In this document: positions 1 to 64,000 of the stretch, one piece after another
How the letters are laid out: each line of letters begins with the position of its first letter
Numbering within the stretch: position 1 is the stretch's first letter
Source of the DNA: Rhodococcus pseudokoreensis
GTDB lineage: Bacteria > Actinomycetota > Actinomycetes > Mycobacteriales > Mycobacteriaceae
Direction: 5' to 3'
Assembly: GCF_017068395.1 (NCBI RefSeq)
Contig: NZ_CP070619.1
Location: 3,038,001 to 3,102,000 of the forward strand
Length of the DNA stretch: 64,000 bases
Notes under the pieces: generated by a model
Database searches by the model: none
What the model saw: only the letters and a program-made list of their open reading frames with translations
What the model was told of the DNA's origin: nothing
Position numbers and translations under genes: made by a program

Positions 1-833
1 CCGACGACCGCGCGTCCGGACTCGCCCTGGCCTGCCAGGCGAAACCGCGCGGGGACCTGACCATCGCCCCGGTGAACGACGCCGACTCCGGCCGGCCGAT
101 GCACCCCCTCCGCGACTATCGGGGAACCGTGCGCGAGTTGTCGGACATTGCCCGTCAGACCCGCAGGCTGGTCGTCGAACTCGACCAGCCGATGGAGTTC
201 GACGCCGGGCAGTACACCGAACTGATCGTTCCCGGATCCGGTGTCGCTCGGCAGTATTCGATGGCGAACCCGCCGTCCGAGCAACGACTGCTCGAGTTCC
301 ACATCCGGCAGACGGAAGGCGGTCTCGCCACGTCGGGATGGATCTTCGACACGCTCGCGGTCGAGGACCGCATCGAACTGCGCGGGCCGCTGGGCCAGTT
401 CGGCATCGTCGAGCCGCAACCCGAACCCGCGATTCTCATCGGCGGCGGGACGGGACTCGCACCCCTCAAATCCATTGTCCGGCATGCACTCGACACGGAC
501 CTGCTACCGTCCATCCACCTCTACCACGGCGGACGCCGAGAAGCCGACCTGTACGACGTCGAGCACTTCCGGGCGCTCGAAGCAGCCGACTCGCGGTTCC
601 ATTACCACCCCGTGCTCAGCGAGGAAGGGTGGAGCGGGGCGACCGGGATGGTGACCGATGCCGTGCTGAACGACTTCGCGAGTTGCCGTGGCCACAGCGC
701 CTACCTGTGCGGGCCGCCGGCGATGGTTGCCGCTGCCGTCAAGGCGCTCAAACGTCGCCGAATGTCACCGCGTTTGATTTTCAAGGAGGAATTCACCGCG
801 AGCACACCGCGTGCGCAAGCCGCGGCCGTCTGA
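1..833 (+). CDS. Oxygenase reductase (2Fe-2S, FAD, NAD domains), 5' end missing
   Basis: This is the C-terminal 277 residues of an NAD(P)H-dependent electron-transfer protein; reading frame 3 is open from the window edge. The first visible residues (LALACQAKPRGDL) look like the last cysteine region of a plant-type [2Fe-2S] ferredoxin domain. They are followed by an FAD-binding barrel with the RQYSMAN motif and a nucleotide-binding domain with GGGTGLAPL and a CGPP motif. This domain order is that of reductases feeding multicomponent mono- or dioxygenases (phenol, alkane or aromatic hydroxylases). The oxygenase itself must lie upstream of the window. A GTG at position 72 would remove the ferredoxin end, so I do not take it as the start. 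The partner and substrate cannot be told from this fragment. Confidence 0.85.
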   Translation, partial: DDRASGLALACQAKPRGDLTIAPVNDADSGRPMHPLRDYRGTVRELSDIARQTRRLVVELDQPMEFDAGQYTELIVPGSGVARQYSMANPPSEQRLLEFHIRQTEGGLATSGWIFDTLAVEDRIELRGPLGQFGIVEPQPEPAILIGGGTGLAPLKSIVRHALDTDLLPSIHLYHGGRREADLYDVEHFRALEAADSRFHYHPVLSEEGWSGATGMVTDAVLNDFASCRGHSAYLCGPPAMVAAAVKALKRRRMSPRLIFKEEFTASTPRAQAAAV

Positions 834-877
834 ACGCCGCGATCCGTCCCATCAGACACATCGAGAACAGGGGTTCC

Positions 878-1189
878 ATGTACCGCGTGAGCATCATCTA
901 CAACAGGCCGACCGACCCGGCCGCGTTCGACGAATATTACTCGACGAAGCATCTTCCCTTGGTCGAAGCCGTACCGGGCGTCGTCCGGCTTGCCACGGGC
1001 AAGTGCGAGACCTTCGACGGCACCACTCCGGCAGCATACGCGCTCGCCGAACTGTTCTTCGACTCCAAAGATGATGCCGGGCAGGCACTGTCGTCATCGG
1101 CTGGGAAGACCGCCGCCGGAGACCTTGCGAACTTCGCCACCGGCGGGGTCACGATGCTGTTCAGCAACGAAGACACGGTACTTCCCTGA
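878..1189 (+). CDS. EthD-family protein
   Basis: The product is a 103-residue dimeric alpha/beta-barrel type protein of the EthD family, recognised from the start (MYRVSIIYNRPTDPAAFDEYY) and the HLPLVEAVPGV segment. EthD is required with the EthABC P450 system for fuel-ether degradation in Rhodococcus ruber, but its biochemical role is not settled, and many EthD relatives sit in unrelated catabolic operons. The gene begins 44 bp after the reductase stop on the same strand, with AGGGG just upstream of the ATG, so it is probably the last gene of an operon entering from the left. It converges on the AraC gene with 30 bp between stops. Confidence 0.8.
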   Translation: MYRVSIIYNRPTDPAAFDEYYSTKHLPLVEAVPGVVRLATGKCETFDGTTPAAYALAELFFDSKDDAGQALSSSAGKTAAGDLANFATGGVTMLFSNEDTVLP

Positions 1190-1219
1190 CCGCACGCGCG
1201 GGCTGATCGTGCACTCAGA

Positions 1220-2230
1220 TCACTGTGAACCTCTGTGCGCACGTTCTTTACGGTACTGCCCGGGGCTCGTGCCGAACATGCCCCGGAACAGCCGGCTGAA
1301 GTGGGAGACATCCCGGAAACCGGCGCATTCGCTGACCTCCGCGACGGAGAGGTCTGTGGTCAGCAGGTACTTTCGCGCACGCTCGAGGCGGGCCTGGTGA
1401 AGCCAGGCCCGCGTCGTCGTGCCCTCGGCACTGAACAGTTTGTGGACGGTTCGCAGCGACATCCCCGCGGCAGCCGCGATGTCGGACAACGTCACGTCGG
1501 TGTCGTGAAGATTCTGTTCGATCACCCGCTGTACTCGCGTGAGGTCTTCGGTGCGGTGCAGGTCTGCGGCACTGGTCACCACTGATCCCTCGGTCAGCGC
1601 GGTGGCCAGCATGTCGACCGCGGAGGAGGCGAACGCGACCGCGGCACCCTCCGACATCGGCGCGTTCATATCGGCGATGTCGACAAACAACCGACCGACC
1701 AGTCCGCCGGCCCCGGAGTGCCCGGTGATCGATCTCGCTGTGCCGTGCTCGACGATCCGGCCGGGCAGTCGTGAGGTGAGGACCTCACGAGGCGAACGCA
1801 CCACGACCTGCCGGAACGGCGCCGGCGAATGGAAGACGAACGGGGCGGCGCAGTCGAGAAGGACGAAGGATCCCCGATCGACGACCGCGGCTCGGCCGGA
1901 CTGCTCGACCTCGACCTGTCCGTCGGTCACGAGGCACACCAGATAGCCTGTTCCCGAATCGGACTCGATCATCGCCGGCGACCGGACGACCGTGTGCGCG
2001 TCGGCGCGAATGGTGCTGATGTGGAGGTCACCGAACGGGCGCCCACCCCATTCTGCGTCGAATCGACGCCGCGGGTCGGGCCATGCGACATCCGTCTCGC
2101 AGTACAGCTGCTCCAACGTGCTCGCCCACTGGGTGTGGCCTTCACGCGTGTCCAACTCCCGCGTCCGCAGGGAGACGATCGCGGGACCGTCGGTGCGCTC
2201 GGAGCCATTCGATTGTTCGCGCTCAGCCAT
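1220..2230 (-). CDS. AraC-family transcriptional activator
   Basis: The 336-residue protein has an N-terminal AraC-type ligand-binding region and a C-terminal pair of helix-turn-helix motifs over about the last 100 residues (LSDIAAAAGMSLRTVHKLF and VSECAGFRDVSHFSRLFRGM). I chose the ATG (MAEREQ) with GGAGG 11 nt upstream; a GTG twelve bases further out is also open. It is divergent from the two-component hydroxylase genes. This is the arrangement known for NphR (4-nitrophenol) and PheR (phenol) in Rhodococcus, where an AraC protein activates the hydroxylase operon in response to the phenolic substrate. That role is inferred here from position and family. Confidence 0.88.
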   Translation of the reverse strand: MAEREQSNGSERTDGPAIVSLRTRELDTREGHTQWASTLEQLYCETDVAWPDPRRRFDAEWGGRPFGDLHISTIRADAHTVVRSPAMIESDSGTGYLVCLVTDGQVEVEQSGRAAVVDRGSFVLLDCAAPFVFHSPAPFRQVVVRSPREVLTSRLPGRIVEHGTARSITGHSGAGGLVGRLFVDIADMNAPMSEGAAVAFASSAVDMLATALTEGSVVTSAADLHRTEDLTRVQRVIEQNLHDTDVTLSDIAAAAGMSLRTVHKLFSAEGTTTRAWLHQARLERARKYLLTTDLSVAEVSECAGFRDVSHFSRLFRGMFGTSPGQYRKERAHRGSQ

Positions 2231-2399
2231 GTTCCATCGCACCTCCGCCTTCTAGTGTTCCAGATCACAGGAACGTGGCGTCCGGAACGATATACCTACT
2301 TTCCCGGTCGCGCGAGCCCCCTGGACTTCGGCTACCGATGCGCGCCAGCGCAATCGGCCGCCGGGCCGAATCCTGCCCCTCGACACCAGGAGTGAAGAC
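2231..2399. promoter_or_regulatory. Divergent promoter region, AraC regulator / hydroxylase
   Basis: This 169-bp region separates the divergent regulator and hydroxylase genes and must hold both promoters. A short inverted repeat, GTTCC-N8-GGAAC, lies at 2257-2274 close to the regulator start, and an AGGAG ribosome binding site precedes the hydroxylase ATG. Which bases the AraC protein contacts cannot be decided from one sequence. Confidence 0.5.
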
Positions 2400-3962
2400 A
2401 TGACCACATCAGCGTTCGTCGACGATGCAGTCGGAGTACCCAACAGCGTTCGGCCCATGACGGGCGAGGAGTACCTCGAGTCGCTTCGCGACGGCCGGGA
2501 GGTGTATTTCCGTGGGGAACGCGTCGACGACGTCACCACGCATCCAGCCTTCCGCAACTCGGCGCGGTCCGTGGCCCGGATGTACGACGCACTGCATCGG
2601 CCGGAGTCACGCGGTGTCCTGGCAGTGCCGACGGACACCGGCAACGGCGGGTTCACGCACCCGTTCTTCAAGACCGCCCACAGCGCCGACGACCTGCTGC
2701 AGGCGCGTGAGGCGATCGTGGCCTGGCAGCGGGAGGTGTACGGCTGGCTCGGCCGCTCCCCCGACTACAAGGCGTCCTTCCTCGGCACCCTCGGCGCCAA
2801 TGCCGACTTCTACGGCCCCTACAAGGAGAACGCGCTGCGCTGGTACAAGCAGGCGCAGGAACGGGTGCTGTACCTCAACCACGCCATCGTCAACCCGCCG
2901 ATCGACCGCGACAAGCCGGCCGACGAGACCGCCGACGTGTGTGTGCACGTGGTGGAGGAGACGGACGCCGGCCTGATCGTGTCGGGCGCGAAGGTGGTGG
3001 CGACGGGGTCGGCGATCACGAACGCGAACTTCATCGCCCACTACGGCCTGCCGCTGCGCAAGAAGGAGTACGGCCTGATCTTCACCGTGCCGATGGATTC
3101 GCCCGGCCTGAAGTTGTTCTGCCGCACGTCCTACGAGATGAACGCCGCCGTGATGGGAAGCCCGTTCGACTACCCGCTGTCGAGCCGGTTCGACGAGAAC
3201 GACGCGATCATGGTGTTCGACCGGGTACTGGTCCCGTGGGAGAACGTCTTCGCCTACGACACCGAGACGACGAACAACTTCGTGATGAGGTCGGGATTTC
3301 TGTCCCGCTTCATGTTCCACGGGTGCGCCCGGCTGGCCGTGAAGCTCGACTTCATCGCCGGGTGTGTGATGAAGGGCGTGGAGATGACAGGTTCCGCCGG
3401 CTTCCGCGGTGTGCAGATGCAGATCGGGGAGATCCTGAACTGGCGCGACATGTTCTGGGGCCTGTCCGACTCGATGGCCAAGTCACCCGAGCCGTGGGTG
3501 AACGGTGCCGTGCAGCCGAACCTGAATTACGGTCTCGCCTATCGCACGTTCATGGGTGTGGGCTACCCACGCATCAAGGAGATCATCCAGCAGGTGCTCG
3601 GAAGCGGACTGATCTACCTGAACTCCCATGCGAGCGACTGGAACAACCCGGCGATGCGGCCGTATCTCGACCAGTACGTGCGCGGCTCCAACGGGGTCGC
3701 CGCCATCGACCGCGTCCAGTTGCTCAAGCTGCTCTGGGACGCCGTCGGCACCGAGTTCGGCGGTCGACACGAACTGTACGAACGCAACTACGGCGGCGAC
3801 CATGAGGCCGTCCGGTTCCAGACGCTGTTCGCCTACCAGGCCAGCGGTCAGGATCTCGCGCTCAAGGGGTTCGCCGAACAGTGCATGTCGGAGTACGACA
3901 TCAACGGGTGGACCCGGCCCGACCTGATCAACAACGACGACCTGAAGATCGTCCGGAGCTGA
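2400..3962 (+). CDS. FADH2-dependent phenol-type monooxygenase, oxygenase component (HpaB/PheA1 family)
   Basis: This 520-residue protein belongs to the 4-hydroxyphenylacetate 3-hydroxylase family, the large component of two-component flavin monooxygenases that hydroxylate phenols ortho to the hydroxyl using FADH2 and O2. The start ([20 protein letters not shown]) and the [14 protein letters not shown] segment are typical of the family and close to my recollection of Rhodococcus PheA1 and NphA1. The length fits. An AGGAG site precedes the ATG, and the flavin reductase gene starts 26 bp after the stop. The extradiol dioxygenase and catechol meta-pathway enzymes nearby make phenol or a simple substituted phenol the best guess. 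4-Nitrophenol or 4-hydroxyphenylacetate cannot be excluded. Confidence 0.9.
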
Positions 3963-3988
3963 GTAGAGGGCAGATGAGGAGTCAAGCC

Positions 3989-4519
3989 ATGACCGACACG
4001 GTCCGCGGATCCGACCTCGAGGTGACGGCGCTGCACATGCGGAAGGCGTTGGGGCGATTTGCCAGCGGCGTCACCATCGTGACCACCGCCGAATGCGAGG
4101 ACGAGGACTCGGTGCACGGGATGACGGCGAACGCCTTCACGTCTGTGTCGCTCGACCCACCGCTGGTGCTCGTGTCGATCGCCAACCGAGCGAAGATGAA
4201 CGATCGGATTGCGGAGACCGGCAAGTACGGCGTCTCCATCCTGGCGGGCGATCAGGAACCGGTGTCGCTGCACTTCGCAGGTGCCGCGCAGCAACCCGAT
4301 CTAGTGCGGTTCGTGTGGCGCAGGGGTGTGCCGCTCCTCGAAGGCGCTCTGGTGCACCTGGCGTGCACGGTCGTCGCCTCGTATCCCGCGGGCGATCACA
4401 CCCTGCACGTGGGCAGGGTCGAGCAGCTGTCGTACGACGATGGTCACCCGCTCGTCTTCTACACCGGCAGCTTCCGGTCGCTCGAGCTGCTCGGGCGTGA
4501 CGAACCCTGGGGATTCTGA
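3989..4519 (+). CDS. Flavin reductase component of the two-component monooxygenase
   Basis: The 176-residue protein is a HpaC-type flavin reductase that uses NADH to make the free reduced flavin consumed by the oxygenase encoded just upstream. It shows the family core: RKALGRFASGVTIVTT near the start, GMTANAFTSVSLDPPLVLVSI, and GDHTLHVGRVE towards the end. The ATG at 3989 is preceded by GAGGAG; an in-frame ATG at 3974 is open but less well placed. A strong hairpin just downstream ends the two-gene operon. Confidence 0.92.
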   Translation: MTDTVRGSDLEVTALHMRKALGRFASGVTIVTTAECEDEDSVHGMTANAFTSVSLDPPLVLVSIANRAKMNDRIAETGKYGVSILAGDQEPVSLHFAGAAQQPDLVRFVWRRGVPLLEGALVHLACTVVASYPAGDHTLHVGRVEQLSYDDGHPLVFYTGSFRSLELLGRDEPWGF

Positions 4520-4536
4520 GCACGACGCAACGGGAA

Positions 4537-4566
4537 GGGCGGTCGCGACCAGTGTCGCGACCGCCC
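4537..4566. terminator. Bidirectional terminator between hydroxylase operon and tautomerase block
   Basis: A perfect 13-bp inverted repeat (GGGCGGTCGCGAC, then a 4-nt loop, then its complement) is followed by CCTTTCTCG on the plus strand. It lies between the stop of the flavin reductase and the stop of the convergent tautomerase gene, so it can end transcripts from both sides. Confidence 0.8.
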
Positions 4567-4586
4567 CTTTCTCGCGTAAGGCCGGC

Positions 4587-5000
4587 TCAGTGTGACGCGC
4601 GGGAAGCGATCTCGTCGGCACGAATTGCGGCAGCTGCGGTTCCGGCGATCGCCCAGTTGGCGGGGTCGACCTCGACGACCTGGCCGCGCACGAGCGACCG
4701 CGGCGTGTCGAGCACGTCGACCACGACATCGGTGAGTCGTGATGCGAGTTCCCGGCGTTGCGCGGCAGGCCGGCCGGCGAGCACGATCGCGGTGAAGTAC
4801 GGCGCAGGCGGCGCACCGTCGGCGACAACGGTTCCCACCACAGCGACGTCGTCGGGGGCGTAGCACACGATGAACACCCGGACTCGGTCGATCGGCGAGT
4901 CGAGTACCTCGGAGTAGCAGCGACTCGCCTCGGTCAGCAGCATGTGGCGCTGTTCGGCCGTGTAGGCGCCGTCGACGAGGTGGAAGTGTGCGACAGGCAT
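4587..5000 (-). CDS. Tautomerase-superfamily protein
   Basis: The 137-residue protein starts Met-Pro-Val, so processing would expose the N-terminal proline that is the catalytic base of 4-oxalocrotonate tautomerase relatives. It is about twice the length of a single 4-OT subunit; the segment from about residue 77 (AGRPAAQRRELASRLTDVV) looks like the second unit, as in the cis-CaaD and malonate semialdehyde decarboxylase groups. In this meta-cleavage cluster a role in isomerising 2-hydroxymuconate or a related dienol is likely, but the double-unit form leaves the exact reaction open. It is the last gene of the minus-strand block. Confidence 0.75.
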   Translation of the reverse strand: MPVAHFHLVDGAYTAEQRHMLLTEASRCYSEVLDSPIDRVRVFIVCYAPDDVAVVGTVVADGAPPAPYFTAIVLAGRPAAQRRELASRLTDVVVDVLDTPRSLVRGQVVEVDPANWAIAGTAAAAIRADEIASRASH

Positions 5001-5027
5001 GGGCGGCAGTTCCTTTCGAGGAGGCGA

Positions 5028-5780
5028 TCAGTGGATTCCGTGCCGGGTTCCGGCGTCGACGTTGATGACGGAGCCGTGCAGCGCCGCGGCTTCCGGGGCG
5101 AGCAGCGTCTCGACGATCCAGCCGATCTCGGGAAGCGTCGGCAAGCGGCCGAGAGTGGTCTTGGCCCGGTATCGGTCCCAGATCTGTTCAGGGTCCAGTC
5201 CGGTTTCCGCGGATTCCGTCTCCACGAACGCGCGCAGCCGTGGGGTGTCCACCGGCCCGGGCGCGATCGTGTGGGTGGTGACACCCCTCGGCCCGTACAG
5301 GGCGCTGAGTTGGCGCATGAGGTTGAAGACCGCGGCGTTCACCGTGCCGGGCGCGGCGTCGAGCGGACCGGGCTCGAGTCCGAGGGAGCCGGCGATCGTG
5401 ACCAAGCGAGAACCGTCGACGAGATGATCGCGGACGGCGTGCAGGAGGCGGACGAGTCCGCCGACCTTGATGTTCGCCCCCACGGCGAAATCCCCGGGTG
5501 CGATGGTGTCGGCGGATCCCCGAACGGGGAGGCCCGCCGCGAACAGGGCCATCCGCACCGGCGAATCCACCAGACCGGAGATCGCGTCGATGGCGCTGTC
5601 GTCGGCGATGTCGGCGGTGCAGGGAATGATCCGCTCGTCCGCGGCGGCGAGTTTCTCGAGGTCGTCGGGGTTTCGGGCGACGGCGAGAACCCGGAGCCCG
5701 CGACGGGCCAATCGGAGGGTGATCTCGGTGCCCATCGCGCCGGTCGCGCCGACGACGACGCAGAGGTCGGGTGCAGTCAC
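5028..5780 (-). CDS. SDR-like protein lacking the catalytic Tyr-Lys pair
   Basis: The 250-residue protein has a Rossmann dinucleotide motif (VVVGATGAMGTEI, residues 8-20), an AAG segment near residue 81 and the C-terminal substrate loop (TIAPGPVDTPRLRAF) of short-chain dehydrogenases. At the active site the usual Tyr-x3-Lys before the conserved AAV is replaced by P144-G-T-V-N148, so both the tyrosine and lysine seem to be missing, while a serine is kept at residue 132. It may bind NAD(P) without classical reductase activity. The GTG start follows GAGGAG. It lies between the semialdehyde dehydrogenase and the tautomerase, 27 bp from the latter, which suggests service in the same pathway. Confidence 0.75.
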   Translation of the reverse strand: MTAPDLCVVVGATGAMGTEITLRLARRGLRVLAVARNPDDLEKLAAADERIIPCTADIADDSAIDAISGLVDSPVRMALFAAGLPVRGSADTIAPGDFAVGANIKVGGLVRLLHAVRDHLVDGSRLVTIAGSLGLEPGPLDAAPGTVNAAVFNLMRQLSALYGPRGVTTHTIAPGPVDTPRLRAFVETESAETGLDPEQIWDRYRAKTTLGRLPTLPEIGWIVETLLAPEAAALHGSVINVDAGTRHGIH

Positions 5781-5811
5781 AGCAAAGTTCTCCTCGGGGT
5801 GTGAACGGAGA

Positions 5812-5843
5812 ACGGCCGCAGCGGTGGGTACCGCTGCGGCCGT
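5812..5843 (-). terminator. Hairpin downstream of the semialdehyde dehydrogenase
   Basis: A perfect 14-bp stem (ACGGCCGCAGCGGT and its complement) with a 4-nt loop lies 16 bp after the aldehyde dehydrogenase stop and before the SDR start. No T-run follows, as is common in actinobacteria. It probably attenuates read-through into the SDR and tautomerase genes. Confidence 0.7.
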
Positions 5844-5859
5844 CCGTGGCGAAGTGTGG

Positions 5860-7338
5860 TCAGCCGCGCAGGCGGATCGTGACTGCCCGCGGTTCGGTGA
5901 AGAAGTCGCGCGAGTACTGGCCGCCCTCCCGGCCCAGTCCGCTGCTGCCTTCACCTCCGAACGGCAACCGGAGGTCGCGTTCGAAGAACGTGTTGATCCA
6001 GACGGTTCCGGCCTTCCAGCGTGCCGCCATGCGGTGCGCACGATCGAGGTTCTGGGTGAACAACATTCCGGCCAGGCCGTACGGCGAGTCGTTCGCGATG
6101 CGCAGTGCCTCGTCCTCGTCGTCGAATCCGAGAACGGTTTCGACGGGGCCGAAGATCTCCTCGCGGGCGGTGCGGGAGTCGTTGGTCAGCCCGGTGATCA
6201 CGGTCGGCGGGTAGTAGAAGCCTTTCGCCCGGGCAGCGTCGGTGAGGCGGGCGCCGCCGGTGAGAATCTTGCCGCCCTCCTCCTGCGCGAGTTCGACGTA
6301 ACCGTGGACCTTCTCGAGGTGCCGCTGTTCGATGAGCGGGCCGAGGAAGTTCGAGGCGTCCTTCGGGTCGCCGACGGTGAGCTTGTCCGCCTCGTCGGCG
6401 AACCGCTCGAGGAATTCGTCCATGATCGAGTTCTGCACCAGCAGTCGGGAACCCGACAGGCACACCTGGCCGTTTCCGCCGAATATCGCGCGGATCGACA
6501 TCGGCACGGCGACATCGAGGTCGGCGTCGGCGAAGACGATGTTCGCGGACTTGCCACCCATCTCCGCGGAGACCGGGGTGTGGTTGACCGCCGCGGACTG
6601 GAGAATCTTCACGCCCGTCGCACTCGATCCGGTGAACGTGATCCGGTCGACCCGCGGGTCGGAGGTGAGCGGCCCGGCGACGGCCTCACCGCCGAACCCG
6701 TGCACCACGTTGAGGACCCCCTCGGGCAGTCCCGCCGCCAGCGCCAGTTCGGCGAATCGGTGCGCGGTCATCGGGGTCTGCGGTGCCGGTTTGAGGACCG
6801 CGGTGTTGCCGAAGGCCAACGCCGGGGCGATCTTCCACGTCGCGAGCATCAGCGGCGCGTTCCACGGGCTGATCGCCGACACCACGCCCGCCGGCGGATA
6901 CAACACGTAGGAGAGGAGATCCCCGTCCGGGTATGCCTCGTTCGCCGCCATCGACACGTAGTCGGCGAAGAACCGCAGATTGTGGGCCACCCGAGGGATT
7001 TCGGCGTGCAGGGATTGGTTGATGCTCTTGCCGCCGTCGCGGGTCTCGATCAGCGCCAGTTCCGTCCGGTGTTCGTCGACCGCATCCGCGACCGCATGCA
7101 GGATCTTTGCCCGCTCCTTCGGCGACATCCGAGGCCAGGGACCGTCGTCGAAGGCGCTGCGGGCGGCGGTGATCGCGGCGTCGCCGTCGTCAGCGGTGCC
7201 GCGCGGCACGGTCGCGAGCAGCGAACCGTCGTGCGGGTCCCGGGATTCGAAGGTGGCGCCGTCCGAGGCCGACTTCCATTCGCCGCCGATGAGGTGGCGG
7301 ATCTCGGTCACGCCGGGTGCCGGCTCCGTGGTGGTCAT
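5860..7338 (-). CDS. 2-hydroxymuconic (or related) semialdehyde dehydrogenase
   Basis: This 492-residue NAD-dependent aldehyde dehydrogenase has the usual family length. The catalytic asparagine is N160 (SPWNAP), the general base E259 (EMGGKS) and the nucleophile C293 (GQVCLSG). Local sequence such as the C-terminal FFTEPRAVTIRL resembles the HpaE / 2-hydroxymuconate semialdehyde dehydrogenase group, which oxidises the ring-fission aldehyde to the dicarboxylic acid. The gene follows the aldolase gene with 16 bp between them on the same strand. Neighbouring extradiol dioxygenase and aldolase genes support this assignment over other aldehyde substrates. Confidence 0.85.
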   Translation of the reverse strand: MTTTEPAPGVTEIRHLIGGEWKSASDGATFESRDPHDGSLLATVPRGTADDGDAAITAARSAFDDGPWPRMSPKERAKILHAVADAVDEHRTELALIETRDGGKSINQSLHAEIPRVAHNLRFFADYVSMAANEAYPDGDLLSYVLYPPAGVVSAISPWNAPLMLATWKIAPALAFGNTAVLKPAPQTPMTAHRFAELALAAGLPEGVLNVVHGFGGEAVAGPLTSDPRVDRITFTGSSATGVKILQSAAVNHTPVSAEMGGKSANIVFADADLDVAVPMSIRAIFGGNGQVCLSGSRLLVQNSIMDEFLERFADEADKLTVGDPKDASNFLGPLIEQRHLEKVHGYVELAQEEGGKILTGGARLTDAARAKGFYYPPTVITGLTNDSRTAREEIFGPVETVLGFDDEDEALRIANDSPYGLAGMLFTQNLDRAHRMAARWKAGTVWINTFFERDLRLPFGGEGSSGLGREGGQYSRDFFTEPRAVTIRLRG

Positions 7339-7354
7339 GTGCTGTTCTCCGTTC

Positions 7355-10551
<3,197 letters not shown>

Positions 10552-10569
10552 TCGAGCCGGTCGTGCAGA

Positions 10570-10605
10570 CGGCCCGGATGCCGGTGTCAGCCGACATCCG
10601 GGCCG
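10570..10605. terminator. Hairpin between dioxygenase and LysR gene
   Basis: An 11-bp perfect stem (CGGCCCGGATG and its complement) with a 14-nt loop lies between two convergent genes, 18 bp after the dioxygenase stop. It can act in both directions. Confidence 0.7.
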
Positions 10606-10621
10606 CCCGCGTGAGCGACGG

Positions 10622-11512
10622 TCAGCCGTCCATGCTGGTCCGGACGAACTCGCGGAATGTGAGGACCATCGGTTCGCGGGCCCGGCCGCGCCGGTAGATC
10701 AGCGAGAACGGCGCCTGATAGCCGAACGACGCGGGCAGGATCGGGCGTAGCCGGTTCCGGTCGACCCAGTACTCCGCGTAGTGCTCGGGCAGGTATCCGA
10801 TGTAGGCGCCGGACAGCACGAGGATGAGTTGCGCTTCCATGTTCTCCACCGTCGCCGACGGTTCGGGGAAACCCTGGCGGGCGAGTTCCTGCTCCGACCA
10901 GTAGCCGCGGGTCACCATCCGCTGTTGCGTGATGACCTCGGGCGGCACCCGCTTCCTGCCGAACAGCGGATGCTTGTCGCTGCAGTACAGCCAGTGCTGC
11001 TCCCGGTGCAGCGCCTGGGAGACGAGGCCGTTCATCGGTGAGGCGAACGCGCCGACGGCGACGTCGATCCGGTCGTCGAGCACTCCGACCTGCAGCTCGT
11101 GCGGGGTCTGGATCTTCAGGTCGAGGTAGACGGCGGGGTGGTCTTTGCTGAAGACGCCGATGACATCCGCGAGCGGCAGGGTGGCGTCGGTGACGGTGGA
11201 ATCGAGCACCCCGATGGTGAGGGTGCCCCTGAGCTCGCCCTGCAGCGCGGCGCCGTAGCGTTCGAACCCCTCGAGTTCCCCGAGGATGCGCAGGCATTCC
11301 TTGTGGTAGAGCTCGCCCTTGCTGGTGAGTCCGAATCCGCCGCGGCCGCGGTGGCACAGGACGATGCCGAGGTGGCGTTCGAGCTGGCTCATATAGGTGC
11401 TGATCGCCGACGCGGACAGTCCGAGTTCCTGCTGTGCGGGCGCGAACCCCTGGTGGCGGACGACGGCCGCGAAGATCTGGAGGAGCTTCAGATCGGGCAG
11501 CGAACTGCGCAT
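10622..11512 (-). CDS. LysR-family transcriptional regulator
   Basis: This 296-residue protein has an N-terminal winged helix-turn-helix (LKLLQIFAAVVRHQGFAPAQQ through SASAISTYMSQLERHLG) and a periplasmic-binding-protein-like effector domain from about residue 90. It is divergent from the sodium:solute symporter gene, so it most likely controls uptake of the transported acid. Its 3' end faces the dioxygenase gene across a terminator, so it need not belong to the aromatic pathway. The effector cannot be inferred. Confidence 0.88.
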   Translation of the reverse strand: MRSSLPDLKLLQIFAAVVRHQGFAPAQQELGLSASAISTYMSQLERHLGIVLCHRGRGGFGLTSKGELYHKECLRILGELEGFERYGAALQGELRGTLTIGVLDSTVTDATLPLADVIGVFSKDHPAVYLDLKIQTPHELQVGVLDDRIDVAVGAFASPMNGLVSQALHREQHWLYCSDKHPLFGRKRVPPEVITQQRMVTRGYWSEQELARQGFPEPSATVENMEAQLILVLSGAYIGYLPEHYAEYWVDRNRLRPILPASFGYQAPFSLIYRRGRAREPMVLTFREFVRTSMDG

Positions 11513-11589
11513 CGGGTTCCTCCGGCGGGTCGAAAACAGGCTGTGAGCTGGGTCGCACCATTACTTCACGATTTTCTGAAGTGATTATT

Positions 11590-11611
11590 TGTATCAAGTG
11601 ATTTATTTCAC
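11590..11611. promoter_or_regulatory. Candidate operator in the LysR/symporter intergenic region
   Basis: The AT-rich 17-mer TGTATCAAGTGATTTAT at 11590-11606 overlaps a short inverted repeat, GTGA-N6-TCAC, at 11598-11611. A nearby CTTCA-N8-TGAAG pair lies at 11564-11581. The 17-mer recurs with two changes upstream of the class II aldolase gene (15738-15754), which suggests a shared regulator. Confidence 0.5.
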
Positions 11612-11714
11612 GTCAATGTTCTTCTACGGTCTAGGGCAACGGTCTGACGAGACCGGCACCGACGGGACCCGCGCCCGTCATCACCGATCCGCTAGGACAC
11701 GTGAAGGACGCATC

Positions 11715-13256
11715 ATGGACATCACCATCATCCTGATCTACCTGGGCGCGATGCTCGCGTTCGGCTGGTGGGGCAAACGCCGCGCGAGCAACTCCAGCGA
11801 GTACCTCGTCGCAGGCAGGCGTCTCGGCGGATTCCTGTACACCAGCACGATGGCGGCCGTCGTCATCGGCGGCGCCTCCACCGTCGGCGGCGTCGGCCTC
11901 GGCTACAAGTACGGACTCTCCGGGATGTGGCTGGTCGTGTCGATCGCCGCCGGCGTCCTGCTGCTCAGCCTGCTCTTCGCCGCCCGGATCCAGCGCCTGA
12001 AGGTGTACACCGTCTCCGGCATGCTCAAACTCCGGTACGGCATCGACGCCACCGGCGCGTCCGGCCTCGTGATGATGGCGTACACGCTCATGCTCACCGT
12101 CACGTCCACGATCGCCTACGCCACCATCTTCAACGTGCTGTTCGGCTTCGACCGGACCCTGTCGGTGGTCCTCGGCGGTCTCATCGTCGTGGTTTACTCC
12201 GCGATGGGCGGCATGTGGTCGATCACGCTCACCGACGTCGTCCAGTTCGTCATCAAGACCATCGGCGTCTTCGTCCTGCTGCTCCCGTTCACCTGGAGCC
12301 AGGCCGGCGGGTACGCCGGCATCAAGGAGCGCGTCGGCGAACAGGCGCTGGGGCTCGGCACCATCGGCACCGGCACCATCGTCACGTTCTTCGTCGTCTA
12401 CACCCTCGGCATCCTCATCGGACAGGACATCTGGCAGCGCGTGTTCACCGCGAAGTCGCCCGAGGTCGCGCGGTGGGGCGGCGTCACCGCCGGCGTCTAC
12501 TGCCTGCTGTACGGCGTCGCGGGCGCACTGATCGGCCTGGCCGCGTCCGCGCTGATGCCGGACATCGGTTCGTCCGACGACGTGTACGCCGACGTCGCGG
12601 TCCACGTCCTGCCCGTCGGCCTCAGCGGCATCGTCCTCGCCGCCGCGGTGGCCGCGATGATGTCGACCGCGTCCGGCGCGCTGATCGCCACCGCCACGGT
12701 CGCCCGCCAGGACGTCCTGCCACTCGTCGCCCAGATCTTCGGCCGCACCCGGCCCGAACTCGACACGTCCGACCCGGAAGCCGACGTGCGCGGCAACCGC
12801 CTCTACGTGATCGTGATCGGCCTCGTCAGCATCGTGATCGCCGCGCTCATCAACGACATCGTCTCCGCGCTGACCATCGCCTACGACATCCTGGTCGGCG
12901 GACTCCTCGTCCCCATCCTCGGCGGGCTCGTCTGGAAGCGCGCCACGGGAACGGCCGCGATGGCGGCCATGGCGGTGGGCACCTTCGCGACCATCGCCAC
13001 GATGTTCGTCGTCGGCGACGTCATGGCGAACGAACCGGTGTACGTCGGACTCGTCAGCGCGCTGGTGGTGTTCGTGGTGACCAGCCTGTTCACCGCACCC
13101 ACCCCGGCGTACGTGATGTCCGTGTGGAACGCGCGGGTGTCGGGAAAAGCTGAAGAAGAGCCGGTTCCGGACTCGAGCGTCGCGAGCACTTCAGCACCGA
13201 GCGTCGCGAGCACTTCAGCACCGAGCGTCGCGAGCACTTCAGCACCGATAGCCTGA
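11715..13256 (+). CDS. Sodium:solute symporter family permease
   Basis: This 513-residue integral membrane protein has about 13 hydrophobic segments and the SSS-family features GGRRLGGFLYTSTMAA-like substrate loop (AGRRLGGFLYT) and conserved glycines in the first two helices (GGASTVGGVGLGYKYG). Members import sugars, amino acids, urea or carboxylates with sodium. The ATG at 11715 was chosen because the long upstream extension is not hydrophobic and family members start close to a transmembrane helix (MDITIILIYLGAMLAFGWWG). The last 30 residues are low in complexity and made of an exact repeat. The downstream dehydrogenase and aldolase suggest a hydroxyacid or sugar-acid substrate, which is inference. 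Confidence 0.88.
   Translation: MDITIILIYLGAMLAFGWWGKRRASNSSEYLVAGRRLGGFLYTSTMAAVVIGGASTVGGVGLGYKYGLSGMWLVVSIAAGVLLLSLLFAARIQRLKVYTVSGMLKLRYGIDATGASGLVMMAYTLMLTVTSTIAYATIFNVLFGFDRTLSVVLGGLIVVVYSAMGGMWSITLTDVVQFVIKTIGVFVLLLPFTWSQAGGYAGIKERVGEQALGLGTIGTGTIVTFFVVYTLGILIGQDIWQRVFTAKSPEVARWGGVTAGVYCLLYGVAGALIGLAASALMPDIGSSDDVYADVAVHVLPVGLSGIVLAAAVAAMMSTASGALIATATVARQDVLPLVAQIFGRTRPELDTSDPEADVRGNRLYVIVIGLVSIVIAALINDIVSALTIAYDILVGGLLVPILGGLVWKRATGTAAMAAMAVGTFATIATMFVVGDVMANEPVYVGLVSALVVFVVTSLFTAPTPAYVMSVWNARVSGKAEEEPVPDSSVASTSAPSVASTSAPSVASTSAPIA
13175..13246 (+). repeat. Three exact 24-bp tandem repeats in the symporter C-terminal tail
   Basis: Three identical, directly adjacent 24-bp units lie at 13175-13198, 13199-13222 and 13223-13246. 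Each encodes S-V-A-S-T-S-A-P in the symporter frame. The repeats end 10 bp before the stop codon. The lack of any base change between units points to recent slippage or ongoing copy-number change. Confidence 0.95.
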
Positions 13257-13304
13257 GTGGGATCAGCGCACGAGGGTGTGTGCGCACGAGCGGGAGGAAT
13301 GACC

Positions 13305-13934
13305 GTGCCGAAGATCGTCGACCACGACGAGCGGAGACAGACGCTCGCCGACGCCGTGCTCGCGTTGATCGCGAGGGAGGGAATCTCCGCCGTCACCACG
13401 CGAGCGGTGGCGGAAGAGAGTGGGTGGTCGACCGGAGTGTTGAACCACTACTTCGGATCCCGGCACGAACTGCTCCTCGGGGCGCTTCGCCGGGCGGGCG
13501 ACATCCAGGGCGACCTGTACCGGGTGATCCTCGAGGAGGAGGGCGCCGGTCCGATCGAGAAGCTGCGGAACATCACCGCCAGCATCCTGCCGCTCGACGA
13601 ACGCCGACTCGCGATGACCCGCGTCTTCCTGTTCTTCTACGCGGAGGGGGCGGCCGAGGACACGGCCCGCGGTGAGATCGCCACGTTCCTCGCCCGCTGG
13701 CGCGGCGTCGTGCGCGAGACGGTCGTCGCCGCCCAGCGGGAGGGCATCGTCTCCCCCGACCTCGACGCGGACGCCGTCACCGTCGCGCTGGTGGCGCTGA
13801 CCGACGGGCTTGCACTGCAGGCCATTCTGGATCCCGTTGTCATGGAAGCGATCAGCACCGGGGACGCGGCCGCGCGCTGCGTCGACGCCGCCGTGCGGCG
13901 GACCACCGAAGAAGCGGGAGCGGTGGGCACATGA
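13305..13934 (+). CDS. TetR-family regulator (BetI-like)
   Basis: The 209-residue protein has a TetR DNA-binding domain at its N terminus (ISAVTTRAVAEESGWSTGVLNHYF) and a helical ligand domain with a BetI-like C terminus (EGIVSPDLDADAVTVALVALTDGL). I chose the GTG at 13305, seven bases after GGGAGG; the ATG at 13299 is in frame but too close to that site. It follows the symporter gene by 48 bp and overlaps the dehydrogenase gene by 4 bp, so it is probably co-transcribed with one or both and controls them. Confidence 0.88.
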   Translation: MPKIVDHDERRQTLADAVLALIAREGISAVTTRAVAEESGWSTGVLNHYFGSRHELLLGALRRAGDIQGDLYRVILEEEGAGPIEKLRNITASILPLDERRLAMTRVFLFFYAEGAAEDTARGEIATFLARWRGVVRETVVAAQREGIVSPDLDADAVTVALVALTDGLALQAILDPVVMEAISTGDAAARCVDAAVRRTTEEAGAVGT

Positions 13935-14890
13935 CCGACCGTGTCGTCGTCCTCGACGACTTCATTCCGGCCGAAGCACTGTCCGATTCCCTTGCTGCCG
14001 CGGGCATTTCCGCGGAGGTGATCCATCAATCCGAGTTCCCGTCCGGCCCGGGCGTCGTCGCCCTGCTCGTGGGTCCGGAAAACACCGGACTCGAGCCGCG
14101 TCACCTGTCGGAACTCCCGGATCTGCGACTGCTGTCGGCCACCTCCGCCGGGTACGACCACCTGCCGGTGTCGGCGGCGCACGAACGCGGCGTGTGGGTC
14201 ACGCGGGCAGTGGACTACTGCACCGAGGAAGTCGCGGACCACGCGTTCGCGCTCGCCGTCGGGCTGATCCGATCCACCCACACCCTCGACGGTTCCGTGC
14301 GGGCCGGCGGGTGGGATGTCACGGCCGCACCGCCGCGGCGCATCGCCGGAACCGTGCTGGGCCTCTACGGCTTCGGCCGGATCGCCGGCGCACTCGCGGT
14401 GCGGGCCCGGGCCGTGGGCGTGACCGTGCTCGTCAGCGGCCGCGGGCTGAGCGACCGCGCCGCGGAACTCGCGGCCGACGGCGTCGAGGTGGTCGGGTTC
14501 GACGAACTACTGCGCCGCTCGGACGTACTGAGCCTGCACGTTCCCCTGACTTCCGAGACGCGGGGCCTGATCGACGCGCGTGCGCTGGCGACGATGCGGC
14601 CCGGCGGGTATCTGGTGAACGTCTCCCGCGGCGGACTCGTCGACCACGACGCACTCGGCGCAGCACTGCGCAGCGGGCACCTCGCAGGTGCTGCCGTCGA
14701 CGTTCTCCCGAACGAACCGCCTGCACAGGACGATCCGATCCTGCAGATCCCCAACCTCGTGATCACCCCGCACGCCGCGTGGTACTCGTCGCAGGTCGCG
14801 CACACCCTGGCGGAGCAGTCGGCGCGCAACGTCGCCGCGGTCCTGACGGGCGGATCCCCGGTGGGAGTCGTTGCCCCACCGGGGATGTGA
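13931..14890 (+). CDS. D-isomer-specific 2-hydroxyacid dehydrogenase
   Basis: This 319-residue NAD-dependent enzyme interconverts a D-2-hydroxyacid and its 2-oxoacid. It has the Rossmann motif GLYGFGRIAGALA, the substrate-binding arginine in NVSRGGLVD, the glutamate in PNEPP and the catalytic histidine in ITPHAAW. Closest in style to glyoxylate/hydroxypyruvate reductases or phosphoglycerate-dehydrogenase relatives without the regulatory domain. It overlaps the TetR gene by 4 bp and converges on the aldolase gene. With the symporter and aldolase it suggests use of a C3-C6 hydroxyacid. Confidence 0.9.
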   Translation: MTDRVVVLDDFIPAEALSDSLAAAGISAEVIHQSEFPSGPGVVALLVGPENTGLEPRHLSELPDLRLLSATSAGYDHLPVSAAHERGVWVTRAVDYCTEEVADHAFALAVGLIRSTHTLDGSVRAGGWDVTAAPPRRIAGTVLGLYGFGRIAGALAVRARAVGVTVLVSGRGLSDRAAELAADGVEVVGFDELLRRSDVLSLHVPLTSETRGLIDARALATMRPGGYLVNVSRGGLVDHDALGAALRSGHLAGAAVDVLPNEPPAQDDPILQIPNLVITPHAAWYSSQVAHTLAEQSARNVAAVLTGGSPVGVVAPPGM

Positions 14891-14915
14891 TCGCTGTTCA
14901 ATCCTTGAAGGCAGT

Positions 14916-15698
14916 TCAGTCCTTGTAGCCGGGGGCGGTCCGGTCCAGCATCCGCAGCAGCGCCGCCCACGCCATCTCGTAGGCCTGGTCGTCGGCGAAG
15001 TCGTCGGTGGCCTCACCGGCGAACTGCCGCGCGGTGTGCTCGGCGATCTCGGCCGACGGCACACGCAGGTCACCCGACGCCTGGGCGGCGATCTGGATGT
15101 CACACGCCTTCTCCAGGTAGAACATTCGCAGAAACGCCTCGGCGGCGGACTCACCCACGGTGAGCAGGCCGTGATTGCGCAGGATCATCGCGGGGTGGTC
15201 GCCGAGATCCTCGACCAACCGCACCCGCTCGGCCGTGTTGAGGGCGATGCCTTCGTAGTCGTGGTAGCCGACCCGGTTGTAGAACTCCATCGAGATCTGG
15301 TTGAGCGGCAGCAGTCCGTGCTCCTGCGCGGCCACCGCGCACCCGGCCTTCGTGTGGGTGTGCAGCACGCAGTGCGCGTCCGTCCGAGCCTCGTGGATAG
15401 CGCCGTGAATCACGAATCCCGCTGGGTTGACGTGATATTCGGACGGATCGACGAGTTCACCGTCGAGCCCGATCTTCACCAGGCTGGAGGCGGTGATCTC
15501 CTCGAACAACAGTCCGTACGGGTTGATGAGGAAGTGGTGTTCGGGCCCGGGAAGCCGGACCGAGACGTGCGTAAAGATCAGGTCGGTCATCTTGAAATGT
15601 GCGAGCAGGCGGTACACCGCCGCGAGTTCACGACGCAGTTCCGTCTCGGTTTTCGCCGGAGTCGCCCGGCCCTGCGACGTGACGGTGGGTGCACTCAT
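14916..15698 (-). CDS. Class II aldolase/adducin-family protein
   Basis: The 260-residue protein has the zinc-binding HTHTKAG motif, a further histidine in RNHGLLTVG and the adducin-like N-terminal region (LAHFKMTDLIFTHVSVRLPG). Members are fuculose- or ribulose-phosphate aldolases, epimerases or decarboxylases, so the reaction is not fixed by sequence. The start at 15698 follows GAGGAG; an upstream in-frame ATG lacks a site. The 17-mer shared with the symporter promoter lies about 40 bp upstream, so the two genes are probably induced together. Confidence 0.85.
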   Translation of the reverse strand: MSAPTVTSQGRATPAKTETELRRELAAVYRLLAHFKMTDLIFTHVSVRLPGPEHHFLINPYGLLFEEITASSLVKIGLDGELVDPSEYHVNPAGFVIHGAIHEARTDAHCVLHTHTKAGCAVAAQEHGLLPLNQISMEFYNRVGYHDYEGIALNTAERVRLVEDLGDHPAMILRNHGLLTVGESAAEAFLRMFYLEKACDIQIAAQASGDLRVPSAEIAEHTARQFAGEATDDFADDQAYEMAWAALLRMLDRTAPGYKD

Positions 15699-15737
15699 GC
15701 GGGATCTCCTCGATCGCGGAACGGATTTCGGCTTAAA

Positions 15738-15754
15738 TGTATCAACTGGTTTAT
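15738..15754. promoter_or_regulatory. Candidate operator upstream of class II aldolase
   Basis: TGTATCAACTGGTTTAT matches the motif at 11590-11606 in 15 of 17 positions. It runs into an ACTGG...CCAGT inverted arrangement centred on TTTATATAAA, about 40 bp before the aldolase start. The regulator could be the LysR or the TetR protein encoded between the two sites. Confidence 0.5.
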
Positions 15755-15804
15755 ATAAACGCCAGTGTTTGGCCACCCGTCACCACCGGGAGCAAACGCG
15801 CGGC

Positions 15805-16389
15805 TCAGTCGAGCCGTCCACCCAGCATGCCCCGCAGTGAGCGGAGGCAGAGTTCCCGTAACTCGCTCTCGGCGATCGAGGGGTGGTCGAGCCAGTCCAT
15901 GCAGACGGCGCGGACGAAGGCGATCCAGCCGCGCACGGCGACGCCGACGAGTTCGCGCTCGCCGGCGGGGGGATCGAGCGCGTCGACGATGCGCCGCTGC
16001 TGGGCGTCGAGTTCCCGTTCGACGATGGCCCGGATGTCGGCGTCGGCCGACAGCGCACCGTGATTGATGGCCCGGACTCCGTGCCGGTGTCCCGCAACGT
16101 GCTCGAAGTACGCGGCGAGACCGGCCGCGACCTGTTCCTCGACAGGGAGAGCGGCGTCGGGGGCGGTCACCTCGAGGAGTCGTTCGGATTCGCGTTCGAC
16201 GATCGCGGCGAAGAAATCCCGCTTTGTCGGGAAGTAGTGGTACATCAGTCCGCGCGACACCTCGGCGAGTTCCGCGACCTCCTCGATCCACACGTCCTCG
16301 TAGGGGCGGTCCGCGAACAGCCGCGCGCCGATGTCGAGCAACTGCGCGCGGCGCTGCTCGGGGGCGAGTCGGCGGCGGGCGCTGGTCAT
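15805..16389 (-). CDS. TetR-family regulator next to CYP102-like P450
   Basis: This 194-residue protein has the TetR HTH (YEDVWIEEVAELAEVSRGLMYHYFPTKRDFF, residues about 27-57) and a variable helical ligand domain. It is divergent from the P450 gene. The same neighbourhood exists in Bacillus megaterium, where the TetR repressor BM3R1 sits beside the fatty-acid hydroxylase P450 BM3 and is released by fatty acids. Two related sites ending in TTCAGTA lie between the genes and are the likely operators. Confidence 0.88.
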   Translation of the reverse strand: MTSARRRLAPEQRRAQLLDIGARLFADRPYEDVWIEEVAELAEVSRGLMYHYFPTKRDFFAAIVERESERLLEVTAPDAALPVEEQVAAGLAAYFEHVAGHRHGVRAINHGALSADADIRAIVERELDAQQRRIVDALDPPAGERELVGVAVRGWIAFVRAVCMDWLDHPSIAESELRELCLRSLRGMLGGRLD

Positions 16390-16400
16390 GCCAGCAACCG

Positions 16401-16458
16401 TACTGCTTGACACCGGTTCAGTAAGGCGTACCTTGCGTACTAGACATCAATTCAGTAA
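16401..16458. promoter_or_regulatory. Two related operator-like sites before the CYP102-like gene
   Basis: A 16-bp segment occurs twice with four changes: GACACCGGTTCAGTAA at 16409-16424 and GACATCAATTCAGTAA at 16443-16458. Each is preceded by TACTR, so each forms an imperfect TACTG...CAGTA dyad. They lie between the TetR gene and the P450 gene and are best read as TetR operators. Confidence 0.6.
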
Positions 16459-16487
16459 CGCGGGCCACATCGACACGGGGGTCGACA

Positions 16488-17885
16488 ATGAGCGTCGAAT
16501 CACTGCACACCACAGCCGAGGCGACGATTCCGCATCCGCGATGGCGGCTTCCCGTCTTCGGCGACGTGTTCGGGCTCAGCATCCGCACTCCCGTGCAGAA
16601 TTCGATGGAGATCGGCCGCAGGCTCGGGCCCATCTTCGAGCGCAACGTCCTCGGCAACAAGTTCGTGTTCGCGTCCGGAGCAGACATGGTCGCGGAACTC
16701 TCCGACGAATCGCGGTTCGCGAAGCACCTGGCGCCCGGCGTCGCGTCGCTGCGCGAGGTCGGCGGCGACGGGTTGTTCACCGCGTACAACCACGAGCCGA
16801 ACTGGGGCAAGGCGCACAACCTGCTCGCCCCGGCGTTTACGAAATCCGCGATGCGGTCGTATCACCGCACGATGCTCGACGTCGCAGGCGAGTTGACGGA
16901 ACACTGGGACGCCCGCACGGGCGGCACCCCCGTCGACGTGTCTTCCGACATGACGAAGCTGACGCTCGAGACCATCGGCCGGACCGGGTTCAGCTACTCC
17001 TTCGACTCGTTCACCCGGGAACGGCCGCACCCGTTCGTACAGGCGATGGTCGGTGCGCTGAGCCATTCGCAGCGCACCACGTTCGTGAAGTCCACACCGC
17101 TCGGACGGCTGCTGGTGCGGCGGTCGGATCGCCGCAACGTCGCCAACCTGGAACACATGGCCGAGGTCGTCGACGAGGTGATCCGCGCCCGCCGCGACAG
17201 CGCCGAGGCGGGCCCCGAGGACCTGCTCGAATTGATGCTGCGGGCGGCCCGGGAGGACGACCCCAACCGGATCGACGAGTTGAACATCCGCCACCAGGTG
17301 GTGACATTCCTGGTCGCGGGACACGAAACCACCTCCGGTGCACTGTCGTTCGCCCTGTACTACCTGTCGCGGCATCCCGACGTCCTCGCGAAGGCGCAAG
17401 CGGAGGTCGATGCGGTCTGGGGCGACGAGGAACCCGCGTTCGAGCAGGTCGCGAAGCTCCGCTACGTGCGCCGGGTGCTGGACGAATCGTTGCGGCTGTG
17501 GCCGACGGCGCCCGCGTACGGCCGGGAGGCGACAGTCGACACGACCCTCGTCGGCAAGTACCCGATGAAGGTCGGCGACTGGGTCCTCGTCCTCATCCCT
17601 GCCCTGCACCGCGACCCCGTGTGGGGTGAGAACCGGGAGGCGTTCGACCCCGACCATTTCCTGCCCGAGCGCATCCGGTCCCGTCCCGCGCACGTGTACA
17701 AGCCGTTCGGGACCGGCGAGCGGGCCTGCATCGGACGGCAGTTCGCCATCCACGAGGCCGTCCTGGTTCTCGGGACGATCCTGCGTCGGTACGACATCCT
17801 GGGCGACCCCGACTATCGGCTGAAGGTCGCCGAGCGGCTCACTCTCATGCCGGAGGGATTCACGCTGCAATTACGCCGGCGCTGA
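16488..17885 (+). CDS. Cytochrome P450, CYP102-like stand-alone heme domain
   Basis: The 465-residue protein is a P450 whose sequence resembles the heme half of fatty-acid hydroxylase P450 BM3. It has the oxygen-binding I-helix motif AGHETTSG, the ExxR motif in DESLRLW, and the heme-ligand loop FGTGERACIGRQFA with the thiolate cysteine. Unlike BM3 it ends after the heme domain, so a separate reductase or ferredoxin must supply electrons; none is adjacent. Fatty-acid or related long-chain hydroxylation is the family expectation. Its divergent TetR regulator and two operator-like repeats suggest substrate-inducible expression. Confidence 0.88.
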   Translation: MSVESLHTTAEATIPHPRWRLPVFGDVFGLSIRTPVQNSMEIGRRLGPIFERNVLGNKFVFASGADMVAELSDESRFAKHLAPGVASLREVGGDGLFTAYNHEPNWGKAHNLLAPAFTKSAMRSYHRTMLDVAGELTEHWDARTGGTPVDVSSDMTKLTLETIGRTGFSYSFDSFTRERPHPFVQAMVGALSHSQRTTFVKSTPLGRLLVRRSDRRNVANLEHMAEVVDEVIRARRDSAEAGPEDLLELMLRAAREDDPNRIDELNIRHQVVTFLVAGHETTSGALSFALYYLSRHPDVLAKAQAEVDAVWGDEEPAFEQVAKLRYVRRVLDESLRLWPTAPAYGREATVDTTLVGKYPMKVGDWVLVLIPALHRDPVWGENREAFDPDHFLPERIRSRPAHVYKPFGTGERACIGRQFAIHEAVLVLGTILRRYDILGDPDYRLKVAERLTLMPEGFTLQLRRR

Positions 17886-17919
17886 GCGCTGCCGGATCCT
17901 TGACAGCCACAAAGTGAAG

Positions 17920-17941
17920 GTTACTATCAAAATATAGTAAC
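17920..17941. promoter_or_regulatory. Perfect TetR-type operator before the MFS exporter
   Basis: A perfect 8-bp inverted repeat with a 6-nt centre, GTTACTAT-caaaat-ATAGTAAC, lies 21 bp before the exporter start, where it would overlap the promoter. The TetR protein encoded at the end of this two-gene operon is the obvious binder, giving a self-limiting drug-response loop. Confidence 0.8.
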
Positions 17942-17962
17942 TTCCTTTCGAGTGGAGCTGTC

Positions 17963-19486
17963 ATGAGTGAAACGACGGTCATCGAAGTAACCCCACGCCG
18001 CTGGTGGGCGCTCGGCGCCCTGTCCGTGGCCATGCTGACCATCGGACTCGACATCACGGTCCTGACGGTGGCACTACCGACCCTCGCGGTCGATCTCGAC
18101 GCCGACAACTCGCAACTGCAGTGGTTCAGTTCGGCGTACACCCTCGTCCTCGCCGCGGCGCTGCTACCCGCCGGGGCGCTCGGCGACCGATACGGCCGCA
18201 AGAGGCTACTGCTCGGCGCCCTCGTCCTGTTCGGTGCCGCGTCGCTGCTCTGCAGCTACGCGAGCACGTCGGGTCAGCTGATCGCCGGTCGCGCACTGCT
18301 CGGACTGGGAGCCGCGGTGATGATGCCGCTGTCGATGGCCGTGCTGCCCGTCCTGTTCCCCGACGCGGACGAACGGTCGCGGGCACTGACCATCTGGGTG
18401 ACGTCCACCGCGATCGGCCTGCCCCTCGGCCCGATTCTCGGCGGCTGGCTGCTCGGGCACTTCTGGTGGGGATCGGTGTTCCTGATCAACGTGCCGCTGG
18501 TCGTCGTCGGCGCGATCGCCGTCGCGACCCTGGTACCGGAATCGCGCAGCGAGGAGCGGTCGACCACCGACTACCTCGGCGCCGTGCTGTCTTCGTTCGG
18601 ATTACTCAGCCTCACTTACGGTTTCATCGAGGCCGGCCAGGACGGCTGGGGCGACGCTCTCGCGTTGACGTCGATCGCGGCGTCCGTGGTCGTGCTCGGG
18701 CTGTTCGCGATGTGGGAACGGCGGTCGCGGCATCCGCTGATCGACACGTCGTTGTTCGCCAGCCCCGGATTCCGCTGGGGCACGATCTTCACGACCCTGG
18801 TCAACTTCGGGATGTTCGGGCTGTTCTTCACGGTGCCGCAGTACTTTCAGGCCGTGCTCGGCGTGGACGCGCTAGGCAGCGGCCTCCGCCTGCTGCCGTT
18901 GATCGGCGGACTGCTGGTCGGCACCCGGCTCTGCGACCAACTGCTTCGGCGGGCCGGCGCCCGGCCGGTCATCGTCATCGGGTTCACCCTCCTCACCGCG
19001 GGTCTCGCGACCGGCGCCCTGACGTCCGTCGATTCCGCGTACTGGTTCACCGCGACGTGGATCGCACTCGTCGGCGCGGGAATGGGCTGCGTGATGCCCG
19101 CAGCGATGGGAGCCGCCCTGGGCGCGTTGTCGGCCGAACGGTCCGGTTCCGGTTCGGCACTGGTCCAGGCGCTGCGGCAGGCGGGCGGCACGATCGGGGT
19201 CGCGGTGCTCGGCACCGTCCTCGCCACCCGGTACCGGTCCGAACTGGGCGAACTGGACGTGAATCCGGTCCGCGACGGCGTCAACGCCGGCGTCGCGGTG
19301 GCCAGGGCAACCGGCGACCCGTCGATGCTCGCGCACGTCCAGGCGTCGTTCGTCTCCGGGATGAGTCTCATGCTGTGGATCTGCGCGGCGATCTGCGCCG
19401 TCGCGGTCGTGCTCGCAGCGCGTTTCACGCCCCGCGATACCCCAGCCCCTGCGCAGGATGAGTCAGAATCGGTATATGTCCACTGA
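17963..19486 (+). CDS. MFS multidrug exporter, DHA2 (14-TMS) type
   Basis: This 507-residue membrane protein has the drug:H+ antiporter signature of the EmrB/QacA group: DITVLTVALPTLAVDLDA in helix 1, LGDRYGRKRLLL in the 2-3 loop and the motif C-like GLPLGPILGGWLLGHFWW in helix 5. Length and helix number (about 14) fit DHA2. Its stop overlaps the start of the downstream TetR gene, and a perfect operator precedes it. The substrate is unknown; efflux of a toxic hydrophobic compound is the usual role. Confidence 0.92.
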   Translation: MSETTVIEVTPRRWWALGALSVAMLTIGLDITVLTVALPTLAVDLDADNSQLQWFSSAYTLVLAAALLPAGALGDRYGRKRLLLGALVLFGAASLLCSYASTSGQLIAGRALLGLGAAVMMPLSMAVLPVLFPDADERSRALTIWVTSTAIGLPLGPILGGWLLGHFWWGSVFLINVPLVVVGAIAVATLVPESRSEERSTTDYLGAVLSSFGLLSLTYGFIEAGQDGWGDALALTSIAASVVVLGLFAMWERRSRHPLIDTSLFASPGFRWGTIFTTLVNFGMFGLFFTVPQYFQAVLGVDALGSGLRLLPLIGGLLVGTRLCDQLLRRAGARPVIVIGFTLLTAGLATGALTSVDSAYWFTATWIALVGAGMGCVMPAAMGAALGALSAERSGSGSALVQALRQAGGTIGVAVLGTVLATRYRSELGELDVNPVRDGVNAGVAVARATGDPSMLAHVQASFVSGMSLMLWICAAICAVAVVLAARFTPRDTPAPAQDESESVYVH

Positions 19487-20069
19487 TGCCCGACCAGGCC
19501 TCCGGGAGCGGAAGAAGGCACGCACCCGGCTGACCATCCGCGCCGAGGCGTTTCGGCTGTTCCACGAACAGGGCTACGCCGACACCACGATCGAGCAGAT
19601 CGCCGACGCCGCGGACGTGTCGCCGAGCACCTTCTTCCGGTATTTCCCCACCAAGGAACAACTGGTGCTGGCCGACGACCTCGATCCGCTCATGATCGAG
19701 GCCATCGAGGCGCAACCGGCGGACGTCCCGCTGATCACCGCGTTCCGGAAGGCCGCCGAGTCCGTGTTCGCCGGTCTGTCCGAGGCAGACATGGCGTTCG
19801 AGCAGAACCGTCAGGAACTGCTGTACTCGGTCCCCGAACTGCGACGCGCCCTCATGCAGGAAATGGTGCGCAGCCTCGACATGATCGCGGGCGTCCTGGC
19901 GCGCAGGGTCGGGCGCACCGCCGACGACTTCGAGGTCCGCGCGCTCGCCGGGGCCATCGTCGGCGTGATCCTCGGTGTCGTCGATCAGCTTCCGGGGGAT
20001 CTGCCGCTCGCCCTGCGCGCGCTGGAATTCCTCGAGAACGGCCTTCCGCTGGGGCATGCCTCGTCGTAG
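19476..20069 (+). CDS. TetR-family regulator of the MFS exporter
   Basis: This 197-residue protein starts with a basic tail (RERKKARTRLTIRAEAFRLF) and a clear TetR HTH (TTIEQIADAADVSPSTFFRYFPTKE). The rest is a variable helical ligand domain. The start at 19476 overlaps the exporter stop by 11 bp; an ATG at 19458 is also in frame. Translation coupling and the palindrome at 17920-17941 argue that it represses the exporter operon including itself. Confidence 0.9.
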   Translation: MSTDARPGLRERKKARTRLTIRAEAFRLFHEQGYADTTIEQIADAADVSPSTFFRYFPTKEQLVLADDLDPLMIEAIEAQPADVPLITAFRKAAESVFAGLSEADMAFEQNRQELLYSVPELRRALMQEMVRSLDMIAGVLARRVGRTADDFEVRALAGAIVGVILGVVDQLPGDLPLALRALEFLENGLPLGHASS

Positions 20070-20073
20070 CCCG

Positions 20074-21279
20074 TCACGAGGTCGCGCGTTCGAGAACTTC
20101 CGTCACGACGTGTTCGGCGATGGCGAGGGACGACGTCGCACCCGGGGAGGGCGCGTTCCGGACGTGGATCACCCGGTGTCCCCCGGTGATGACGAAGTCG
20201 TCCTCGAGGCTGCCGTCGGCGTTCATCGCCTGGGCGCGGATGCCCCGGGGGCCGCGGATGACGTCGGAGCGCCGCACGTCGGGCACGTACTTCTGCGCCT
20301 CCTTCACGAACTGGCCGGTGCTGAGGACGGTGCGGGCCTCGCGGGCCGCCGCCGCCGTGTTCCGCGCCGCGAACCGCCAGAATCCGGGAAACCCGACCGC
20401 CGACACCACGTCCGCGGCCGACCACCCCCGACGGTCGTACGCCTCCCGCCCGAGGGAAAGGAAGGCGTTCGGCCCGAGCATGATTCGTCCGTCGATCCGC
20501 TTCGTGAGGTGGACGCCGAGGAACGGGTACCGAGGATCCGGGACCGGATAGATCAGCCCCTTCACGAGCGAGGACCGTTCCGGCTCGAGCAGGAAGTAGT
20601 CGCCGAAGAACGGCACCACCCGGGGTGTTCGCGGTTCGCCGGACAGCAGCGCGACCCGGTCGGACTGCAGTCCGGCGCACGTGACCACCAGGTCGAAGAC
20701 CTCGGTGCCGTCTCCCGTGGTGACCACCGTTTCCGACGTCCGGCTGTCGAGGCCCACGACCTCCCGGCCGAGCAGGACCCGTCCGCCCGCGGCGGCGATG
20801 TCCGCGGCGAGGGCCTCGGCGACCGCCACGTAGTCGATGATCGCGGTGTGCGGCGAGTGCAGCGCGGCGACTCCGCGGGCATGCGGTTCGATCTCGGGGA
20901 TCTCCTCCCCCGCGATCTTGCGGATACCGGGGACCCCGTTGGCCACCGCTCGGTCGAAGATGGCGTCCATCCGCCCCACCTCGGACGCGTCGTGGGCGAC
21001 CACCACTTTGCCGCACTCCTCGTAGGCCACGCCCTTGTCCTGCGCGTACTGCTGCAGGAGGGTGACACCGCGGCGGCACAGGCGCGCCTTGAGGCTGCCC
21101 GGCGGGTAGTACAGGCCGGCGTGGACGACGCCACTGTTGTGGCCGGTCTGGTGGGCCGCGACCCGGGTTTCCTTCTCGAACAACGTCACCTCGACGGCGT
21201 CCATCCGGTGCAGAAGTTCCCGGGCGACCGCCAGACCGATGATGCCGCCGCCGACGACGGCCGCACGAACCTTCGCCAT
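20074..21279 (-). CDS. lhgO: L-2-hydroxyglutarate oxidase
   Basis: The 401-residue flavoprotein begins with an FAD-binding Rossmann motif (AAVVGGGIIGLAVARELL) and has the family segment HQTGHNSGVVHAGLYYPPGSLKARLC, in which a histidine is the FAD attachment or contact region. The C-terminal end GPRGIRAQAMNADGSLEDDFVI is also typical. It oxidises the metabolic by-product L-2-hydroxyglutarate to 2-oxoglutarate, passing electrons to oxygen or the quinone pool. A GGAGGGG site precedes the ATG. It converges on the TetR gene with 4 bp between stops and is divergent from the XRE gene across a short operator. Confidence 0.92.
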   Translation of the reverse strand: MAKVRAAVVGGGIIGLAVARELLHRMDAVEVTLFEKETRVAAHQTGHNSGVVHAGLYYPPGSLKARLCRRGVTLLQQYAQDKGVAYEECGKVVVAHDASEVGRMDAIFDRAVANGVPGIRKIAGEEIPEIEPHARGVAALHSPHTAIIDYVAVAEALAADIAAAGGRVLLGREVVGLDSRTSETVVTTGDGTEVFDLVVTCAGLQSDRVALLSGEPRTPRVVPFFGDYFLLEPERSSLVKGLIYPVPDPRYPFLGVHLTKRIDGRIMLGPNAFLSLGREAYDRRGWSAADVVSAVGFPGFWRFAARNTAAAAREARTVLSTGQFVKEAQKYVPDVRRSDVIRGPRGIRAQAMNADGSLEDDFVITGGHRVIHVRNAPSPGATSSLAIAEHVVTEVLERATS

Positions 21280-21307
21280 GAGCACCCCTCCGTATACCGT
21301 TTTCGAG

Positions 21308-21323
21308 ATACCATCGATGGTAT
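21308..21323. promoter_or_regulatory. Palindromic operator overlapping the XRE start
   Basis: The 16-bp perfect palindrome ATACCATCGATGGTAT includes the first bases of the XRE ATG and lies 28 bp from the lhgO start, with a related GTATACC just upstream. A protein bound here would block both divergent genes. The XRE protein is the natural candidate. Confidence 0.7.
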
Positions 21324-21591
21324 GTCGACCACCCCTCGACGCACGTCCTTTCCCGGACTGGGAAACCTGTCCGATCGGCGTCGAGCGCTGCTGGACGAAC
21401 TCGTCACCACCCGCCGTGAGCGGGGTCTGACGCAGACGGAGATCGCCGCCCACATGGGCACGTCGCAGTCGGCCGTGGCACGGCTCGAACGCGGCGACGT
21501 CGATCCCCGGCTGTCGACGCTCGAACGGTATGCCGAGGCCGTGGGCCGGACGGTCGACTGGACGATCTCACCGCACCGGGAGTCACCATGA
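21322..21591 (+). CDS. Small XRE-family regulator
   Basis: The 89-residue protein has an HTH_3 domain over residues 33-75 (ERGLTQTEIAAHMGTSQSAVARLERGDVDPRLSTLERY). The ATG lies inside the 16-bp palindrome, so autoregulation is likely. Its stop overlaps the start of the ClpP-like gene by 4 bp, so the two proteins are made together. It is antitoxin-sized, but the partner does not resemble a known toxin. Confidence 0.85.
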   Translation: MSTTPRRTSFPGLGNLSDRRRALLDELVTTRRERGLTQTEIAAHMGTSQSAVARLERGDVDPRLSTLERYAEAVGRTVDWTISPHRESP

Positions 21592-22244
21592 TCTGGCCAC
21601 CACCCACCCCACCGTCGGTCCCGCCGTTTCACACGCCCTGGCAGCCGGACCCCCGGCTTCCGGCCGCACCGATGCCCGTCACGTCCGTCGGCTCTGCCGG
21701 TGGTCCCGACTGGCTGGCCGAGCGGCTGTTCGACAAACGGATCGTCTCGCTCACCGGCCGGCTCGACGCGGAGGCCGTGAACCGTGCGACGGCGTCGCTG
21801 GCACTGCTCGACGCGTCCGGCGACGACGAGGTCCAGCTGTGGCTGCAGGGCGTCGACGCCGACGTCGACGCGACCACCACGCTCCTCGACACCCTCGACC
21901 TGATGGGCGTCCCGCTGCACGTGCACTGCCGCGGCGACGTCCGCGGAACGGCGATCGCCCTCCTCGCGCCTGCCGACCGGCGGACGGCGGCGGCGCACAC
22001 CACGTTCCACCTCCGCGAACCGCGGACGTCCTGCACCGGTCCGGCGTCGGACGTCGCCATCGCCGCGGAACAGCACGAGCAGCAGTTGCGCAGACTCCAG
22101 CAGCGGATCGCCGACTCCTGCCGGCGTCCCGTCGACACGGTGATCGCAGATATGAGGGACCACCGGATCCTCACCGCCGACGAGGCCCGCGACTACGGGC
22201 TGATCGACACGATCACCGGCCCGCGCTCCGTCGACGGCGACTGA
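21588..22244 (+). CDS. ClpP-like protein without the catalytic Ser-His pair
   Basis: This 218-residue protein has a proline-rich N-terminal tail (residues 1-40) and a crotonase/ClpP fold from about residue 45 (ERLFDKRIVSLTGRLD). Aligning by eye on the ClpP active-site helix, the nucleophile Ser position is G120 (GDVRGTAIALL), and the His of the IHQP motif is R143 (HLREP). It is therefore probably a non-peptidase relative that may assemble into rings. It is translationally coupled to the XRE gene. Function unknown. Confidence 0.7.
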   Translation: MIWPPPTPPSVPPFHTPWQPDPRLPAAPMPVTSVGSAGGPDWLAERLFDKRIVSLTGRLDAEAVNRATASLALLDASGDDEVQLWLQGVDADVDATTTLLDTLDLMGVPLHVHCRGDVRGTAIALLAPADRRTAAAHTTFHLREPRTSCTGPASDVAIAAEQHEQQLRRLQQRIADSCRRPVDTVIADMRDHRILTADEARDYGLIDTITGPRSVDGD

Positions 22245-22390
22245 TCCGGCAGCCGCTCACCTATTCGGCTCACGCACACTTTTTCGGCCGCAATTTCGGG
22301 TGCGCGAACCGAGAAAGAGTGCACCTGTTCGGGCCGGGCCGCGCACACAGGCTCTTGCGCCCCGCACCTCGGCGGGGGAATCATCCGAGG

Positions 22391-24697
22391 ATGACGGTCG
22401 AACGATCGCGCATCACGGTCCACGGGGTCGTGCAGGGTGTCGGTTTCCGCCCGTTCGTCGCGCGACTCGCCGGTGACCTGGGGCTGCACGGCCATTGCGG
22501 CAATGACGACGTCAGCGTGTTCATCGAGATCGAGGGCAAGTCCGCGTCGGTGTCGGAGTTCGTGCGCCGGCTCCGCACGGACGCGCCGCCGATGGCGGTG
22601 ATCGTCGACGCGAAGGTCCAGCCGGTGCCGGTGCGGGGGGACGAGTCGTTCCGGATCATCGACAGCCGGCACGTCCCCGGCGCGCGGACGCTGGTGTCGC
22701 CGGACGTGGCGACGTGCGCGGATTGTCTTCGCGAACTGGCGGATCCCCGCGATCGCCGGTACCGGCATCCGTTCGTCAACTGCACCAACTGCGGGCCGCG
22801 GTTCACGGTGATCACCGACCTTCCCTACGACCGGCCGAACACCACGATGGCCGAGTTCCCGCTGTGCGCGGCGTGCCTGGCGGAGTACCGCGACCCGGCG
22901 GATCGCCGGTTCCACGCGCAGCCGGTGTGCTGCCCCGACTGCGGTCCGCACCTGTTCGCCGAGATCGACGGTCGCCGGGTGGACGGGGACGACGCCGTCC
23001 TCACCGCGCTGCAGGGGGCGTTGCGCGGCGGCCGGATCGTGGCGGTCAAGGGCCTCGGCGGGTTCCACCTCGTGTGCGACGCCGCCGACGCGTCCGCCGT
23101 GGCGACCCTCCGGGCGCGCAAGCACCGCCCGGACAAGCCGTTCGCGGTGATGACCGCGGACCTGTCCGTGGCCGCCGAACTGTGCGAGATCTCCGAATCC
23201 GAAAGCGCGCTGCTGCGCCATGCGGCCCGCCCGATCCTGTTGCTGCGCAAGCGGAATACGGCCACGATTGCCGACGGTATCGCGCCCGGGATCGACGACC
23301 TCGGGGTGATGCTGCCGTACACCCCGCTGCACCACCTGCTCTTCACCCCGACGCCCGGCAGCGACGTCGCCCCTCCGCGGGTGCTGGTCATGACGTCGGG
23401 CAACCTGAGCGGCGAACCGCTGTGTTTCGACAACGACGACGCCCGTACCCGGCTGCGGGGCATCGCCGACGCGTTCCTGTTCCACGACCGCCGGATCGCG
23501 GTGCCCTGCGAGGATTCCGTGCTGGCGGTGGCGGACGGGGCGGTGCTGCCGATCCGGCGGTCGCGCGGGTTCGCGCCGCTGCCGGTGGTGCTGCCCGCGC
23601 AGGGCCCGGAGATCCTGGCCGTGGGCGCGGAGATCAAGAACACCTTCTGCCTGACCCGCCAGGACTACGCGTTCTGTTCGGCCCACCTCGGGGACATGGG
23701 CAGCCTGGAGAGTCAACGCGCGTTCGAGACGTCGGTGCGGCAACTGACGCATCTGCACGGCATCACCCCGGAGGCCGTGGTCGCCGACCGGCACCCCGGC
23801 TATTCGACGCACCACTGGGCTCGGCGCTACAGCGACAGCACCGGCGTCCCGCTGCTCACCGTGCAGCACCACCACGCGCACGTCGCGTCGCTGATGGCCG
23901 AACACGGACTGGTCGGGACGACGGTGCTCGGTGTCGCATTCGACGGGACCGGGTACGGATGCGACACCACCGTGTGGGGCGGCGAACTCCTCCTCGTCGG
24001 CCCGGACGTCCTCGACTCGCGGCGGGTCGGGCACGTGCAGCCGTTCTCGCTGCCGGGCGGCGACGCAGCCGTCCGGAATCCAGTACGGGTGGCACTGGCG
24101 CTGCTGCACGAGTGCGGCATCGGCGACGTCGACGGACTGCCCTGCGTGGCGGCGATCCCGGCCGCGGAACGCGCGGCGGTGAAGTCGCAACTCGTCTCGG
24201 GTGTCGGGTGCATCCGGACGACGAGCGCGGGCCGCCTGTTCGACGGCGTCGCGTCGCTGCTCGGGGTCCGGCACCGGGTCACGTACGAGGCGCAGGCCGC
24301 CATCGAACTCGAGGCGCTCGCCCGGACCGCCCCGCACCCCGCGCTCCTGACCATGGCGGTGGAGAACGACCAGCTCACACTGCCTCTCCTGGTGTCCGGC
24401 ATTGTCGCCGGGCTGCGCGACGGGACCCCGCCCGCGGCGCTCGCGCTCGGCTTCCACCATGCCCTCGCGGCCGCGACGGCGGACCTCGTCGACCGGGCCG
24501 CCACCGCGACCGGTGCGTCGACGATCGGGCTGACCGGAGGAGTCTTTCAAAACCGTTTATTCCTCGCACTGGTGAGAGCACACTGGGAGAGCAGCGGTTA
24601 TCGAGTCCTCACCCACCACCGGGTGCCTCCCAACGACGGAGGACTCTCCCTCGGCCAGGCGGTGATCGGTGCCGCGGCGACCATGCGCGGACCGTGA
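22391..24697 (+). CDS. hypF: Carbamoyltransferase HypF
   Basis: The 768-residue protein starts the hyp operon. It makes the cyanide ligands of the NiFe site by transferring a carbamoyl group from carbamoyl phosphate to the C-terminal cysteine of HypE. Domains in order: acylphosphatase (HGVVQGVGFRPFVARLA, residues 8-24), two zinc fingers (CADCLRELADP and CTNCGPRF then CAACLAEY and CCPDCGPH), a YrdC-like domain (RKHRPDKPFAVM), and a Kae1-like domain with VQHHHAHVASLMAEHG. The 146-bp upstream region contains an imperfect GCACACTTTTT / AAAGAGTGC pairing but no clear operator. Confidence 0.97.
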   Translation: MTVERSRITVHGVVQGVGFRPFVARLAGDLGLHGHCGNDDVSVFIEIEGKSASVSEFVRRLRTDAPPMAVIVDAKVQPVPVRGDESFRIIDSRHVPGARTLVSPDVATCADCLRELADPRDRRYRHPFVNCTNCGPRFTVITDLPYDRPNTTMAEFPLCAACLAEYRDPADRRFHAQPVCCPDCGPHLFAEIDGRRVDGDDAVLTALQGALRGGRIVAVKGLGGFHLVCDAADASAVATLRARKHRPDKPFAVMTADLSVAAELCEISESESALLRHAARPILLLRKRNTATIADGIAPGIDDLGVMLPYTPLHHLLFTPTPGSDVAPPRVLVMTSGNLSGEPLCFDNDDARTRLRGIADAFLFHDRRIAVPCEDSVLAVADGAVLPIRRSRGFAPLPVVLPAQGPEILAVGAEIKNTFCLTRQDYAFCSAHLGDMGSLESQRAFETSVRQLTHLHGITPEAVVADRHPGYSTHHWARRYSDSTGVPLLTVQHHHAHVASLMAEHGLVGTTVLGVAFDGTGYGCDTTVWGGELLLVGPDVLDSRRVGHVQPFSLPGGDAAVRNPVRVALALLHECGIGDVDGLPCVAAIPAAERAAVKSQLVSGVGCIRTTSAGRLFDGVASLLGVRHRVTYEAQAAIELEALARTAPHPALLTMAVENDQLTLPLLVSGIVAGLRDGTPPAALALGFHHALAAATADLVDRAATATGASTIGLTGGVFQNRLFLALVRAHWESSGYRVLTHHRVPPNDGGLSLGQAVIGAAATMRGP

Positions 24698-24741
24698 CGT
24701 CGGCAGCCCCCGACCGGACGGCCCGGGACGGGAGCTAGTGA

Positions 24742-25491
24742 ATGACCACCACCGCAGAGGCGGGCGGGCACCTCGTCGACACGGACCTGTCGGCTGATCT
24801 CGCCGCCGCGGCATTGTCGCTCGCCCGCAAATTCCATGACGGCGCGACGCTCTGGGTGATCTCACCGCAGTGGGAACCGCACGCCCATCACGTCGCCGTC
24901 GAATTCGTCCATCCCGTGATCATGGGCAAACGGGCGCTGCCGTCGGTGGCCCTCGTCGAACCCGATCCGGTGGCGCAGGCCCGGGTGGCGAGCAGGCCCG
25001 GCGACATCCTGCTGGCGGTGGCGTCGGCGAACGAACCCGCCGTGGTCGACGCCATGCGCCGCGCACCGGCGTGGGGGGCGATGACGCTGTGGATCGGGGC
25101 GGGCCCGCGGCCACCGGCCGGCGCGGCGAACCACATCCTGTGGGTCGACTCGGACGACCCGATGGTCCCGGCCACCGGACGTTTCGTCCTCATGTACCAC
25201 CTGCTGTGGGAACTCACGCACGTCTGCTTCGAGCACTCGGGACTGCTGAAGCCCGACGCCGAGGAGTGCGACGAGACGGTCTGTGTCACGTGCAGCGACG
25301 AGGGCCGTCTCGGTGAGGTGATCATCGAACCCGCCGAACCCCTCGGCCCCGCCCTGGTCCGCACGGCCGCCGGCGAAGAGTGGGTCGACGTCAGCGTCCT
25401 CGGCGACGTCCGGCCGAACGACCTCGTCCTGGTGCACGCAGGTGCCGCGATCACCCGACTCGACGACCCGGGCCAGGAGGCGAACCGATGA
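24742..25491 (+). CDS. Two-domain protein with HypC-like C terminus
   Basis: I do not know a name for this 249-residue protein. Residues 1-170 look like an alpha/beta domain, loosely SIS-like (ARKFHDGATLWVISPQ and PGDILLAVASANEPAVVDA). Residues 181-242 (CVTCSDEGRLGEVI through DLVLVHAGAAITRLDD) match the HypC pattern: an initial Cys, a small barrel, and the VHAGxAI ending. C181 takes the place of the N-terminal Cys of HypC that carries the Fe(CN)2CO unit. It lies between hypF and the SIS gene and overlaps the latter by 4 bp. A role as an extra chaperone or carrier in iron-ligand assembly is inference. Confidence 0.7.
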   Translation: MTTTAEAGGHLVDTDLSADLAAAALSLARKFHDGATLWVISPQWEPHAHHVAVEFVHPVIMGKRALPSVALVEPDPVAQARVASRPGDILLAVASANEPAVVDAMRRAPAWGAMTLWIGAGPRPPAGAANHILWVDSDDPMVPATGRFVLMYHLLWELTHVCFEHSGLLKPDAEECDETVCVTCSDEGRLGEVIIEPAEPLGPALVRTAAGEEWVDVSVLGDVRPNDLVLVHAGAAITRLDDPGQEANR

Positions 25492-26180
25492 CGACGCACG
25501 ACTCGGAAAGCACCAGCTTCCTCTACCCGTTCATCGACTCGGAGGAAACCGACGCCCAGAGTCTCCTCGACGACCTCGCCGCCTCCGCCCGCGGGAAGGC
25601 CGCCGAGAGCGCGCGCCTGCAGAAGGAGTCCCTCGACGAGTACGGGGACGGCCTCACGGCGGCCGGGATCGACATGGCGGACCGGTTCCTCCGCGGCGGC
25701 CGCCTCTACACGTTCGGCAACGGCGGCAGTTCCACCGACGCCGCCACGCTGGCCTCCCTGTTCAGCCGCCCCGCCCGAGGACGGCCGGTGGCGGCGTGGT
25801 CGCTGGCCGCCGATCAGGCCGTGGTGACGGCGCTGGGCAACGACGTCGGCTTCGACCTGATCTTCAAACGGCAGATCATCGCCTACGCCGGGGAACGAGA
25901 CGTCGCGATCGCGCTGTCGACGTCGGGCAACTCCGACGACCTGATGACCGCGCTCACCGAGGCGAAGCAGCGGGAGCTGCTGACCATCGGGTTCGCCGGG
26001 CACGAAGGCGGCCGGATGGCGGCGATGGCGACCGCAGGCGAACTCGACTTCTGCTACACCGTCCATTCGCAGAGCATCCACCGGATCCAGGAGAGCCACG
26101 CGATGCTCGGGTACCGGCTGTGGTCGGTGGCCCAGGAACACATGTCGCGGCCCGCTCCGAATTCTGTGGAGGCTTCATGA
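25488..26180 (+). CDS. GmhA-like SIS-domain protein in hyp operon
   Basis: The 230-residue protein has a sugar-isomerase (SIS) domain with the phosphate-binding motif FGNGGSSTDAATLASLF and a second loop IALSTSGNSDDLM. It is most like sedoheptulose-7-phosphate isomerase GmhA. No lipopolysaccharide heptose genes are near, and it overlaps both neighbours (4 bp each side), locking it into the hydrogenase maturation operon. Such genes occur in other actinobacterial hyp loci to my knowledge, with no established role. It may handle a small-molecule precursor or pair with the preceding SIS-like protein. Confidence 0.8.
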   Translation: MTTHDSESTSFLYPFIDSEETDAQSLLDDLAASARGKAAESARLQKESLDEYGDGLTAAGIDMADRFLRGGRLYTFGNGGSSTDAATLASLFSRPARGRPVAAWSLAADQAVVTALGNDVGFDLIFKRQIIAYAGERDVAIALSTSGNSDDLMTALTEAKQRELLTIGFAGHEGGRMAAMATAGELDFCYTVHSQSIHRIQESHAMLGYRLWSVAQEHMSRPAPNSVEAS

Positions 26181-27277
26181 GCACGACCGAACCGGCCACG
26201 GCGTCGGAACGCGAAGACCGGGTGCTGGAGCGGATCGACAAGTTCCGGCAGCGCCGTCCGCGACTGCTGGACGAGGTGGTGACGCTCGCGCACGGCGCCG
26301 GCGGAAAGTCGTCGGCCGCGCTCGTCGACGCGGTGTTCGTGGAGGCGTTCCGCAACGAGGAACTCGAGCAACTCGGTGACGCCGCCGCGCTCACCATGCC
26401 CTCGGGTGAGCGGCTCGCGTTCTCCACCGACTCGTACGTGGTTCAGCCGCTGCGGTTTCCCGGCGGTTCCATCGGGCATCTCGCGGTGCACGGGACCGTC
26501 AACGATCTCGCCGTGTCCGGTGCCCGCCCCAAGTGGTTGTCGGCGGCGTTCGTCATCGAGGAGGGTTTCCCGATCGCCGAACTGCGGGAGATCGTCGCCG
26601 ACATGAGCGAGGCGGCCGTCCTGTCCGGGGTGCAGATCGTCACCGGCGACACCAAGGTCGTCGGCAAGGGCGCCGCCGACGGCGTCTACATCTCCACCGC
26701 CGGCGTCGGTGTCATCCCGGAGGGCAGGCGGCTGTCGCCCGACCTCGTGCGCGCGGGCGACAAGGTGCTGCTGTCGGGCACCATCGGCGCACACGGGATG
26801 GCCGTGATGCTCGCCCGCGGCGACCTGGCCATCGAGGCCGACATCGCCTCCGACACGGCGCCCGTCAATTCCCTGGTGGAGACGCTGCTGGAGGCGGCAC
26901 CGTCGACGCGGTGGATGCGGGACGCCACCCGCGGCGGCGTCGGCACCGTGTGCAACGAACTGGCCCACGCCTCACAACTCGCCGTCATCATCGATGAGCA
27001 GTCGCTGCCCATCGAGCCTCAGGTTCTCGGTGCCTGCGACATGCTCGGCATCGACCCGCTGTACGTCGCGAACGAGGGCAAGTTCGTCGCCATCGTCGCG
27101 GCGGACGAGGCGGACGCGGCCGTTGCGGCGCTGCGGGCCCACCCGCGGGGAGCCAACGCGACCGCGGTGGGCGAGATCCTGGCCGAACCGCCGGGCATCG
27201 TCGCACTGCGCACCTCGTTCGGCGGCAGCCGGATCGTCGACATGCTCGTCGGCGACCCGCTCCCCCGAATCTGCTGA
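26177..27277 (+). CDS. hypE: HypE, thiocarbamate-forming maturation protein
   Basis: The 366-residue protein belongs to the PurM-like ATPase family. It dehydrates the carbamoyl group received from HypF to a thiocyanate on its own C-terminal cysteine, then hands it to the HypCD complex. The start of the conserved region is LAHGAGGKSSAALVD, and the C terminus ends in the expected Pro-Arg-Ile-Cys. It overlaps the SIS gene by 4 bp and is followed 26 bp later by hypC. Confidence 0.97.
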   Translation: MSTTEPATASEREDRVLERIDKFRQRRPRLLDEVVTLAHGAGGKSSAALVDAVFVEAFRNEELEQLGDAAALTMPSGERLAFSTDSYVVQPLRFPGGSIGHLAVHGTVNDLAVSGARPKWLSAAFVIEEGFPIAELREIVADMSEAAVLSGVQIVTGDTKVVGKGAADGVYISTAGVGVIPEGRRLSPDLVRAGDKVLLSGTIGAHGMAVMLARGDLAIEADIASDTAPVNSLVETLLEAAPSTRWMRDATRGGVGTVCNELAHASQLAVIIDEQSLPIEPQVLGACDMLGIDPLYVANEGKFVAIVAADEADAAVAALRAHPRGANATAVGEILAEPPGIVALRTSFGGSRIVDMLVGDPLPRIC

Positions 27278-27303
27278 AGAACAGCCCGAGAAGGAGAACC
27301 ACG

Positions 27304-27576
27304 ATGTGTCTGGGGATACCCGGTCAGGTGGTCGACATCGTCGACGCCGAACAGCATCTGGCCAAGGTGGACGTGAACGGCGTCCAGAGAACGATCAGTG
27401 TGCGACTGCTCGCCGAAGAAGGTCTCGTCGTCGGTGACTGGGTGCTCGTGCACGTCGGCTTCGCGATGGCGAAGATCGACGAGATCGAGGCGCAGCTGAC
27501 GTTGGATCAGGTGCAGAAGATGGGCGCCGACTACGTGAACGAGATCGACGCGTTCAACTCGTCCGAAATCGCGTGA
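27304..27576 (+). CDS. hypC: HypC maturation chaperone (copy 1)
   Basis: The 90-residue protein begins Met-Cys-Leu-Gly-Ile-Pro-Gly; Cys2 binds the Fe(CN)2CO unit made with HypD and carries it to the large subunit. The beta-barrel and the ending GDWVLVHVGFAMAKIDEIEA are typical, and length is standard. It sits between hypE and hypD, 25 bp from the latter, with a GAGAA-type site. A second copy lies at the end of the structural operon. Confidence 0.96.
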   Translation: MCLGIPGQVVDIVDAEQHLAKVDVNGVQRTISVRLLAEEGLVVGDWVLVHVGFAMAKIDEIEAQLTLDQVQKMGADYVNEIDAFNSSEIA

Positions 27577-27601
27577 CAACAGCAAGAACGAGGTAACAGG
27601 G

Positions 27602-28729
27602 ATGAAGTTCGTCGACGAATTCCGGGACCCGGCGGCGGCGCGCGCCCTGGTCAAATCCATCACCGAACTGGCCCGCGGTGACGAGTTCAAGTTCATGGAG
27701 GTGTGCGGCGGGCACACCCACACCATCTACCGGCACGGCATCGAACACCTGCTTCCGGAGTCCGTGGAGTTGGTGCACGGCCCCGGATGTCCGGTGTGCG
27801 TCATCCCGATGGGCCGCGTCGACGACGCCATGTGGCTGGCCGAGCAACCCGGTGTCATCTTCACGACGTTCGGCGACATGATGCGGGTGCCCGGATCGAA
27901 GGGCAACCTCATCGAGGCGAAGGCCCGCGGCGCGGACGTGCGCTTCGTGTACTCGCCGCTGGACGCGCTGAAGGTGGCCCTCGACAACCCCGACCACCAG
28001 GTGGTGTTCTTCGCCGTCGGGTTCGAGACCACCGCGCCGTCCACCGCGGTGACCCTGGTGCGCGCGCGGGCGCTGGGCGTGACGAACTTCAGCGTGTTCT
28101 GCAACCACGTCACGATCGTTCCGCCGATCAAGGCGATCCTCGAATCCCCCGACCTGCGATTGTCCGGTTTCCTCGGCCCGGGCCACGTGTCCACCGTGGT
28201 GGGGCTGCGGCCGTACCGGTTCGTGTCCGAGGTGTACGGGAAACCGATGGTCGTCGCGGGCTTCGAGCCGCTCGACATCCTCGCGTCGGTGCACATGCTG
28301 CTCCAGCAGATTCGTGAGGGCCGCTGCGAGATCGAGAACCAGTACAAGCGGGTCGTCCGCGCAGAGGGCAACGTGCAGGCACTGAAGCTGATGGCCGAGA
28401 CGTTCGAATTGCGCCCGCACTTCGAATGGCGCGGACTCGGTTTCATCTCGCAGAGCGCGCTCAAGGTCCACCGGAACTACGCCGAGTTCGACGCCGAGGA
28501 GAAGTTCTCGATGCCGGGTGTGCGCGTCGCGGATCCGAAGGCCTGCCAGTGCGGTGAGGTCCTCAAGGGCGTCATCAAGCCCTGGGAATGCAAGGTGTTC
28601 GGGACGGCGTGCACCCCGGAGACCCCGATCGGCACATGCATGGTCTCCCCCGAAGGTGCGTGCGCCGCGTACTACAACTTCGGCAGGCTGCACCGCGAGA
28701 CGGCCCAATTGCTCGGTCAGCGAGGCTGA
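27602..28729 (+). CDS. hypD: HypD, scaffold for Fe(CN)2CO assembly
   Basis: The 375-residue protein has the signature motifs MEVCGGHTHTIYRHG, GPGCPVCV, and the CPVC and C-terminal cysteines (KACQCGEVLKGVIKPWECKVFGTACTPETPIG) that hold the [4Fe-4S] cluster. It binds HypC and is the site where iron receives CN and CO. The gene is followed after 3 bp by the next ORF, so the operon continues. Confidence 0.97.
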   Translation: MKFVDEFRDPAAARALVKSITELARGDEFKFMEVCGGHTHTIYRHGIEHLLPESVELVHGPGCPVCVIPMGRVDDAMWLAEQPGVIFTTFGDMMRVPGSKGNLIEAKARGADVRFVYSPLDALKVALDNPDHQVVFFAVGFETTAPSTAVTLVRARALGVTNFSVFCNHVTIVPPIKAILESPDLRLSGFLGPGHVSTVVGLRPYRFVSEVYGKPMVVAGFEPLDILASVHMLLQQIREGRCEIENQYKRVVRAEGNVQALKLMAETFELRPHFEWRGLGFISQSALKVHRNYAEFDAEEKFSMPGVRVADPKACQCGEVLKGVIKPWECKVFGTACTPETPIGTCMVSPEGACAAYYNFGRLHRETAQLLGQRG

Positions 28730-28732
28730 CCG

Positions 28733-29545
28733 GTGACGGCGCGCGAACACCCGATGCCGTCCGGGCACCGCGTGTTCGCGCAGTACGCGCACGCCCCGAA
28801 TGCCCTGGGCTACTGCGGCCCTCCCGGTTCGGAGCGACTACAGGCTGTCGCGTGCGGCGGCGCGCCGGACACCGATGTGGTGGCGATGGCGAGGCAGTTC
28901 AGCGGCGCGTGGCCGTACCAGGAGGTGATCGCCCGGCTCGCCGGAATCGCGGACCCGTTGGACGAGAGGGTTGTCCGGGGGTACTGGATCGCGGACGAAC
29001 TCTCCGACCGCATCGACCGGGCCGAGTTCGGCGACGCGCTGCTGTCCCGCCTCGCGTCGCAGGCCGGCCACTACTGGAAGCACCTCACCGCGGACCTGCT
29101 CGGGGAGGCGGCACCCACCCACAACTTCCACGTGTTCGGGGTGTACCCGTGGTCTCGGCTGCTGGACACCGGAATGCCGCAGCCGCTTCAGGTTCTCGAC
29201 TCCTGCCGCATCCGCTGGGGTGAGGTGGTGGGCGTCGACGCCGATCGCGCACTCGTCCGGTCCCGTCGCCTGTCGTGGGACGGGACGCGGCTGTCGCTCG
29301 GGCCCGAGCAGGACGACCCCGCCGACTACCGCGTGCCCGAGGGAACTTTCGTACACGATCTCGCGGTCGGCGACCGGGTAGCGGTGCACTGGGATTTCGT
29401 GTGCGACCGCCTCGACCTGGACCAGGTCGAGCGGTTGGCTCGGCAGACGGAATGGCAACTTGCACAGACCAATCAGCGCCTCACCGGGGAGGTGCCCACC
29501 CCTTCACCGAAACAGACCGACGCGAACGTTTCCCGGTTACCATGA
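28733..29545 (+). CDS. DUF6390-like protein with HypC-like C terminus
   Basis: The 270-residue protein closes the hyp operon. The N-terminal part (QYAHAPNALGYCGPPGSE, residues 17-34) is typical of a family found in actinobacterial hydrogenase loci that I recall as DUF6390; its function is unknown. From about residue 157 (SCRIRWGEVVGVDADRALV through GDRVAVHWDFVCDRLDLDQ) it resembles a stretched HypC barrel, with C158 in place of the carrier cysteine. HypC proteins end GDWVLVHVGFAMAKID, which aligns well. A role in metal-centre maturation is inferred. A GTG at 28733 or an ATG at 28754 could be the start. Confidence 0.7.
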   Translation: MTAREHPMPSGHRVFAQYAHAPNALGYCGPPGSERLQAVACGGAPDTDVVAMARQFSGAWPYQEVIARLAGIADPLDERVVRGYWIADELSDRIDRAEFGDALLSRLASQAGHYWKHLTADLLGEAAPTHNFHVFGVYPWSRLLDTGMPQPLQVLDSCRIRWGEVVGVDADRALVRSRRLSWDGTRLSLGPEQDDPADYRVPEGTFVHDLAVGDRVAVHWDFVCDRLDLDQVERLARQTEWQLAQTNQRLTGEVPTPSPKQTDANVSRLP

Positions 29546-29580
29546 CAACAACTCACGGCCTGCGGCCGGATCGGAGCGAC

Positions 29581-30081
29581 ATGAAGAAGATTCTCAATTC
29601 CCTGTCCGAGGACGAGTACGTGCTGATCCGCGAAACGAAGAAATCGCAGATGTCCGGTCTCGACGAAGACAGACTGATCAAGCTGCACACCCGCGTCCGA
29701 CGGGCCCGCAACAAGCACGTCAAGCTGTACCGGCAGGAAGGCGCGGCGAAGGTCGCGGACAAGGGCGCACGTGGGGCCGGTAAAGCGGCCAACGTCCGCA
29801 ACGCAGACAAGGCGGAAGCCTTCGAAGCCGCACTCAGCCGGGTGAGCAGGCAACTGGCGACCGCGGCACGCGTGAGCGCCCGCGAACTGAAAGACGAACG
29901 CCTCGCCCGCGCCCGCAGCGACTCGCCGTCGTTCAGCGAACTCGGCGACAGCGACGGCAAGGTCGGCTCCTCCGGCAAGGCCCGCGTCGACGCCACCCGG
30001 AAATCATCCGGCCGCAAGAAATTCGAAGCCTCCACCATCGCCGAGGGCGCACGCAAACAAGCGAAGAAGGACAAGCGGTAA
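29581..30081 (+). CDS. Lysine/arginine-rich helical protein, function unknown
   Basis: This 166-residue protein is strongly basic and predicted mostly helical, starting MKKILNSLSEDEYVLIRETKK and ending KKFEASTIAEGARKQAKKDKR. It has no membrane segment. I recognise no enzyme domain; the composition is that of a nucleic-acid-binding or histone-like protein. I chose the ATG at 29581 with GGAG upstream; an ATG at 29542 that overlaps the previous stop by 4 bp is also in frame and would add 13 residues. Same strand as the hyp operon but without an obvious link to it. Confidence 0.65.
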   Translation: MKKILNSLSEDEYVLIRETKKSQMSGLDEDRLIKLHTRVRRARNKHVKLYRQEGAAKVADKGARGAGKAANVRNADKAEAFEAALSRVSRQLATAARVSARELKDERLARARSDSPSFSELGDSDGKVGSSGKARVDATRKSSGRKKFEASTIAEGARKQAKKDKR

Positions 30082-30106
30082 GCCTCGATGCGACGATGGA
30101 TCGATC

Positions 30107-30682
30107 ATGCCTGACATCATCGAGTTGATTTTCGACGACCACGAGTGGTTCCGGCGACAGTTCGCCGCACTGGACGAATTGAAGTCTCGGCGCCGGGTGG
30201 AGATCACGGCCGTGGAGGCGGTGTGGACGCCGCTGGCGAAACGCCTGGATCTGCATGCTGCGGCGGAGGAGGAAATCTTCTATCCCCAGCTTCTCCGCGT
30301 CGGCGAGGACGATGAGGCCGAGGCGGAGACCCTCGACGCGATCGGGGACCACAACGACATCCGCGACGGCGTCCGAGCGGCGGCGGGGAACCCCATCCTG
30401 TCCGAGGAGTGGTGGGCGGCAGTCGGCCGGACGCGCCGGGCCAACGACGAGCACATGGCCGAGGAGGAACGGGAGGGCCTGGCCGATTTCCGGACCGCCC
30501 CGGATGACCTTCGCGAGTCGCTCGGGCGGCGGTTCGCCGAATACTTCCTCGTGCACCGAACCCTGTCGGAGGTGGACACCTCGGACAAGGACCCGAAGGA
30601 GTACGTCCGCGAGATCGAAGACGACCTCGACGAGGACGACAACCCTGGATCGCTGCGAATCGGCAGCTTGAAGGGCCGGTAG
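30107..30682 (+). CDS. Hemerythrin (HHE) domain protein
   Basis: The 191-residue protein has an HHE cation-binding four-helix domain: DDHEWFRRQF near residue 11, LHAAAEEEIFYPQL near residue 49, DHNDIR near residue 81 and DEHMAEEE near residue 113 supply the usual His/Glu ligands for a di-iron site. The last 40 residues are acidic. Bacterial HHE proteins respond to oxygen, NO or iron; a role near an oxygen-exposed hydrogenase is possible but not shown. It starts 25 bp after the basic protein and is followed by the gblA operator. Confidence 0.85.
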   Translation: MPDIIELIFDDHEWFRRQFAALDELKSRRRVEITAVEAVWTPLAKRLDLHAAAEEEIFYPQLLRVGEDDEAEAETLDAIGDHNDIRDGVRAAAGNPILSEEWWAAVGRTRRANDEHMAEEEREGLADFRTAPDDLRESLGRRFAEYFLVHRTLSEVDTSDKDPKEYVREIEDDLDEDDNPGSLRIGSLKGR

Positions 30683-30697
30683 CAACACTCCCCACAT

Positions 30698-30717
30698 CAC
30701 AGACCGCGCGGTCTGTG
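30698..30717. promoter_or_regulatory. ARE-like operator upstream of gblA
   Basis: A perfect 20-bp palindrome with the core ACAGACCGCGCGGTCTGT lies 59 bp before the gblA GTG. ACCG-NN-CGGT is the core expected for autoregulatory elements bound by gamma-butyrolactone receptors of Streptomyces. The GblR repressor encoded by the convergent gene is the likely binder. Confidence 0.8.
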
Positions 30718-30776
30718 TTCTATAGTTCGGGCGGTCCGCGGCATCGGGCCGGCCGGTTCTGTGGGGAGATGGGGTT

Positions 30777-31727
30777 GTGGCGCGAATTTCCCGTCCGGTG
30801 CCCGATGCCCTTCCTCCGATGTCGTTCGAGCGGACCGTGCCCCGCAGGTACGTGCACCGGCAATCCGTGGCCGAGGTCTTCCTCACCGACTGCGTCTCGC
30901 TGCCGGTGCCGGATCGGTTCGTCGTCGCCGCGCAGTGGCCCCGCCTGCACGGCTTCTACCGCACCCGAGACGGGCACTACGACTCCATGCTGCTGGCGGA
31001 AACGCTCCGGCAGACCGCCATCTACCTGGGACACACCCGCTTCTCCGTCCCGCTGCCGAACCGGTTCGTCATGCAGCACCTCGAGGTGCATGCGGTGCCC
31101 GGCGCGCTGGCGGTGGGTGCGGCGGCAGCGGATGTCGTCGTCGAGGTCACCGTGTCCGAGCACGTGTACCGCGGCGGCGCGCTGTCCGCGTTCCGCGTGG
31201 ACCTGCGGTTCCGGATCGACGGACAGGACGCCGGCACCGCGACGGGTCACGCGGTGGTTTTCCCCCCGGCCGCCTACTCACGCGCCCGCTGGGGTGAGCG
31301 CGGCCCGCGGGCGATCGGTGCGCCGTGGGGTCCCGCTCCCGTCCCGGCTGCACTGGTCGGTCACGTCGACGACGCGCACGTGGTCCTCGGCCCGCGACGC
31401 TCCGAGAACGAGTGGGAGTTGCGGATCGACCACACGCACCCCGTGCTGTTCGACCATCCGTGCGATCACATTCCCGGGATGCTGCTGCTCGAGGCTCTGC
31501 GGCAGGCGGCCTGCGCCGGCCTCGGCCTACCGGACGCGCACCTCGCGTCCCTGGGCGCCACGTTCCACCGTTTCGCCGAACTGGACGAACGGACCACTAT
31601 CCGGCTGGACGCGGTGGACGACGGCGCGCTGTCCGTCACCGGGTCGATACGGCAGGGCGGTGTGGCGGTCGTGCACGGAACCGCGGCGCTCGCACCTACC
31701 GCGGTGGGCGCATGCGCGCGCAGCTAG
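30777..31727 (+). CDS. gblA: AfsA-family gamma-butyrolactone synthase
   Basis: This 316-residue protein has two copies of the A-factor biosynthesis hotdog repeat: residues about 20-155 (KVFLT-type segment VAEVFLTDCVSL) and about 190-310 (PVLFDHPCDHIPGMLLLEALRQAA). AfsA enzymes join a beta-ketoacyl chain to dihydroxyacetone phosphate, the first committed step to a butyrolactone signal. The gbl genes of R. jostii RHA1 have been shown to make such a molecule. The GTG start follows GGGGAG. It is convergent with gblR (4-bp overlap of the ends) and has an ARE-like palindrome upstream. Confidence 0.92.
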   Translation: MARISRPVPDALPPMSFERTVPRRYVHRQSVAEVFLTDCVSLPVPDRFVVAAQWPRLHGFYRTRDGHYDSMLLAETLRQTAIYLGHTRFSVPLPNRFVMQHLEVHAVPGALAVGAAAADVVVEVTVSEHVYRGGALSAFRVDLRFRIDGQDAGTATGHAVVFPPAAYSRARWGERGPRAIGAPWGPAPVPAALVGHVDDAHVVLGPRRSENEWELRIDHTHPVLFDHPCDHIPGMLLLEALRQAACAGLGLPDAHLASLGATFHRFAELDERTTIRLDAVDDGALSVTGSIRQGGVAVVHGTAALAPTAVGACARS

Positions 31728-32371
31728 TCGGCGTCGTCGGGCACCCAGCGGGCCCGCCGGATCCGGGCGATGTCCTGGTGCCGGCTCGCGGGCATGACTC
31801 CGGGGAGCAGGAACCCCCACATGTCGTCGACGCGCTGTTCGAGGTCGGTGCGCTGCGTCAACACCTGGGAGACGGTCTGGACACCGGTGAAGGCGCCGAT
31901 GACGAACCGCGCCAGCCGCGGCGGGTCGATGTCGGCGAGGAGGTCGCCCTGCTCGACGGCCCGGGTGGCGAGCATCTCGCAACTGTTGATCCAGTCGAGG
32001 TAGGGATCCGCGGGGCCCTGATCGTCGGCGCTGAGTTCGAGGGTGATCCGGATACCGGCGCGCACGATCGGGTCGTTCACGATCTGCCGGGCCATTTCGT
32101 GGCACAGCATCACGATCTGCTCGATCGCCGACACCTGCTCACGGCCGATCGCCTCGACCGACGCGATGGAGATCCGGTGTTGCTCACCGATGATGAAGCG
32201 GGCCAGATCCTCTTTCGAACGGAAATGGAAGTACAAGGCCCCCTTTGTGATTCCGGCGTTCTCGACGATGTTGCCGAGTCTGGCTCCTTCGAAACCCGAC
32301 TTCTCGAACATCTCCGCCGCCCCGCGGACGATCTGCTGTCGAGTCGCCGCAGCACGCGCCTGCTGAACCAC
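31724..32371 (-). CDS. gblR: TetR-family gamma-butyrolactone receptor
   Basis: The 215-residue protein has a TetR HTH (FEGARLGNIVENAGITKGALYFHFRSKEDL) very like the ArpA/ScbR receptors, whose length it also shares, and a ligand domain with the conserved GVQTVSQVLTQR region. Receptors of this kind leave DNA when the lactone accumulates. I chose the GTG at 32371, seven bases after AGGGAAAGG. It is divergent from gblE (35 bp between starts) and convergent with gblA, an arrangement that lets one receptor govern both biosynthetic genes. Confidence 0.92.
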   Translation of the reverse strand: MVQQARAAATRQQIVRGAAEMFEKSGFEGARLGNIVENAGITKGALYFHFRSKEDLARFIIGEQHRISIASVEAIGREQVSAIEQIVMLCHEMARQIVNDPIVRAGIRITLELSADDQGPADPYLDWINSCEMLATRAVEQGDLLADIDPPRLARFVIGAFTGVQTVSQVLTQRTDLEQRVDDMWGFLLPGVMPASRHQDIARIRRARWVPDDAD

Positions 32372-32406
32372 GTTCACACCTTTCCCTGCCGCATGAGAGA
32401 AGAACG

Positions 32407-33384
32407 ATGACGATGAAAGCACGGAACACGCGCCCATTGCCCGGAGAGACGGTACCAGCGTCGACCGCGAGCGAGCGTGGTCGAACACCGTCCGCGCCGC
32501 CACGTGTCGCGGTCGTGGGAGCGACGGGCTTCATCGGGTCCGCCACCGTGCGGGCCCTGGCATCGGCCGGGATTGCGTGTACCGCGGTCGCGCGCACACG
32601 CTCGGACCAGGACATTCCGGGTGTCGTGTTCGCGCAGGCGGATCTGACCGATCCTGCAAGTCTCGGCGCGGCACTCACCGGCGCCGACGTCGTGATCCAC
32701 GCCGCGTCGTACACCGGCAGCGACCCGGCGCACTGCACCACGGTGAACGTCGACGGCACCGAGAACCTCCTGGCCGCCGCCGCCCGGAACGGCATCCGCC
32801 GGGTGCTCTACGTCAGCACCATCGGCGTGTACGGCGACGGACCGCACAGCGGAATCGGTGAGTTCGACGCCACGCCGGCACCCGTTTCGGCGCTGAGCGC
32901 GAGCAGGTTGACCGCCGAACACCGCGTCCTCGAATCGGGCGGTTGTGTTGTCCGGCCCGGCTTCGTCCACGGCCCCGGCGACCGCTGGTTCGTCCCCGGA
33001 TTCATCCGGATCCTCGAGACGCTGGGCGCCTGGGTGGACGAGGGGCGGTCCCGGATCTCGGTCGTCGCGGTGGCGGACCTCGCCCGGCTACTCGCGACCC
33101 TCGCCGCGCAAGCCCCGGCACAGTCCGGCGACGTGTTCCACGCCTGCCATCCCGACCCCGTCACCGTCCGCGAGCTCGGCCGGACACTCGCGGACTCCGG
33201 CCGCCTGCGACTGCCGGACAGCTCTCTCACCTTCGACGACGCCGTCACCGCCGGAACCCGGCACGGCCTCACCGAACGGCACCTCGACCTGATAGGCAGC
33301 GACCACTGGTACGACCCCACGCGCCTGCTGACCGCCACCGGCGCGACGTTCGGCCACGGTCCGCTCGACAACCTCCCGGCGTGA
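32407..33384 (+). CDS. gblE: NAD-dependent epimerase/dehydratase-family protein of the gbl cluster
   Basis: The 325-residue protein has a Rossmann start (VAVVGATGFIGSATVRAL, residues about 38-55) and extended-SDR features. At the active site the usual Tyr-x3-Lys appears as S-A-S-R (SALSASRLTAEH), so the classical dyad seems lost or shifted. R. jostii RHA1 has an epimerase-like gblE beside gblA and gblR; a role in reducing or modifying the butyrolactone is assumed. It has its own start only 35 bp from gblR, so the two probably share an operator. The N terminus carries about 35 extra residues. Confidence 0.82.
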   Translation: MTMKARNTRPLPGETVPASTASERGRTPSAPPRVAVVGATGFIGSATVRALASAGIACTAVARTRSDQDIPGVVFAQADLTDPASLGAALTGADVVIHAASYTGSDPAHCTTVNVDGTENLLAAAARNGIRRVLYVSTIGVYGDGPHSGIGEFDATPAPVSALSASRLTAEHRVLESGGCVVRPGFVHGPGDRWFVPGFIRILETLGAWVDEGRSRISVVAVADLARLLATLAAQAPAQSGDVFHACHPDPVTVRELGRTLADSGRLRLPDSSLTFDDAVTAGTRHGLTERHLDLIGSDHWYDPTRLLTATGATFGHGPLDNLPA

Positions 33385-33487
33385 GGAGGTCCGGCAGGAA
33401 GTCGGTGGGCGGAACGTCGTTTGCGGTCCGCGGTCGGGGTGTATACCCGGATAGAGATCGATTTCCCCCACCTGACGGAGTGTCGAG

Positions 33488-34279
33488 ATGGCCCTTCTCG
33501 CCGAGATCGTCGTGGACACCGAAGGCGACAGCCGGATAGTTGTCCTCTATCCCGTGATGTGGCTGTTCATCGCGGTTCTGGTGACGTTCGTGGTCACCCG
33601 GCTCATCACCCGACGCATCCGCTCCCGAGGAGCGGAGCCCGCGGACGACGCCGCGGACTCGGGGGGCGGTCTGATTGGCGACATCACCGTCGGCGGCGTG
33701 CACCTGCACCACCAGGTTTTCGGGATCCTGTTCATGACGCTGGCCGGGCTGGCACTGATCGCGACCACCCCGGAGGGCACGGCACTCAACGTCTTCGCCG
33801 CGCTGTTCGGCGTCGGTCTCGCACTGACCTTCGACGAGTTCGCGCTGTGGGTGCACCTCGACGACGTGTACTGGAGCACCTCCGGACGAAAGTCGGTGGA
33901 CGCGATCTTCTGCGCGCTCATGATCACCGGTCTGATGATCGGGGGCGCCGAACTCGTGAGCGGGCAGATCGGCACCGCCCAATGGTGGACGTCGATCGGC
34001 TATCTGCTCATCTCACTCGGCATCTCGTTGATCTGCCTACTCAAGGGCAAGTTCGTCACGGGAATCGTGGGGATCGTGTTCCAGCCCGTCGCGATCATCG
34101 GCGCGATCCGCCTGGCCAAGCCCGATTCCTGGTGGGCGGTGCGCCGCTACAGCAGCCGGCCGCGCCGGCTGGCCCGCTCCCAGGCACGTTTCGGGGAGCG
34201 TTACCACGCCCGCTGGAATCGGGCGCGCGACTTCGTCGCCGGACCGCCGGACCCCCGTCACGCCGAAACGCAGGGCTAG
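33488..34279 (+). CDS. Integral membrane protein, function unknown
   Basis: The 263-residue protein has about six hydrophobic segments (residues roughly 18-38, 70-95, 98-120, 136-158, 165-186 and 190-212) and a basic C-terminal tail. Notable polar residues within or near membranes are the HLHHQ motif near residue 74 and FDEFALWVHLDDVYW near residue 120, which could bind metal. I do not recognise the family beyond uncharacterised actinobacterial membrane proteins. It converges on hypC copy 2 with a 4-bp overlap of the ends. Confidence 0.75.
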   Translation: MALLAEIVVDTEGDSRIVVLYPVMWLFIAVLVTFVVTRLITRRIRSRGAEPADDAADSGGGLIGDITVGGVHLHHQVFGILFMTLAGLALIATTPEGTALNVFAALFGVGLALTFDEFALWVHLDDVYWSTSGRKSVDAIFCALMITGLMIGGAELVSGQIGTAQWWTSIGYLLISLGISLICLLKGKFVTGIVGIVFQPVAIIGAIRLAKPDSWWAVRRYSSRPRRLARSQARFGERYHARWNRARDFVAGPPDPRHAETQG

Positions 34280-34530
34280 TCTTCGTCCGCCGTCCGCGAG
34301 CGTCCCATCATCTCCAGCCCCGCCATCGCCTTTTCGGCGCCTGCCTCGTCCACCTTCTCCATCGCGAAACCCATGTGGATGACGATCCAGTCGCCCGGTT
34401 CCAGCCTGACGTCCTCGGGCAGCATCCCGACGTTCACCTTGCGCTGTTCGCCGACCACGTCGACGAGCGCGAGTTGGTTGCCGTAGCCCTCCAGCATGCG
34501 CACCACCCGACCGGGAATTCCGAGACACAC
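34276..34530 (-). CDS. hypC: HypC maturation chaperone (copy 2)
   Basis: The 84-residue protein begins Met-Cys-Leu-Gly-Ile-Pro-Gly, so it has the same metal-carrier Cys2 as copy 1, and ends GDWIVIHMGFAMEKVDEAGAE. It is the last gene of the structural operon, 3 bp after the protease gene. Large-subunit-specific HypC chaperones are known where several hydrogenases coexist; this one travels with the structural genes, so it is the better candidate for the dedicated HhyL chaperone. Confidence 0.95.
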   Translation of the reverse strand: MCLGIPGRVVRMLEGYGNQLALVDVVGEQRKVNVGMLPEDVRLEPGDWIVIHMGFAMEKVDEAGAEKAMAGLEMMGRSRTADED

Positions 34531-34533
34531 GAT

Positions 34534-35040
34534 TCAGCCCTCCGTCTTCTCGGGTTGTAGCGTCACTGCGTGGGGCGCCAGAAGTTGATCCACGATTTCG
34601 AAGACGGCGTCGACGGCCGGTGCGACAGCGGCGGCGACGCGCGGTGACAGCCCGATTCCCTCGTCGGTGTTGTCCACCTGGCAGCCCAGCACCACGGCCC
34701 GCGGCAGGGTCCCGCCGAGCGCGCGGAGGCTGGCGAACACCGCACCCGGATCCATGCTGTGCGCGTCGAGCGGCGCCGCGGGCACCGAATCGGGACCCAC
34801 CTCGAACGCCCTCAACGCGCCGGGCTCACCTCGATCGGGAACCGCGTCGACCAGCAGCAACGCACCCCACCCGTCGAGCAGTTCGTACGCCAGATGTGTT
34901 CCACGGATGCCGAAATCGACGGCCCGGACTCCCGGCGGCAGCGGCCTCGTCGCGACACCACGCAGCACCTCGGGACCGAAGCCGTCGTCGCCGAGGAAGA
35001 TGTTGCCCACACCGGCAACCAGCACTCGTCTGTCCGTCAC
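34534..35040 (-). CDS. Hydrogenase maturation endopeptidase (M52)
   Basis: The 168-residue protease removes the C-terminal peptide of the large subunit after nickel insertion. It has the family start VLVAGVGNIFLGDDGFGPEVL with the first Ni ligand Glu, an Asp in LLLVDAVPDRGE and a His in PLDAHSMDPG. The substrate is HhyL, whose tail extends 22 residues past the last conserved histidine. The gene lies between the 39-residue peptide gene and hypC copy 2. Confidence 0.95.
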   Translation of the reverse strand: MTDRRVLVAGVGNIFLGDDGFGPEVLRGVATRPLPPGVRAVDFGIRGTHLAYELLDGWGALLLVDAVPDRGEPGALRAFEVGPDSVPAAPLDAHSMDPGAVFASLRALGGTLPRAVVLGCQVDNTDEGIGLSPRVAAAVAPAVDAVFEIVDQLLAPHAVTLQPEKTEG

Positions 35041-35046
35041 GGGGCC

Positions 35047-35166
35047 TCACATCTTGCGCATACGCAGGTACCGCTTGATGTCGGGAAGCGAGAAGACGGC
35101 GACCGCAACTCCGGCGACCGCCAGCAACGCCAGCGCGGCGGTGGTGGCCTCTCCGAGAATCTTCAT
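35047..35166 (-). CDS. 39-residue single-pass membrane peptide
   Basis: This very small gene is translated in the structural operon; its ATG overlaps the stop of the upstream gene by 4 bp, and the protease gene follows after 6 bp. The peptide has one hydrophobic helix (residues about 8-27) and a basic end (KRYLRMRKM), so it would sit in the membrane with the C terminus in the cytoplasm. I recall similar short proteins annotated as DUF6893. No cytochrome b subunit is encoded here, so it may help tether or assemble the hydrogenase. Confidence 0.75.
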   Translation of the reverse strand: MKILGEATTAALALLAVAGVAVAVFSLPDIKRYLRMRKM

Positions 35167-36602
35167 GACTGTTCTTCCTTTCCGGTGTCTGCCGATACGG
35201 GCTCCACCTCGTCCGGGGCGAAGTACAGATACCTGCCGTACCACTCGTGCAACTCGGACGCGGGGTCGTCCATCAGCACGACGCCGACGTGGGTGCCACC
35301 GTCGACGTCCGCGTGCACGGTCACCACGCGAGCGAGTTGTCCCGCGAAGAAGAGGTCCTGGGCGTCGGCTCGGCGTGACGGGTGGATCCGCACGACGGTG
35401 CCCTTCGCCACCCGGACGCCGTTCACGATCACGCCGTCGATGTCGGGGCGCACGGCGGTGTCGGCGTCCGGATCCCACCACGGCACGTCGTCGGTCAGTT
35501 CCGGGACCAGCCCCATGTCGGGGAGGCCCCGCTCCGGGCCGCCAGGGTTCGGGTTGTGCGCGTCCGGGATGTCGGGGCTCGGGAAGTGCGGGTTACGCAG
35601 GACGCCGTGCATCTGGGCGAGTGTCGCCGGTGACATCTGCTCGCAGCGGTCGATGATCTGGGCGGCGAGCGGGTCGGTGGCGCGGGCCTGACGCTTCTCC
35701 TCCTCGGTGAGCGTCATGACGCGCAGGGTGAGGATCTCGTCGATCTCCGTGGCGTCGAACAGGGCTCCGTCGCTCTGCTCGGCCACCTCCGGGTGGTCGT
35801 ACAGGATGATCGGCGACACCAGGACGAGGTCCGTCTCCCCCGGCAGACCGGCCAGGACGGGGTAGCAGCGTTCCTGATGGCAGGTCGACGCGAGCGGCGC
35901 GGCGTCGTCGGGCGGCTCGAGCAGCGAGACGAACTCGCCCCCCTCGGCAGCCAGCATCAGGTGCGCCCCGATCAGCGAGTGTCTGATCGCCGAATCCTTC
36001 GACCACGTGCCGATCGCGTCGATCTTCACGTTCTCGATCGACACCCGCAGCACGTCCAGTCCGTCGTGCCGGTCACTGCCGACGCGGACGACGGCACGCA
36101 GCGGCCACCGGGTCCGCACCACGCGCCCGGCGAGGGTGCCGTCCTCCTCACGCAACTCCTCGACGTCCACTCCACCGTCGACGTCCACGTCGAGCCGGCA
36201 GTCCTCGAGCTCCTCGGACGGGTACACCGCGCCCAGGTCGATCTCGCGTTCCACCGCCTCGTCCCACGACAGCCAGCTGCGGCCGGCGACGGTGAGTTCC
36301 CCGACCGGCTCGAACCCGGACCCCACGGCCTTCTCGACCTCACGCACCTGCAGTTGCAGGAAGCGGACCGTCACCGAGACGCCGGACCGCTGACCCACGC
36401 GGGGGCGCAGCAGCGTCTGGCAGGACAGGCGCGGTTCCTCGCCGACTCCCGATTCGGCCGCACCCGGCGGTCCGAGGACGCCGAACTGCCACCGCGATTG
36501 GTTCTTCGACGAACTCGCACGATACGGATACAGCAGGTAGCCCTCGTAGAGGACCGCGTCGGCCACGGCCCGGACTCGCTGCAGGGACGCCGGGGAGATC
36601 AT
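35163..36602 (-). CDS. Uncharacterised 479-residue hydrogenase-operon protein
   Basis: I do not recognise this protein. Visible parts: an N-terminal region (LQRVRAVADAVLYEGYLLYPYRASSSKNQSRW), a middle region rich in beta structure, ENVKIDAIGTWSKDSAIRHSLIGAHLMLAAEGGEF near residue 205, and a C-terminal barrel with YGRYLYFAPDEVEPV. There is no signal peptide or membrane helix. It overlaps the genes on both sides by 4 bp, so it is made in step with the hydrogenase. An assembly or scaffolding role is inferred only from position. The long open frame upstream of 36602 belongs to the neighbouring gene's antisense frame and was excluded. Confidence 0.75.
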   Translation of the reverse strand: MISPASLQRVRAVADAVLYEGYLLYPYRASSSKNQSRWQFGVLGPPGAAESGVGEEPRLSCQTLLRPRVGQRSGVSVTVRFLQLQVREVEKAVGSGFEPVGELTVAGRSWLSWDEAVEREIDLGAVYPSEELEDCRLDVDVDGGVDVEELREEDGTLAGRVVRTRWPLRAVVRVGSDRHDGLDVLRVSIENVKIDAIGTWSKDSAIRHSLIGAHLMLAAEGGEFVSLLEPPDDAAPLASTCHQERCYPVLAGLPGETDLVLVSPIILYDHPEVAEQSDGALFDATEIDEILTLRVMTLTEEEKRQARATDPLAAQIIDRCEQMSPATLAQMHGVLRNPHFPSPDIPDAHNPNPGGPERGLPDMGLVPELTDDVPWWDPDADTAVRPDIDGVIVNGVRVAKGTVVRIHPSRRADAQDLFFAGQLARVVTVHADVDGGTHVGVVLMDDPASELHEWYGRYLYFAPDEVEPVSADTGKEEQS

Positions 36603-37246
36603 GCGATCACCTCCCCGGCTCCCTGCAGCAGGTTTGCGATGGCGACGTCCAGTCCGAGAAGACCGTGCGCCGCCTTGTATTTCGCCAGTGCCGCCAGTGT
36701 GTCGTGGTCGAGGCGCACCCAGCCCGTGTTCGGGTAGTGCGCCTGGACGAGTTCGCGCCACACCGCCACCGGCAGGTCGTACGTCGATTCCCGGTCCCAC
36801 GGAATCCGTTCCACCCCGAACCCGGCGACGCCTCGCGTGAAGACCGTTCCGCTGAACAGGAACACCAGCGGCACCGTCGACCCGGCCTCGTCCAGGGCGT
36901 GCAGGTACTTCGAGGCCGTCACCTCGAAGTCGTAGGTGCACGGCAGCGGCAACTCCACCACGCTCGACCCGGTGAACCCTTGGGCCACGGTGCTGGTCTG
37001 CATCCACTGGAACGGTTTGAGTGTCGACGTCCACCGCTCGCGGGGCCCGAACAGATCGAGCAGACCCTCCACCTCGGTGTCCGTGTAGCGGCGGCGTTGC
37101 GGGTCGATGCGGACCTGGCACCGCACGGCCATCGCGTGCACGACGGCGCCGCTCGACTCCGTCACCTCCACCCGCGCAGTCAGATTCGGCGCAACCGCGA
37201 ACGGCTCCGGGAACACGTCCTCCACACGAAACGACAACTCGGTCAC
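36599..37246 (-). CDS. DUF6084-like hydrogenase-operon protein
   Basis: The 215-residue protein is mostly beta in character at the start (LSFRVEDVFPEPFAVAPNLTARVEVTES) and ends with a helical segment (GWVRLDHDTLAALAKYKAAHGL). I recall it as a domain of unknown function, DUF6084, that accompanies actinobacterial hydrogenases. No metal motif or membrane segment is visible. It begins with GTG, overlapping the upstream gene by 4 bp. Function unknown; structural partner or chaperone is possible. Confidence 0.75.
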   Translation of the reverse strand: MTELSFRVEDVFPEPFAVAPNLTARVEVTESSGAVVHAMAVRCQVRIDPQRRRYTDTEVEGLLDLFGPRERWTSTLKPFQWMQTSTVAQGFTGSSVVELPLPCTYDFEVTASKYLHALDEAGSTVPLVFLFSGTVFTRGVAGFGVERIPWDRESTYDLPVAVWRELVQAHYPNTGWVRLDHDTLAALAKYKAAHGLLGLDVAIANLLQGAGEVIA

Positions 37247-37887
37247 GTCGGCTCCTTCGCGACGCGACTGCGCGCCCGCACGTCGTCGAAGAACGTGTCG
37301 ATCACGCGGCGCGCGTCCTGGCCGCCGTCGAACCCCCGCCACACCTGCCGCAACTCGCCCACCAACTGGTAGCAGGCGTCGATGGGAACGAGGTAGCACT
37401 CGGGGTCACCCTCACCGCGCTCGGGGACCCGCAGCAACAAGGCTTCCGTGTCCGCGGCCAGCTGGCCGAGCGCCGGGTTCACCGCGAGCACACCGTCCCA
37501 GGCGTCGAGGGGCAGTTCCGATTCGGTCGCGCCCGCCGGACCGGGATAGAACGCGACGGTCTTCGCCAGCAGCGAATTCCGGAACACGAACGCGAGCCCG
37601 ACGGGGATCTCCAGTTCGTCCCAGCGTCCGGGTGCGAGTTCGAAGTTCGGAAACGACAGGTAGCGTTCCGGGACGGCCCGGAAGCGCAGTTCGGCGCTCT
37701 CGTCCGTGAACAGCAGGTAGCACCCGCGGCACACACACATCAGTTGCCGGTCCTGCACATTCACGACGTGCTGGTGGGCGTCCGCGATCGGCACGGCGCA
37801 CATGTCGCACCGCTCCCCGACCACAGGTTTGGGCCGCTCGGACGCGATGCGCTGCAGAATGCGCAGCCCGTTCCCCGACGGGCTCAT
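37243..37887 (-). CDS. DUF5947-like cysteine-rich hydrogenase-operon protein
   Basis: The 214-residue protein has a cysteine knot near its N terminus: C27-x2-C30 and C51-x-C53-x2-C56, with two histidines between (AHQHVV). This could bind zinc or an iron-sulfur cluster. The rest has no recognised domain. I recall the family as DUF5947, found with group 1h hydrogenases. The ATG overlaps the last base of the hhyE stop; a GTG three bases earlier is also open. Metal-cluster transfer to the hydrogenase is a reasonable guess. Confidence 0.75.
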   Translation of the reverse strand: MSPSGNGLRILQRIASERPKPVVGERCDMCAVPIADAHQHVVNVQDRQLMCVCRGCYLLFTDESAELRFRAVPERYLSFPNFELAPGRWDELEIPVGLAFVFRNSLLAKTVAFYPGPAGATESELPLDAWDGVLAVNPALGQLAADTEALLLRVPERGEGDPECYLVPIDACYQLVGELRQVWRGFDGGQDARRVIDTFFDDVRARSRVAKEPT

Positions 37888-38843
37888 CACGCCACCTCCG
37901 CGGCGGGCACGGCCACGGAGACGACGCCGTCGCGCACGAGGACCGGGAGCGGCGACAGCGTTTCGGCGTCCGCGTCGCCGTCCAGGCGCAGGCCCGCGCG
38001 ACGCGGGTCGAAATGCGCCCGGCACGACGGGCAGCGCAGCACCGCGTCCCCCACCTGCCCACCCGCCTTCCGTTGCAGCGTGGCCCCGGCCAGCGAATTG
38101 GTGCAGGCGGCGCACCGGTCCCGATAGGCGAACAACTGCTCACCGATCCGGCACACCAGGATCGGGAGTCCAGCGACGGAGAACCCGGCCACCTCCCCGG
38201 GCGTGAGTTCCTCGAGTTCGGGCACCGACACCCACGTCCCGGTGCCGCTCGACCCGTCCAGCCCGTTCGGATGAACATGGGAGAACAGCGATTCCGCGGC
38301 GATCAGCCCGGACCCGGCGGCGGGGGTGGCGCCCACCACCTCGATATCCACGGTCTCCGGCGCCGCGGCCAGCACGGCGTCCTTGACGGCGAGTTCCAGC
38401 GTCACCGCCGAGGACGGGCAGCTCTGACAACTGCCGGTCAGCCGCAACCGCACCACACCGTCCACCACACCGAGCAGTTCGACGTCACCGCCGTGTGAGC
38501 CCAGGTACGGGCGCACGCTGTCGAGTGCGGAGGCGACCCTCGTCTCGACGTCGTGCGGATGGAGTCCGTTCACGAGGAGCAGGCTGGCCACGAGTTCGTC
38601 GGCGGCGAGGCGTTCGACGAGGTCGTCGTCGCGGTCGCCGATGATGTCGAGGACGCGCTCCAACCCGGCGCCGTAGAGTTCGACCACCTCCCGGACCAGT
38701 TGCTCGGCGCGCTCGCGGGCCACCGAGCCACCTGTCGAACTCGCGTCCAACAAGCTGTCGATCCGTTCGCCGGCTGTCCGCCACCGATCGGGGTCGTCTG
38801 CTACTTCGTCACTCCCCCACGTCTCCGATCCGCCACTCTCCAT
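37887..38843 (-). CDS. hhyE: NifU / Rieske-like iron-sulfur protein HhyE
   Basis: The 318-residue protein combines an Nfu-type domain (residues about 100-170, with C139-x2-C142 in GSCQSCPSS) and a Rieske-like domain (about 200-318). In the Rieske fold the two boxes read C244-A-A-C247 and C271-P-S-C274-R-A-H277, so four cysteines replace the usual two Cys and two His. In Mycobacterium smegmatis the equivalent HhyE/HucE proteins are needed for H2 oxidation and proposed to carry electrons onward. It lies 10 bp after hhyL. Whether the second cluster is [2Fe-2S], rubredoxin-like or zinc cannot be told. Confidence 0.85.
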   Translation of the reverse strand: MESGGSETWGSDEVADDPDRWRTAGERIDSLLDASSTGGSVARERAEQLVREVVELYGAGLERVLDIIGDRDDDLVERLAADELVASLLLVNGLHPHDVETRVASALDSVRPYLGSHGGDVELLGVVDGVVRLRLTGSCQSCPSSAVTLELAVKDAVLAAAPETVDIEVVGATPAAGSGLIAAESLFSHVHPNGLDGSSGTGTWVSVPELEELTPGEVAGFSVAGLPILVCRIGEQLFAYRDRCAACTNSLAGATLQRKAGGQVGDAVLRCPSCRAHFDPRRAGLRLDGDADAETLSPLPVLVRDGVVSVAVPAAEVA

Positions 38844-38853
38844 GCGTACCCCG

Positions 38854-40647
38854 TCACTCGCCGGTCACGGACTGGGTGGGCGAATGCAGCTTCTCCAGCG
38901 TCTTTCCCTCACCGAGATACATGTGCACACCGCACGGCAGGCAGGGGTCGAAACTGCGGACGGTCCGCATGATGTCGATGCCCTTGAAGTGCTCCCGGTC
39001 GTTCTCCTCGAAGATCGGCTGGCCCTGCACCGCGTCCTCGTACGGCCCCGGCGTACCGAAGCTGTCGCGGGGGTTGGCGTTCCACGGCGTCGGCGGATAC
39101 GGGTGGTAGTTCGCGATCTTGCCGTCGCGAATCACCATGTGGTGCGACAGGACTCCGCGCACCGCCTCCGTGAATCCGCAGCCGATGCCCTCGTCGGGGA
39201 CGTCGAACTTCTCCCACGTCTTCGTGTGCCCGGCGCGGATCTCGGCGAGCGCCTGCTCCGCGAAGTGCAGCGCGCACGCCGCCGCATAGGCCTGGAAGTA
39301 GGTTCGTGCCCGATCCCGCTCGATCGTGTTACTGCCGTACTGCGGGATCTTCCACTCCAATTCCACCGGGCCCTTCAGCGCGGTCTTCGGCAGGTTGATC
39401 TTCACGCTGTGACCGGTCGACTGCACGTACCCGATGTCGACGAGGCCCGCGAGGGCGGTACTCCACAGCCGGGCCAGCGGTCCGCCGCCGGTGTCCAGCG
39501 CGAGGTGATCGGTGCCGTCGAACCATCGCGGCGACATCACCCAGCTGTACTTGTCCTCCATGTCGCGTTTCTGCGGGTGCGGGTTGGTGTGCTGGTTCCA
39601 CGGATGCCTGCGGTCGATCGGGTTCCCGAGCGGATCGTTCTTCACGAACATCTCCTGGTCGGTCCAGTCGTCGTAATACGAACTGCCGAGCAGGATTCGG
39701 ATCCCCAGGTTGATGTCGACGAGGGACGTCGTGACCAGTTTCCCGTCCACCACGACACCGGGCGTGACGAACATCGCCCGTCCCCACTTCTCCATGTCCT
39801 TGTAGGAGAAGTTGCACACCGCCGGATCCTGGAACGACCCCCAGCAGCCGAGCAGGGTCCGGCGCAGGCCGACCTTCTCGTAACCGGGCATCGCCTCGTA
39901 GAAGAAGTCGAACAGGTCGTCGTGCATGGGCACGACCTTCTTCATGAACTCCACGTAGCGCATCAGACGCGTCGTGTAGTCGGTCATCAGCTGAATCGTC
40001 GCGACCGTTCCCACACCACCCGGGTAGAGGGTGGACGGGTGCACGTGCCGACCCTCCATGAGACAGAACATCTCTCGGGTCCACCGGCTGACCTGCAACG
40101 CCTCCCGGTAGAACTCACCGGTGAACGGGTTCAGCGACCGCATGATGTCGGCGATGGTCTTGTAGCCGTGCTCCCCGGCGTGCGGCGCCTCGGTCTTCTC
40201 GGCCTGCGCCAGCACCCCCGGATTCGTCTCGGAGACCATCTTCTCGCAGAAGTCCACACCGACGAGGTTTTCCTGAAAGATGTTGTGATCGAACATGTAT
40301 TCCGCGGCCTCGCCGAGGTTGACGATCCACTCGCCGATGTTCGGGGGTTTCACACCGTAGGCCATGTTCTGGGTGTAGCACGAACACGTCGCATGGTTGT
40401 CACCACAGATGCCGCAGATGCGGCTCGTGATGAAGTGGGCGTCGCGTGGGTCCTTACCCTTCATGAAAATCGAATAACCACGGAAGATCGACGAAGTGCT
40501 GTGGCACTCCACGACTTCCTTCTGCTTGAAGTCGATCTTCGTATAGATGCCCAGGCTACCCACGATGCGCGTGATCGGATCCCACGCCATCTCGACCAGG
40601 CCGTCGGATTCCGACTTGTGCGAAGGTTCCGGAATGATCGTTGTCAT
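38854..40647 (-). CDS. hhyL: [NiFe]-hydrogenase large subunit, group 1h
   Basis: The 597-residue catalytic subunit oxidises H2 at a NiFe(CN)2CO site. The N-terminal ligand motif is R76-I-C78-G-I-C81-GDNH, and the C-terminal motif is DPCLPCGVH (residues 567-575), giving the four nickel-binding cysteines. The 22 residues after H575 are the tail expected to be removed by the M52 protease. Similarity to the actinobacterial-type enzyme of Ralstonia eutropha and Hhy of M. smegmatis is clear from the start (EMAWDPITRIVGSLGIYTK). These enzymes are oxygen-insensitive and scavenge trace H2 during starvation. GAGAGG precedes the ATG. Confidence 0.97.
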   Translation of the reverse strand: MTTIIPEPSHKSESDGLVEMAWDPITRIVGSLGIYTKIDFKQKEVVECHSTSSIFRGYSIFMKGKDPRDAHFITSRICGICGDNHATCSCYTQNMAYGVKPPNIGEWIVNLGEAAEYMFDHNIFQENLVGVDFCEKMVSETNPGVLAQAEKTEAPHAGEHGYKTIADIMRSLNPFTGEFYREALQVSRWTREMFCLMEGRHVHPSTLYPGGVGTVATIQLMTDYTTRLMRYVEFMKKVVPMHDDLFDFFYEAMPGYEKVGLRRTLLGCWGSFQDPAVCNFSYKDMEKWGRAMFVTPGVVVDGKLVTTSLVDINLGIRILLGSSYYDDWTDQEMFVKNDPLGNPIDRRHPWNQHTNPHPQKRDMEDKYSWVMSPRWFDGTDHLALDTGGGPLARLWSTALAGLVDIGYVQSTGHSVKINLPKTALKGPVELEWKIPQYGSNTIERDRARTYFQAYAAACALHFAEQALAEIRAGHTKTWEKFDVPDEGIGCGFTEAVRGVLSHHMVIRDGKIANYHPYPPTPWNANPRDSFGTPGPYEDAVQGQPIFEENDREHFKGIDIMRTVRSFDPCLPCGVHMYLGEGKTLEKLHSPTQSVTGE

Positions 40648-40704
40648 CGACGTACCTCTCAGTGTTCGAGGCCGGCGGACCACCGCCCGAGACCCCGAGC
40701 GGGA

Positions 40705-41760
40705 CTACCAGGTGCGTGTCGCGCCCGTGGTCAGTTTCGTACCGCGACTGCGCCAGTGCGGCTCTTTGTCCAACGTGTTCTTGGTGATCTTGCGCAAACT
40801 CCGAATAGCCGAGCCGTACAGCCCGGACGCCGTCGTCGAGAGTTTGCCGCCCGGCGGTTCGTCCATGAACGGCATGAACTTGTCCGGGAAGCCCGGCATC
40901 GTGCACCCGATGCAGATACCGCCCACATTCGGGCACCCACCCACACCGTTGATCCAGCCCCGCTTCGGGACGTTGCACTTGACGACAGGACCCCAGCAGC
41001 CCAGCTTCACGATGCACTTCGGTGAGCCGTACTCGGTGGCGAAATCACCCTGCTCGTAGTAGCCGGCGCGGTCGCAGCCCTCGTGGACCGTGGCGCCGAA
41101 CAGCCACTGCGGACGCAGCGCGTCGTCGAGCGGAATCATGGGCGCCTGCTCGGTGGCCATGTAGAGGAGATACGTCAACGTCTCCGACAGATTGTCAGGC
41201 TGGATCGGGCAACCGGGAACGCAGACGATCGGAATGCCCGCCTTCGACTTCCAGTCCCAGCCGAGATAATCGGGAACACCCATCGCACCGGTCGGATTGC
41301 CCGCCATCGCGTGGATGCCGCCGTACGTCGCGCACGTGCCCGCCGCGACGATCGCCGTCGCCTTCGGAGCCAGACGGTCGAGCCACTCGCTCGTCGTCAC
41401 CGGCTGACCGGTCTCGGGATTGTTGCCGAAGCCGCACCAGTAACCCTCGTCGTGAAGTTGCTCGTTCGGGATGGAACCCTCCACCACCAGCACGAAAGGT
41501 TCGAGTTCGCCGCGGTCCGCCTTCCAGAACCACTCCAGGAAGTCGTTGGCGCCGCCCTCCGGACCGTTGTCGAAGTCGATCAGCGGCCAGTGCACGGCCA
41601 CTTTGGGCAGGCCCGGCAGGGCGCCCAGGGCAATCTCCTCGACACTGGGCTGCGTCGCAGCCGTCAAGGCCACCGAATCGCCGTCGCAACTGAGTCCCGC
41701 ATTGATCCACAGCACGTGAATCAGGGTGTCCTCGGCGTTGATTGCTTCCTGTGTCGGCAT
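40705..41760 (-). CDS. hhyS: [NiFe]-hydrogenase small subunit, group 1h
   Basis: The 351-residue electron-transfer subunit carries three Fe-S clusters. For the proximal cluster the usual CxxC is C25-D-G-D28, so one ligand is aspartate, followed by C143, C180 and C184; the Asp ligand is a known feature of the actinobacterial-type enzyme from R. eutropha. Distal and medial clusters would use H226, C229, C249, C255, C262, C276, C283 and C286. There is no Tat signal or C-terminal anchor helix, so the enzyme is cytoplasmic. It is the first structural gene, 160 bp from hypB and 57 bp before hhyL. Confidence 0.97.
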   Translation of the reverse strand: MPTQEAINAEDTLIHVLWINAGLSCDGDSVALTAATQPSVEEIALGALPGLPKVAVHWPLIDFDNGPEGGANDFLEWFWKADRGELEPFVLVVEGSIPNEQLHDEGYWCGFGNNPETGQPVTTSEWLDRLAPKATAIVAAGTCATYGGIHAMAGNPTGAMGVPDYLGWDWKSKAGIPIVCVPGCPIQPDNLSETLTYLLYMATEQAPMIPLDDALRPQWLFGATVHEGCDRAGYYEQGDFATEYGSPKCIVKLGCWGPVVKCNVPKRGWINGVGGCPNVGGICIGCTMPGFPDKFMPFMDEPPGGKLSTTASGLYGSAIRSLRKITKNTLDKEPHWRSRGTKLTTGATRTW

Positions 41761-41920
41761 ATCAGGTCGCTTTCCGGAGTGAACACAACTCCTGTCGCCA
41801 CCGGAGTCGACCGTCGGCCCACCTGCGTGGCGCTGATATTTATTTAGCTCCGCCGCCGAGCGGATGTCAACGGTCCCCGGCGCGTCGCACCGCCGTGTCC
41901 GGCCCCGTCGTGTAAAGGAC
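41761..41920 (-). promoter_or_regulatory. hypB-hhyS intergenic region with probable hhySL promoter
   Basis: The 160-bp region between hypB and hhyS is large for this operon. On the minus strand it holds an AT-rich stretch (GCTAAATAAATATCAG, about 41834-41849) that stands out in GC-rich DNA and could be a -10 region about 75-90 bp before the hhyS ATG. I see no clear operator. It suggests hhySL has a promoter separate from hypAB. Confidence 0.5.
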
Positions 41921-42718
41921 TCACTGCTTCGCGATCCAGTCGTACCACTGCTGGATGCCCTGACCGGTCGTCGCCGACAAGGTGATCATCTGCAGGTCGG
42001 GGTTCACCGACCGGGCGTACTTCGTGCACAGGTCGACGTCGAAGTCCACATACGGCAACAGGTCCGCCTTGTTCACGATCACCAAATTCGCCGCCGCGAA
42101 CATGTGCGGATACTTGAGCGGCTTGTCCGTCCCCTCGGTCACCGAGATCACCACCACCCGGCTCTTCTCACCGAGATCGAACAGTGCCGGACAGACCAGA
42201 TTCCCCACGTTCTCGATGAACAGCAGCGAATTCGGTTCGGGGTCGAGGGCAGTCAGCGCGTCCCGCATCATCTCGGCGTCGAGATGACACCCGGCGCCCG
42301 TGTTCACCTGTACCACAGCACATCCCGTCGCCTTGATGCGGTTGGCGTCGAGCATCGTCTCCTGGTCGCCCTCCACCACCGAGACCCGACGCTGCCCACC
42401 GATGTCGGCGATGGTGCGCTCGAGCAGCGTCGTCTTCCCCGACCCGGGCGAACTCATCACGTTGAGAGCGAGCACCCCGCGCCCCGCCAGCCAACCCCGG
42501 TTGCGCTCCGCCGTGAGGTCGTTCTTCGCCAGCACCTTCTGCTCGAGGGTGACGGTCTCGGTCTCGGTCGCGTGCTCGTGAGTGTGCGGGTGTTCGTGAG
42601 GGTGCTCGTGGTCGTGTGGGTGCTCGTGGTCGTGCGGGTGCTCGTGGTCGTGCGGGTGCTCGTGCGGCACCGTGATCCTGGTCCCGGTCTCGTCTCCGCA
42701 TCCACAGGTGGCACACAT
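41921..42718 (-). CDS. hypB: HypB, nickel-inserting GTPase
   Basis: The 265-residue protein delivers nickel with HypA. It starts MCATCGCG, a high-affinity N-terminal nickel motif of the CxxCGC type, followed by a histidine-rich stretch (residues about 17-46, mostly His-Glu-His-Pro-His-Asp) for nickel storage. The GTPase domain follows, with P-loop SSPGSGKTTLLE, and the NKADLL base motif. The histidine tract is encoded by an 18-bp tandem repeat. It is preceded by hypA, 5 bp away. Confidence 0.97.
   Translation of the reverse strand: MCATCGCGDETGTRITVPHEHPHDHEHPHDHEHPHDHEHPHEHPHTHEHATETETVTLEQKVLAKNDLTAERNRGWLAGRGVLALNVMSSPGSGKTTLLERTIADIGGQRRVSVVEGDQETMLDANRIKATGCAVVQVNTGAGCHLDAEMMRDALTALDPEPNSLLFIENVGNLVCPALFDLGEKSRVVVISVTEGTDKPLKYPHMFAAANLVIVNKADLLPYVDFDVDLCTKYARSVNPDLQMITLSATTGQGIQQWYDWIAKQ
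42602..42655 (-). repeat. 18-bp tandem repeats encoding the HypB His-rich tract
   Basis: Three adjacent 18-bp units (plus-strand GTGCTCGTGGTCGTGCGG, the first with one change) are followed by a partial fourth. Each encodes a Pro-His-Asp-His-Glu-His hexapeptide on the minus strand. Unit number likely varies between strains and would change nickel-storage capacity. Confidence 0.9.
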
Positions 42719-42723
42719 TTGCG

Positions 42724-43053
42724 TCAGCTCACTTCCATCGAGAGGATTCGTAGTTCCCGACCCGACGTGACCTCCACGTCCGCACTTCCGCACGGGCACA
42801 GCAACACCAGGTCCGAGAGCACGAAGTCGTCGCCGCATTCACGGCAGTGCGCACCGCCCGGCGTGTGGTCGATGTCGAGACGGGCACCGTGCGCGACGGT
42901 CCCTTCGGTGACCAGTTCGAAACAGAACTGCATCGAATCGGCGACCACCGCAGTCAGCGCCCCCACCTGCACTCGCACACTGTGGACCGTCCGTCCCGCA
43001 GCGGTCTCGCAGACGGCGTCGACGACGCTCTGGGTGATTGCCAATTCGTGCAT
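42724..43053 (-). CDS. hypA: HypA, nickel metallochaperone
   Basis: The 109-residue protein begins Met-His-Glu-Leu-Ala; the N-terminal Met and His2 bind nickel. The zinc site is the pair HCRECGDDF and LCPCGSADV. The segment RVQVGALTAVVADSMQFCFELV is typical. It works with HypB to insert nickel into HhyL. GTG one codon upstream is also open, but the ATG gives the expected His2. It is the first gene of the minus-strand hydrogenase block. Confidence 0.96.
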   Translation of the reverse strand: MHELAITQSVVDAVCETAAGRTVHSVRVQVGALTAVVADSMQFCFELVTEGTVAHGARLDIDHTPGGAHCRECGDDFVLSDLVLLCPCGSADVEVTSGRELRILSMEVS

Positions 43054-43108
43054 CACGGCCCCGTTCAGGACTCGTCACTATCCTGTTCGAGCGTAGCGCT
43101 TCGCACCC

Positions 43109-43144
43109 GTGAGTACTTGTTAACCGCCGGCGGTTAAGAAGTAC

Positions 43145-43148
<4 letters not shown>
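43109..43148. terminator. 40-bp near-perfect palindrome at fadA6 3' end
   Basis: Two 20-bp arms without a loop (43109-43128 and 43129-43148) pair with one mismatch. The arms begin and end with GTGAGTACTT / AAGTACTCAC. The palindrome overlaps the fadA6 stop codon and separates that gene from hypA upstream, so it is best read as the fadA6 terminator. It belongs to the same GTGAGT...ACTCAC family as four others to the right. Confidence 0.75.
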
Positions 43149-44293
<1,145 letters not shown>

Positions 44294-44312
44294 GTGAAAC
44301 TCCTAGTCAGTG

Positions 44313-44918
44313 TTACGGACTCGCAAGTCCGTCGAGGACGATCGAGAGGTACTGCTTGGCCACGGTGTCGACCGTGACGGAACCGCCGGGCCGGTACCAG
44401 CGGACGGCGACCCAGGCGGTGTCGCGGAGGAAGCGGAAGGCGAGTTCGACGTCGATGTCGGCCCGGAAGCTGCCGTCCTTCACCCCCGCCTCGAGCACAC
44501 CCATCCACAGGTCGCGGAATTCGGTGTTCAGTTCGGACAGGTACGTGAAGCGCTCGTTGGCGACGAGATGCTTCACCTCGTCCTGGTAGATCGCGACCGC
44601 CGAATGCGACGCGTCGATCGCCTCGTAGGACGTGGTGACCAGCGCTTCGAGGGTCGCGCGGCTGTCGAGTCCGGATGCGACGATCTCGCGGTACTTGCCG
44701 AACAGGTCGTCGAGGAAGCCCCGTAGGATTTCGTCGACCATCGACTCCTTGGAGTCGAAGTGGTGGTACAGGCTGCCCGACAGGATGCCCGCGGCGTCGG
44801 CGATGTCTCGCACGGTGGTGGCCCGCAGGCCGCGTTCGGCGAAGAGGGTGGCCGCGATGTCGAGGAGTTCGGCCCTGCGTCCGGACTTGCCGGTGGTGTC
44901 CTCGGGGGGTGGAGTCAT
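44313..44918 (-). CDS. kstR2: TetR repressor KstR2
   Basis: The 201-residue regulator has a TetR HTH (LRATTVRDIADAAGILSGSLYHHFDSKESM). KstR2 represses the ring C/D genes and is released by HIP-CoA, the CoA ester made by FadD3. I chose the ATG at 44918, eight bases after AGGA; a GTG at 44924 is also open. An exact KstR2 operator lies 15 bp upstream of the start, so it controls itself and fadA6. Neighbouring genes match the mycobacterial KstR2 regulon in content. Confidence 0.93.
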   Translation of the reverse strand: MTPPPEDTTGKSGRRAELLDIAATLFAERGLRATTVRDIADAAGILSGSLYHHFDSKESMVDEILRGFLDDLFGKYREIVASGLDSRATLEALVTTSYEAIDASHSAVAIYQDEVKHLVANERFTYLSELNTEFRDLWMGVLEAGVKDGSFRADIDVELAFRFLRDTAWVAVRWYRPGGSVTVDTVAKQYLSIVLDGLASP

Positions 44919-44933
44919 CGTCACATCCTATCA

Positions 44934-44947
44934 ACCAAGCGCTTGTT
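44934..44947. promoter_or_regulatory. KstR2 operator before kstR2-fadA6
   Basis: ACCAAGCGCTTGTT matches the published KstR2 consensus AnCAAGnnCTTGnT at every fixed position. It lies just upstream of the kstR2 start and downstream of a terminator, so it would control kstR2 and fadA6. Confidence 0.9.
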
Positions 44948-44959
44948 AGGGCCTCCGGC

Positions 44960-45005
44960 CCCGTGAGTGCTTAACGAGTCCAGACACTCGTTAACCACTC
45001 ACGGG
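44960..45005. terminator. 20-6-20 palindrome after ipdF
   Basis: Two 20-bp arms (44960-44979, 44986-45005) with a 6-nt loop pair with one mismatch. The arms run CCCGTGAGTG...ACGAGT / ACTCGTTAAC...CACGGG. It follows the ipdF stop by 12 bp on the minus strand and precedes the kstR2 promoter, so it fits a terminator that insulates kstR2. Two copies with the same layout lie at 52685 and 54493. Confidence 0.75.
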
Positions 45006-45017
45006 TGGCGAAGCCGC

Positions 45018-45817
45018 CTACGCCCGCTGCGACGAGATCGACACGACCTCGCCGGTGAGGTAGGTGGTGTAGTCGCTGGCGAGCATGGCGATGGTGGCGG
45101 CGATTTCCCACACCTCGGCGGCGCGGCCGAAGGCCTCGTCGGATGCCAGTTTGTCGAGGAGTTCCTCGCTGGTGACCTTGGCGAGGAACGCGTGCCGGGC
45201 GATGGACGGTGCGACGGCGTTGATCCGGACCCCGTATTCGGCGGCCTCGATCGCACTGCACCGGGTGAGTGCCATGACGCCGGCCTTCGCCGCCGCGTAG
45301 TGGGCCTGCGAGTGCTGCGCCCGCCAGCCGAGGACGGACGCGTTGTTGACGAGGACGCCGGTGTGCTCGACGCCCTTGAAGTAGCGCAACGCTGCGCGGG
45401 TGGCGCGGAACGTGCCGTTCAGGGTGATGTCGAGGACGCGGTCCCACTCCTCGTCGGTCATGTCGACGAGCGGCGTCTCGCCGCCGAGTCCGGCGTTGTT
45501 GACGAGGACGTCGATCCGGCCCAGAGCGTCGGCCGCCCCGGAAATCAGCGCGTCCACCTGTTCGGTGCTCGACACGTCGCACGTCAGCGCCTCGACGGCC
45601 TGCCCGGGAAATTCGGCGGCCAGTTTCTCCTTCGTCTCGGTGAGTCGGCGTTCGTGCCAGTCCGACACCAGGACGTCGGCGCCCTCGAGCAGGGCACGAC
45701 GGGCGGACGCGTAACCGATGCCGGTGCCCGCGGCGGCGGTGACGACGACCTTCTTGCCTTTCAGCAGGTCGTGGCCGGGCGTCTCGACGGGTGCGGTGGC
45801 AAGCGGTGCGGGTTTGG

Positions 45818-45821
<4 letters not shown>
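45018..45821 (-). CDS. ipdF: Short-chain dehydrogenase IpdF
   Basis: The 267-residue SDR has TAAAGTGIGYASARRAL as the nucleotide loop, NNAGLGG, the catalytic Ser in NNASVLGWRAQ and Y-x3-K in HYAAAKAG. In M. tuberculosis IpdF is the dehydrogenase that acts on the hydroxylated HIP-CoA intermediate in ring C/D degradation. The gene order fadE30-ipdF-kstR2-fadA6 on one strand matches. It starts at GTG, overlapping the fadE30 stop by 4 bp. Confidence 0.9.
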
Positions 45822-47038
<1,217 letters not shown>

Positions 47039-47054
47039 GTCTGTAAGATAACCT

Positions 47055-47068
47055 ACCAAGCACTTGCT
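47055..47068. promoter_or_regulatory. KstR2 operator in the fadE30-fadD3 divergent promoter
   Basis: ACCAAGCACTTGCT matches AnCAAGnnCTTGnT at every fixed position. At 48 bp between start codons, the divergent promoters must overlap, and one bound repressor could silence both operons. Confidence 0.92.
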
Positions 47069-47086
47069 AGGTAGGTAGGGAGCCCA

Positions 47087-48634
47087 GTGACCGAACATCC
47101 GAGAACCATCCCGTCCGCCGTCATCCACGCCGCGCGTGCATACGGCGAGCTTCCGGCGGTGTCCGACGGCGACGTCCGTCTGACCTTCACACAACTGCAC
47201 GACCGTGTCCGCGATTTCGCCGCCGCACTCTGCTCGCAGGGCGTGCGGCCCGGCGATCACGTCGCGGTGTGGTCGCCCAACACGTATCACTGGGTGGTCG
47301 CGGCGCTCGGCATCCACTACGCGGGCGCGACGCTCGTCCCGATCAACACCCGGTACACCGCGCCGGAAACCCTCGACATTCTCGAGCGCACCAAGACGAC
47401 CGCACTCGTCGTCGCGGGCAACTTCCTCGGCACCGATCGGTACGCGTTGCTGCGCGACGAGTCGAGCACCCTCGACCTGCCGACGGTCGTCCGTGTGCCC
47501 GTCGACGGCGGGGACACCCCGACCACCGGTGTCGTCGACTTCGACGACTTCCTCGCCCTCGCCGACGAGGACACCCGCGCCGAGGCCGACGCCCGCGCGG
47601 CCGCCGTCTCCCCCGACGACGTCTCCGACGTCATGTTCACCTCGGGCACCACGGGCCGGAGCAAGGGGGTGATGAGCGCGCACCGGCAGTCGGTGGGCAT
47701 CGCCCGGGCGTGGGGCGAGTGCGCGGAGGTGACGTCGGACGACAACTACCTCATCATCAACCCGTTCTTCCACACCTTCGGCTACAAGGCCGGGTTCCTG
47801 GTGTGCCTGCTGAACGGGGTGACGGTGGTGCCGATGGCGGTGTTCGACGTGCCGAAGGTGATGGCGACCGTGCACGACGAGCAGATCACCGTGCTGCCCG
47901 GCGCCCCGACGATCTTCCAGTCGATCCTCGACCACCCCGACCGCCCGAAGTACGACCTGTCCAGCCTGCGGGTCGCGATCACCGGCGCGGCCGCCGTGCC
48001 CGTCGCGCTGGTGGAACGGATGCAGTCGGAACTCAGCTTCGACGCCGTCCTCACCGCATACGGCCAGACCGAGGCCGTGGTGGTCACGATGTGCCGGACC
48101 GACGACGACCCGGTGACCGTCTCGACCACGTCCGGTCGTGCGATCCCCGGGATGGAGGTCCGGATCGGCGACCACGGCGAGATCCTGGTGCGCGGCGAGA
48201 ACGTGATGCTCGGTTATCTCGACGACCCCGAGTCGACGGCCAAGACCGTCGACGCCGACGGCTGGCTGCACACCGGCGACGTCGGGACGCTCGACGACCG
48301 CGGGTACGTCGACATCACCGACCGCCTCAAGGACATGTACATCTCCGGCGGATTCAACGTGTATCCCGCTGAGGTGGAGAACGCCCTTGCCAGGCTCGAC
48401 GGTGTCGCGGAGTCTGCCGTCATCGGTGTTCCCGACCAGCGGATGGGCGAGGTCGGGCGCGCGTTCGTCGTGGCGAGGGCGGGTACCGCGCTCGCCGAGG
48501 ACGCCGTGATCGCGTTCTGCAAGGAGCGCCTCGCCAACTTCAAGGTGCCCCGCTCGGTGCGCTTCGTCGACTCCCTGCCCCGGAACCCCTCCGGGAAGGT
48601 CATGAAAAACGTTTTGCGTGAGGAGAAGAAATGA
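47087..48634 (+). CDS. fadD3: HIP-CoA ligase FadD3
   Basis: The 515-residue AMP-forming ligase has the AMP-binding P-loop MFTSGTTGRSKGVMS, the adenylate motif TAYGQTEAVVV and the hinge-lysine end DRLKDMYISGGFNVYP...NPSGKVMKN. FadD3 activates the two-ring propionate left after steroid A/B rings are removed (HIP) to HIP-CoA, which also acts as the KstR2 ligand. It is the first gene of a five-gene operon; its stop overlaps the hydratase start by 4 bp. The GTG start lies in the operator region. Confidence 0.93.
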   Translation: MTEHPRTIPSAVIHAARAYGELPAVSDGDVRLTFTQLHDRVRDFAAALCSQGVRPGDHVAVWSPNTYHWVVAALGIHYAGATLVPINTRYTAPETLDILERTKTTALVVAGNFLGTDRYALLRDESSTLDLPTVVRVPVDGGDTPTTGVVDFDDFLALADEDTRAEADARAAAVSPDDVSDVMFTSGTTGRSKGVMSAHRQSVGIARAWGECAEVTSDDNYLIINPFFHTFGYKAGFLVCLLNGVTVVPMAVFDVPKVMATVHDEQITVLPGAPTIFQSILDHPDRPKYDLSSLRVAITGAAAVPVALVERMQSELSFDAVLTAYGQTEAVVVTMCRTDDDPVTVSTTSGRAIPGMEVRIGDHGEILVRGENVMLGYLDDPESTAKTVDADGWLHTGDVGTLDDRGYVDITDRLKDMYISGGFNVYPAEVENALARLDGVAESAVIGVPDQRMGEVGRAFVVARAGTALAEDAVIAFCKERLANFKVPRSVRFVDSLPRNPSGKVMKNVLREEKK

Positions 48635-49500
48635 CGGTTCCGGACGAGGGTGACGTCGTCACCTACGACGTGCGCGACGGTGTCGCGTTCGTGACGCTCA
48701 ACCGCCCCGATTACCGCAACGCCCAGAACTCGGTGATGACGTACGCCCTCGACGCCGCGTTCGAGCGGGCCGTCGAGGACGACGACGTGAAGGTGATCGT
48801 CCTCGCGGGCAACGGAAAGCACTTCAGCGCCGGCCACGACATCGGGACGCCGGGCCGCGACCATCACGTCCATTACGACAACAAGGCCGTCATGTGGTGG
48901 GACCACGTCGACAAGCCCGGCGGCGACCAGCGCTACGCCCGCGAGATGGAGGTGTACCTGGGGATGTGCCGGCGGTGGCGGGAGATCCCGAAGCCGACGA
49001 TCGCGATGATCCAGGGCGCCTGCATCGCCGGCGGTCTGATGCTGGCGTGGGTGTGCGACCTGATCGTCGCGTCCGACGACGCCTTCTTCTCCGATCCGGT
49101 CGTACGTATGGGCATCCCCGGGGTCGAGTACTTCGCGCACCCGTGGATGCTGGGGCCGCGGTTCGCGAAGGAAATCCTCTACACCGGTGACCGATTCACC
49201 GCGCAGCGCGCGTACGAGGTGGGGATGGTCAACCGCGTCGTGCCGCGCGAGGATCTGGAGACGGAGACCCTGGCGATCGCCGGCCGCATCGCCGCGATGC
49301 CCCGGTTCGGTCTCGCGCTCACCAAGAAGGCCGTCAACCAGTGCGAAGACCAGATGGGCATGCGTAACGGCATGGATTCGGTGTTCGGACTGCATCACTT
49401 CGCGCACGCACACAACGCCGAGGTCGACTCGGATTCCCTCGGCGGCATGGACGCCAAGTCGATGGCGGCGAGCGCCCGCAACGAGAACGGGGCCAAGTAA
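48631..49500 (+). CDS. Enoyl-CoA hydratase/isomerase family protein
   Basis: The 289-residue crotonase-fold protein has FVTLNRPDYRNAQNS at the start, the oxyanion-hole segments GKHFSAGHDIG and QGACIAGGLMLAW. Between them is an unusually long, charged loop (residues about 74-108, DHHVHYDNKAVMWWDHVDKPG). It lies inside the fadD3-fadE31 junction, overlapping fadD3 by 4 bp and abutting fadE31. As I recall it, the mycobacterial operon has fadD3 directly followed by fadE31, so this hydratase is an addition here. It probably hydrates an enoyl-CoA made by one of the FadE enzymes. Confidence 0.88.
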   Translation: MTVPDEGDVVTYDVRDGVAFVTLNRPDYRNAQNSVMTYALDAAFERAVEDDDVKVIVLAGNGKHFSAGHDIGTPGRDHHVHYDNKAVMWWDHVDKPGGDQRYAREMEVYLGMCRRWREIPKPTIAMIQGACIAGGLMLAWVCDLIVASDDAFFSDPVVRMGIPGVEYFAHPWMLGPRFAKEILYTGDRFTAQRAYEVGMVNRVVPREDLETETLAIAGRIAAMPRFGLALTKKAVNQCEDQMGMRNGMDSVFGLHHFAHAHNAEVDSDSLGGMDAKSMAASARNENGAK

Positions 49501-50661
49501 GTGGATCTGGAGTACGACGACGCCACCCTCGCCTTCCGCGACGAGGTCCGGGCGTTCCTGAAGGCTAACGTCCCCGCCGAACCGCTGCCGTCGATGGACA
49601 CGGCGGAGGGGTTCGAGGCGCACCGCCGGTGGGAACGCACCCTCGCCGACGCCCGGCTGTCCGTGGTGTCGTGGCCGGAGGAACTCGGCGGCCGGGACGC
49701 GTCCCTGCTGGAATGGGTCGTGTTCGAGGAGGAGTACTACCGCTCCGGTGCGCCTGGACGCGTCAGCCAGAACGGCATCTTCCTGCTCGCACCCACCCTG
49801 TTCGAGCACGCCAACCCCGAGCAGTTGGCCCGGATCATGCCGCGCATGGCCCGCGCCGACGACATCTGGGCGCAGGCGTGGTCGGAACCCGAGTCGGGCA
49901 GCGATCTCGCGTCGCTCCGCTCCACCGCCCGCCGTGCGGACGGCGGCTGGGTGCTGAACGGGCAGAAGACGTGGAGTTCCCGTGCGAGTTTCGCGGACTG
50001 GGGTTTCGGGCTGTTCCGGTCCGACCCGGAAGCGCAGCGCCACAAGGGCATCACGTATTTCATGTTCGACCTGCGGTCGCAGGGTGTCACCGTCCGCCCG
50101 ATCGATCAGCTCGACGGCGAACCCGGTTTCGCGGAGATCTTCCTCGAGGACGTCTTCGTGCCGGACGACCCCGCGCACCCCGGCGAATCGGGCGTGATCG
50201 GCGGCGTGAACGAGGGCTGGCGGGTCGCGATGAGCACGGCGTCGAACGAACGCGGGCTGTCGCTGCGCAGCCCCGGCCGGTTCCTCGCCACGGTGGACCG
50301 CCTCGTCGCGCTGTTCCGGGACAGCGGCCGCACCGACGACACCGCACTGCGCGACCGCGTCGCCGACGCCTGGATCGGTGCCCGCGCCTACCAGCTCAGC
50401 ACGTTCGGGACCGTCACCCGGCTCGCCGACGGCGGCCAACTCGGGGCCGAGTCGTCGATCAACAAGGTGTTCTGGTCGGAGTGGGACATCACCACCCACG
50501 AGACCGCCCTCGAGCTGCAGGGCCCGTCGGCGGAGCTCGCCGACAACTGGATGGACGGCTACCTGTTCTCCCTCTCCGGTCCGATCTACGCCGGCACCAA
50601 CGAGATTCAGAAGAACGTGATCGCCGAGCGGCTGCTCGGCCTACCGAAGGCAGACCGATGA
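49501..50661 (+). CDS. fadE31: Acyl-CoA dehydrogenase FadE31
   Basis: The 386-residue enzyme has FAD motifs AWSEPESGSDLASL and KTWSSRASFADWGF and ends with YAGTNEIQKNVIAERLLGLPK. It is the first of three consecutive acyl-CoA dehydrogenase genes of the KstR2 regulon. In steroid degraders such genes often encode alpha2-beta2 heterotetramers. It starts at GTG directly after the hydratase stop and overlaps fadE32 by 4 bp. Confidence 0.9.
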   Translation: MDLEYDDATLAFRDEVRAFLKANVPAEPLPSMDTAEGFEAHRRWERTLADARLSVVSWPEELGGRDASLLEWVVFEEEYYRSGAPGRVSQNGIFLLAPTLFEHANPEQLARIMPRMARADDIWAQAWSEPESGSDLASLRSTARRADGGWVLNGQKTWSSRASFADWGFGLFRSDPEAQRHKGITYFMFDLRSQGVTVRPIDQLDGEPGFAEIFLEDVFVPDDPAHPGESGVIGGVNEGWRVAMSTASNERGLSLRSPGRFLATVDRLVALFRDSGRTDDTALRDRVADAWIGARAYQLSTFGTVTRLADGGQLGAESSINKVFWSEWDITTHETALELQGPSAELADNWMDGYLFSLSGPIYAGTNEIQKNVIAERLLGLPKADR

Positions 50662-51626
50662 GATTCACACTCGACTCCTCCCGGACGGACTTCGCGTCGA
50701 GTATCGACGCGCTGCTGTCGAAGGCCGACCTGCCTGCGGTGATCCGGTCGTGGAACACCGGCGACACCGGCCCCGGCCTGAAGGTGTGGCAGCGCCTCGC
50801 CGAGACGGGGGTGAACGGACTGCTGGTGTCCGAGGAACACGACGGTCTCGGCGCCGACGCCGTCGACCTCGTGGTGGCCGTCGAACAACTCGGACGCCAT
50901 GCGGTCCCCGGACCGGTGGCCGAGACCCTCGCCGTCGCACCGGCCCTGCTCGCGCAGGTGTCCCCGGACCGCCTGGCGGCGCTGGCATCCGGATCCCTCA
51001 CCACGGTGGCCGCGGCGCCGCACGTGCCGTTCGCCGTGGACGCGGACTCGGCCGATCTGGTCCTGCTCGTCGACGGTGCGACCGTCAGCATCGGCGCGCC
51101 CGGGGACGTGCAGCGGTCCGTGGACCAGTCGAGGCGGCTGTTCCCGCTCACCGCCGGTGACGCGCTGGGCGATGTCGACTTCACCCCGGCGTTCGACCTC
51201 GGCGCCCTCGCGACCGCGGCGCAACTGCAGGGCCTCGGGCAGACCCTGCTCGAGGTCACCACCGACTACGCCAAGCAGCGCAAGCAGTTCGGCAAGGTGA
51301 TCGGACAGTTCCAGGCCATCAAGCATCACCTCGCGGAAGTGGCCGTCGGACTGGAGATGTCGCGACCGCTGCTGCACGGTGCGGCGCTGGCCGTGCGGGA
51401 CGGGTCCGCCGACGCGTCGCGGGACGTGTCGGCCGCGAAGGTGGCGTGCGGGGATGCCGCGTACCGGGCGGCGCGGGTGGCGCTCCAGGTGCACGGCGCC
51501 ATCGGATACACGCAGGAGCACGATCTGTCGCTGTGGCTGACGAAGGTCCGGGCGCTCGTGACCGCTTGGGGCACACCGGCCTTCCACCGCGGGCGCGTCG
51601 TCGATTCACTGGTGGAGGCGTCGTGA
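50658..51626 (+). CDS. fadE32: Acyl-CoA dehydrogenase FadE32
   Basis: This 322-residue subunit is shorter than a full enzyme and lacks the complete N-terminal FAD motif seen in FadE31. It keeps the C-terminal helical domain (RKQFGKVIGQFQAIKHHLAEV and QVHGAIGYTQEHDLSLWL). Degenerate subunits of this type pair with an active one in steroid-specific acyl-CoA dehydrogenases. It overlaps both neighbouring genes by 4 bp. In M. tuberculosis the FadE31-FadE32-FadE33 genes are adjacent, and FadE32 is linked to a late step of ring C breakdown. Confidence 0.9.
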   Translation: MRFTLDSSRTDFASSIDALLSKADLPAVIRSWNTGDTGPGLKVWQRLAETGVNGLLVSEEHDGLGADAVDLVVAVEQLGRHAVPGPVAETLAVAPALLAQVSPDRLAALASGSLTTVAAAPHVPFAVDADSADLVLLVDGATVSIGAPGDVQRSVDQSRRLFPLTAGDALGDVDFTPAFDLGALATAAQLQGLGQTLLEVTTDYAKQRKQFGKVIGQFQAIKHHLAEVAVGLEMSRPLLHGAALAVRDGSADASRDVSAAKVACGDAAYRAARVALQVHGAIGYTQEHDLSLWLTKVRALVTAWGTPAFHRGRVVDSLVEAS

Positions 51627-52672
51627 GTTTCGATAACGAGGAACGGGCCGCGCTGCGGGAGTCGGTGCGGGACCTGCTCGGCAAGCATTCCGACTCCGCC
51701 GCCGTCCGCCGGGCGATCACCACCGGGCACGGCTACGACGAGGCCCTGTGGTCCAGATTGTGCGAGCAGATCGGCGTCGCCGCGCTCGCCGTCCCGGAGA
51801 AATACGACGGCGTCGGCGCGTCGCTGCTGGAAGTTCATGTGGTGCAAGAGGAGCTGGGCCGCACGCTGACGCCGTCGCCGATGCTCGGCAGCGCGGTATT
51901 GGCCGCGCAGGCGCTGGTGTTGTCGGGGGACGACGACGCGTGCGCCCGGCTGCTCCCCGGCATCGCGGCGGGCTCGGTGGCGGCACTGTGCTGGGCCGGT
52001 CCGGACGGGTGGAGCGGCTTCGGCGTGACGGCGTCGGGCGAGACGCTGTCGGGGACGGCGTCGTACGTGCTCGGCGGTGACGTCGCGGACGTGCTGCTGG
52101 TTCTCACGTCCGAAAGCATGTTCGAGGTCGATCCGGCGGCCGACGGCGTCACCCGGCGTCGGGTGCCGGCGATGGACCCGACGCGGTCGCTGTCGGAGGT
52201 GACGTTCGACGGTGTCGCGGCACGCCGCCTGGTCTCCCCCACCGACCTCGTCGAGCAGTTGCGCACGATCGCGCTCGTCGCGCTGTCGGCGGAGCAGGTC
52301 GGCGCGGCAACAGCGGCGCTGGAACAGACGGTCGAGTATGCGAAGTCGCGCAAGCAGTTCGGGCGCGCCATCGGCTCGTTCCAGGCGCTGAAGCACCGCA
52401 TGGCCGACATGTACGCGCTCGTCGAGACGGCCCGGTCGATGTCGTATGCGGCGGCGCTGTCGGGAACGCACGACGACGCCGTCGTCGCGAAGGTGTACTG
52501 CTCGGAGGCGCTGCAACAGGTCGCGGCCGAGGCCATCCAACTGCACGGCGGCATCGCCATCACCTGGGAGCACGACGCGCAGTTGTATTTCAAACGCGCG
52601 CACGGGAGCGCACAACTCTTCGGGCAGCCGCGGGACTTCCTTCCCTACCTGGCGACCGCGGCGGGGCTGTAG
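51623..52672 (+). CDS. fadE33: Acyl-CoA dehydrogenase FadE33
   Basis: The 349-residue protein is the third acyl-CoA dehydrogenase of the operon. It shows the C-terminal domain motif RKQFGRAIGSFQALKHRMADM and HGGIAITWEHDAQLYFKRAH. The N-terminal half is less conserved than in FadE31. It starts at GTG overlapping fadE32 by 4 bp and ends just before a 46-bp palindrome. Likely a partner of FadE31 or FadE32 in a heteromeric enzyme. Confidence 0.9.
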   Translation: MSFDNEERAALRESVRDLLGKHSDSAAVRRAITTGHGYDEALWSRLCEQIGVAALAVPEKYDGVGASLLEVHVVQEELGRTLTPSPMLGSAVLAAQALVLSGDDDACARLLPGIAAGSVAALCWAGPDGWSGFGVTASGETLSGTASYVLGGDVADVLLVLTSESMFEVDPAADGVTRRRVPAMDPTRSLSEVTFDGVAARRLVSPTDLVEQLRTIALVALSAEQVGAATAALEQTVEYAKSRKQFGRAIGSFQALKHRMADMYALVETARSMSYAAALSGTHDDAVVAKVYCSEALQQVAAEAIQLHGGIAITWEHDAQLYFKRAHGSAQLFGQPRDFLPYLATAAGL

Positions 52673-52684
52673 GCGGCTCCGCCG

Positions 52685-52730
52685 CCCGTGCGTGCTTTAC
52701 GAGTCTCTGCACTCGTTAACCACTCACGGG
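52685..52730. terminator. 20-6-20 palindrome between fadE33 and HAD gene
   Basis: Arms 52685-52704 and 52711-52730 pair with three mismatches around a 6-nt loop, and the flanks add a short GGCGG/CCGCC extension. It lies between two convergent genes and overlaps the last bases of the HAD gene. It has the same layout as the palindromes at 44960 and 54493. Confidence 0.75.
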
Positions 52731-53548
52731 TGCGGAGCGCCTGCCAGCCCCTCCAGGTAGCTGGCGACCCCGTCCTCGTCGTTGCTGGGCAGGACGTGGT
52801 CGGCGAGGGCGAGGACTTCGGGCAGCGCGTTGGACGGGCACAGTGCCGTGCCGGCCCATGTCAGCATCGGGACGTCGTTGATGGCGTCGCCGGCGACCGC
52901 GACCTCTGCCGTCGTGATGCCGTCGACGGCGCACAGTTCGGCGAGGGCACTCGCCTTGGACACGCCGGACGCCGCCATCTCGACGTACGGCGCACCGGAA
53001 TGCGTCAGTTCGACGCCGTCGACGCCGGCGGCCACCGCCGCGCGGTACAGATCCGCGCTGGGCACCTCGGGGTGCCGGGCGACGATCTTCACCATCGGCT
53101 CGTCCATGTCGGGCAGCAGTTCCGACAGCGTCATCTCGTGCGGATGCCGGTGGTGGTCGGCGAATTCGCACAGCGCCGCGTACGCGGGTTCGGCGACGAA
53201 CCGCGTCGGGCCGACGTTCGCGAACACGACCCCGGGCATCAGCGTCCGCACCCGGTCCATCGCCGCCGCGGCCGACGCCATCGCGATGGTCGTCGTCGCT
53301 GTGATCACCGGGGTCCCGTCGGCCAGGTCGAGGACGACGGCACCGTTCGCGCAGATCGCCTTGCCGCGGAATCCGCACGACTGCGCGAGTTCGTGCACCG
53401 AATGCCGGGCACGGGCCGTGGCCCACACCACCTCGACCCCCGAGCGTCGCGCATCCTCCATGGCCTGCGCGGTGCGCGGGGAGATCGTGCGGTCCGATCG
53501 CAGCAGGGTGCCGTCGAGGTCCGTCGCCAGTAGCCGAATTCGGGTCAC
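52724..53548 (-). CDS. HAD-superfamily (Cof-type, class IIB) phosphatase
   Basis: The 274-residue hydrolase has motif I LLATDLDGTLL with the nucleophile Asp, motif III with a lysine in VSKASALAEL, and motif IV VAVAGDAINDVPML. The cap is of the Cof type, with a large insertion between motifs I and III. Members dephosphorylate sugar phosphates or flavin nucleotides; the substrate is unknown. It converges on fadE33 and diverges from the aldo/keto reductase with 50 bp between starts. No clear link to steroid use. Confidence 0.88.
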   Translation of the reverse strand: MTRIRLLATDLDGTLLRSDRTISPRTAQAMEDARRSGVEVVWATARARHSVHELAQSCGFRGKAICANGAVVLDLADGTPVITATTTIAMASAAAAMDRVRTLMPGVVFANVGPTRFVAEPAYAALCEFADHHRHPHEMTLSELLPDMDEPMVKIVARHPEVPSADLYRAAVAAGVDGVELTHSGAPYVEMAASGVSKASALAELCAVDGITTAEVAVAGDAINDVPMLTWAGTALCPSNALPEVLALADHVLPSNDEDGVASYLEGLAGAPHP

Positions 53549-53598
53549 CTCCGCATGATGCCAGGCGGCGCAGGTACCCAGTCGATAGCCTGGACAGC

Positions 53599-54480
53599 AT
53601 GAGTCCTCGAGTACCCAGCATCGTGCTGAATTCCGGAACCATCGTCCCCCAGCTCGGCCTGGGGGTCTGGCAGGCCGACAACGACGAGACCGAACACGCC
53701 GTCGGGTTCGCCCTGGACGAGGCGGGCTACCGGCACATCGACACGGCCGCCGCCTACGGCAACGAGGAGGGTGTCGGCCGCGGCATCGCGAACTCGGGAG
53801 TCCCGCGGGAGGACATATTCCTCACCACCAAGTTGTGGAACTCGGACCAGGGCTACGAGCCGGCACTGAAGGCGTTCGACGCCAGCCTCGGACGTCTCGG
53901 TGTCGACTACGTCGACCTGTACCTGATCCATTGGCCGCTGCAGGACGACGACCGCATCCTCCGCACCTGGGATGCGCTGGAGAAGATCGCCGAGTCCGGG
54001 CGCGCCAAGGCGATCGGCGTGTGCAATTTCGAACCGCGTCACCTGCAGTTGCTGATCGACCGGGGCGGCGTCGTCCCGGCAGTCGACCAGGTGGAGTTGC
54101 ATCCGCATCTGGCTCAGCAGGAGGTCCGGGGATTCGCCGTCGAGCACGGCATCGCCGTCGAATCGTGGAGCCCGCTCGGCGGCACCAGCAACTCGGGCTG
54201 GGGCGACGACTCCAAGCCGAACATCCTGCTCACCGACCCGATCATCACCCGCATCGGAGACCGGCACAGCAAGTCCCCGGCCCAGGTGCTGATCCGCTGG
54301 CATCTGCAGAGCGGGCTGATCGTCATCCCCAAGTCGGTCCACGAGTCGCGGATCCGCGAGAACATCGACGTGTTCGATTTCGAACTCAGCGAGCAGGACC
54401 TCAGCGAGATCGAGACGATGGACGACGGCGCCCGCGTCGGCGCGCACCCGGACGAGCTGAACATCGGCACCCCGGAGTAG
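53599..54480 (+). CDS. Aldo/keto reductase
   Basis: The 293-residue NADPH-dependent reductase has the full catalytic tetrad at D48, Y53, K78 and H111 (DTAAAYGNEE, TKLWN, LIHWPL) and the NADPH-binding end VIPKSVHESRIRENIDVFDF. It is of the 2,5-diketo-D-gluconate reductase (AKR5) type common in actinobacteria, reducing aldehydes or ketones of unknown nature. It is a single gene ended by a palindromic terminator. Confidence 0.93.
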   Translation: MSPRVPSIVLNSGTIVPQLGLGVWQADNDETEHAVGFALDEAGYRHIDTAAAYGNEEGVGRGIANSGVPREDIFLTTKLWNSDQGYEPALKAFDASLGRLGVDYVDLYLIHWPLQDDDRILRTWDALEKIAESGRAKAIGVCNFEPRHLQLLIDRGGVVPAVDQVELHPHLAQQEVRGFAVEHGIAVESWSPLGGTSNSGWGDDSKPNILLTDPIITRIGDRHSKSPAQVLIRWHLQSGLIVIPKSVHESRIRENIDVFDFELSEQDLSEIETMDDGARVGAHPDELNIGTPE

Positions 54481-54492
54481 GCGGCTTCGCCG

Positions 54493-54538
54493 CCCGTGCG
54501 TGGGTAACGAGTCCAGAGACTCATTAAGCACTCACGGG
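54493..54538. terminator. 20-6-20 palindrome between aldo/keto reductase and cyp142
   Basis: Arms 54493-54512 and 54519-54538 surround a 6-nt loop, with a few mismatches, and are flanked by GGCGGCTTCGCC on the left and GCGCGGAGCGCC on the right. It lies between two convergent gene ends. Same architecture as the palindromes at 44960 and 52685. Confidence 0.75.
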
Positions 54539-54548
54539 CGCGGAGCGC

Positions 54549-55724
54549 CTACAGCTTCACCGGCATCTCCTCGAGCCCGGACACGAAGTTGGCGGGACGA
54601 CGCCGCAGCGGGGTGTCGTCGACGAGCATCATGTCGGGCAGCCGCGACAGCAGTTGTTCGAACATGATCTTCGCTTCGAGCCGGGCGAGTTGGTTGCCGA
54701 GGCAGAAGTGGGTGCCGAAACCGAACGCGACGTGCGGGTTCGGGGACCGTCCGACGTCGAACACCTCGGGGTTCTCGAATACCGCCTCGTCGAAGTTGGC
54801 GGATTCGAACAGCAGCATCATCTTCTCGCCCTCGCGGAGGGCGGTTCCGAAGAAGTCGACGTCGCGGGTGACGGTGCGGCACATGTTCTTGATCGGCGAC
54901 GACCAGCGCAGCATCTCCTCGACCGCCGTGGGGATGCTTCCGGGGTCGTTCACGAGGCGTGCCTGCTGTTCGGGGTGGCGCAGCAGTTGCTCCATGCCGC
55001 CGCTGAGGACGTGCCGGGTGGTCTCGTCGCCGCCGATGAGGATCAGCAGGGTTTCGCCGACGATGTCCGCGTCGCTCAGCCGGTGCCCGTCGATTTCGCT
55101 GTGCACGAGGATGCTGGTGAGGTCGTCCGTCGGGTTCTTTCGCCGGTCCTCGATAGTGCGGAGGGTGAACTCGTTGAACGCCAGGTAGGCGTTGGCCTGC
55201 GCCTGCAGTCCTTCGGGGGTGGCGTTGCTGCCGAGCGCGTTCATCAGGTCGTCGGACCACTGCAGGAACAGGGCGCGTTCCTGGGGGCGCACGCCGAGCA
55301 TGTCGCCGACGACGGCCATGGGCAGCGGCGCCGCGAGATCGCGTACGAAGTCCACTTCGTCCTTGTCGCAGGCGGCGTCGATGAGGTGGTCACAGATCTC
55401 GCGGATCCGGCCGACCTTCGCCTCGACCTGTTTGCGGGTGAAGCCGGCGTTGACGAGTCGGCGATGCTGCAGGTGCTGGGGGTCGTCCATGTCGATCATC
55501 TGGGGCAGCGGGCCCACCCCGGGCCGGATTCCGCCCGCGTTCGAGAACAACTCCGGATCGCGTTCGGCGGCCAGGACGGCCTCGTACGACGCGGCGCCGA
55601 GGATGCCGTCGGCGCGGTACACCGGTTCGTGGGCGCGCATCCAGGCGTATGCCTGCCGCGGGTCGCCGAGTTCGCCCGAGTAGAACCGTCCGTCGATGAG
55701 ATCGAATTCCGGCCTGTCCGTCAT
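54549..55724 (-). CDS. cyp142: Cytochrome P450 CYP142, steroid side-chain hydroxylase
   Basis: The 391-residue P450 has the I-helix motif ILIGGDETTRH, the ExxR motif in EEMLRW and the heme loop FGFGTHFCLGNQLA. Several stretches agree with M. tuberculosis CYP142A1 as I remember it (LFSNAGGIRP, LPMAVVGDMLGVRP and the C-terminal ANFVSGLEEMPV). CYP142 oxidises the terminal side-chain carbon of cholesterol, starting side-chain degradation, and can replace CYP125. I chose the ATG giving MTDRPEFDL; six residues upstream are open. A near-consensus KstR site lies 46 bp upstream. Confidence 0.9.
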   Translation of the reverse strand: MTDRPEFDLIDGRFYSGELGDPRQAYAWMRAHEPVYRADGILGAASYEAVLAAERDPELFSNAGGIRPGVGPLPQMIDMDDPQHLQHRRLVNAGFTRKQVEAKVGRIREICDHLIDAACDKDEVDFVRDLAAPLPMAVVGDMLGVRPQERALFLQWSDDLMNALGSNATPEGLQAQANAYLAFNEFTLRTIEDRRKNPTDDLTSILVHSEIDGHRLSDADIVGETLLILIGGDETTRHVLSGGMEQLLRHPEQQARLVNDPGSIPTAVEEMLRWSSPIKNMCRTVTRDVDFFGTALREGEKMMLLFESANFDEAVFENPEVFDVGRSPNPHVAFGFGTHFCLGNQLARLEAKIMFEQLLSRLPDMMLVDDTPLRRRPANFVSGLEEMPVKL

Positions 55725-55769
55725 CGAGACGCTCCTCCGCATTGAATCCCGCCGTTCGTGCCCCGATAA

Positions 55770-55783
55770 TAGAACGTGTTCCT
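55770..55783. promoter_or_regulatory. KstR-like site upstream of cyp142
   Basis: TAGAACGTGTTCCT agrees with the KstR consensus TnnAACnnGTTnnA at all fixed positions except the last. It lies 46 bp before the cyp142 start. KstR controls the side-chain and A/B-ring genes of cholesterol breakdown, to which cyp142 belongs. Confidence 0.65.
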
Positions 55784-55835
55784 ACTATGACGTAGTGGTA
55801 TAGCGGCAGTTTTCACAGATCCCCGGCCCGAGAAT

Positions 55836-55849
55836 TGACACGAGTTCTA
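55836..55849. promoter_or_regulatory. Second KstR-like site upstream of the SDR gene
   Basis: On the minus strand TAGAACTCGTGTCA agrees with TnnAACnnGTTnnA except for one G for T. It lies 20 bp before the SDR start. With the site at 55770-55783 it suggests both divergent transcripts are in the KstR regulon. Confidence 0.55.
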
Positions 55850-55868
55850 TTACCTGGAGGTGTGCGTG

Positions 55869-56717
55869 GTGACCAACGACGGCAGCAGCGGGCTCGCGAA
55901 GACGTCCGTACTCGTCACCGGCGGCGGCAGTGGCATCGGACTGGGCATCGCCACCGCGCTGGCCGCCGACGGCGCCCACGTCACGATCTGTGGTCGGAAC
56001 GAGAAGAAACTGGCACGCGCGGCGGAGCAGATCAGCGCCGACAACCCGACGGGGACGGTCGACACGGTGACGGCCGACGTCACGAACGAGGACGACGTCG
56101 TCCGCGCGGTCGCGAAGGCGAGCGAGCGCACCGGGCAACTCGGCGGCGTCGTCACCTGCGCGGGCGGCAACGAGACGGTCGGGCCCGTGACCCAACTCGA
56201 CGTCGACGCCTGGCGCAGAACCGTCGACCTCAACGTCACCGGCACGATGCTGACGATCAAGCACGCCGCCCGGGCACTGGTCGCCGGGGGCGGCGGTTCC
56301 ATCGTCACCATCTCCTCGATCGCGAGCAGCAACACCCATCGCTGGTTCGGCGCGTACGGCCCGTCGAAGTCGGGCGTCGACAACCTGACGCGACTCGCCG
56401 CCGACGAACTCGGGGCCAGCAACGTCCGCGTCAACTGCATCCGCCCCGGACTCACCCGCACCGACCTCGTCGCGCTCATCACCGACGGCGGCCCCGTCCT
56501 GGACGACTACCTGGCCAACACCCCGATCTCGCGGGTCGGCGAGGTCACCGACATCGCCGCGCTCGCCAAGTTCCTCCTGGGCCCCGACTCCACCTGGATC
56601 ACGGGTCAGATCATCAACGTCGACGGCGGGCAGATGCTGCGGCGCGGCCCCGACTTCCGTTCGATGTTCGAGCCCATGTTCGGCGCCGACGGCCTGCGCG
56701 GGGTGGTCGAGCCGTGA
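55869..56717 (+). CDS. Short-chain dehydrogenase divergent from cyp142
   Basis: The 282-residue classical SDR has the loop VLVTGGGSGIGLGIA, CAGGNE, and the catalytic Ser-Tyr-Lys (ISSIASSNTHRWFGAYGPSKSG). It is full length and well conserved. The GTG at 55869 is eight bases after GGAGG; earlier GTGs are in frame. Its divergent promoter shared with cyp142 carries two KstR-like sites, so it probably acts on a steroid or side-chain intermediate, perhaps as a hydroxysteroid or hydroxyacyl-CoA dehydrogenase. It overlaps the next gene by 4 bp. Confidence 0.85.
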   Translation: MTNDGSSGLAKTSVLVTGGGSGIGLGIATALAADGAHVTICGRNEKKLARAAEQISADNPTGTVDTVTADVTNEDDVVRAVAKASERTGQLGGVVTCAGGNETVGPVTQLDVDAWRRTVDLNVTGTMLTIKHAARALVAGGGGSIVTISSIASSNTHRWFGAYGPSKSGVDNLTRLAADELGASNVRVNCIRPGLTRTDLVALITDGGPVLDDYLANTPISRVGEVTDIAALAKFLLGPDSTWITGQIINVDGGQMLRRGPDFRSMFEPMFGADGLRGVVEP

Positions 56718-57442
56718 CGTCGCACCAGGTTCTGGGCAGGCAGGTCGAGATGCCCGTGGAGATCCGGGCGGCGTCGGCGTTCACGGCGATGTATTCGGTG
56801 CCGACCGCCGCGGCCCAGTCGCTGATCGACGACACCGGACTCGAGATCCTGCAGTTCCGGCCCGGGCGCGGTGTGTGCGTGCTGGTGTTCGTCGACTACG
56901 TGGACGGCGACCTCGGCCCGTACAACGAATTCGGGGTGTCGTTCCTCGTCCGCGACCACCGGGCCGCCGGCACCTCGGTCCCGCAGGATCTCAAGACGCT
57001 GGCCCAGGGCCGGGCCGGCGCGCTGATCCACCACCTGCCGGTCGACGGCGACTTCACCCTGGCCGCCGGCCGCGGCATCTGGGGCTTCCCGAAGGTTCTC
57101 GCCCATTTCGACGTCGACCATTCCGGGTCCGTCAAACGCGGGTCGGTGAGCCAGGGCGGTCGGCTGATCGCCCAGTTGAGTGTCAAACAGGGCATTCCGG
57201 TGCCGGGGTCGGGCGCGAGTACGTCGCTCGCCGCCTACTCGCATCTGGACGGACTGACCCGATTCACCACCTGGGACATGAGCCCGACCGGCGTCCGCTC
57301 CCGGCCGGGGGGCGCGGAACTGAAACTGGGCAGCCATCCGATCGCCGACGAACTGCGGTCGCTGGGGCTTCCGAAGCGGGCGCTCCTCACGTCGTCGATT
57401 TCCGAACTGAAGATGACGTTCGGGGACGCGCAGCCCGTCTGA
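56714..57442 (+). CDS. Acetoacetate decarboxylase-family protein
   Basis: The 242-residue protein resembles acetoacetate decarboxylase in its fold segments (AGRGIWGFPKVLAHFDVDHS and YNEFGVSFLVRDH). The Schiff-base lysine of the true enzyme is expected near GFPK; K at that place is kept, but homologues of this type often have other activities such as lyase or hydratase functions. It is coupled to the SDR by a 4-bp overlap, starts with GTG, and is followed at once by a 44-bp palindrome. A role in steroid side-chain or ring metabolism is inferred from the promoter sites. Confidence 0.78.
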   Translation: MTSHQVLGRQVEMPVEIRAASAFTAMYSVPTAAAQSLIDDTGLEILQFRPGRGVCVLVFVDYVDGDLGPYNEFGVSFLVRDHRAAGTSVPQDLKTLAQGRAGALIHHLPVDGDFTLAAGRGIWGFPKVLAHFDVDHSGSVKRGSVSQGGRLIAQLSVKQGIPVPGSGASTSLAAYSHLDGLTRFTTWDMSPTGVRSRPGGAELKLGSHPIADELRSLGLPKRALLTSSISELKMTFGDAQPV

Positions 57443-57443
57443 C

Positions 57444-57487
57444 AGGTGAGTGGCAAAGAGTGCCCGGGCACGCTTTGCCACTCACCT
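57444..57487. terminator. 44-bp near-perfect palindrome after the decarboxylase-like gene
   Basis: Two 22-bp arms with no loop (57444-57465, 57466-57487) pair with a single mismatch; the arms run AGGTGAGTGGCAAAG...GTGCCC. It starts one base after the stop codon. It shares the outer GTGAGTG / CACTCAC with the palindromes at 43109, 44960, 52685 and 54493, but its centre differs. Confidence 0.8.
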
Positions 57488-57589
57488 GCGGGGTTGCGCC
57501 GAGCACCGAACTGGGGTCCAATACCGGTTCTGGACGCTTGACCAATTCGTGGTGCCCTCGGGGGGCTGCCGCCGAAAGGACGATCGGTA

Positions 57590-59449
57590 GTGCAGATGAG
57601 ACGACGCAGCGTGCTCGTGGGGGCAGCCCTGACTCCGGCGGTCGCGACACTCGGTTCCGGCCGGGCCGCGGCAGATCCCGGCGCCGGCGAATTCCTTGTC
57701 GGCGTCGGCATTTCCGACGCCACCGGGCCGGTCGCCGAGGTCGGGATGATGGGCTACTCCAGCTTCGAGCAACGCGCGGAAGGCCTACACCAGCGAACCC
57801 GCGCCCGGGCGTTCGTGTTCGCCGAATCCGGCGGGACGCAGCGCGTGGTCTACGTGTGCGCCGACGTCTGCATGATCTTCCAGTCCGTCCACGACGCCGT
57901 GCTCGCCCGGCTCGCGCAGGTCTACGGCGACCTCTACACCGAACGCAACGTGATGCTCACGGCGGTCCACTCCCATGCGACATGCGGCGGCGCGTCCCAC
58001 GACTACGCGTACAACCTCGCCGTGCTCGGCCACAACCGCCAAGTGTTCGACGCCGAGGTCGGCGGCATCGTCGAGGCGATCACCGCTGCGCACGATTCCC
58101 TCGCGCCCGGTTCGCTGTCGTACGGCCGCAGCGAACTCACCGACGCCAGCGTCAACCGCTCGCGAATCGCGTTCGACCGCAACCCCGCCGAGGACAGGGA
58201 CTACTACCCGATCGGCATCGACACGTCGATGCGGGTGCTGCGAATCACGCAGGGCGGCAGGGACGTCGGTGCAATCAACTGGTTCCCGACCCACGGCGCG
58301 TCGCTCACCAACACGAACCACCTCATCTCGGGTGATAACAAGGGCGCGGCCGCCTACTTCTGGGAGCACGACCACGCGGGCGTCCGCTACCTCGACGGCA
58401 CACCGCAGTTCGTCGCCGCGTTCCCGCAGACGAACACCGGCGACATGTCCCCCAACCTCGACCTTCGGCCCGGCCACGGACCCACCGACGACGAGTTCGA
58501 GAACACCCGGATCATCGGGCAGCGGCAGGTCGGGGCCGCACGCACGGCGTGGGCATCGGCGTCGACGAATCTCACCGGCGGCGTGGACAGTCGAATCATG
58601 TACCTCGACATGGCGAATCAGGAAGTCGGCGGCGAGTTCACCCCCGACGGCCGCACGTATCGGACGTCGCCCGCCTGCGTCGGTGCCGCCATGAGCGCCG
58701 GCAGCACCGAGGACGGTCCGGCCATCCCGATCTTCCCCGAGGGCACCACCAACCCGCTCGTCGACGCACTCGGCGGGATGGATGCCCCGATCCCACAGTG
58801 GCTGCAGGACGCGCAGGCCCCGAAACTCGTACTGGTGGCCGTGGGTCTGCTGCCGCCGGACGGCTGGGTTCCGCACGTGCTGAAGATCCAGATCCTGCGC
58901 ATCGGCGGGTTGTATGTCGTGGGCGGTCCCGCGGAGTTCACGATCGTGGCCGGGCTGCGGATCCGCCGCACCGTCGCCGACCGACTCGGCGTGCCGTTGG
59001 AGAACGTGATCTTCCAGGGTTACGCCAATTCGTATGCGAGTTACTGCACCACCCCGCAGGAGTACGACGCGCAGCAGTACGAGGGCGGGTCAACACTATT
59101 CGGCCGGTACACGCTGCCCGCGTACCAGCAGGGATTCGCGGCGCTCGCCGATGCTTTGCGCACCGGCAGCGACGTCCCGCGTGGCCCGGCACCCCGCGAC
59201 CTGTCGCAGTTCCAGCCGTATTTCGGTCCTCGTGTCGAGCACGACGAGCCACCCGCCGGCCACGCCTTCGGCGATGCCCTCACCCAGCCGGTCCCGAAAA
59301 CTGCTCCGGGCCAACAGGTCACCGTCGAGTTCGTCACCGGACACCCGCGCAACAACCCGCACCGCGGGGGAACGTTCCTCGAGATCCAGCGCCTGAGCGG
59401 CAACCGCTGGATACGGCACGCCGACGACGGCGACTGGTCGACCAGGTAA
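57590..59449 (+). CDS. Neutral/alkaline ceramidase homologue, truncated by an in-frame stop
   Basis: The 619-residue product resembles neutral ceramidases, which release sphingosine from ceramide outside the cell. The N terminus (MRRRSVLVGAALTPA...GRAAADP) looks like a Tat or Sec signal with cleavage near residue 28. The zinc region is TAVHSHATCGG, and the nucleophile serine lies in NTGDMSPNLDL. Translation ends at TAA after DGDWSTR, but the same frame continues as HWTRTEPHRS and on for 55 codons with normal family sequence to a TAG at 59615. Family members read an aromatic residue at the TAA, so a single-base nonsense change (TAC to TAA) fits. GTG at 57590 or ATG at 57596 starts it. Confidence 0.82.
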   Translation: MQMRRRSVLVGAALTPAVATLGSGRAAADPGAGEFLVGVGISDATGPVAEVGMMGYSSFEQRAEGLHQRTRARAFVFAESGGTQRVVYVCADVCMIFQSVHDAVLARLAQVYGDLYTERNVMLTAVHSHATCGGASHDYAYNLAVLGHNRQVFDAEVGGIVEAITAAHDSLAPGSLSYGRSELTDASVNRSRIAFDRNPAEDRDYYPIGIDTSMRVLRITQGGRDVGAINWFPTHGASLTNTNHLISGDNKGAAAYFWEHDHAGVRYLDGTPQFVAAFPQTNTGDMSPNLDLRPGHGPTDDEFENTRIIGQRQVGAARTAWASASTNLTGGVDSRIMYLDMANQEVGGEFTPDGRTYRTSPACVGAAMSAGSTEDGPAIPIFPEGTTNPLVDALGGMDAPIPQWLQDAQAPKLVLVAVGLLPPDGWVPHVLKIQILRIGGLYVVGGPAEFTIVAGLRIRRTVADRLGVPLENVIFQGYANSYASYCTTPQEYDAQQYEGGSTLFGRYTLPAYQQGFAALADALRTGSDVPRGPAPRDLSQFQPYFGPRVEHDEPPAGHAFGDALTQPVPKTAPGQQVTVEFVTGHPRNNPHRGGTFLEIQRLSGNRWIRHADDGDWSTR

Positions 59450-59617
59450 CACTGGACCCGCACCGAACCCCACCGATCGGTCGCACGCATCACGTGGGAC
59501 GTACCGCCCGGAACGCCCGCCGGCCGATACCGGGTGCAGCACTACGGCGACAGCCGGGACCCAACCGGGACGATCACGTCGTTCACCGGAACGTCGAACG
59601 ACTTCGACGTCGAGTAG
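59450..59617 (+). pseudogene. C-terminal remnant of the ceramidase gene beyond the stop
   Basis: These 55 codons are in the same frame as the ceramidase and encode a beta-rich end (TWDVPPGTPAGRYRVQHYGD, then GTITSFTGTSNDFDVE) typical of the ceramidase C-terminal domain. They have no start codon or ribosome site of their own. They are translated only by read-through, or the TAA is a base-call error. Confidence 0.8.
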
Positions 59618-59643
59618 CCGGCCCGATTACCCCGGACCCCCGA

Positions 59644-60543
59644 TTACCCCTGCCCCTCCGACAGATCGAGCGCGGTCGCGACGTCGAGGAAATGCCGGAT
59701 CGCCGGGATCTGTTGCCTGTCGGCGCGATACGCGACCGAGACCGTCGACACCGCCTGCGCGTCGGAGAGTGCGACGTACCGCAGGTCCGGGAGGTGCAGG
59801 GCACGGAGACTGGCGGGAACGATGGTGACTCCGGTGTTGGCCGCGACCAGTCCGAGGAGGGTGGGAAACTGGACGGCCTCCTGCGCGGCCTCCAGCCGGA
59901 AACCGGCGTGATGACACAGGGCGGCGATGTGGTCGTACAGCCGCGACACCTGACCGCGCGGAAACGTGAGGAACCGTTCGTCGCGCAATTCCACGAGCCG
60001 CACCGACTCCCGGGCGGCGAAGGGATGCGACGAGTGCATCGCCACCAGCAGTGGCTCGCGGGTCAGCGGCCGGACCACGATGCCGTCCGCCCGGTCGACT
60101 TCGCGGACCAGCCCGATGTCGAGGATGCCGTCCGCGATCGCCGACAGCTGGCGGTCGGTCGTCGACTCGGACAGTTGCACCTGAACTCCGGGCCACTCCT
60201 TCTGCAGGGCGAGCATGGTCGCGGGGACGATCCGCAGTGCCGCGGAACTGACGAAACCGATGCGGAGCAGCCCCACCTCCCCGTGCGCGACCTGTTCCAC
60301 CGCGGCGAGCGCATGATCGGCTTCGGCGAGGACGCGCCTGCCCTCGTCCAGGAGGACCCGTCCCGCGTCGGTGAGCTCGACGCGACGCGTCGTCCGCTCG
60401 AACAGGGTGGTGCGCAGTTCTTTCTCGAACTTGCTGATCTGCTGGCTCAGCGCCGGCTGCGCTATGTGCAGGCGTTCCGCGGCGCGCCTGAAGTTCATCT
60501 CCTCGGCCACCGTGACGAAGTATCGAAGCTGCCGCAGTTCCAC
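59644..60543 (-). CDS. LysR-family transcriptional regulator (CatR/CbnR-like)
   Basis: The 299-residue protein has the classic LysR N terminus (MELRQLRYFVTVAEEMNFRRAAERLHIAQPALSQQISKFEKEL) and an effector domain with the AIADGILDIGLVRE and TREPLLVAMHSSHPFA motifs of the aromatic-catabolism branch (CatR, BenM, CbnR). It starts with GTG and diverges from the aldehyde dehydrogenase operon, which it probably activates. The inducer is not evident. Confidence 0.92.
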   Translation of the reverse strand: MELRQLRYFVTVAEEMNFRRAAERLHIAQPALSQQISKFEKELRTTLFERTTRRVELTDAGRVLLDEGRRVLAEADHALAAVEQVAHGEVGLLRIGFVSSAALRIVPATMLALQKEWPGVQVQLSESTTDRQLSAIADGILDIGLVREVDRADGIVVRPLTREPLLVAMHSSHPFAARESVRLVELRDERFLTFPRGQVSRLYDHIAALCHHAGFRLEAAQEAVQFPTLLGLVAANTGVTIVPASLRALHLPDLRYVALSDAQAVSTVSVAYRADRQQIPAIRHFLDVATALDLSEGQG

Positions 60544-60653
60544 CCGATTGATACTTGCAACTTATCAGTCGGTTGACAATAGGTACTTCTGCACCGTGGG
60601 CGCCGGGCCTAGCGTTGAGGGCACCGAATTACCAGGCCTTCGAGGAGTCAGCA
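60544..60653. promoter_or_regulatory. LysR / aldehyde dehydrogenase divergent promoter
   Basis: The 110-bp region has an AT-rich dyad-like segment GATACTTGCAACTTATC at 60550-60566, fitting the T-N11-A layout of LysR boxes, followed by TTGACA at 60574-60579, a good -35 element for the rightward operon. GAGGAG precedes the dehydrogenase GTG. Confidence 0.55.
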
Positions 60654-62135
60654 GTGGAGCACCACCTCACCGCACCAGACACGGACAACCGTCTCCGCCA
60701 CCTGATCGGCGGTGAGTGGGTGGACGGCGACGGTCCGGTCGCAGCGACGACGAACCCCGCCGACGAGACGGTCGTCGCGGAATACCATCCGGCCGACAGT
60801 CGCCTCCTCGACGCGGCGGTGGCTGCCGCGGTGTCGGCACGCCGCGAGTGGGACGACCGCGGAATCATCGCGCGCGGACTCGTCCTCCGCCGGGCGGCCG
60901 AGATCCTCGCCGACCGTGCCGACGCGGTCGCGGAACTCATGACCCGTGAGCAGGGCAAGACGCTCCCCGAGTCGCGGGCCGAGGTGGGAGCCACCGTCGA
61001 GACCCTGCACTACCACGCGGCGCAGGCACGCAACGCCGACGGCGCTACCTTCCCCTCGTCGCATCCCGACGAGGTGATCCGCACGGTCCGCCGCCCGCTC
61101 GGTGTGGTCGCCGCGATCACCCCGTGGAATTTCCCGCTGCAGATTCCGGCGTGGAAGTTGGCGCCGGCACTGTTGTGGGGCAACACGGTGGTCTGGAAAC
61201 CGGCCAGCGATACGGTGGCGGTGGCCGCTGCCTTCGCCGAAGTCCTTGCCGCAGCCGGTGTTCCGGCCGGAGTCCTCAACATGGTCCTGGGCCCGGGGAC
61301 GATCGGCGCCGAACTGGTGTCGCGGGAGGAGATCTCGGGAGTCACGTTCACCGGCTCGGTGCCGGTGGGCAGGTCGATTCAGGCTGCCGCGGTTCCGCGC
61401 GGCGCGAAGGTTCAGATGGAACTCGGCGGGCACAACGCGGCGATCGTGCTCCCTGACGTCGATCCGCGGGAAGCAGCGGCTGTCCTGATCGCCGGTGCCA
61501 TGGGAAGCAGCGGCCAGAAATGCACGGCGACACGGAGGATCATCGCCGTCGGCGACGCTTACGACGACCTCGTGCCCGGACTCGTCGCCCGGGTCGAGCA
61601 ACTGGTCGTCGGCGACGGGCTGGCCCCCGAATCGCAGATCGGCCCGCTCGTCTCCGCCCGCGCGGCAAAGGAAGTGACGGCCGCGATCGACCAGGCGCTG
61701 TCCGAGGGCGCCGAACTGCTCGGGTCTGCACCACTCCCCCCGTCGGGTGCGGCCTTCGTGGCCCCGACGCTGCTCGCCGGCACCACCGCGCTGACCATCA
61801 GCCGGGAAGAGGTGTTCGGACCGGTCACCCTCGTCCTGCGTGCGCGCGACCTCGACGAGGCCATCGACCTCGCGAACGCAACGTCGTTCGGTCTCACCGC
61901 CGCGGTCTTCACGTGCGACGAGCGGGCCGCCCGCCGCTGCATTCGCGACCTCGACGCCGGCCTGATCAAGGTCAACGCACCCAACACCGGGTCCGAACTG
62001 CACGCTCCCTTCGGCGGACTCAAGGATTCGTCGTTCCCGGCACCCCGCGAGCAGAATGCGGCCACGAGCGCCGAGTTCTTCACGTGGAGCAAAATCGCCT
62101 ACTCCCGCACCGGAACACCGAGGAGCGAGGCATGA
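60654..62135 (+). CDS. Aldehyde dehydrogenase family protein
   Basis: The 493-residue NAD(P)-dependent enzyme has N159 (TPWNFP), E256 (MELGGHNAAIVL) and the nucleophile C290 (SSGQKCTATRR). The SGQKCTATRR form is typical of the semialdehyde and 2,5-dioxovalerate dehydrogenase branch. GTG follows GAGGAG. It overlaps the next gene by 4 bp. The operon context (unknown 572-residue protein, M19 peptidase, CatR-like activator) does not define the substrate; an aldehyde from breakdown of an amide or ether compound is possible. Confidence 0.88.
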   Translation: MEHHLTAPDTDNRLRHLIGGEWVDGDGPVAATTNPADETVVAEYHPADSRLLDAAVAAAVSARREWDDRGIIARGLVLRRAAEILADRADAVAELMTREQGKTLPESRAEVGATVETLHYHAAQARNADGATFPSSHPDEVIRTVRRPLGVVAAITPWNFPLQIPAWKLAPALLWGNTVVWKPASDTVAVAAAFAEVLAAAGVPAGVLNMVLGPGTIGAELVSREEISGVTFTGSVPVGRSIQAAAVPRGAKVQMELGGHNAAIVLPDVDPREAAAVLIAGAMGSSGQKCTATRRIIAVGDAYDDLVPGLVARVEQLVVGDGLAPESQIGPLVSARAAKEVTAAIDQALSEGAELLGSAPLPPSGAAFVAPTLLAGTTALTISREEVFGPVTLVLRARDLDEAIDLANATSFGLTAAVFTCDERAARRCIRDLDAGLIKVNAPNTGSELHAPFGGLKDSSFPAPREQNAATSAEFFTWSKIAYSRTGTPRSEA

Positions 62136-63850
62136 GACCGACCGAACTGCTCCGGCGGACACAGACATCCGCACGGTCGCCCGAGCAGGTTCTGGACCCG
62201 GCCGACATGGGCGCCGCCCGCTACACCCGACACAGCTTCGCCCGATCCTTCCTGAGAACCGCGGCCGCCGAGAACTGGCGGGTCGAGCGCGAGCGGTGGG
62301 ACGTCGACGCCGACGGCCGCGGCGAGGTCGTGTACCGCGTCGGGATCGGCGGGCGGGAGGTGAGATTCGTCGTGTTCTCGACGACCCTCGCCGAGAGTGA
62401 TCGCACCGACCGCGTCATCGCCAAGGCCTGGGACGTCACTGCGGCCCTGATAGAAGGGCCGCTCACCGAGAGTCGTTCGAGTGCACTGCGAGTGCAGGTG
62501 CCACGGCAGGAAGAAGGCCGGGCGGACGACGGCACCCTCATCTGGACCCGCGCGAACCGCAGTGCACGGTTCTTCGACTACGTCGCCGACCGGCTGTCCG
62601 CGGGCAGTCAACCGGACATCGCGACGATGGGCGACGCCGCCTACATCCTGCGGAGCACCGCGTTCTACAGCAACGGAAAATTCGGGCTCGCAGATTTCGA
62701 TCGGCTCGGTGCCGACCATCCCCTGCGACTGCCCTACCGTGCGCACATGCTGACCGCCTGGTTGCTGCGTGAATTCAGCTACGACCTGGTCGAGCACTGT
62801 GCCCGGGCCCGGAACCCGCGGGCCGCGCGGCTGTCCGGAGACTGGCGACGCTACCTCGGACTCGGCAACGCGACCGGTCTCGGCATGGTGCCCTACGTCG
62901 TCAATCATCCGCAGGTGCTCGACGCCTGGTGCGCCACCCGCGAACTGCCCCTCGCACATGCGCTGGCGCAGACGACCGCACCCGGTGACCCGTGCGTCCA
63001 CCTCGCCCGCGACCTGCTCGACCGCGCCACGCTCTACTTCGCCGAGCGCGCAGAGATGCCGACGGCACCCTTCGTTACCTGTGGCGAACTCTCCTCCCAA
63101 CTCGACGTGCTCCGGGGCGTGCTGTCCGAGTACATCGGCTCCGGGACCATCGACGGCAGGCCGACCGACCACGCCTGGCAGGCACTGCACGACCGCGCCG
63201 CGTCGATCGGCGCGGAGGCCCGCGGAGTGATGGACTCCGTGATCGTCGAGGTGCATCCGGAACTCGACACCGAGGTCGAGGAATTGCTGTACTGCGATCA
63301 GCGGCAGGTCGTCCGACCTGCGCAGACCTGCGCCCAGCTCCGCGCCGTCCTCCGGGACCGTTACGCATGGGTGCAGCGTTTCGACTTCGACGATCCCGAC
63401 GAGCAGACCCATTTCTGGTTCTCGTCCGAGAACAACGAGGAGCCGCGCCGGGGACGCCGCGGCGTGGATCCGGGCGAGCACGTCGAGCATCCGATCGACG
63501 TCGCCCGATCCGTGGCCGCCCTGGAACGCGATCTGGAATCCGCTCGCGACGACGCCGCTGTCGCCGCGTTTCTCGTCGAACATCCGCGGCACCGCGGCAC
63601 CGTCGCGCGCGTCCAGACGCTCACCGACGTCCCGTACGCCGAGGCCCGCGACAACCTGCTCGCCCGGAACTTCCTGCCCCTGAATCTGCAGCGCTTCCAG
63701 CTGGCGATGTACGGGATGGACAACTACATGCCGCAATCGACCGACTGGCTGCGGGTGACCCTCTACTCGGGAGCCCCACGGGCCGAGGACGTCGCCGCCG
63801 GGGTGGACGACGACTGGATCTTCACCCGCAAGCCGCGAAAGGACGCCTAG
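62132..63850 (+). CDS. Uncharacterised 572-residue protein
   Basis: I do not recognise this protein. It is soluble, with no signal or membrane helix. Conserved-looking segments are RYTRHSFARSFLRTAAAENWRV near residue 30, MGDAAYILRSTAFYSNGKFGLADFDRL near residue 165, PYRAHMLTAWLLREFSYDLVEHCA and LGNATGLGMVPYVVNHPQVLDAWCATRELPLAHAL. The start overlaps the dehydrogenase by 4 bp, and the next gene begins at the base after its stop, so the three products are made together. A tandem of histidine and aspartate residues could suggest an enzyme, but no known motif is clear. Confidence 0.7.
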   Translation: MRPTELLRRTQTSARSPEQVLDPADMGAARYTRHSFARSFLRTAAAENWRVERERWDVDADGRGEVVYRVGIGGREVRFVVFSTTLAESDRTDRVIAKAWDVTAALIEGPLTESRSSALRVQVPRQEEGRADDGTLIWTRANRSARFFDYVADRLSAGSQPDIATMGDAAYILRSTAFYSNGKFGLADFDRLGADHPLRLPYRAHMLTAWLLREFSYDLVEHCARARNPRAARLSGDWRRYLGLGNATGLGMVPYVVNHPQVLDAWCATRELPLAHALAQTTAPGDPCVHLARDLLDRATLYFAERAEMPTAPFVTCGELSSQLDVLRGVLSEYIGSGTIDGRPTDHAWQALHDRAASIGAEARGVMDSVIVEVHPELDTEVEELLYCDQRQVVRPAQTCAQLRAVLRDRYAWVQRFDFDDPDEQTHFWFSSENNEEPRRGRRGVDPGEHVEHPIDVARSVAALERDLESARDDAAVAAFLVEHPRHRGTVARVQTLTDVPYAEARDNLLARNFLPLNLQRFQLAMYGMDNYMPQSTDWLRVTLYSGAPRAEDVAAGVDDDWIFTRKPRKDA

Positions 63851-64000
63851 TGCACACGCTCACACACTCCGACCTGCTGGTGGTAGACGGACTTCAAATC
63901 AACAACTGGGACCGGAAAGTCCTCGAGGAACTGCGCGCCGGTGGTGTCACCGGGGTGAACGCCACCTGCGCGGTGTGGGACGGTCCGGCCGACACGCTCG
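63851..64000 (+). CDS. Membrane dipeptidase (peptidase M19) family, 3' end missing
   Basis: Only the first 50 residues are in the window. VVDGLQINNWDRKVLEELRAGGVTGVNATCAVWDG matches the start of renal-dipeptidase-like M19 metalloproteins, in which the first metal ligands lie in the D-G-x-x region. The GTG follows the previous stop with no gap. Rhodococcal M19 relatives next to catabolic dehydrogenases may hydrolyse amide-like substrates rather than peptides. Confidence 0.75.

Follow-up and report, generated by a model that had tools for sequence, protein, structure and literature searches.

The group 1h hydrogenase locus of Rhodococcus pseudokoreensis (NZ_CP070619.1) carries, within the 64-kb window (the whole stretch of DNA that was analysed, in whose coordinates all positions are given), two ordinary HypC proteins and two HypC-type barrels fused to other domains (Table 1). 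A first-pass annotation had counted these four barrels by eye, and the count is borne out by the PF01455 score of P0001 and by the overlay of a DUF6390 AlphaFold model on HypC. The ATG of P0006 overlaps the stop codon of P0001; the listed frames 25442-27277 and 25380-26180 were rejected as long genes, the ATGs at 26177 (hypE) and 25488 (P0006) being likelier starts. Related Hhy hydrogenases consume atmospheric H2, as described in an excerpt of PMC6883350.

Table 1. Genes and domains of the hydrogenase locus (window coordinates).
Feature	Position	Strand	Remarks
hypF	21530..24697	+	conserved HypF from ~residue 294; upstream part of ORF probably untranslated
P0001, SIS domain (residues ~14-171) and CxTC HypC-like barrel (residues 181-242)	24742..25491	+	
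P0001 GmhA-like SIS domain	24742..25254	+	metal triad H50, E54, H153 retained; phosphate-binding loops gone
P0001 HypC-like barrel	25282..25467	+	motif C181-V-T-C184-S-D186, plus H232
P0006, partner SIS protein, 230 aa	25488..26180	+	phosphate loops and Gln retained; without metal His/Glu/His
hypE	26177..27277	+	ATG overlaps P0006 stop
hypC1, ordinary HypC	27304..27576	+	
hypD	27602..28729	+	
P0002 (DUF6390), helical N-terminal part and HypC-like barrel	28733..29545	+	ATG at codon 8 is a possible start
DUF6390 HypC-like barrel and C-terminal helix (residues 158-250)	29204..29482	+	C158, H219 invariant
hypC2, ordinary HypC, adjoins hydrogenase protease gene	34276..34530	-	
Hydrogenase maturation protease, HycI family	34534..35040	-	
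DUF5947 protein, group 1h operon	37243..38115	-	
NifU/Rieske-type Fe-S protein	37887..38843	-	likely HhyE-like; name taken by description from an excerpt of PMC6883350
Hydrogenase large subunit HhyL	38854..40683	-	
Hydrogenase small subunit HhyS	40705..41760	-	

The N-terminal domain of P0001 has a GmhA-like SIS fold, and the partner P0006 is a second SIS protein; SIS sequence and fold matches rule out the earlier description of the P0001 domain as unknown, a label that still fits the helical N-terminal part of DUF6390. The C-terminal barrel of P0001 scores 28.6 bits against the PF01455 profile, marginally above the cut-off of 28.5 (30.6 bits in the genome scan), and 20.1 bits against TIGR00074, below its cut-off of 48; a relative, P0247, reaches 45.5 bits against PF01455. 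In the P0001 model, strands are predicted at residues 189–240, and the fold-match rows shown are all filled by SIS chains, with HypC absent from them. C181, T183, C184, D186 and H232, the last being the conserved histidine that follows GDxVxV, are present in 70/70 SIS-HypC sequences hand-picked from 240 matches listed (alignment A5); alignments A2, of 11, and A3, of 16/17 pieces, were likewise hand-picked.

Both fused barrels have in common with HypC and HybG (PF01455; solved structures 2z1c and 3vyr) a G(D/E)xVxVH-type ending with its conserved histidine, a cysteine where the barrel begins, and an operon with hypDEF; the barrel fold itself is modelled for DUF6390 and putative for P0001. Unlike HypC and HybG, which begin with Met-Cys, both barrels are internal, and C181 and C184 of P0001 do not include a cysteine at position 2 of a free N-terminus; its stand-alone CxTC relatives likewise carry residues ahead of the motif. 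Where HypC has a CLGIP start and a C-terminal helix, the P0001 barrel has CxTC, and its model stops after strand 235–240 with no helix following. The P0001 barrel belongs to a distinct HypC-like subfamily with the motif C-x-[TV]-C-[GS]-D.

The first-pass annotation did not mention the adjacent partner SIS gene, P0006, or the split active site. In known GmhA, according to an excerpt of PMC5387315, the zinc ligands are H61, E65 and H183 from one monomer and Q175 from its neighbour, and a docked model described in part of PMC7705670 has the phosphate loop and Gln facing the Glu of the other monomer. Using E. coli K-12 GmhA numbering and removing near-duplicates (which were included in earlier totals of 113 and 110), we compared 109 P0001-types with 109 P0006-types. 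The metal residues H61, E65 and H180 are each present in 109/109 P0001-types, as against 0/109, 0/109 and 29/109 P0006-types; in P0006 itself they are replaced by T, L and Y. Conversely, G51-N-G-G-S55, D58, S119-T-S-G122, S124 and Q172 are kept in 109/109 P0006-types, while S55, T120 and S124 are each found in 0/109 P0001-types and Q172 in 22/109. Peptide patterns, one of them containing the Glu, had been used to fetch 79 of the P0001-types, so that this residue was partly selected for; the 30 fetched without the Glu pattern nevertheless have all three residues (H 30/30, E 30/30, H 30/30). The full GmhA set of phosphate and metal residues is found in neither P0001 alone nor P0006 alone. The split follows the chain boundary of GmhA, because in that enzyme the zinc and phosphate residues come from two monomers, and computation thus presents P0001 and P0006 as putative halves of one GmhA active site, which would be completed in a heteromer.

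P0001-type and P0006-type genes adjoin in all 30 loci returned for 38 matching genomes, and in 23 of the 30 they form one continuous frame, as they do in Thermus too. This arrangement differs from GmhA, the sedoheptulose 7-phosphate isomerase (SIS_2, PF13580; 2x3y, 5i01), in that the residues are shared between two paralogous genes, that P0001 is fused to a HypC-like barrel, and that both genes lie in hyp operons. It also differs from the single-SIS hyp operons of Cupriavidus, Afipia and Bradyrhizobium (3/3 aligned), where all residues are in one protein. Among these, the SIS protein H16_RS31885 (SIS_2) of Cupriavidus necator pHG1 is likewise part of a hydrogenase operon, between hypC and hypD, and by itself has every active-site residue compared; the CxTC barrel was not found in the stretch around it.

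From these residues, P0001 and P0006 most likely make up one hetero-oligomeric SIS enzyme, to which P0001 would give the metal-binding triad H50, E54 and H153, and P0006 the phosphate-binding loops and, across the subunit interface, the fourth metal ligand, Gln. An unlikely alternative is that the pair is no enzyme but a phosphosugar sensor, comparable to the SIS domains of MurR/RpiR and DiaA, that switches HypC-HypD assembly with carbon supply; a sensor would have no need of a metal triad kept in 109/109 P0001-types or a Gln kept in 109/109 P0006-types.

Among the 80 named loci kept, the barrel and the partner SIS are each present in 80, HypD in 76 and DUF6390 in 71, and HypD occurs in 35/38 P0001-like genomes (p 4e-8). 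The set of SIS pair, barrel and DUF6390 is widely conserved in Mycobacteriales, and its parts are not restricted to actinobacteria: other actinobacteria encode the CxTC barrel in a gene of its own, the hyp operons of Thermus and Sulfobacillus have it as a stand-alone gene, and DUF6390 is present in a Sulfobacillus hydrogenase operon. The earlier suggestion that the fused forms are unique to actinobacterial hydrogenases is thus wrong. SIS was found in 27/35 genomes whose large subunit scores at least 289 bits against HhyL, a threshold picked after the list was seen, and in 11/211 of the others (p 3e-20).

This co-occurrence of the module with Hhy-like and related uptake hydrogenases would also fit a role for the P0001 and DUF6390 barrels in protecting the Fe(CN)2CO intermediate from O2, as proposed for HupF-HupK; an excerpt of PMC12134894 reports that HupF with its C-terminal extension is required at high O2. 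We regard this, too, as improbable: P0001 ends 7 residues past its barrel and so lacks the HupF-type extension, and SIS is missing from several Hhy genomes. HupF is extended C-terminally, whereas in P0001 and DUF6390 the added domain is N-terminal, SIS in one and helical in the other.

DUF6390 is, on the preferred reading, a separate addition. P0002 matches the DUF6390 family (PF19927) over its full length (340.5 bits, cut-off 25), and its barrel scores 13.1 bits against PF01455, below the 28.5 cut-off; profile-profile comparison with HypC gave 90.6–94.6%. In an AlphaFold model, residues 158–249 superpose on the whole of solved HypC (74 residues), as an OB-type barrel followed by a C-terminal helix as in HypC; HypC, by contrast, has no helical N-terminal part. 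C158 and H219 occur without exception, in 36/36 sequences of one alignment (A1, which also drew on 10 loci) and 70/70 of another (A4), both hand-picked from 120 matches listed. C158, although internal and not at a free N-terminus, falls on HypC residue 2, the iron-ligand cysteine. That the barrel is instead a generic OB fold of no HypC ancestry, its Cys and His coincidental or structural, is rather doubtful: among 177,635 PDB sequences two HypC entries match best (E 0.026), the top fold match is HypC, the resemblance was lost in shuffled, reversed and N-terminal controls, and a HypC gene lies within the stretch at 12/16 DUF6390 loci. All 16 genomes with DUF6390, among 246, carry HypC and a NiFe large subunit (HypC, p 4e-5). 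A strict tie to HypD was refuted, HypD being present in 11/16 of them (p 0.30). No paper on DUF6390 was found in the open-licence literature searched, and a HypC-type barrel, as modelled, would be the first structural reading for this family.

GmhA had already been linked to hydrogenase maturation genes. A 2011 network study remarked on the association as 'unclear why and how' (PMC3231954, in part), GmhA is listed among maturation proteins of Acidithiobacillus in an excerpt of PMC7735108, and a 2025 neighbourhood study has a SIS cluster in a table only, in the portion available (PMC12727194); among the matches listed, the open-licence literature contained only side mentions of the link. A 'phosphoheptose isomerase' gene likewise appears in the hydrogenase gene list of M. 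smegmatis in an excerpt of PMC5445863. HypC paralogues (HupF, HoxL, HybG) are frequent according to part of PMC12134894, which makes the first-pass premise that a hydrogenase normally has a single HypC too strong; HupF and HoxL, second HypC proteins of O2-tolerant hydrogenases, are likewise extra members beside an ordinary one. Both points would suit a picture in which the extra barrels are merely client-specific HypC chaperones, like HybG and HupF, and the SIS genes passengers from heptose synthesis. We give this little credence, as P0001 and P0006 each lack a full GmhA site, the SIS-barrel fusion is found in two lineages, SIS lies amid hydrogenase maturation genes in all six plasmid loci opened (of 17 matches), and in 30 HypD loci compared no genome has SIS without the CxTC barrel (G092 on a weak match only).

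Resting, by computation, on the identities of the domains, conserved motifs, the complementary loss of residues, gene fusions and conserved operons, the best explanation overall, with a probability of roughly 0.7, is that two HypC-derived parts, the split SIS with its barrel and DUF6390, have been added to the standard Hyp machinery. A role of the fused barrels in Fe(CN)2CO assembly would be the natural reading, because HypC-type barrels with iron-ligand-like Cys and His sit in hydrogenase-maturation operons. The CxTC barrel on the P0001 C-terminus may dock the enzyme to the HypC-HypD scaffold, or take its product or metal. DUF6390 would be a separate two-part protein whose barrel bears equivalents of HypC Cys2 and His; in the manner of HypC, it probably carries or chaperones either the Fe(CN)2CO group or the apo large subunit. 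As to the reaction, a step making or handling a ligand precursor or metal seems to fit best, and our best guess is that the added set provides a ligand or a metal to Fe(CN)2CO assembly. Such added helper proteins point to an unrecognised step in building the hydrogenase iron centre, and the residue split between SIS paralogues, one of them barrel-fused, makes the unexplained GmhA-hydrogenase association testable by point mutants.

In a bolder form, which we think very improbable, the split SIS would be a new maturase: a sugar-phosphate metalloenzyme that makes or releases a ligand precursor and passes it via the CxTC barrel to the HypC-HypD iron, after which DUF6390 would carry the finished group, possibly even in genomes lacking HypD, HypE and HypF, as five hydrogenase carriers appear to do. 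The candidate product would then be the CO ligand, or an intermediate on the way to it, in aerobes that lack HypX. To our knowledge, there is no settled route by which aerobes without HypX make this ligand. This genome has seven Formyl_trans_N frames, none exceeding 460 codons, which, set against the length of HypX, suggests that HypX is absent from it. Like the parts added here, HypX, a CO-forming maturase of O2-tolerant hydrogenases, is an additional maturation factor that is not universal; its formyltransferase and enoyl-CoA hydratase-like domains, described in part of PMC12134894, differ from the SIS and HypC-like parts of this locus.

The first-pass annotation had proposed, from matching by eye, that one hydrogenase locus encodes four HypC-type barrels, two of them fused to other domains; the four barrels are real, and the matching was correct for both fused proteins. 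The Pfam HupF_HypC score of the fused P0001 lies just over the cut-off of 28.5 bits and that of P0002 under it, P0002 being identified as DUF6390 (340.5 bits). Pfam HypC matches number three in the whole genome (9.87 Mb, six contigs), all within this locus. The nearest named loci among the matches listed for P0001 are from Rhodococcus wratislaviensis, R. koreensis and R. jostii (97-98%). On the forward strand the gene order is hypF, P0001, P0006, hypE, hypC1, hypD and P0002, with 4-base overlaps at the P0001/P0006 and P0006/hypE joints and P0002 starting 3 bases past hypD. The reverse strand carries the structural genes: hypC2, a protease, DUF5947, a NifU/Rieske protein, HhyL and HhyS (large and small subunits), which we take to be group 1h/Hhy, consistent with the make-up of the operon.

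Features of the hydrogenase locus
Feature	Positions	Strand	Assignment	HupF_HypC bits
hypF ORF	21530-24697	+	HypF	
P0001	24742-25491	+	GmhA-like SIS domain and CxTC HypC-like barrel	28.6
P0006	25488-26180	+	partner SIS protein (SIS_2, 50.4 bits)	
hypC1	27304-27576	+	HypC	87.0
P0002	28733-29545	+	DUF6390, helical part and HypC-like barrel	13.1
Hemerythrin-domain gene	30107-30682		downstream of the DUF6390 gene	
hypC2	34276-34530	-	HypC	75.2

The larger interest lies one gene beyond the fused barrels, where a sugar-isomerase active site is shared out over two neighbours, one of them joined to a HypC-type barrel. P0006 alone in this genome gives a near-full-length match to SIS_2, and two further matches are partial. 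We aligned P0001-type and P0006-type proteins from the loci examined to Escherichia coli K-12 GmhA, leaving 109 of each type once near-duplicates had been removed; these are not independent, as 79 of each come from 80 loci picked by P0001 likeness and with peptide patterns that in one case include the Glu. The metal triad H61/E65/H180 (E. coli numbering) is present at each position in 109/109 P0001-types and in 0/109, 0/109 and 29/109 P0006-types; conversely, the phosphate loops (G51 to S55, D58, S119 to G122, S124) and Q172 are kept in all 109 P0006-types, while P0001-types have S55, T120 and S124 in 0/109 and Q172 in 22/109. Among the 30 of each type from other loci, all P0001-types have the triad and none has S55, T120 or S124; all P0006-types have these three and the Gln, and none has H61 or E65. 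Judged from these sequences, the split is less complete here than in the Mycobacteriales-rich set: Q172 is kept in 22/30 P0001-types (versus 0/79), and H180 in 27/30 P0006-types (versus 2/79).

In Neisseria gonorrhoeae GmhA one monomer contributes the zinc ligands H61, E65 and H183 and its neighbour Q175 (PMC5387315), Burkholderia pseudomallei GmhA is described with a site at a three-chain interface (PMC5705639), and a docked model of the Mycobacterium tuberculosis enzyme takes the phosphate loop and Gln from one monomer and Glu from another (PMC7705670). The division between P0001 and P0006 thus follows a natural chain boundary. The two genes occur together in 30/30 SIS loci covered (out of 38 matching genomes), sharing one frame in 23; the SIS domain is fused to the CxTC barrel in four, and neither fusion is found in three. 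A 392-residue Thermus tandem is divided likewise: its first half has H/E/H and no phosphate loop, and its second, where H61/E65 are replaced by D/D, carries the phosphate loop and Gln. In the single SIS proteins of Cupriavidus, Afipia and Bradyrhizobium hyp operons, no compared residue is lost (3/3). Taken together, the split residues, adjacency, fusions, tandem and intact single proteins argue strongly that P0001 and P0006 would form an obligate heteromer.

The P0001 barrel is, by its sequence, a member of a distinct HypC-like subfamily in which C-x-[TV]-C-[GS]-D replaces the HypC start MCLGIP. Related loci encode it separately, as a small gene that often stands between hypC and hypD, which is also its place in Thermus and Sulfobacillus. 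Profile comparison of 16 stand-alone CxTC barrels with 11 HypC sequences gave 98.0%, and the best PDB matches of the subfamily are HypC (E 4e-8). The subfamily model matched in 21/30 HypD loci of a 246-genome sample spread evenly across the phylum, and outside the HypD stretch in three further genomes (P0001 itself, G013 and G092, the last a weak match, E 7e-4, with an internal stop). Barrel and SIS are both absent in 6/30, and the barrel occurs without a detected SIS in two (G141, G163); counting the weak G092 match, no SIS occurs without a CxTC barrel in these 30. Three proteobacterial stretches, each with one SIS gene, gave no CxTC barrel. The SIS-CxTC fusion is seen in a Gaiella-type lineage (about 32-40% identity to P0001) and in Mycobacteriales and relatives, and may reflect one or two fusion events. 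In the hyp operons of Thermus and Sulfobacillus a small glutaredoxin-like gene, annotated in Thermus as a Uxx-star (seleno)protein, separates the tandem SIS stretch from the HypF gene.

Across the sample, P0001-like proteins occur in 38 genomes, HypD in 131, HypC in 135 and DUF6390 in 16. HypD is present in 35 of the 38 (p 4e-8), the exceptions being two weak matches (G109, G167) and a 470-contig assembly (G184). Where a large subunit matches HhyL at ≥289 bits, a threshold chosen after the list was seen, SIS is found in 27/35 genomes versus 11/211 others (p 3e-20). The remaining eight, among them four single-HypC genomes from the same family (G023, G128, G171, G182), indicate that the SIS/barrel module is not universal even among Hhy. 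In 80 of at least 553 named relatives, chosen by P0001 similarity so that SIS presence is by construction, we found both the barrel and the partner in all 80, HypE in 77, HypD in 76, HypF in 74 and DUF6390 in 71; the nine loci where DUF6390 is missing include five contigs 3.1 to 8.0 kb long. Beyond the phylum, a search with the relative P0247 picked up SIS genes from 17 plasmid records (one of mycobacterial origin), and all six plasmid loci examined lie among hydrogenase maturation genes. A Mycolicibacterium agri contig has hypC2, SIS-HypC, partner and hypD, with no match to hypF, hypE, hypC1 or DUF6390.

DUF6390 shows no tie to HypD (11/16 genomes, p 0.30); HypC (p 4.4e-5) and a NiFe large subunit each accompany it in 16/16, with a HypC gene in the same short stretch in 12/16 loci. 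In many mycobacteria it is flanked by hypF and the SIS-HypC gene rather than placed after hypD. It is present in 5/7 HypC-positive, HypD-negative genomes versus 11/128 (p 2e-4). Five DUF6390 genomes (L128-L132; G008, G025, G134, G157, G177) have HypC and a NiFe large subunit with the N-terminal CxxC motif and, in four, the DPCISCATH motif as well; neither HypD nor zf-HYPF was found in them, and their HypE-like matches are far under cut-off, which may reflect assembly gaps, dead hydrogenases or a different route. A Sulfobacillus plasmid, outside actinobacteria, encodes a DUF6390 relative (33% identity, annotated hypothetical), its gene flanked by hypE/tatA-like genes on one side and hydrogenase subunit genes on the other. 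A Rhodococcus-family genome (G150) has a partial DUF6390 match (profile 11-51) and, close to its hyp operon, no more of HhyS than a short similar frame of 119 aa, which looks like decay.

The domains, motifs, split residues, fusions and operon linkage are observations computed here. In the mechanism that we propose, the P0001-P0006 heteromer would hold one composite metal and phosphate site, the CxTC barrel would tether it to the HypC-HypD scaffold, and DUF6390 would act as a HypC-like carrier. The CO ligand is a candidate product, because its source without HypX is described as open (PMC12134894) and the genome's seven formyltransferase-domain frames have at most 460 codons each. Cupriavidus necator has HypX (PMC12134894) and also an SIS gene within a hydrogenase operon, which is evidence against a simple HypX-or-SIS alternative.

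No description of the split site, the CxTC subfamily or the DUF6390 barrel was found in the literature searched. In databases, SIS-HypC proteins go under several names: 'hydrogenase assembly protein HupF' or 'HypC/HybG/HupF family' for some, 'hypothetical' or 'SIS domain' for others. One report lists M. smegmatis gmhA (MSMEG_2706), numbered between hypE and hypF, with hydrogenase genes raised in stationary phase (PMC5445863), and links of GmhA or SIS to hydrogenase are mentioned, unexplained where they appear, in PMC3231954, PMC7735108 and PMC12727194. The hypF ORF has ~290 open codons ahead of its conserved part; this arginine-rich stretch is probably untranslated.
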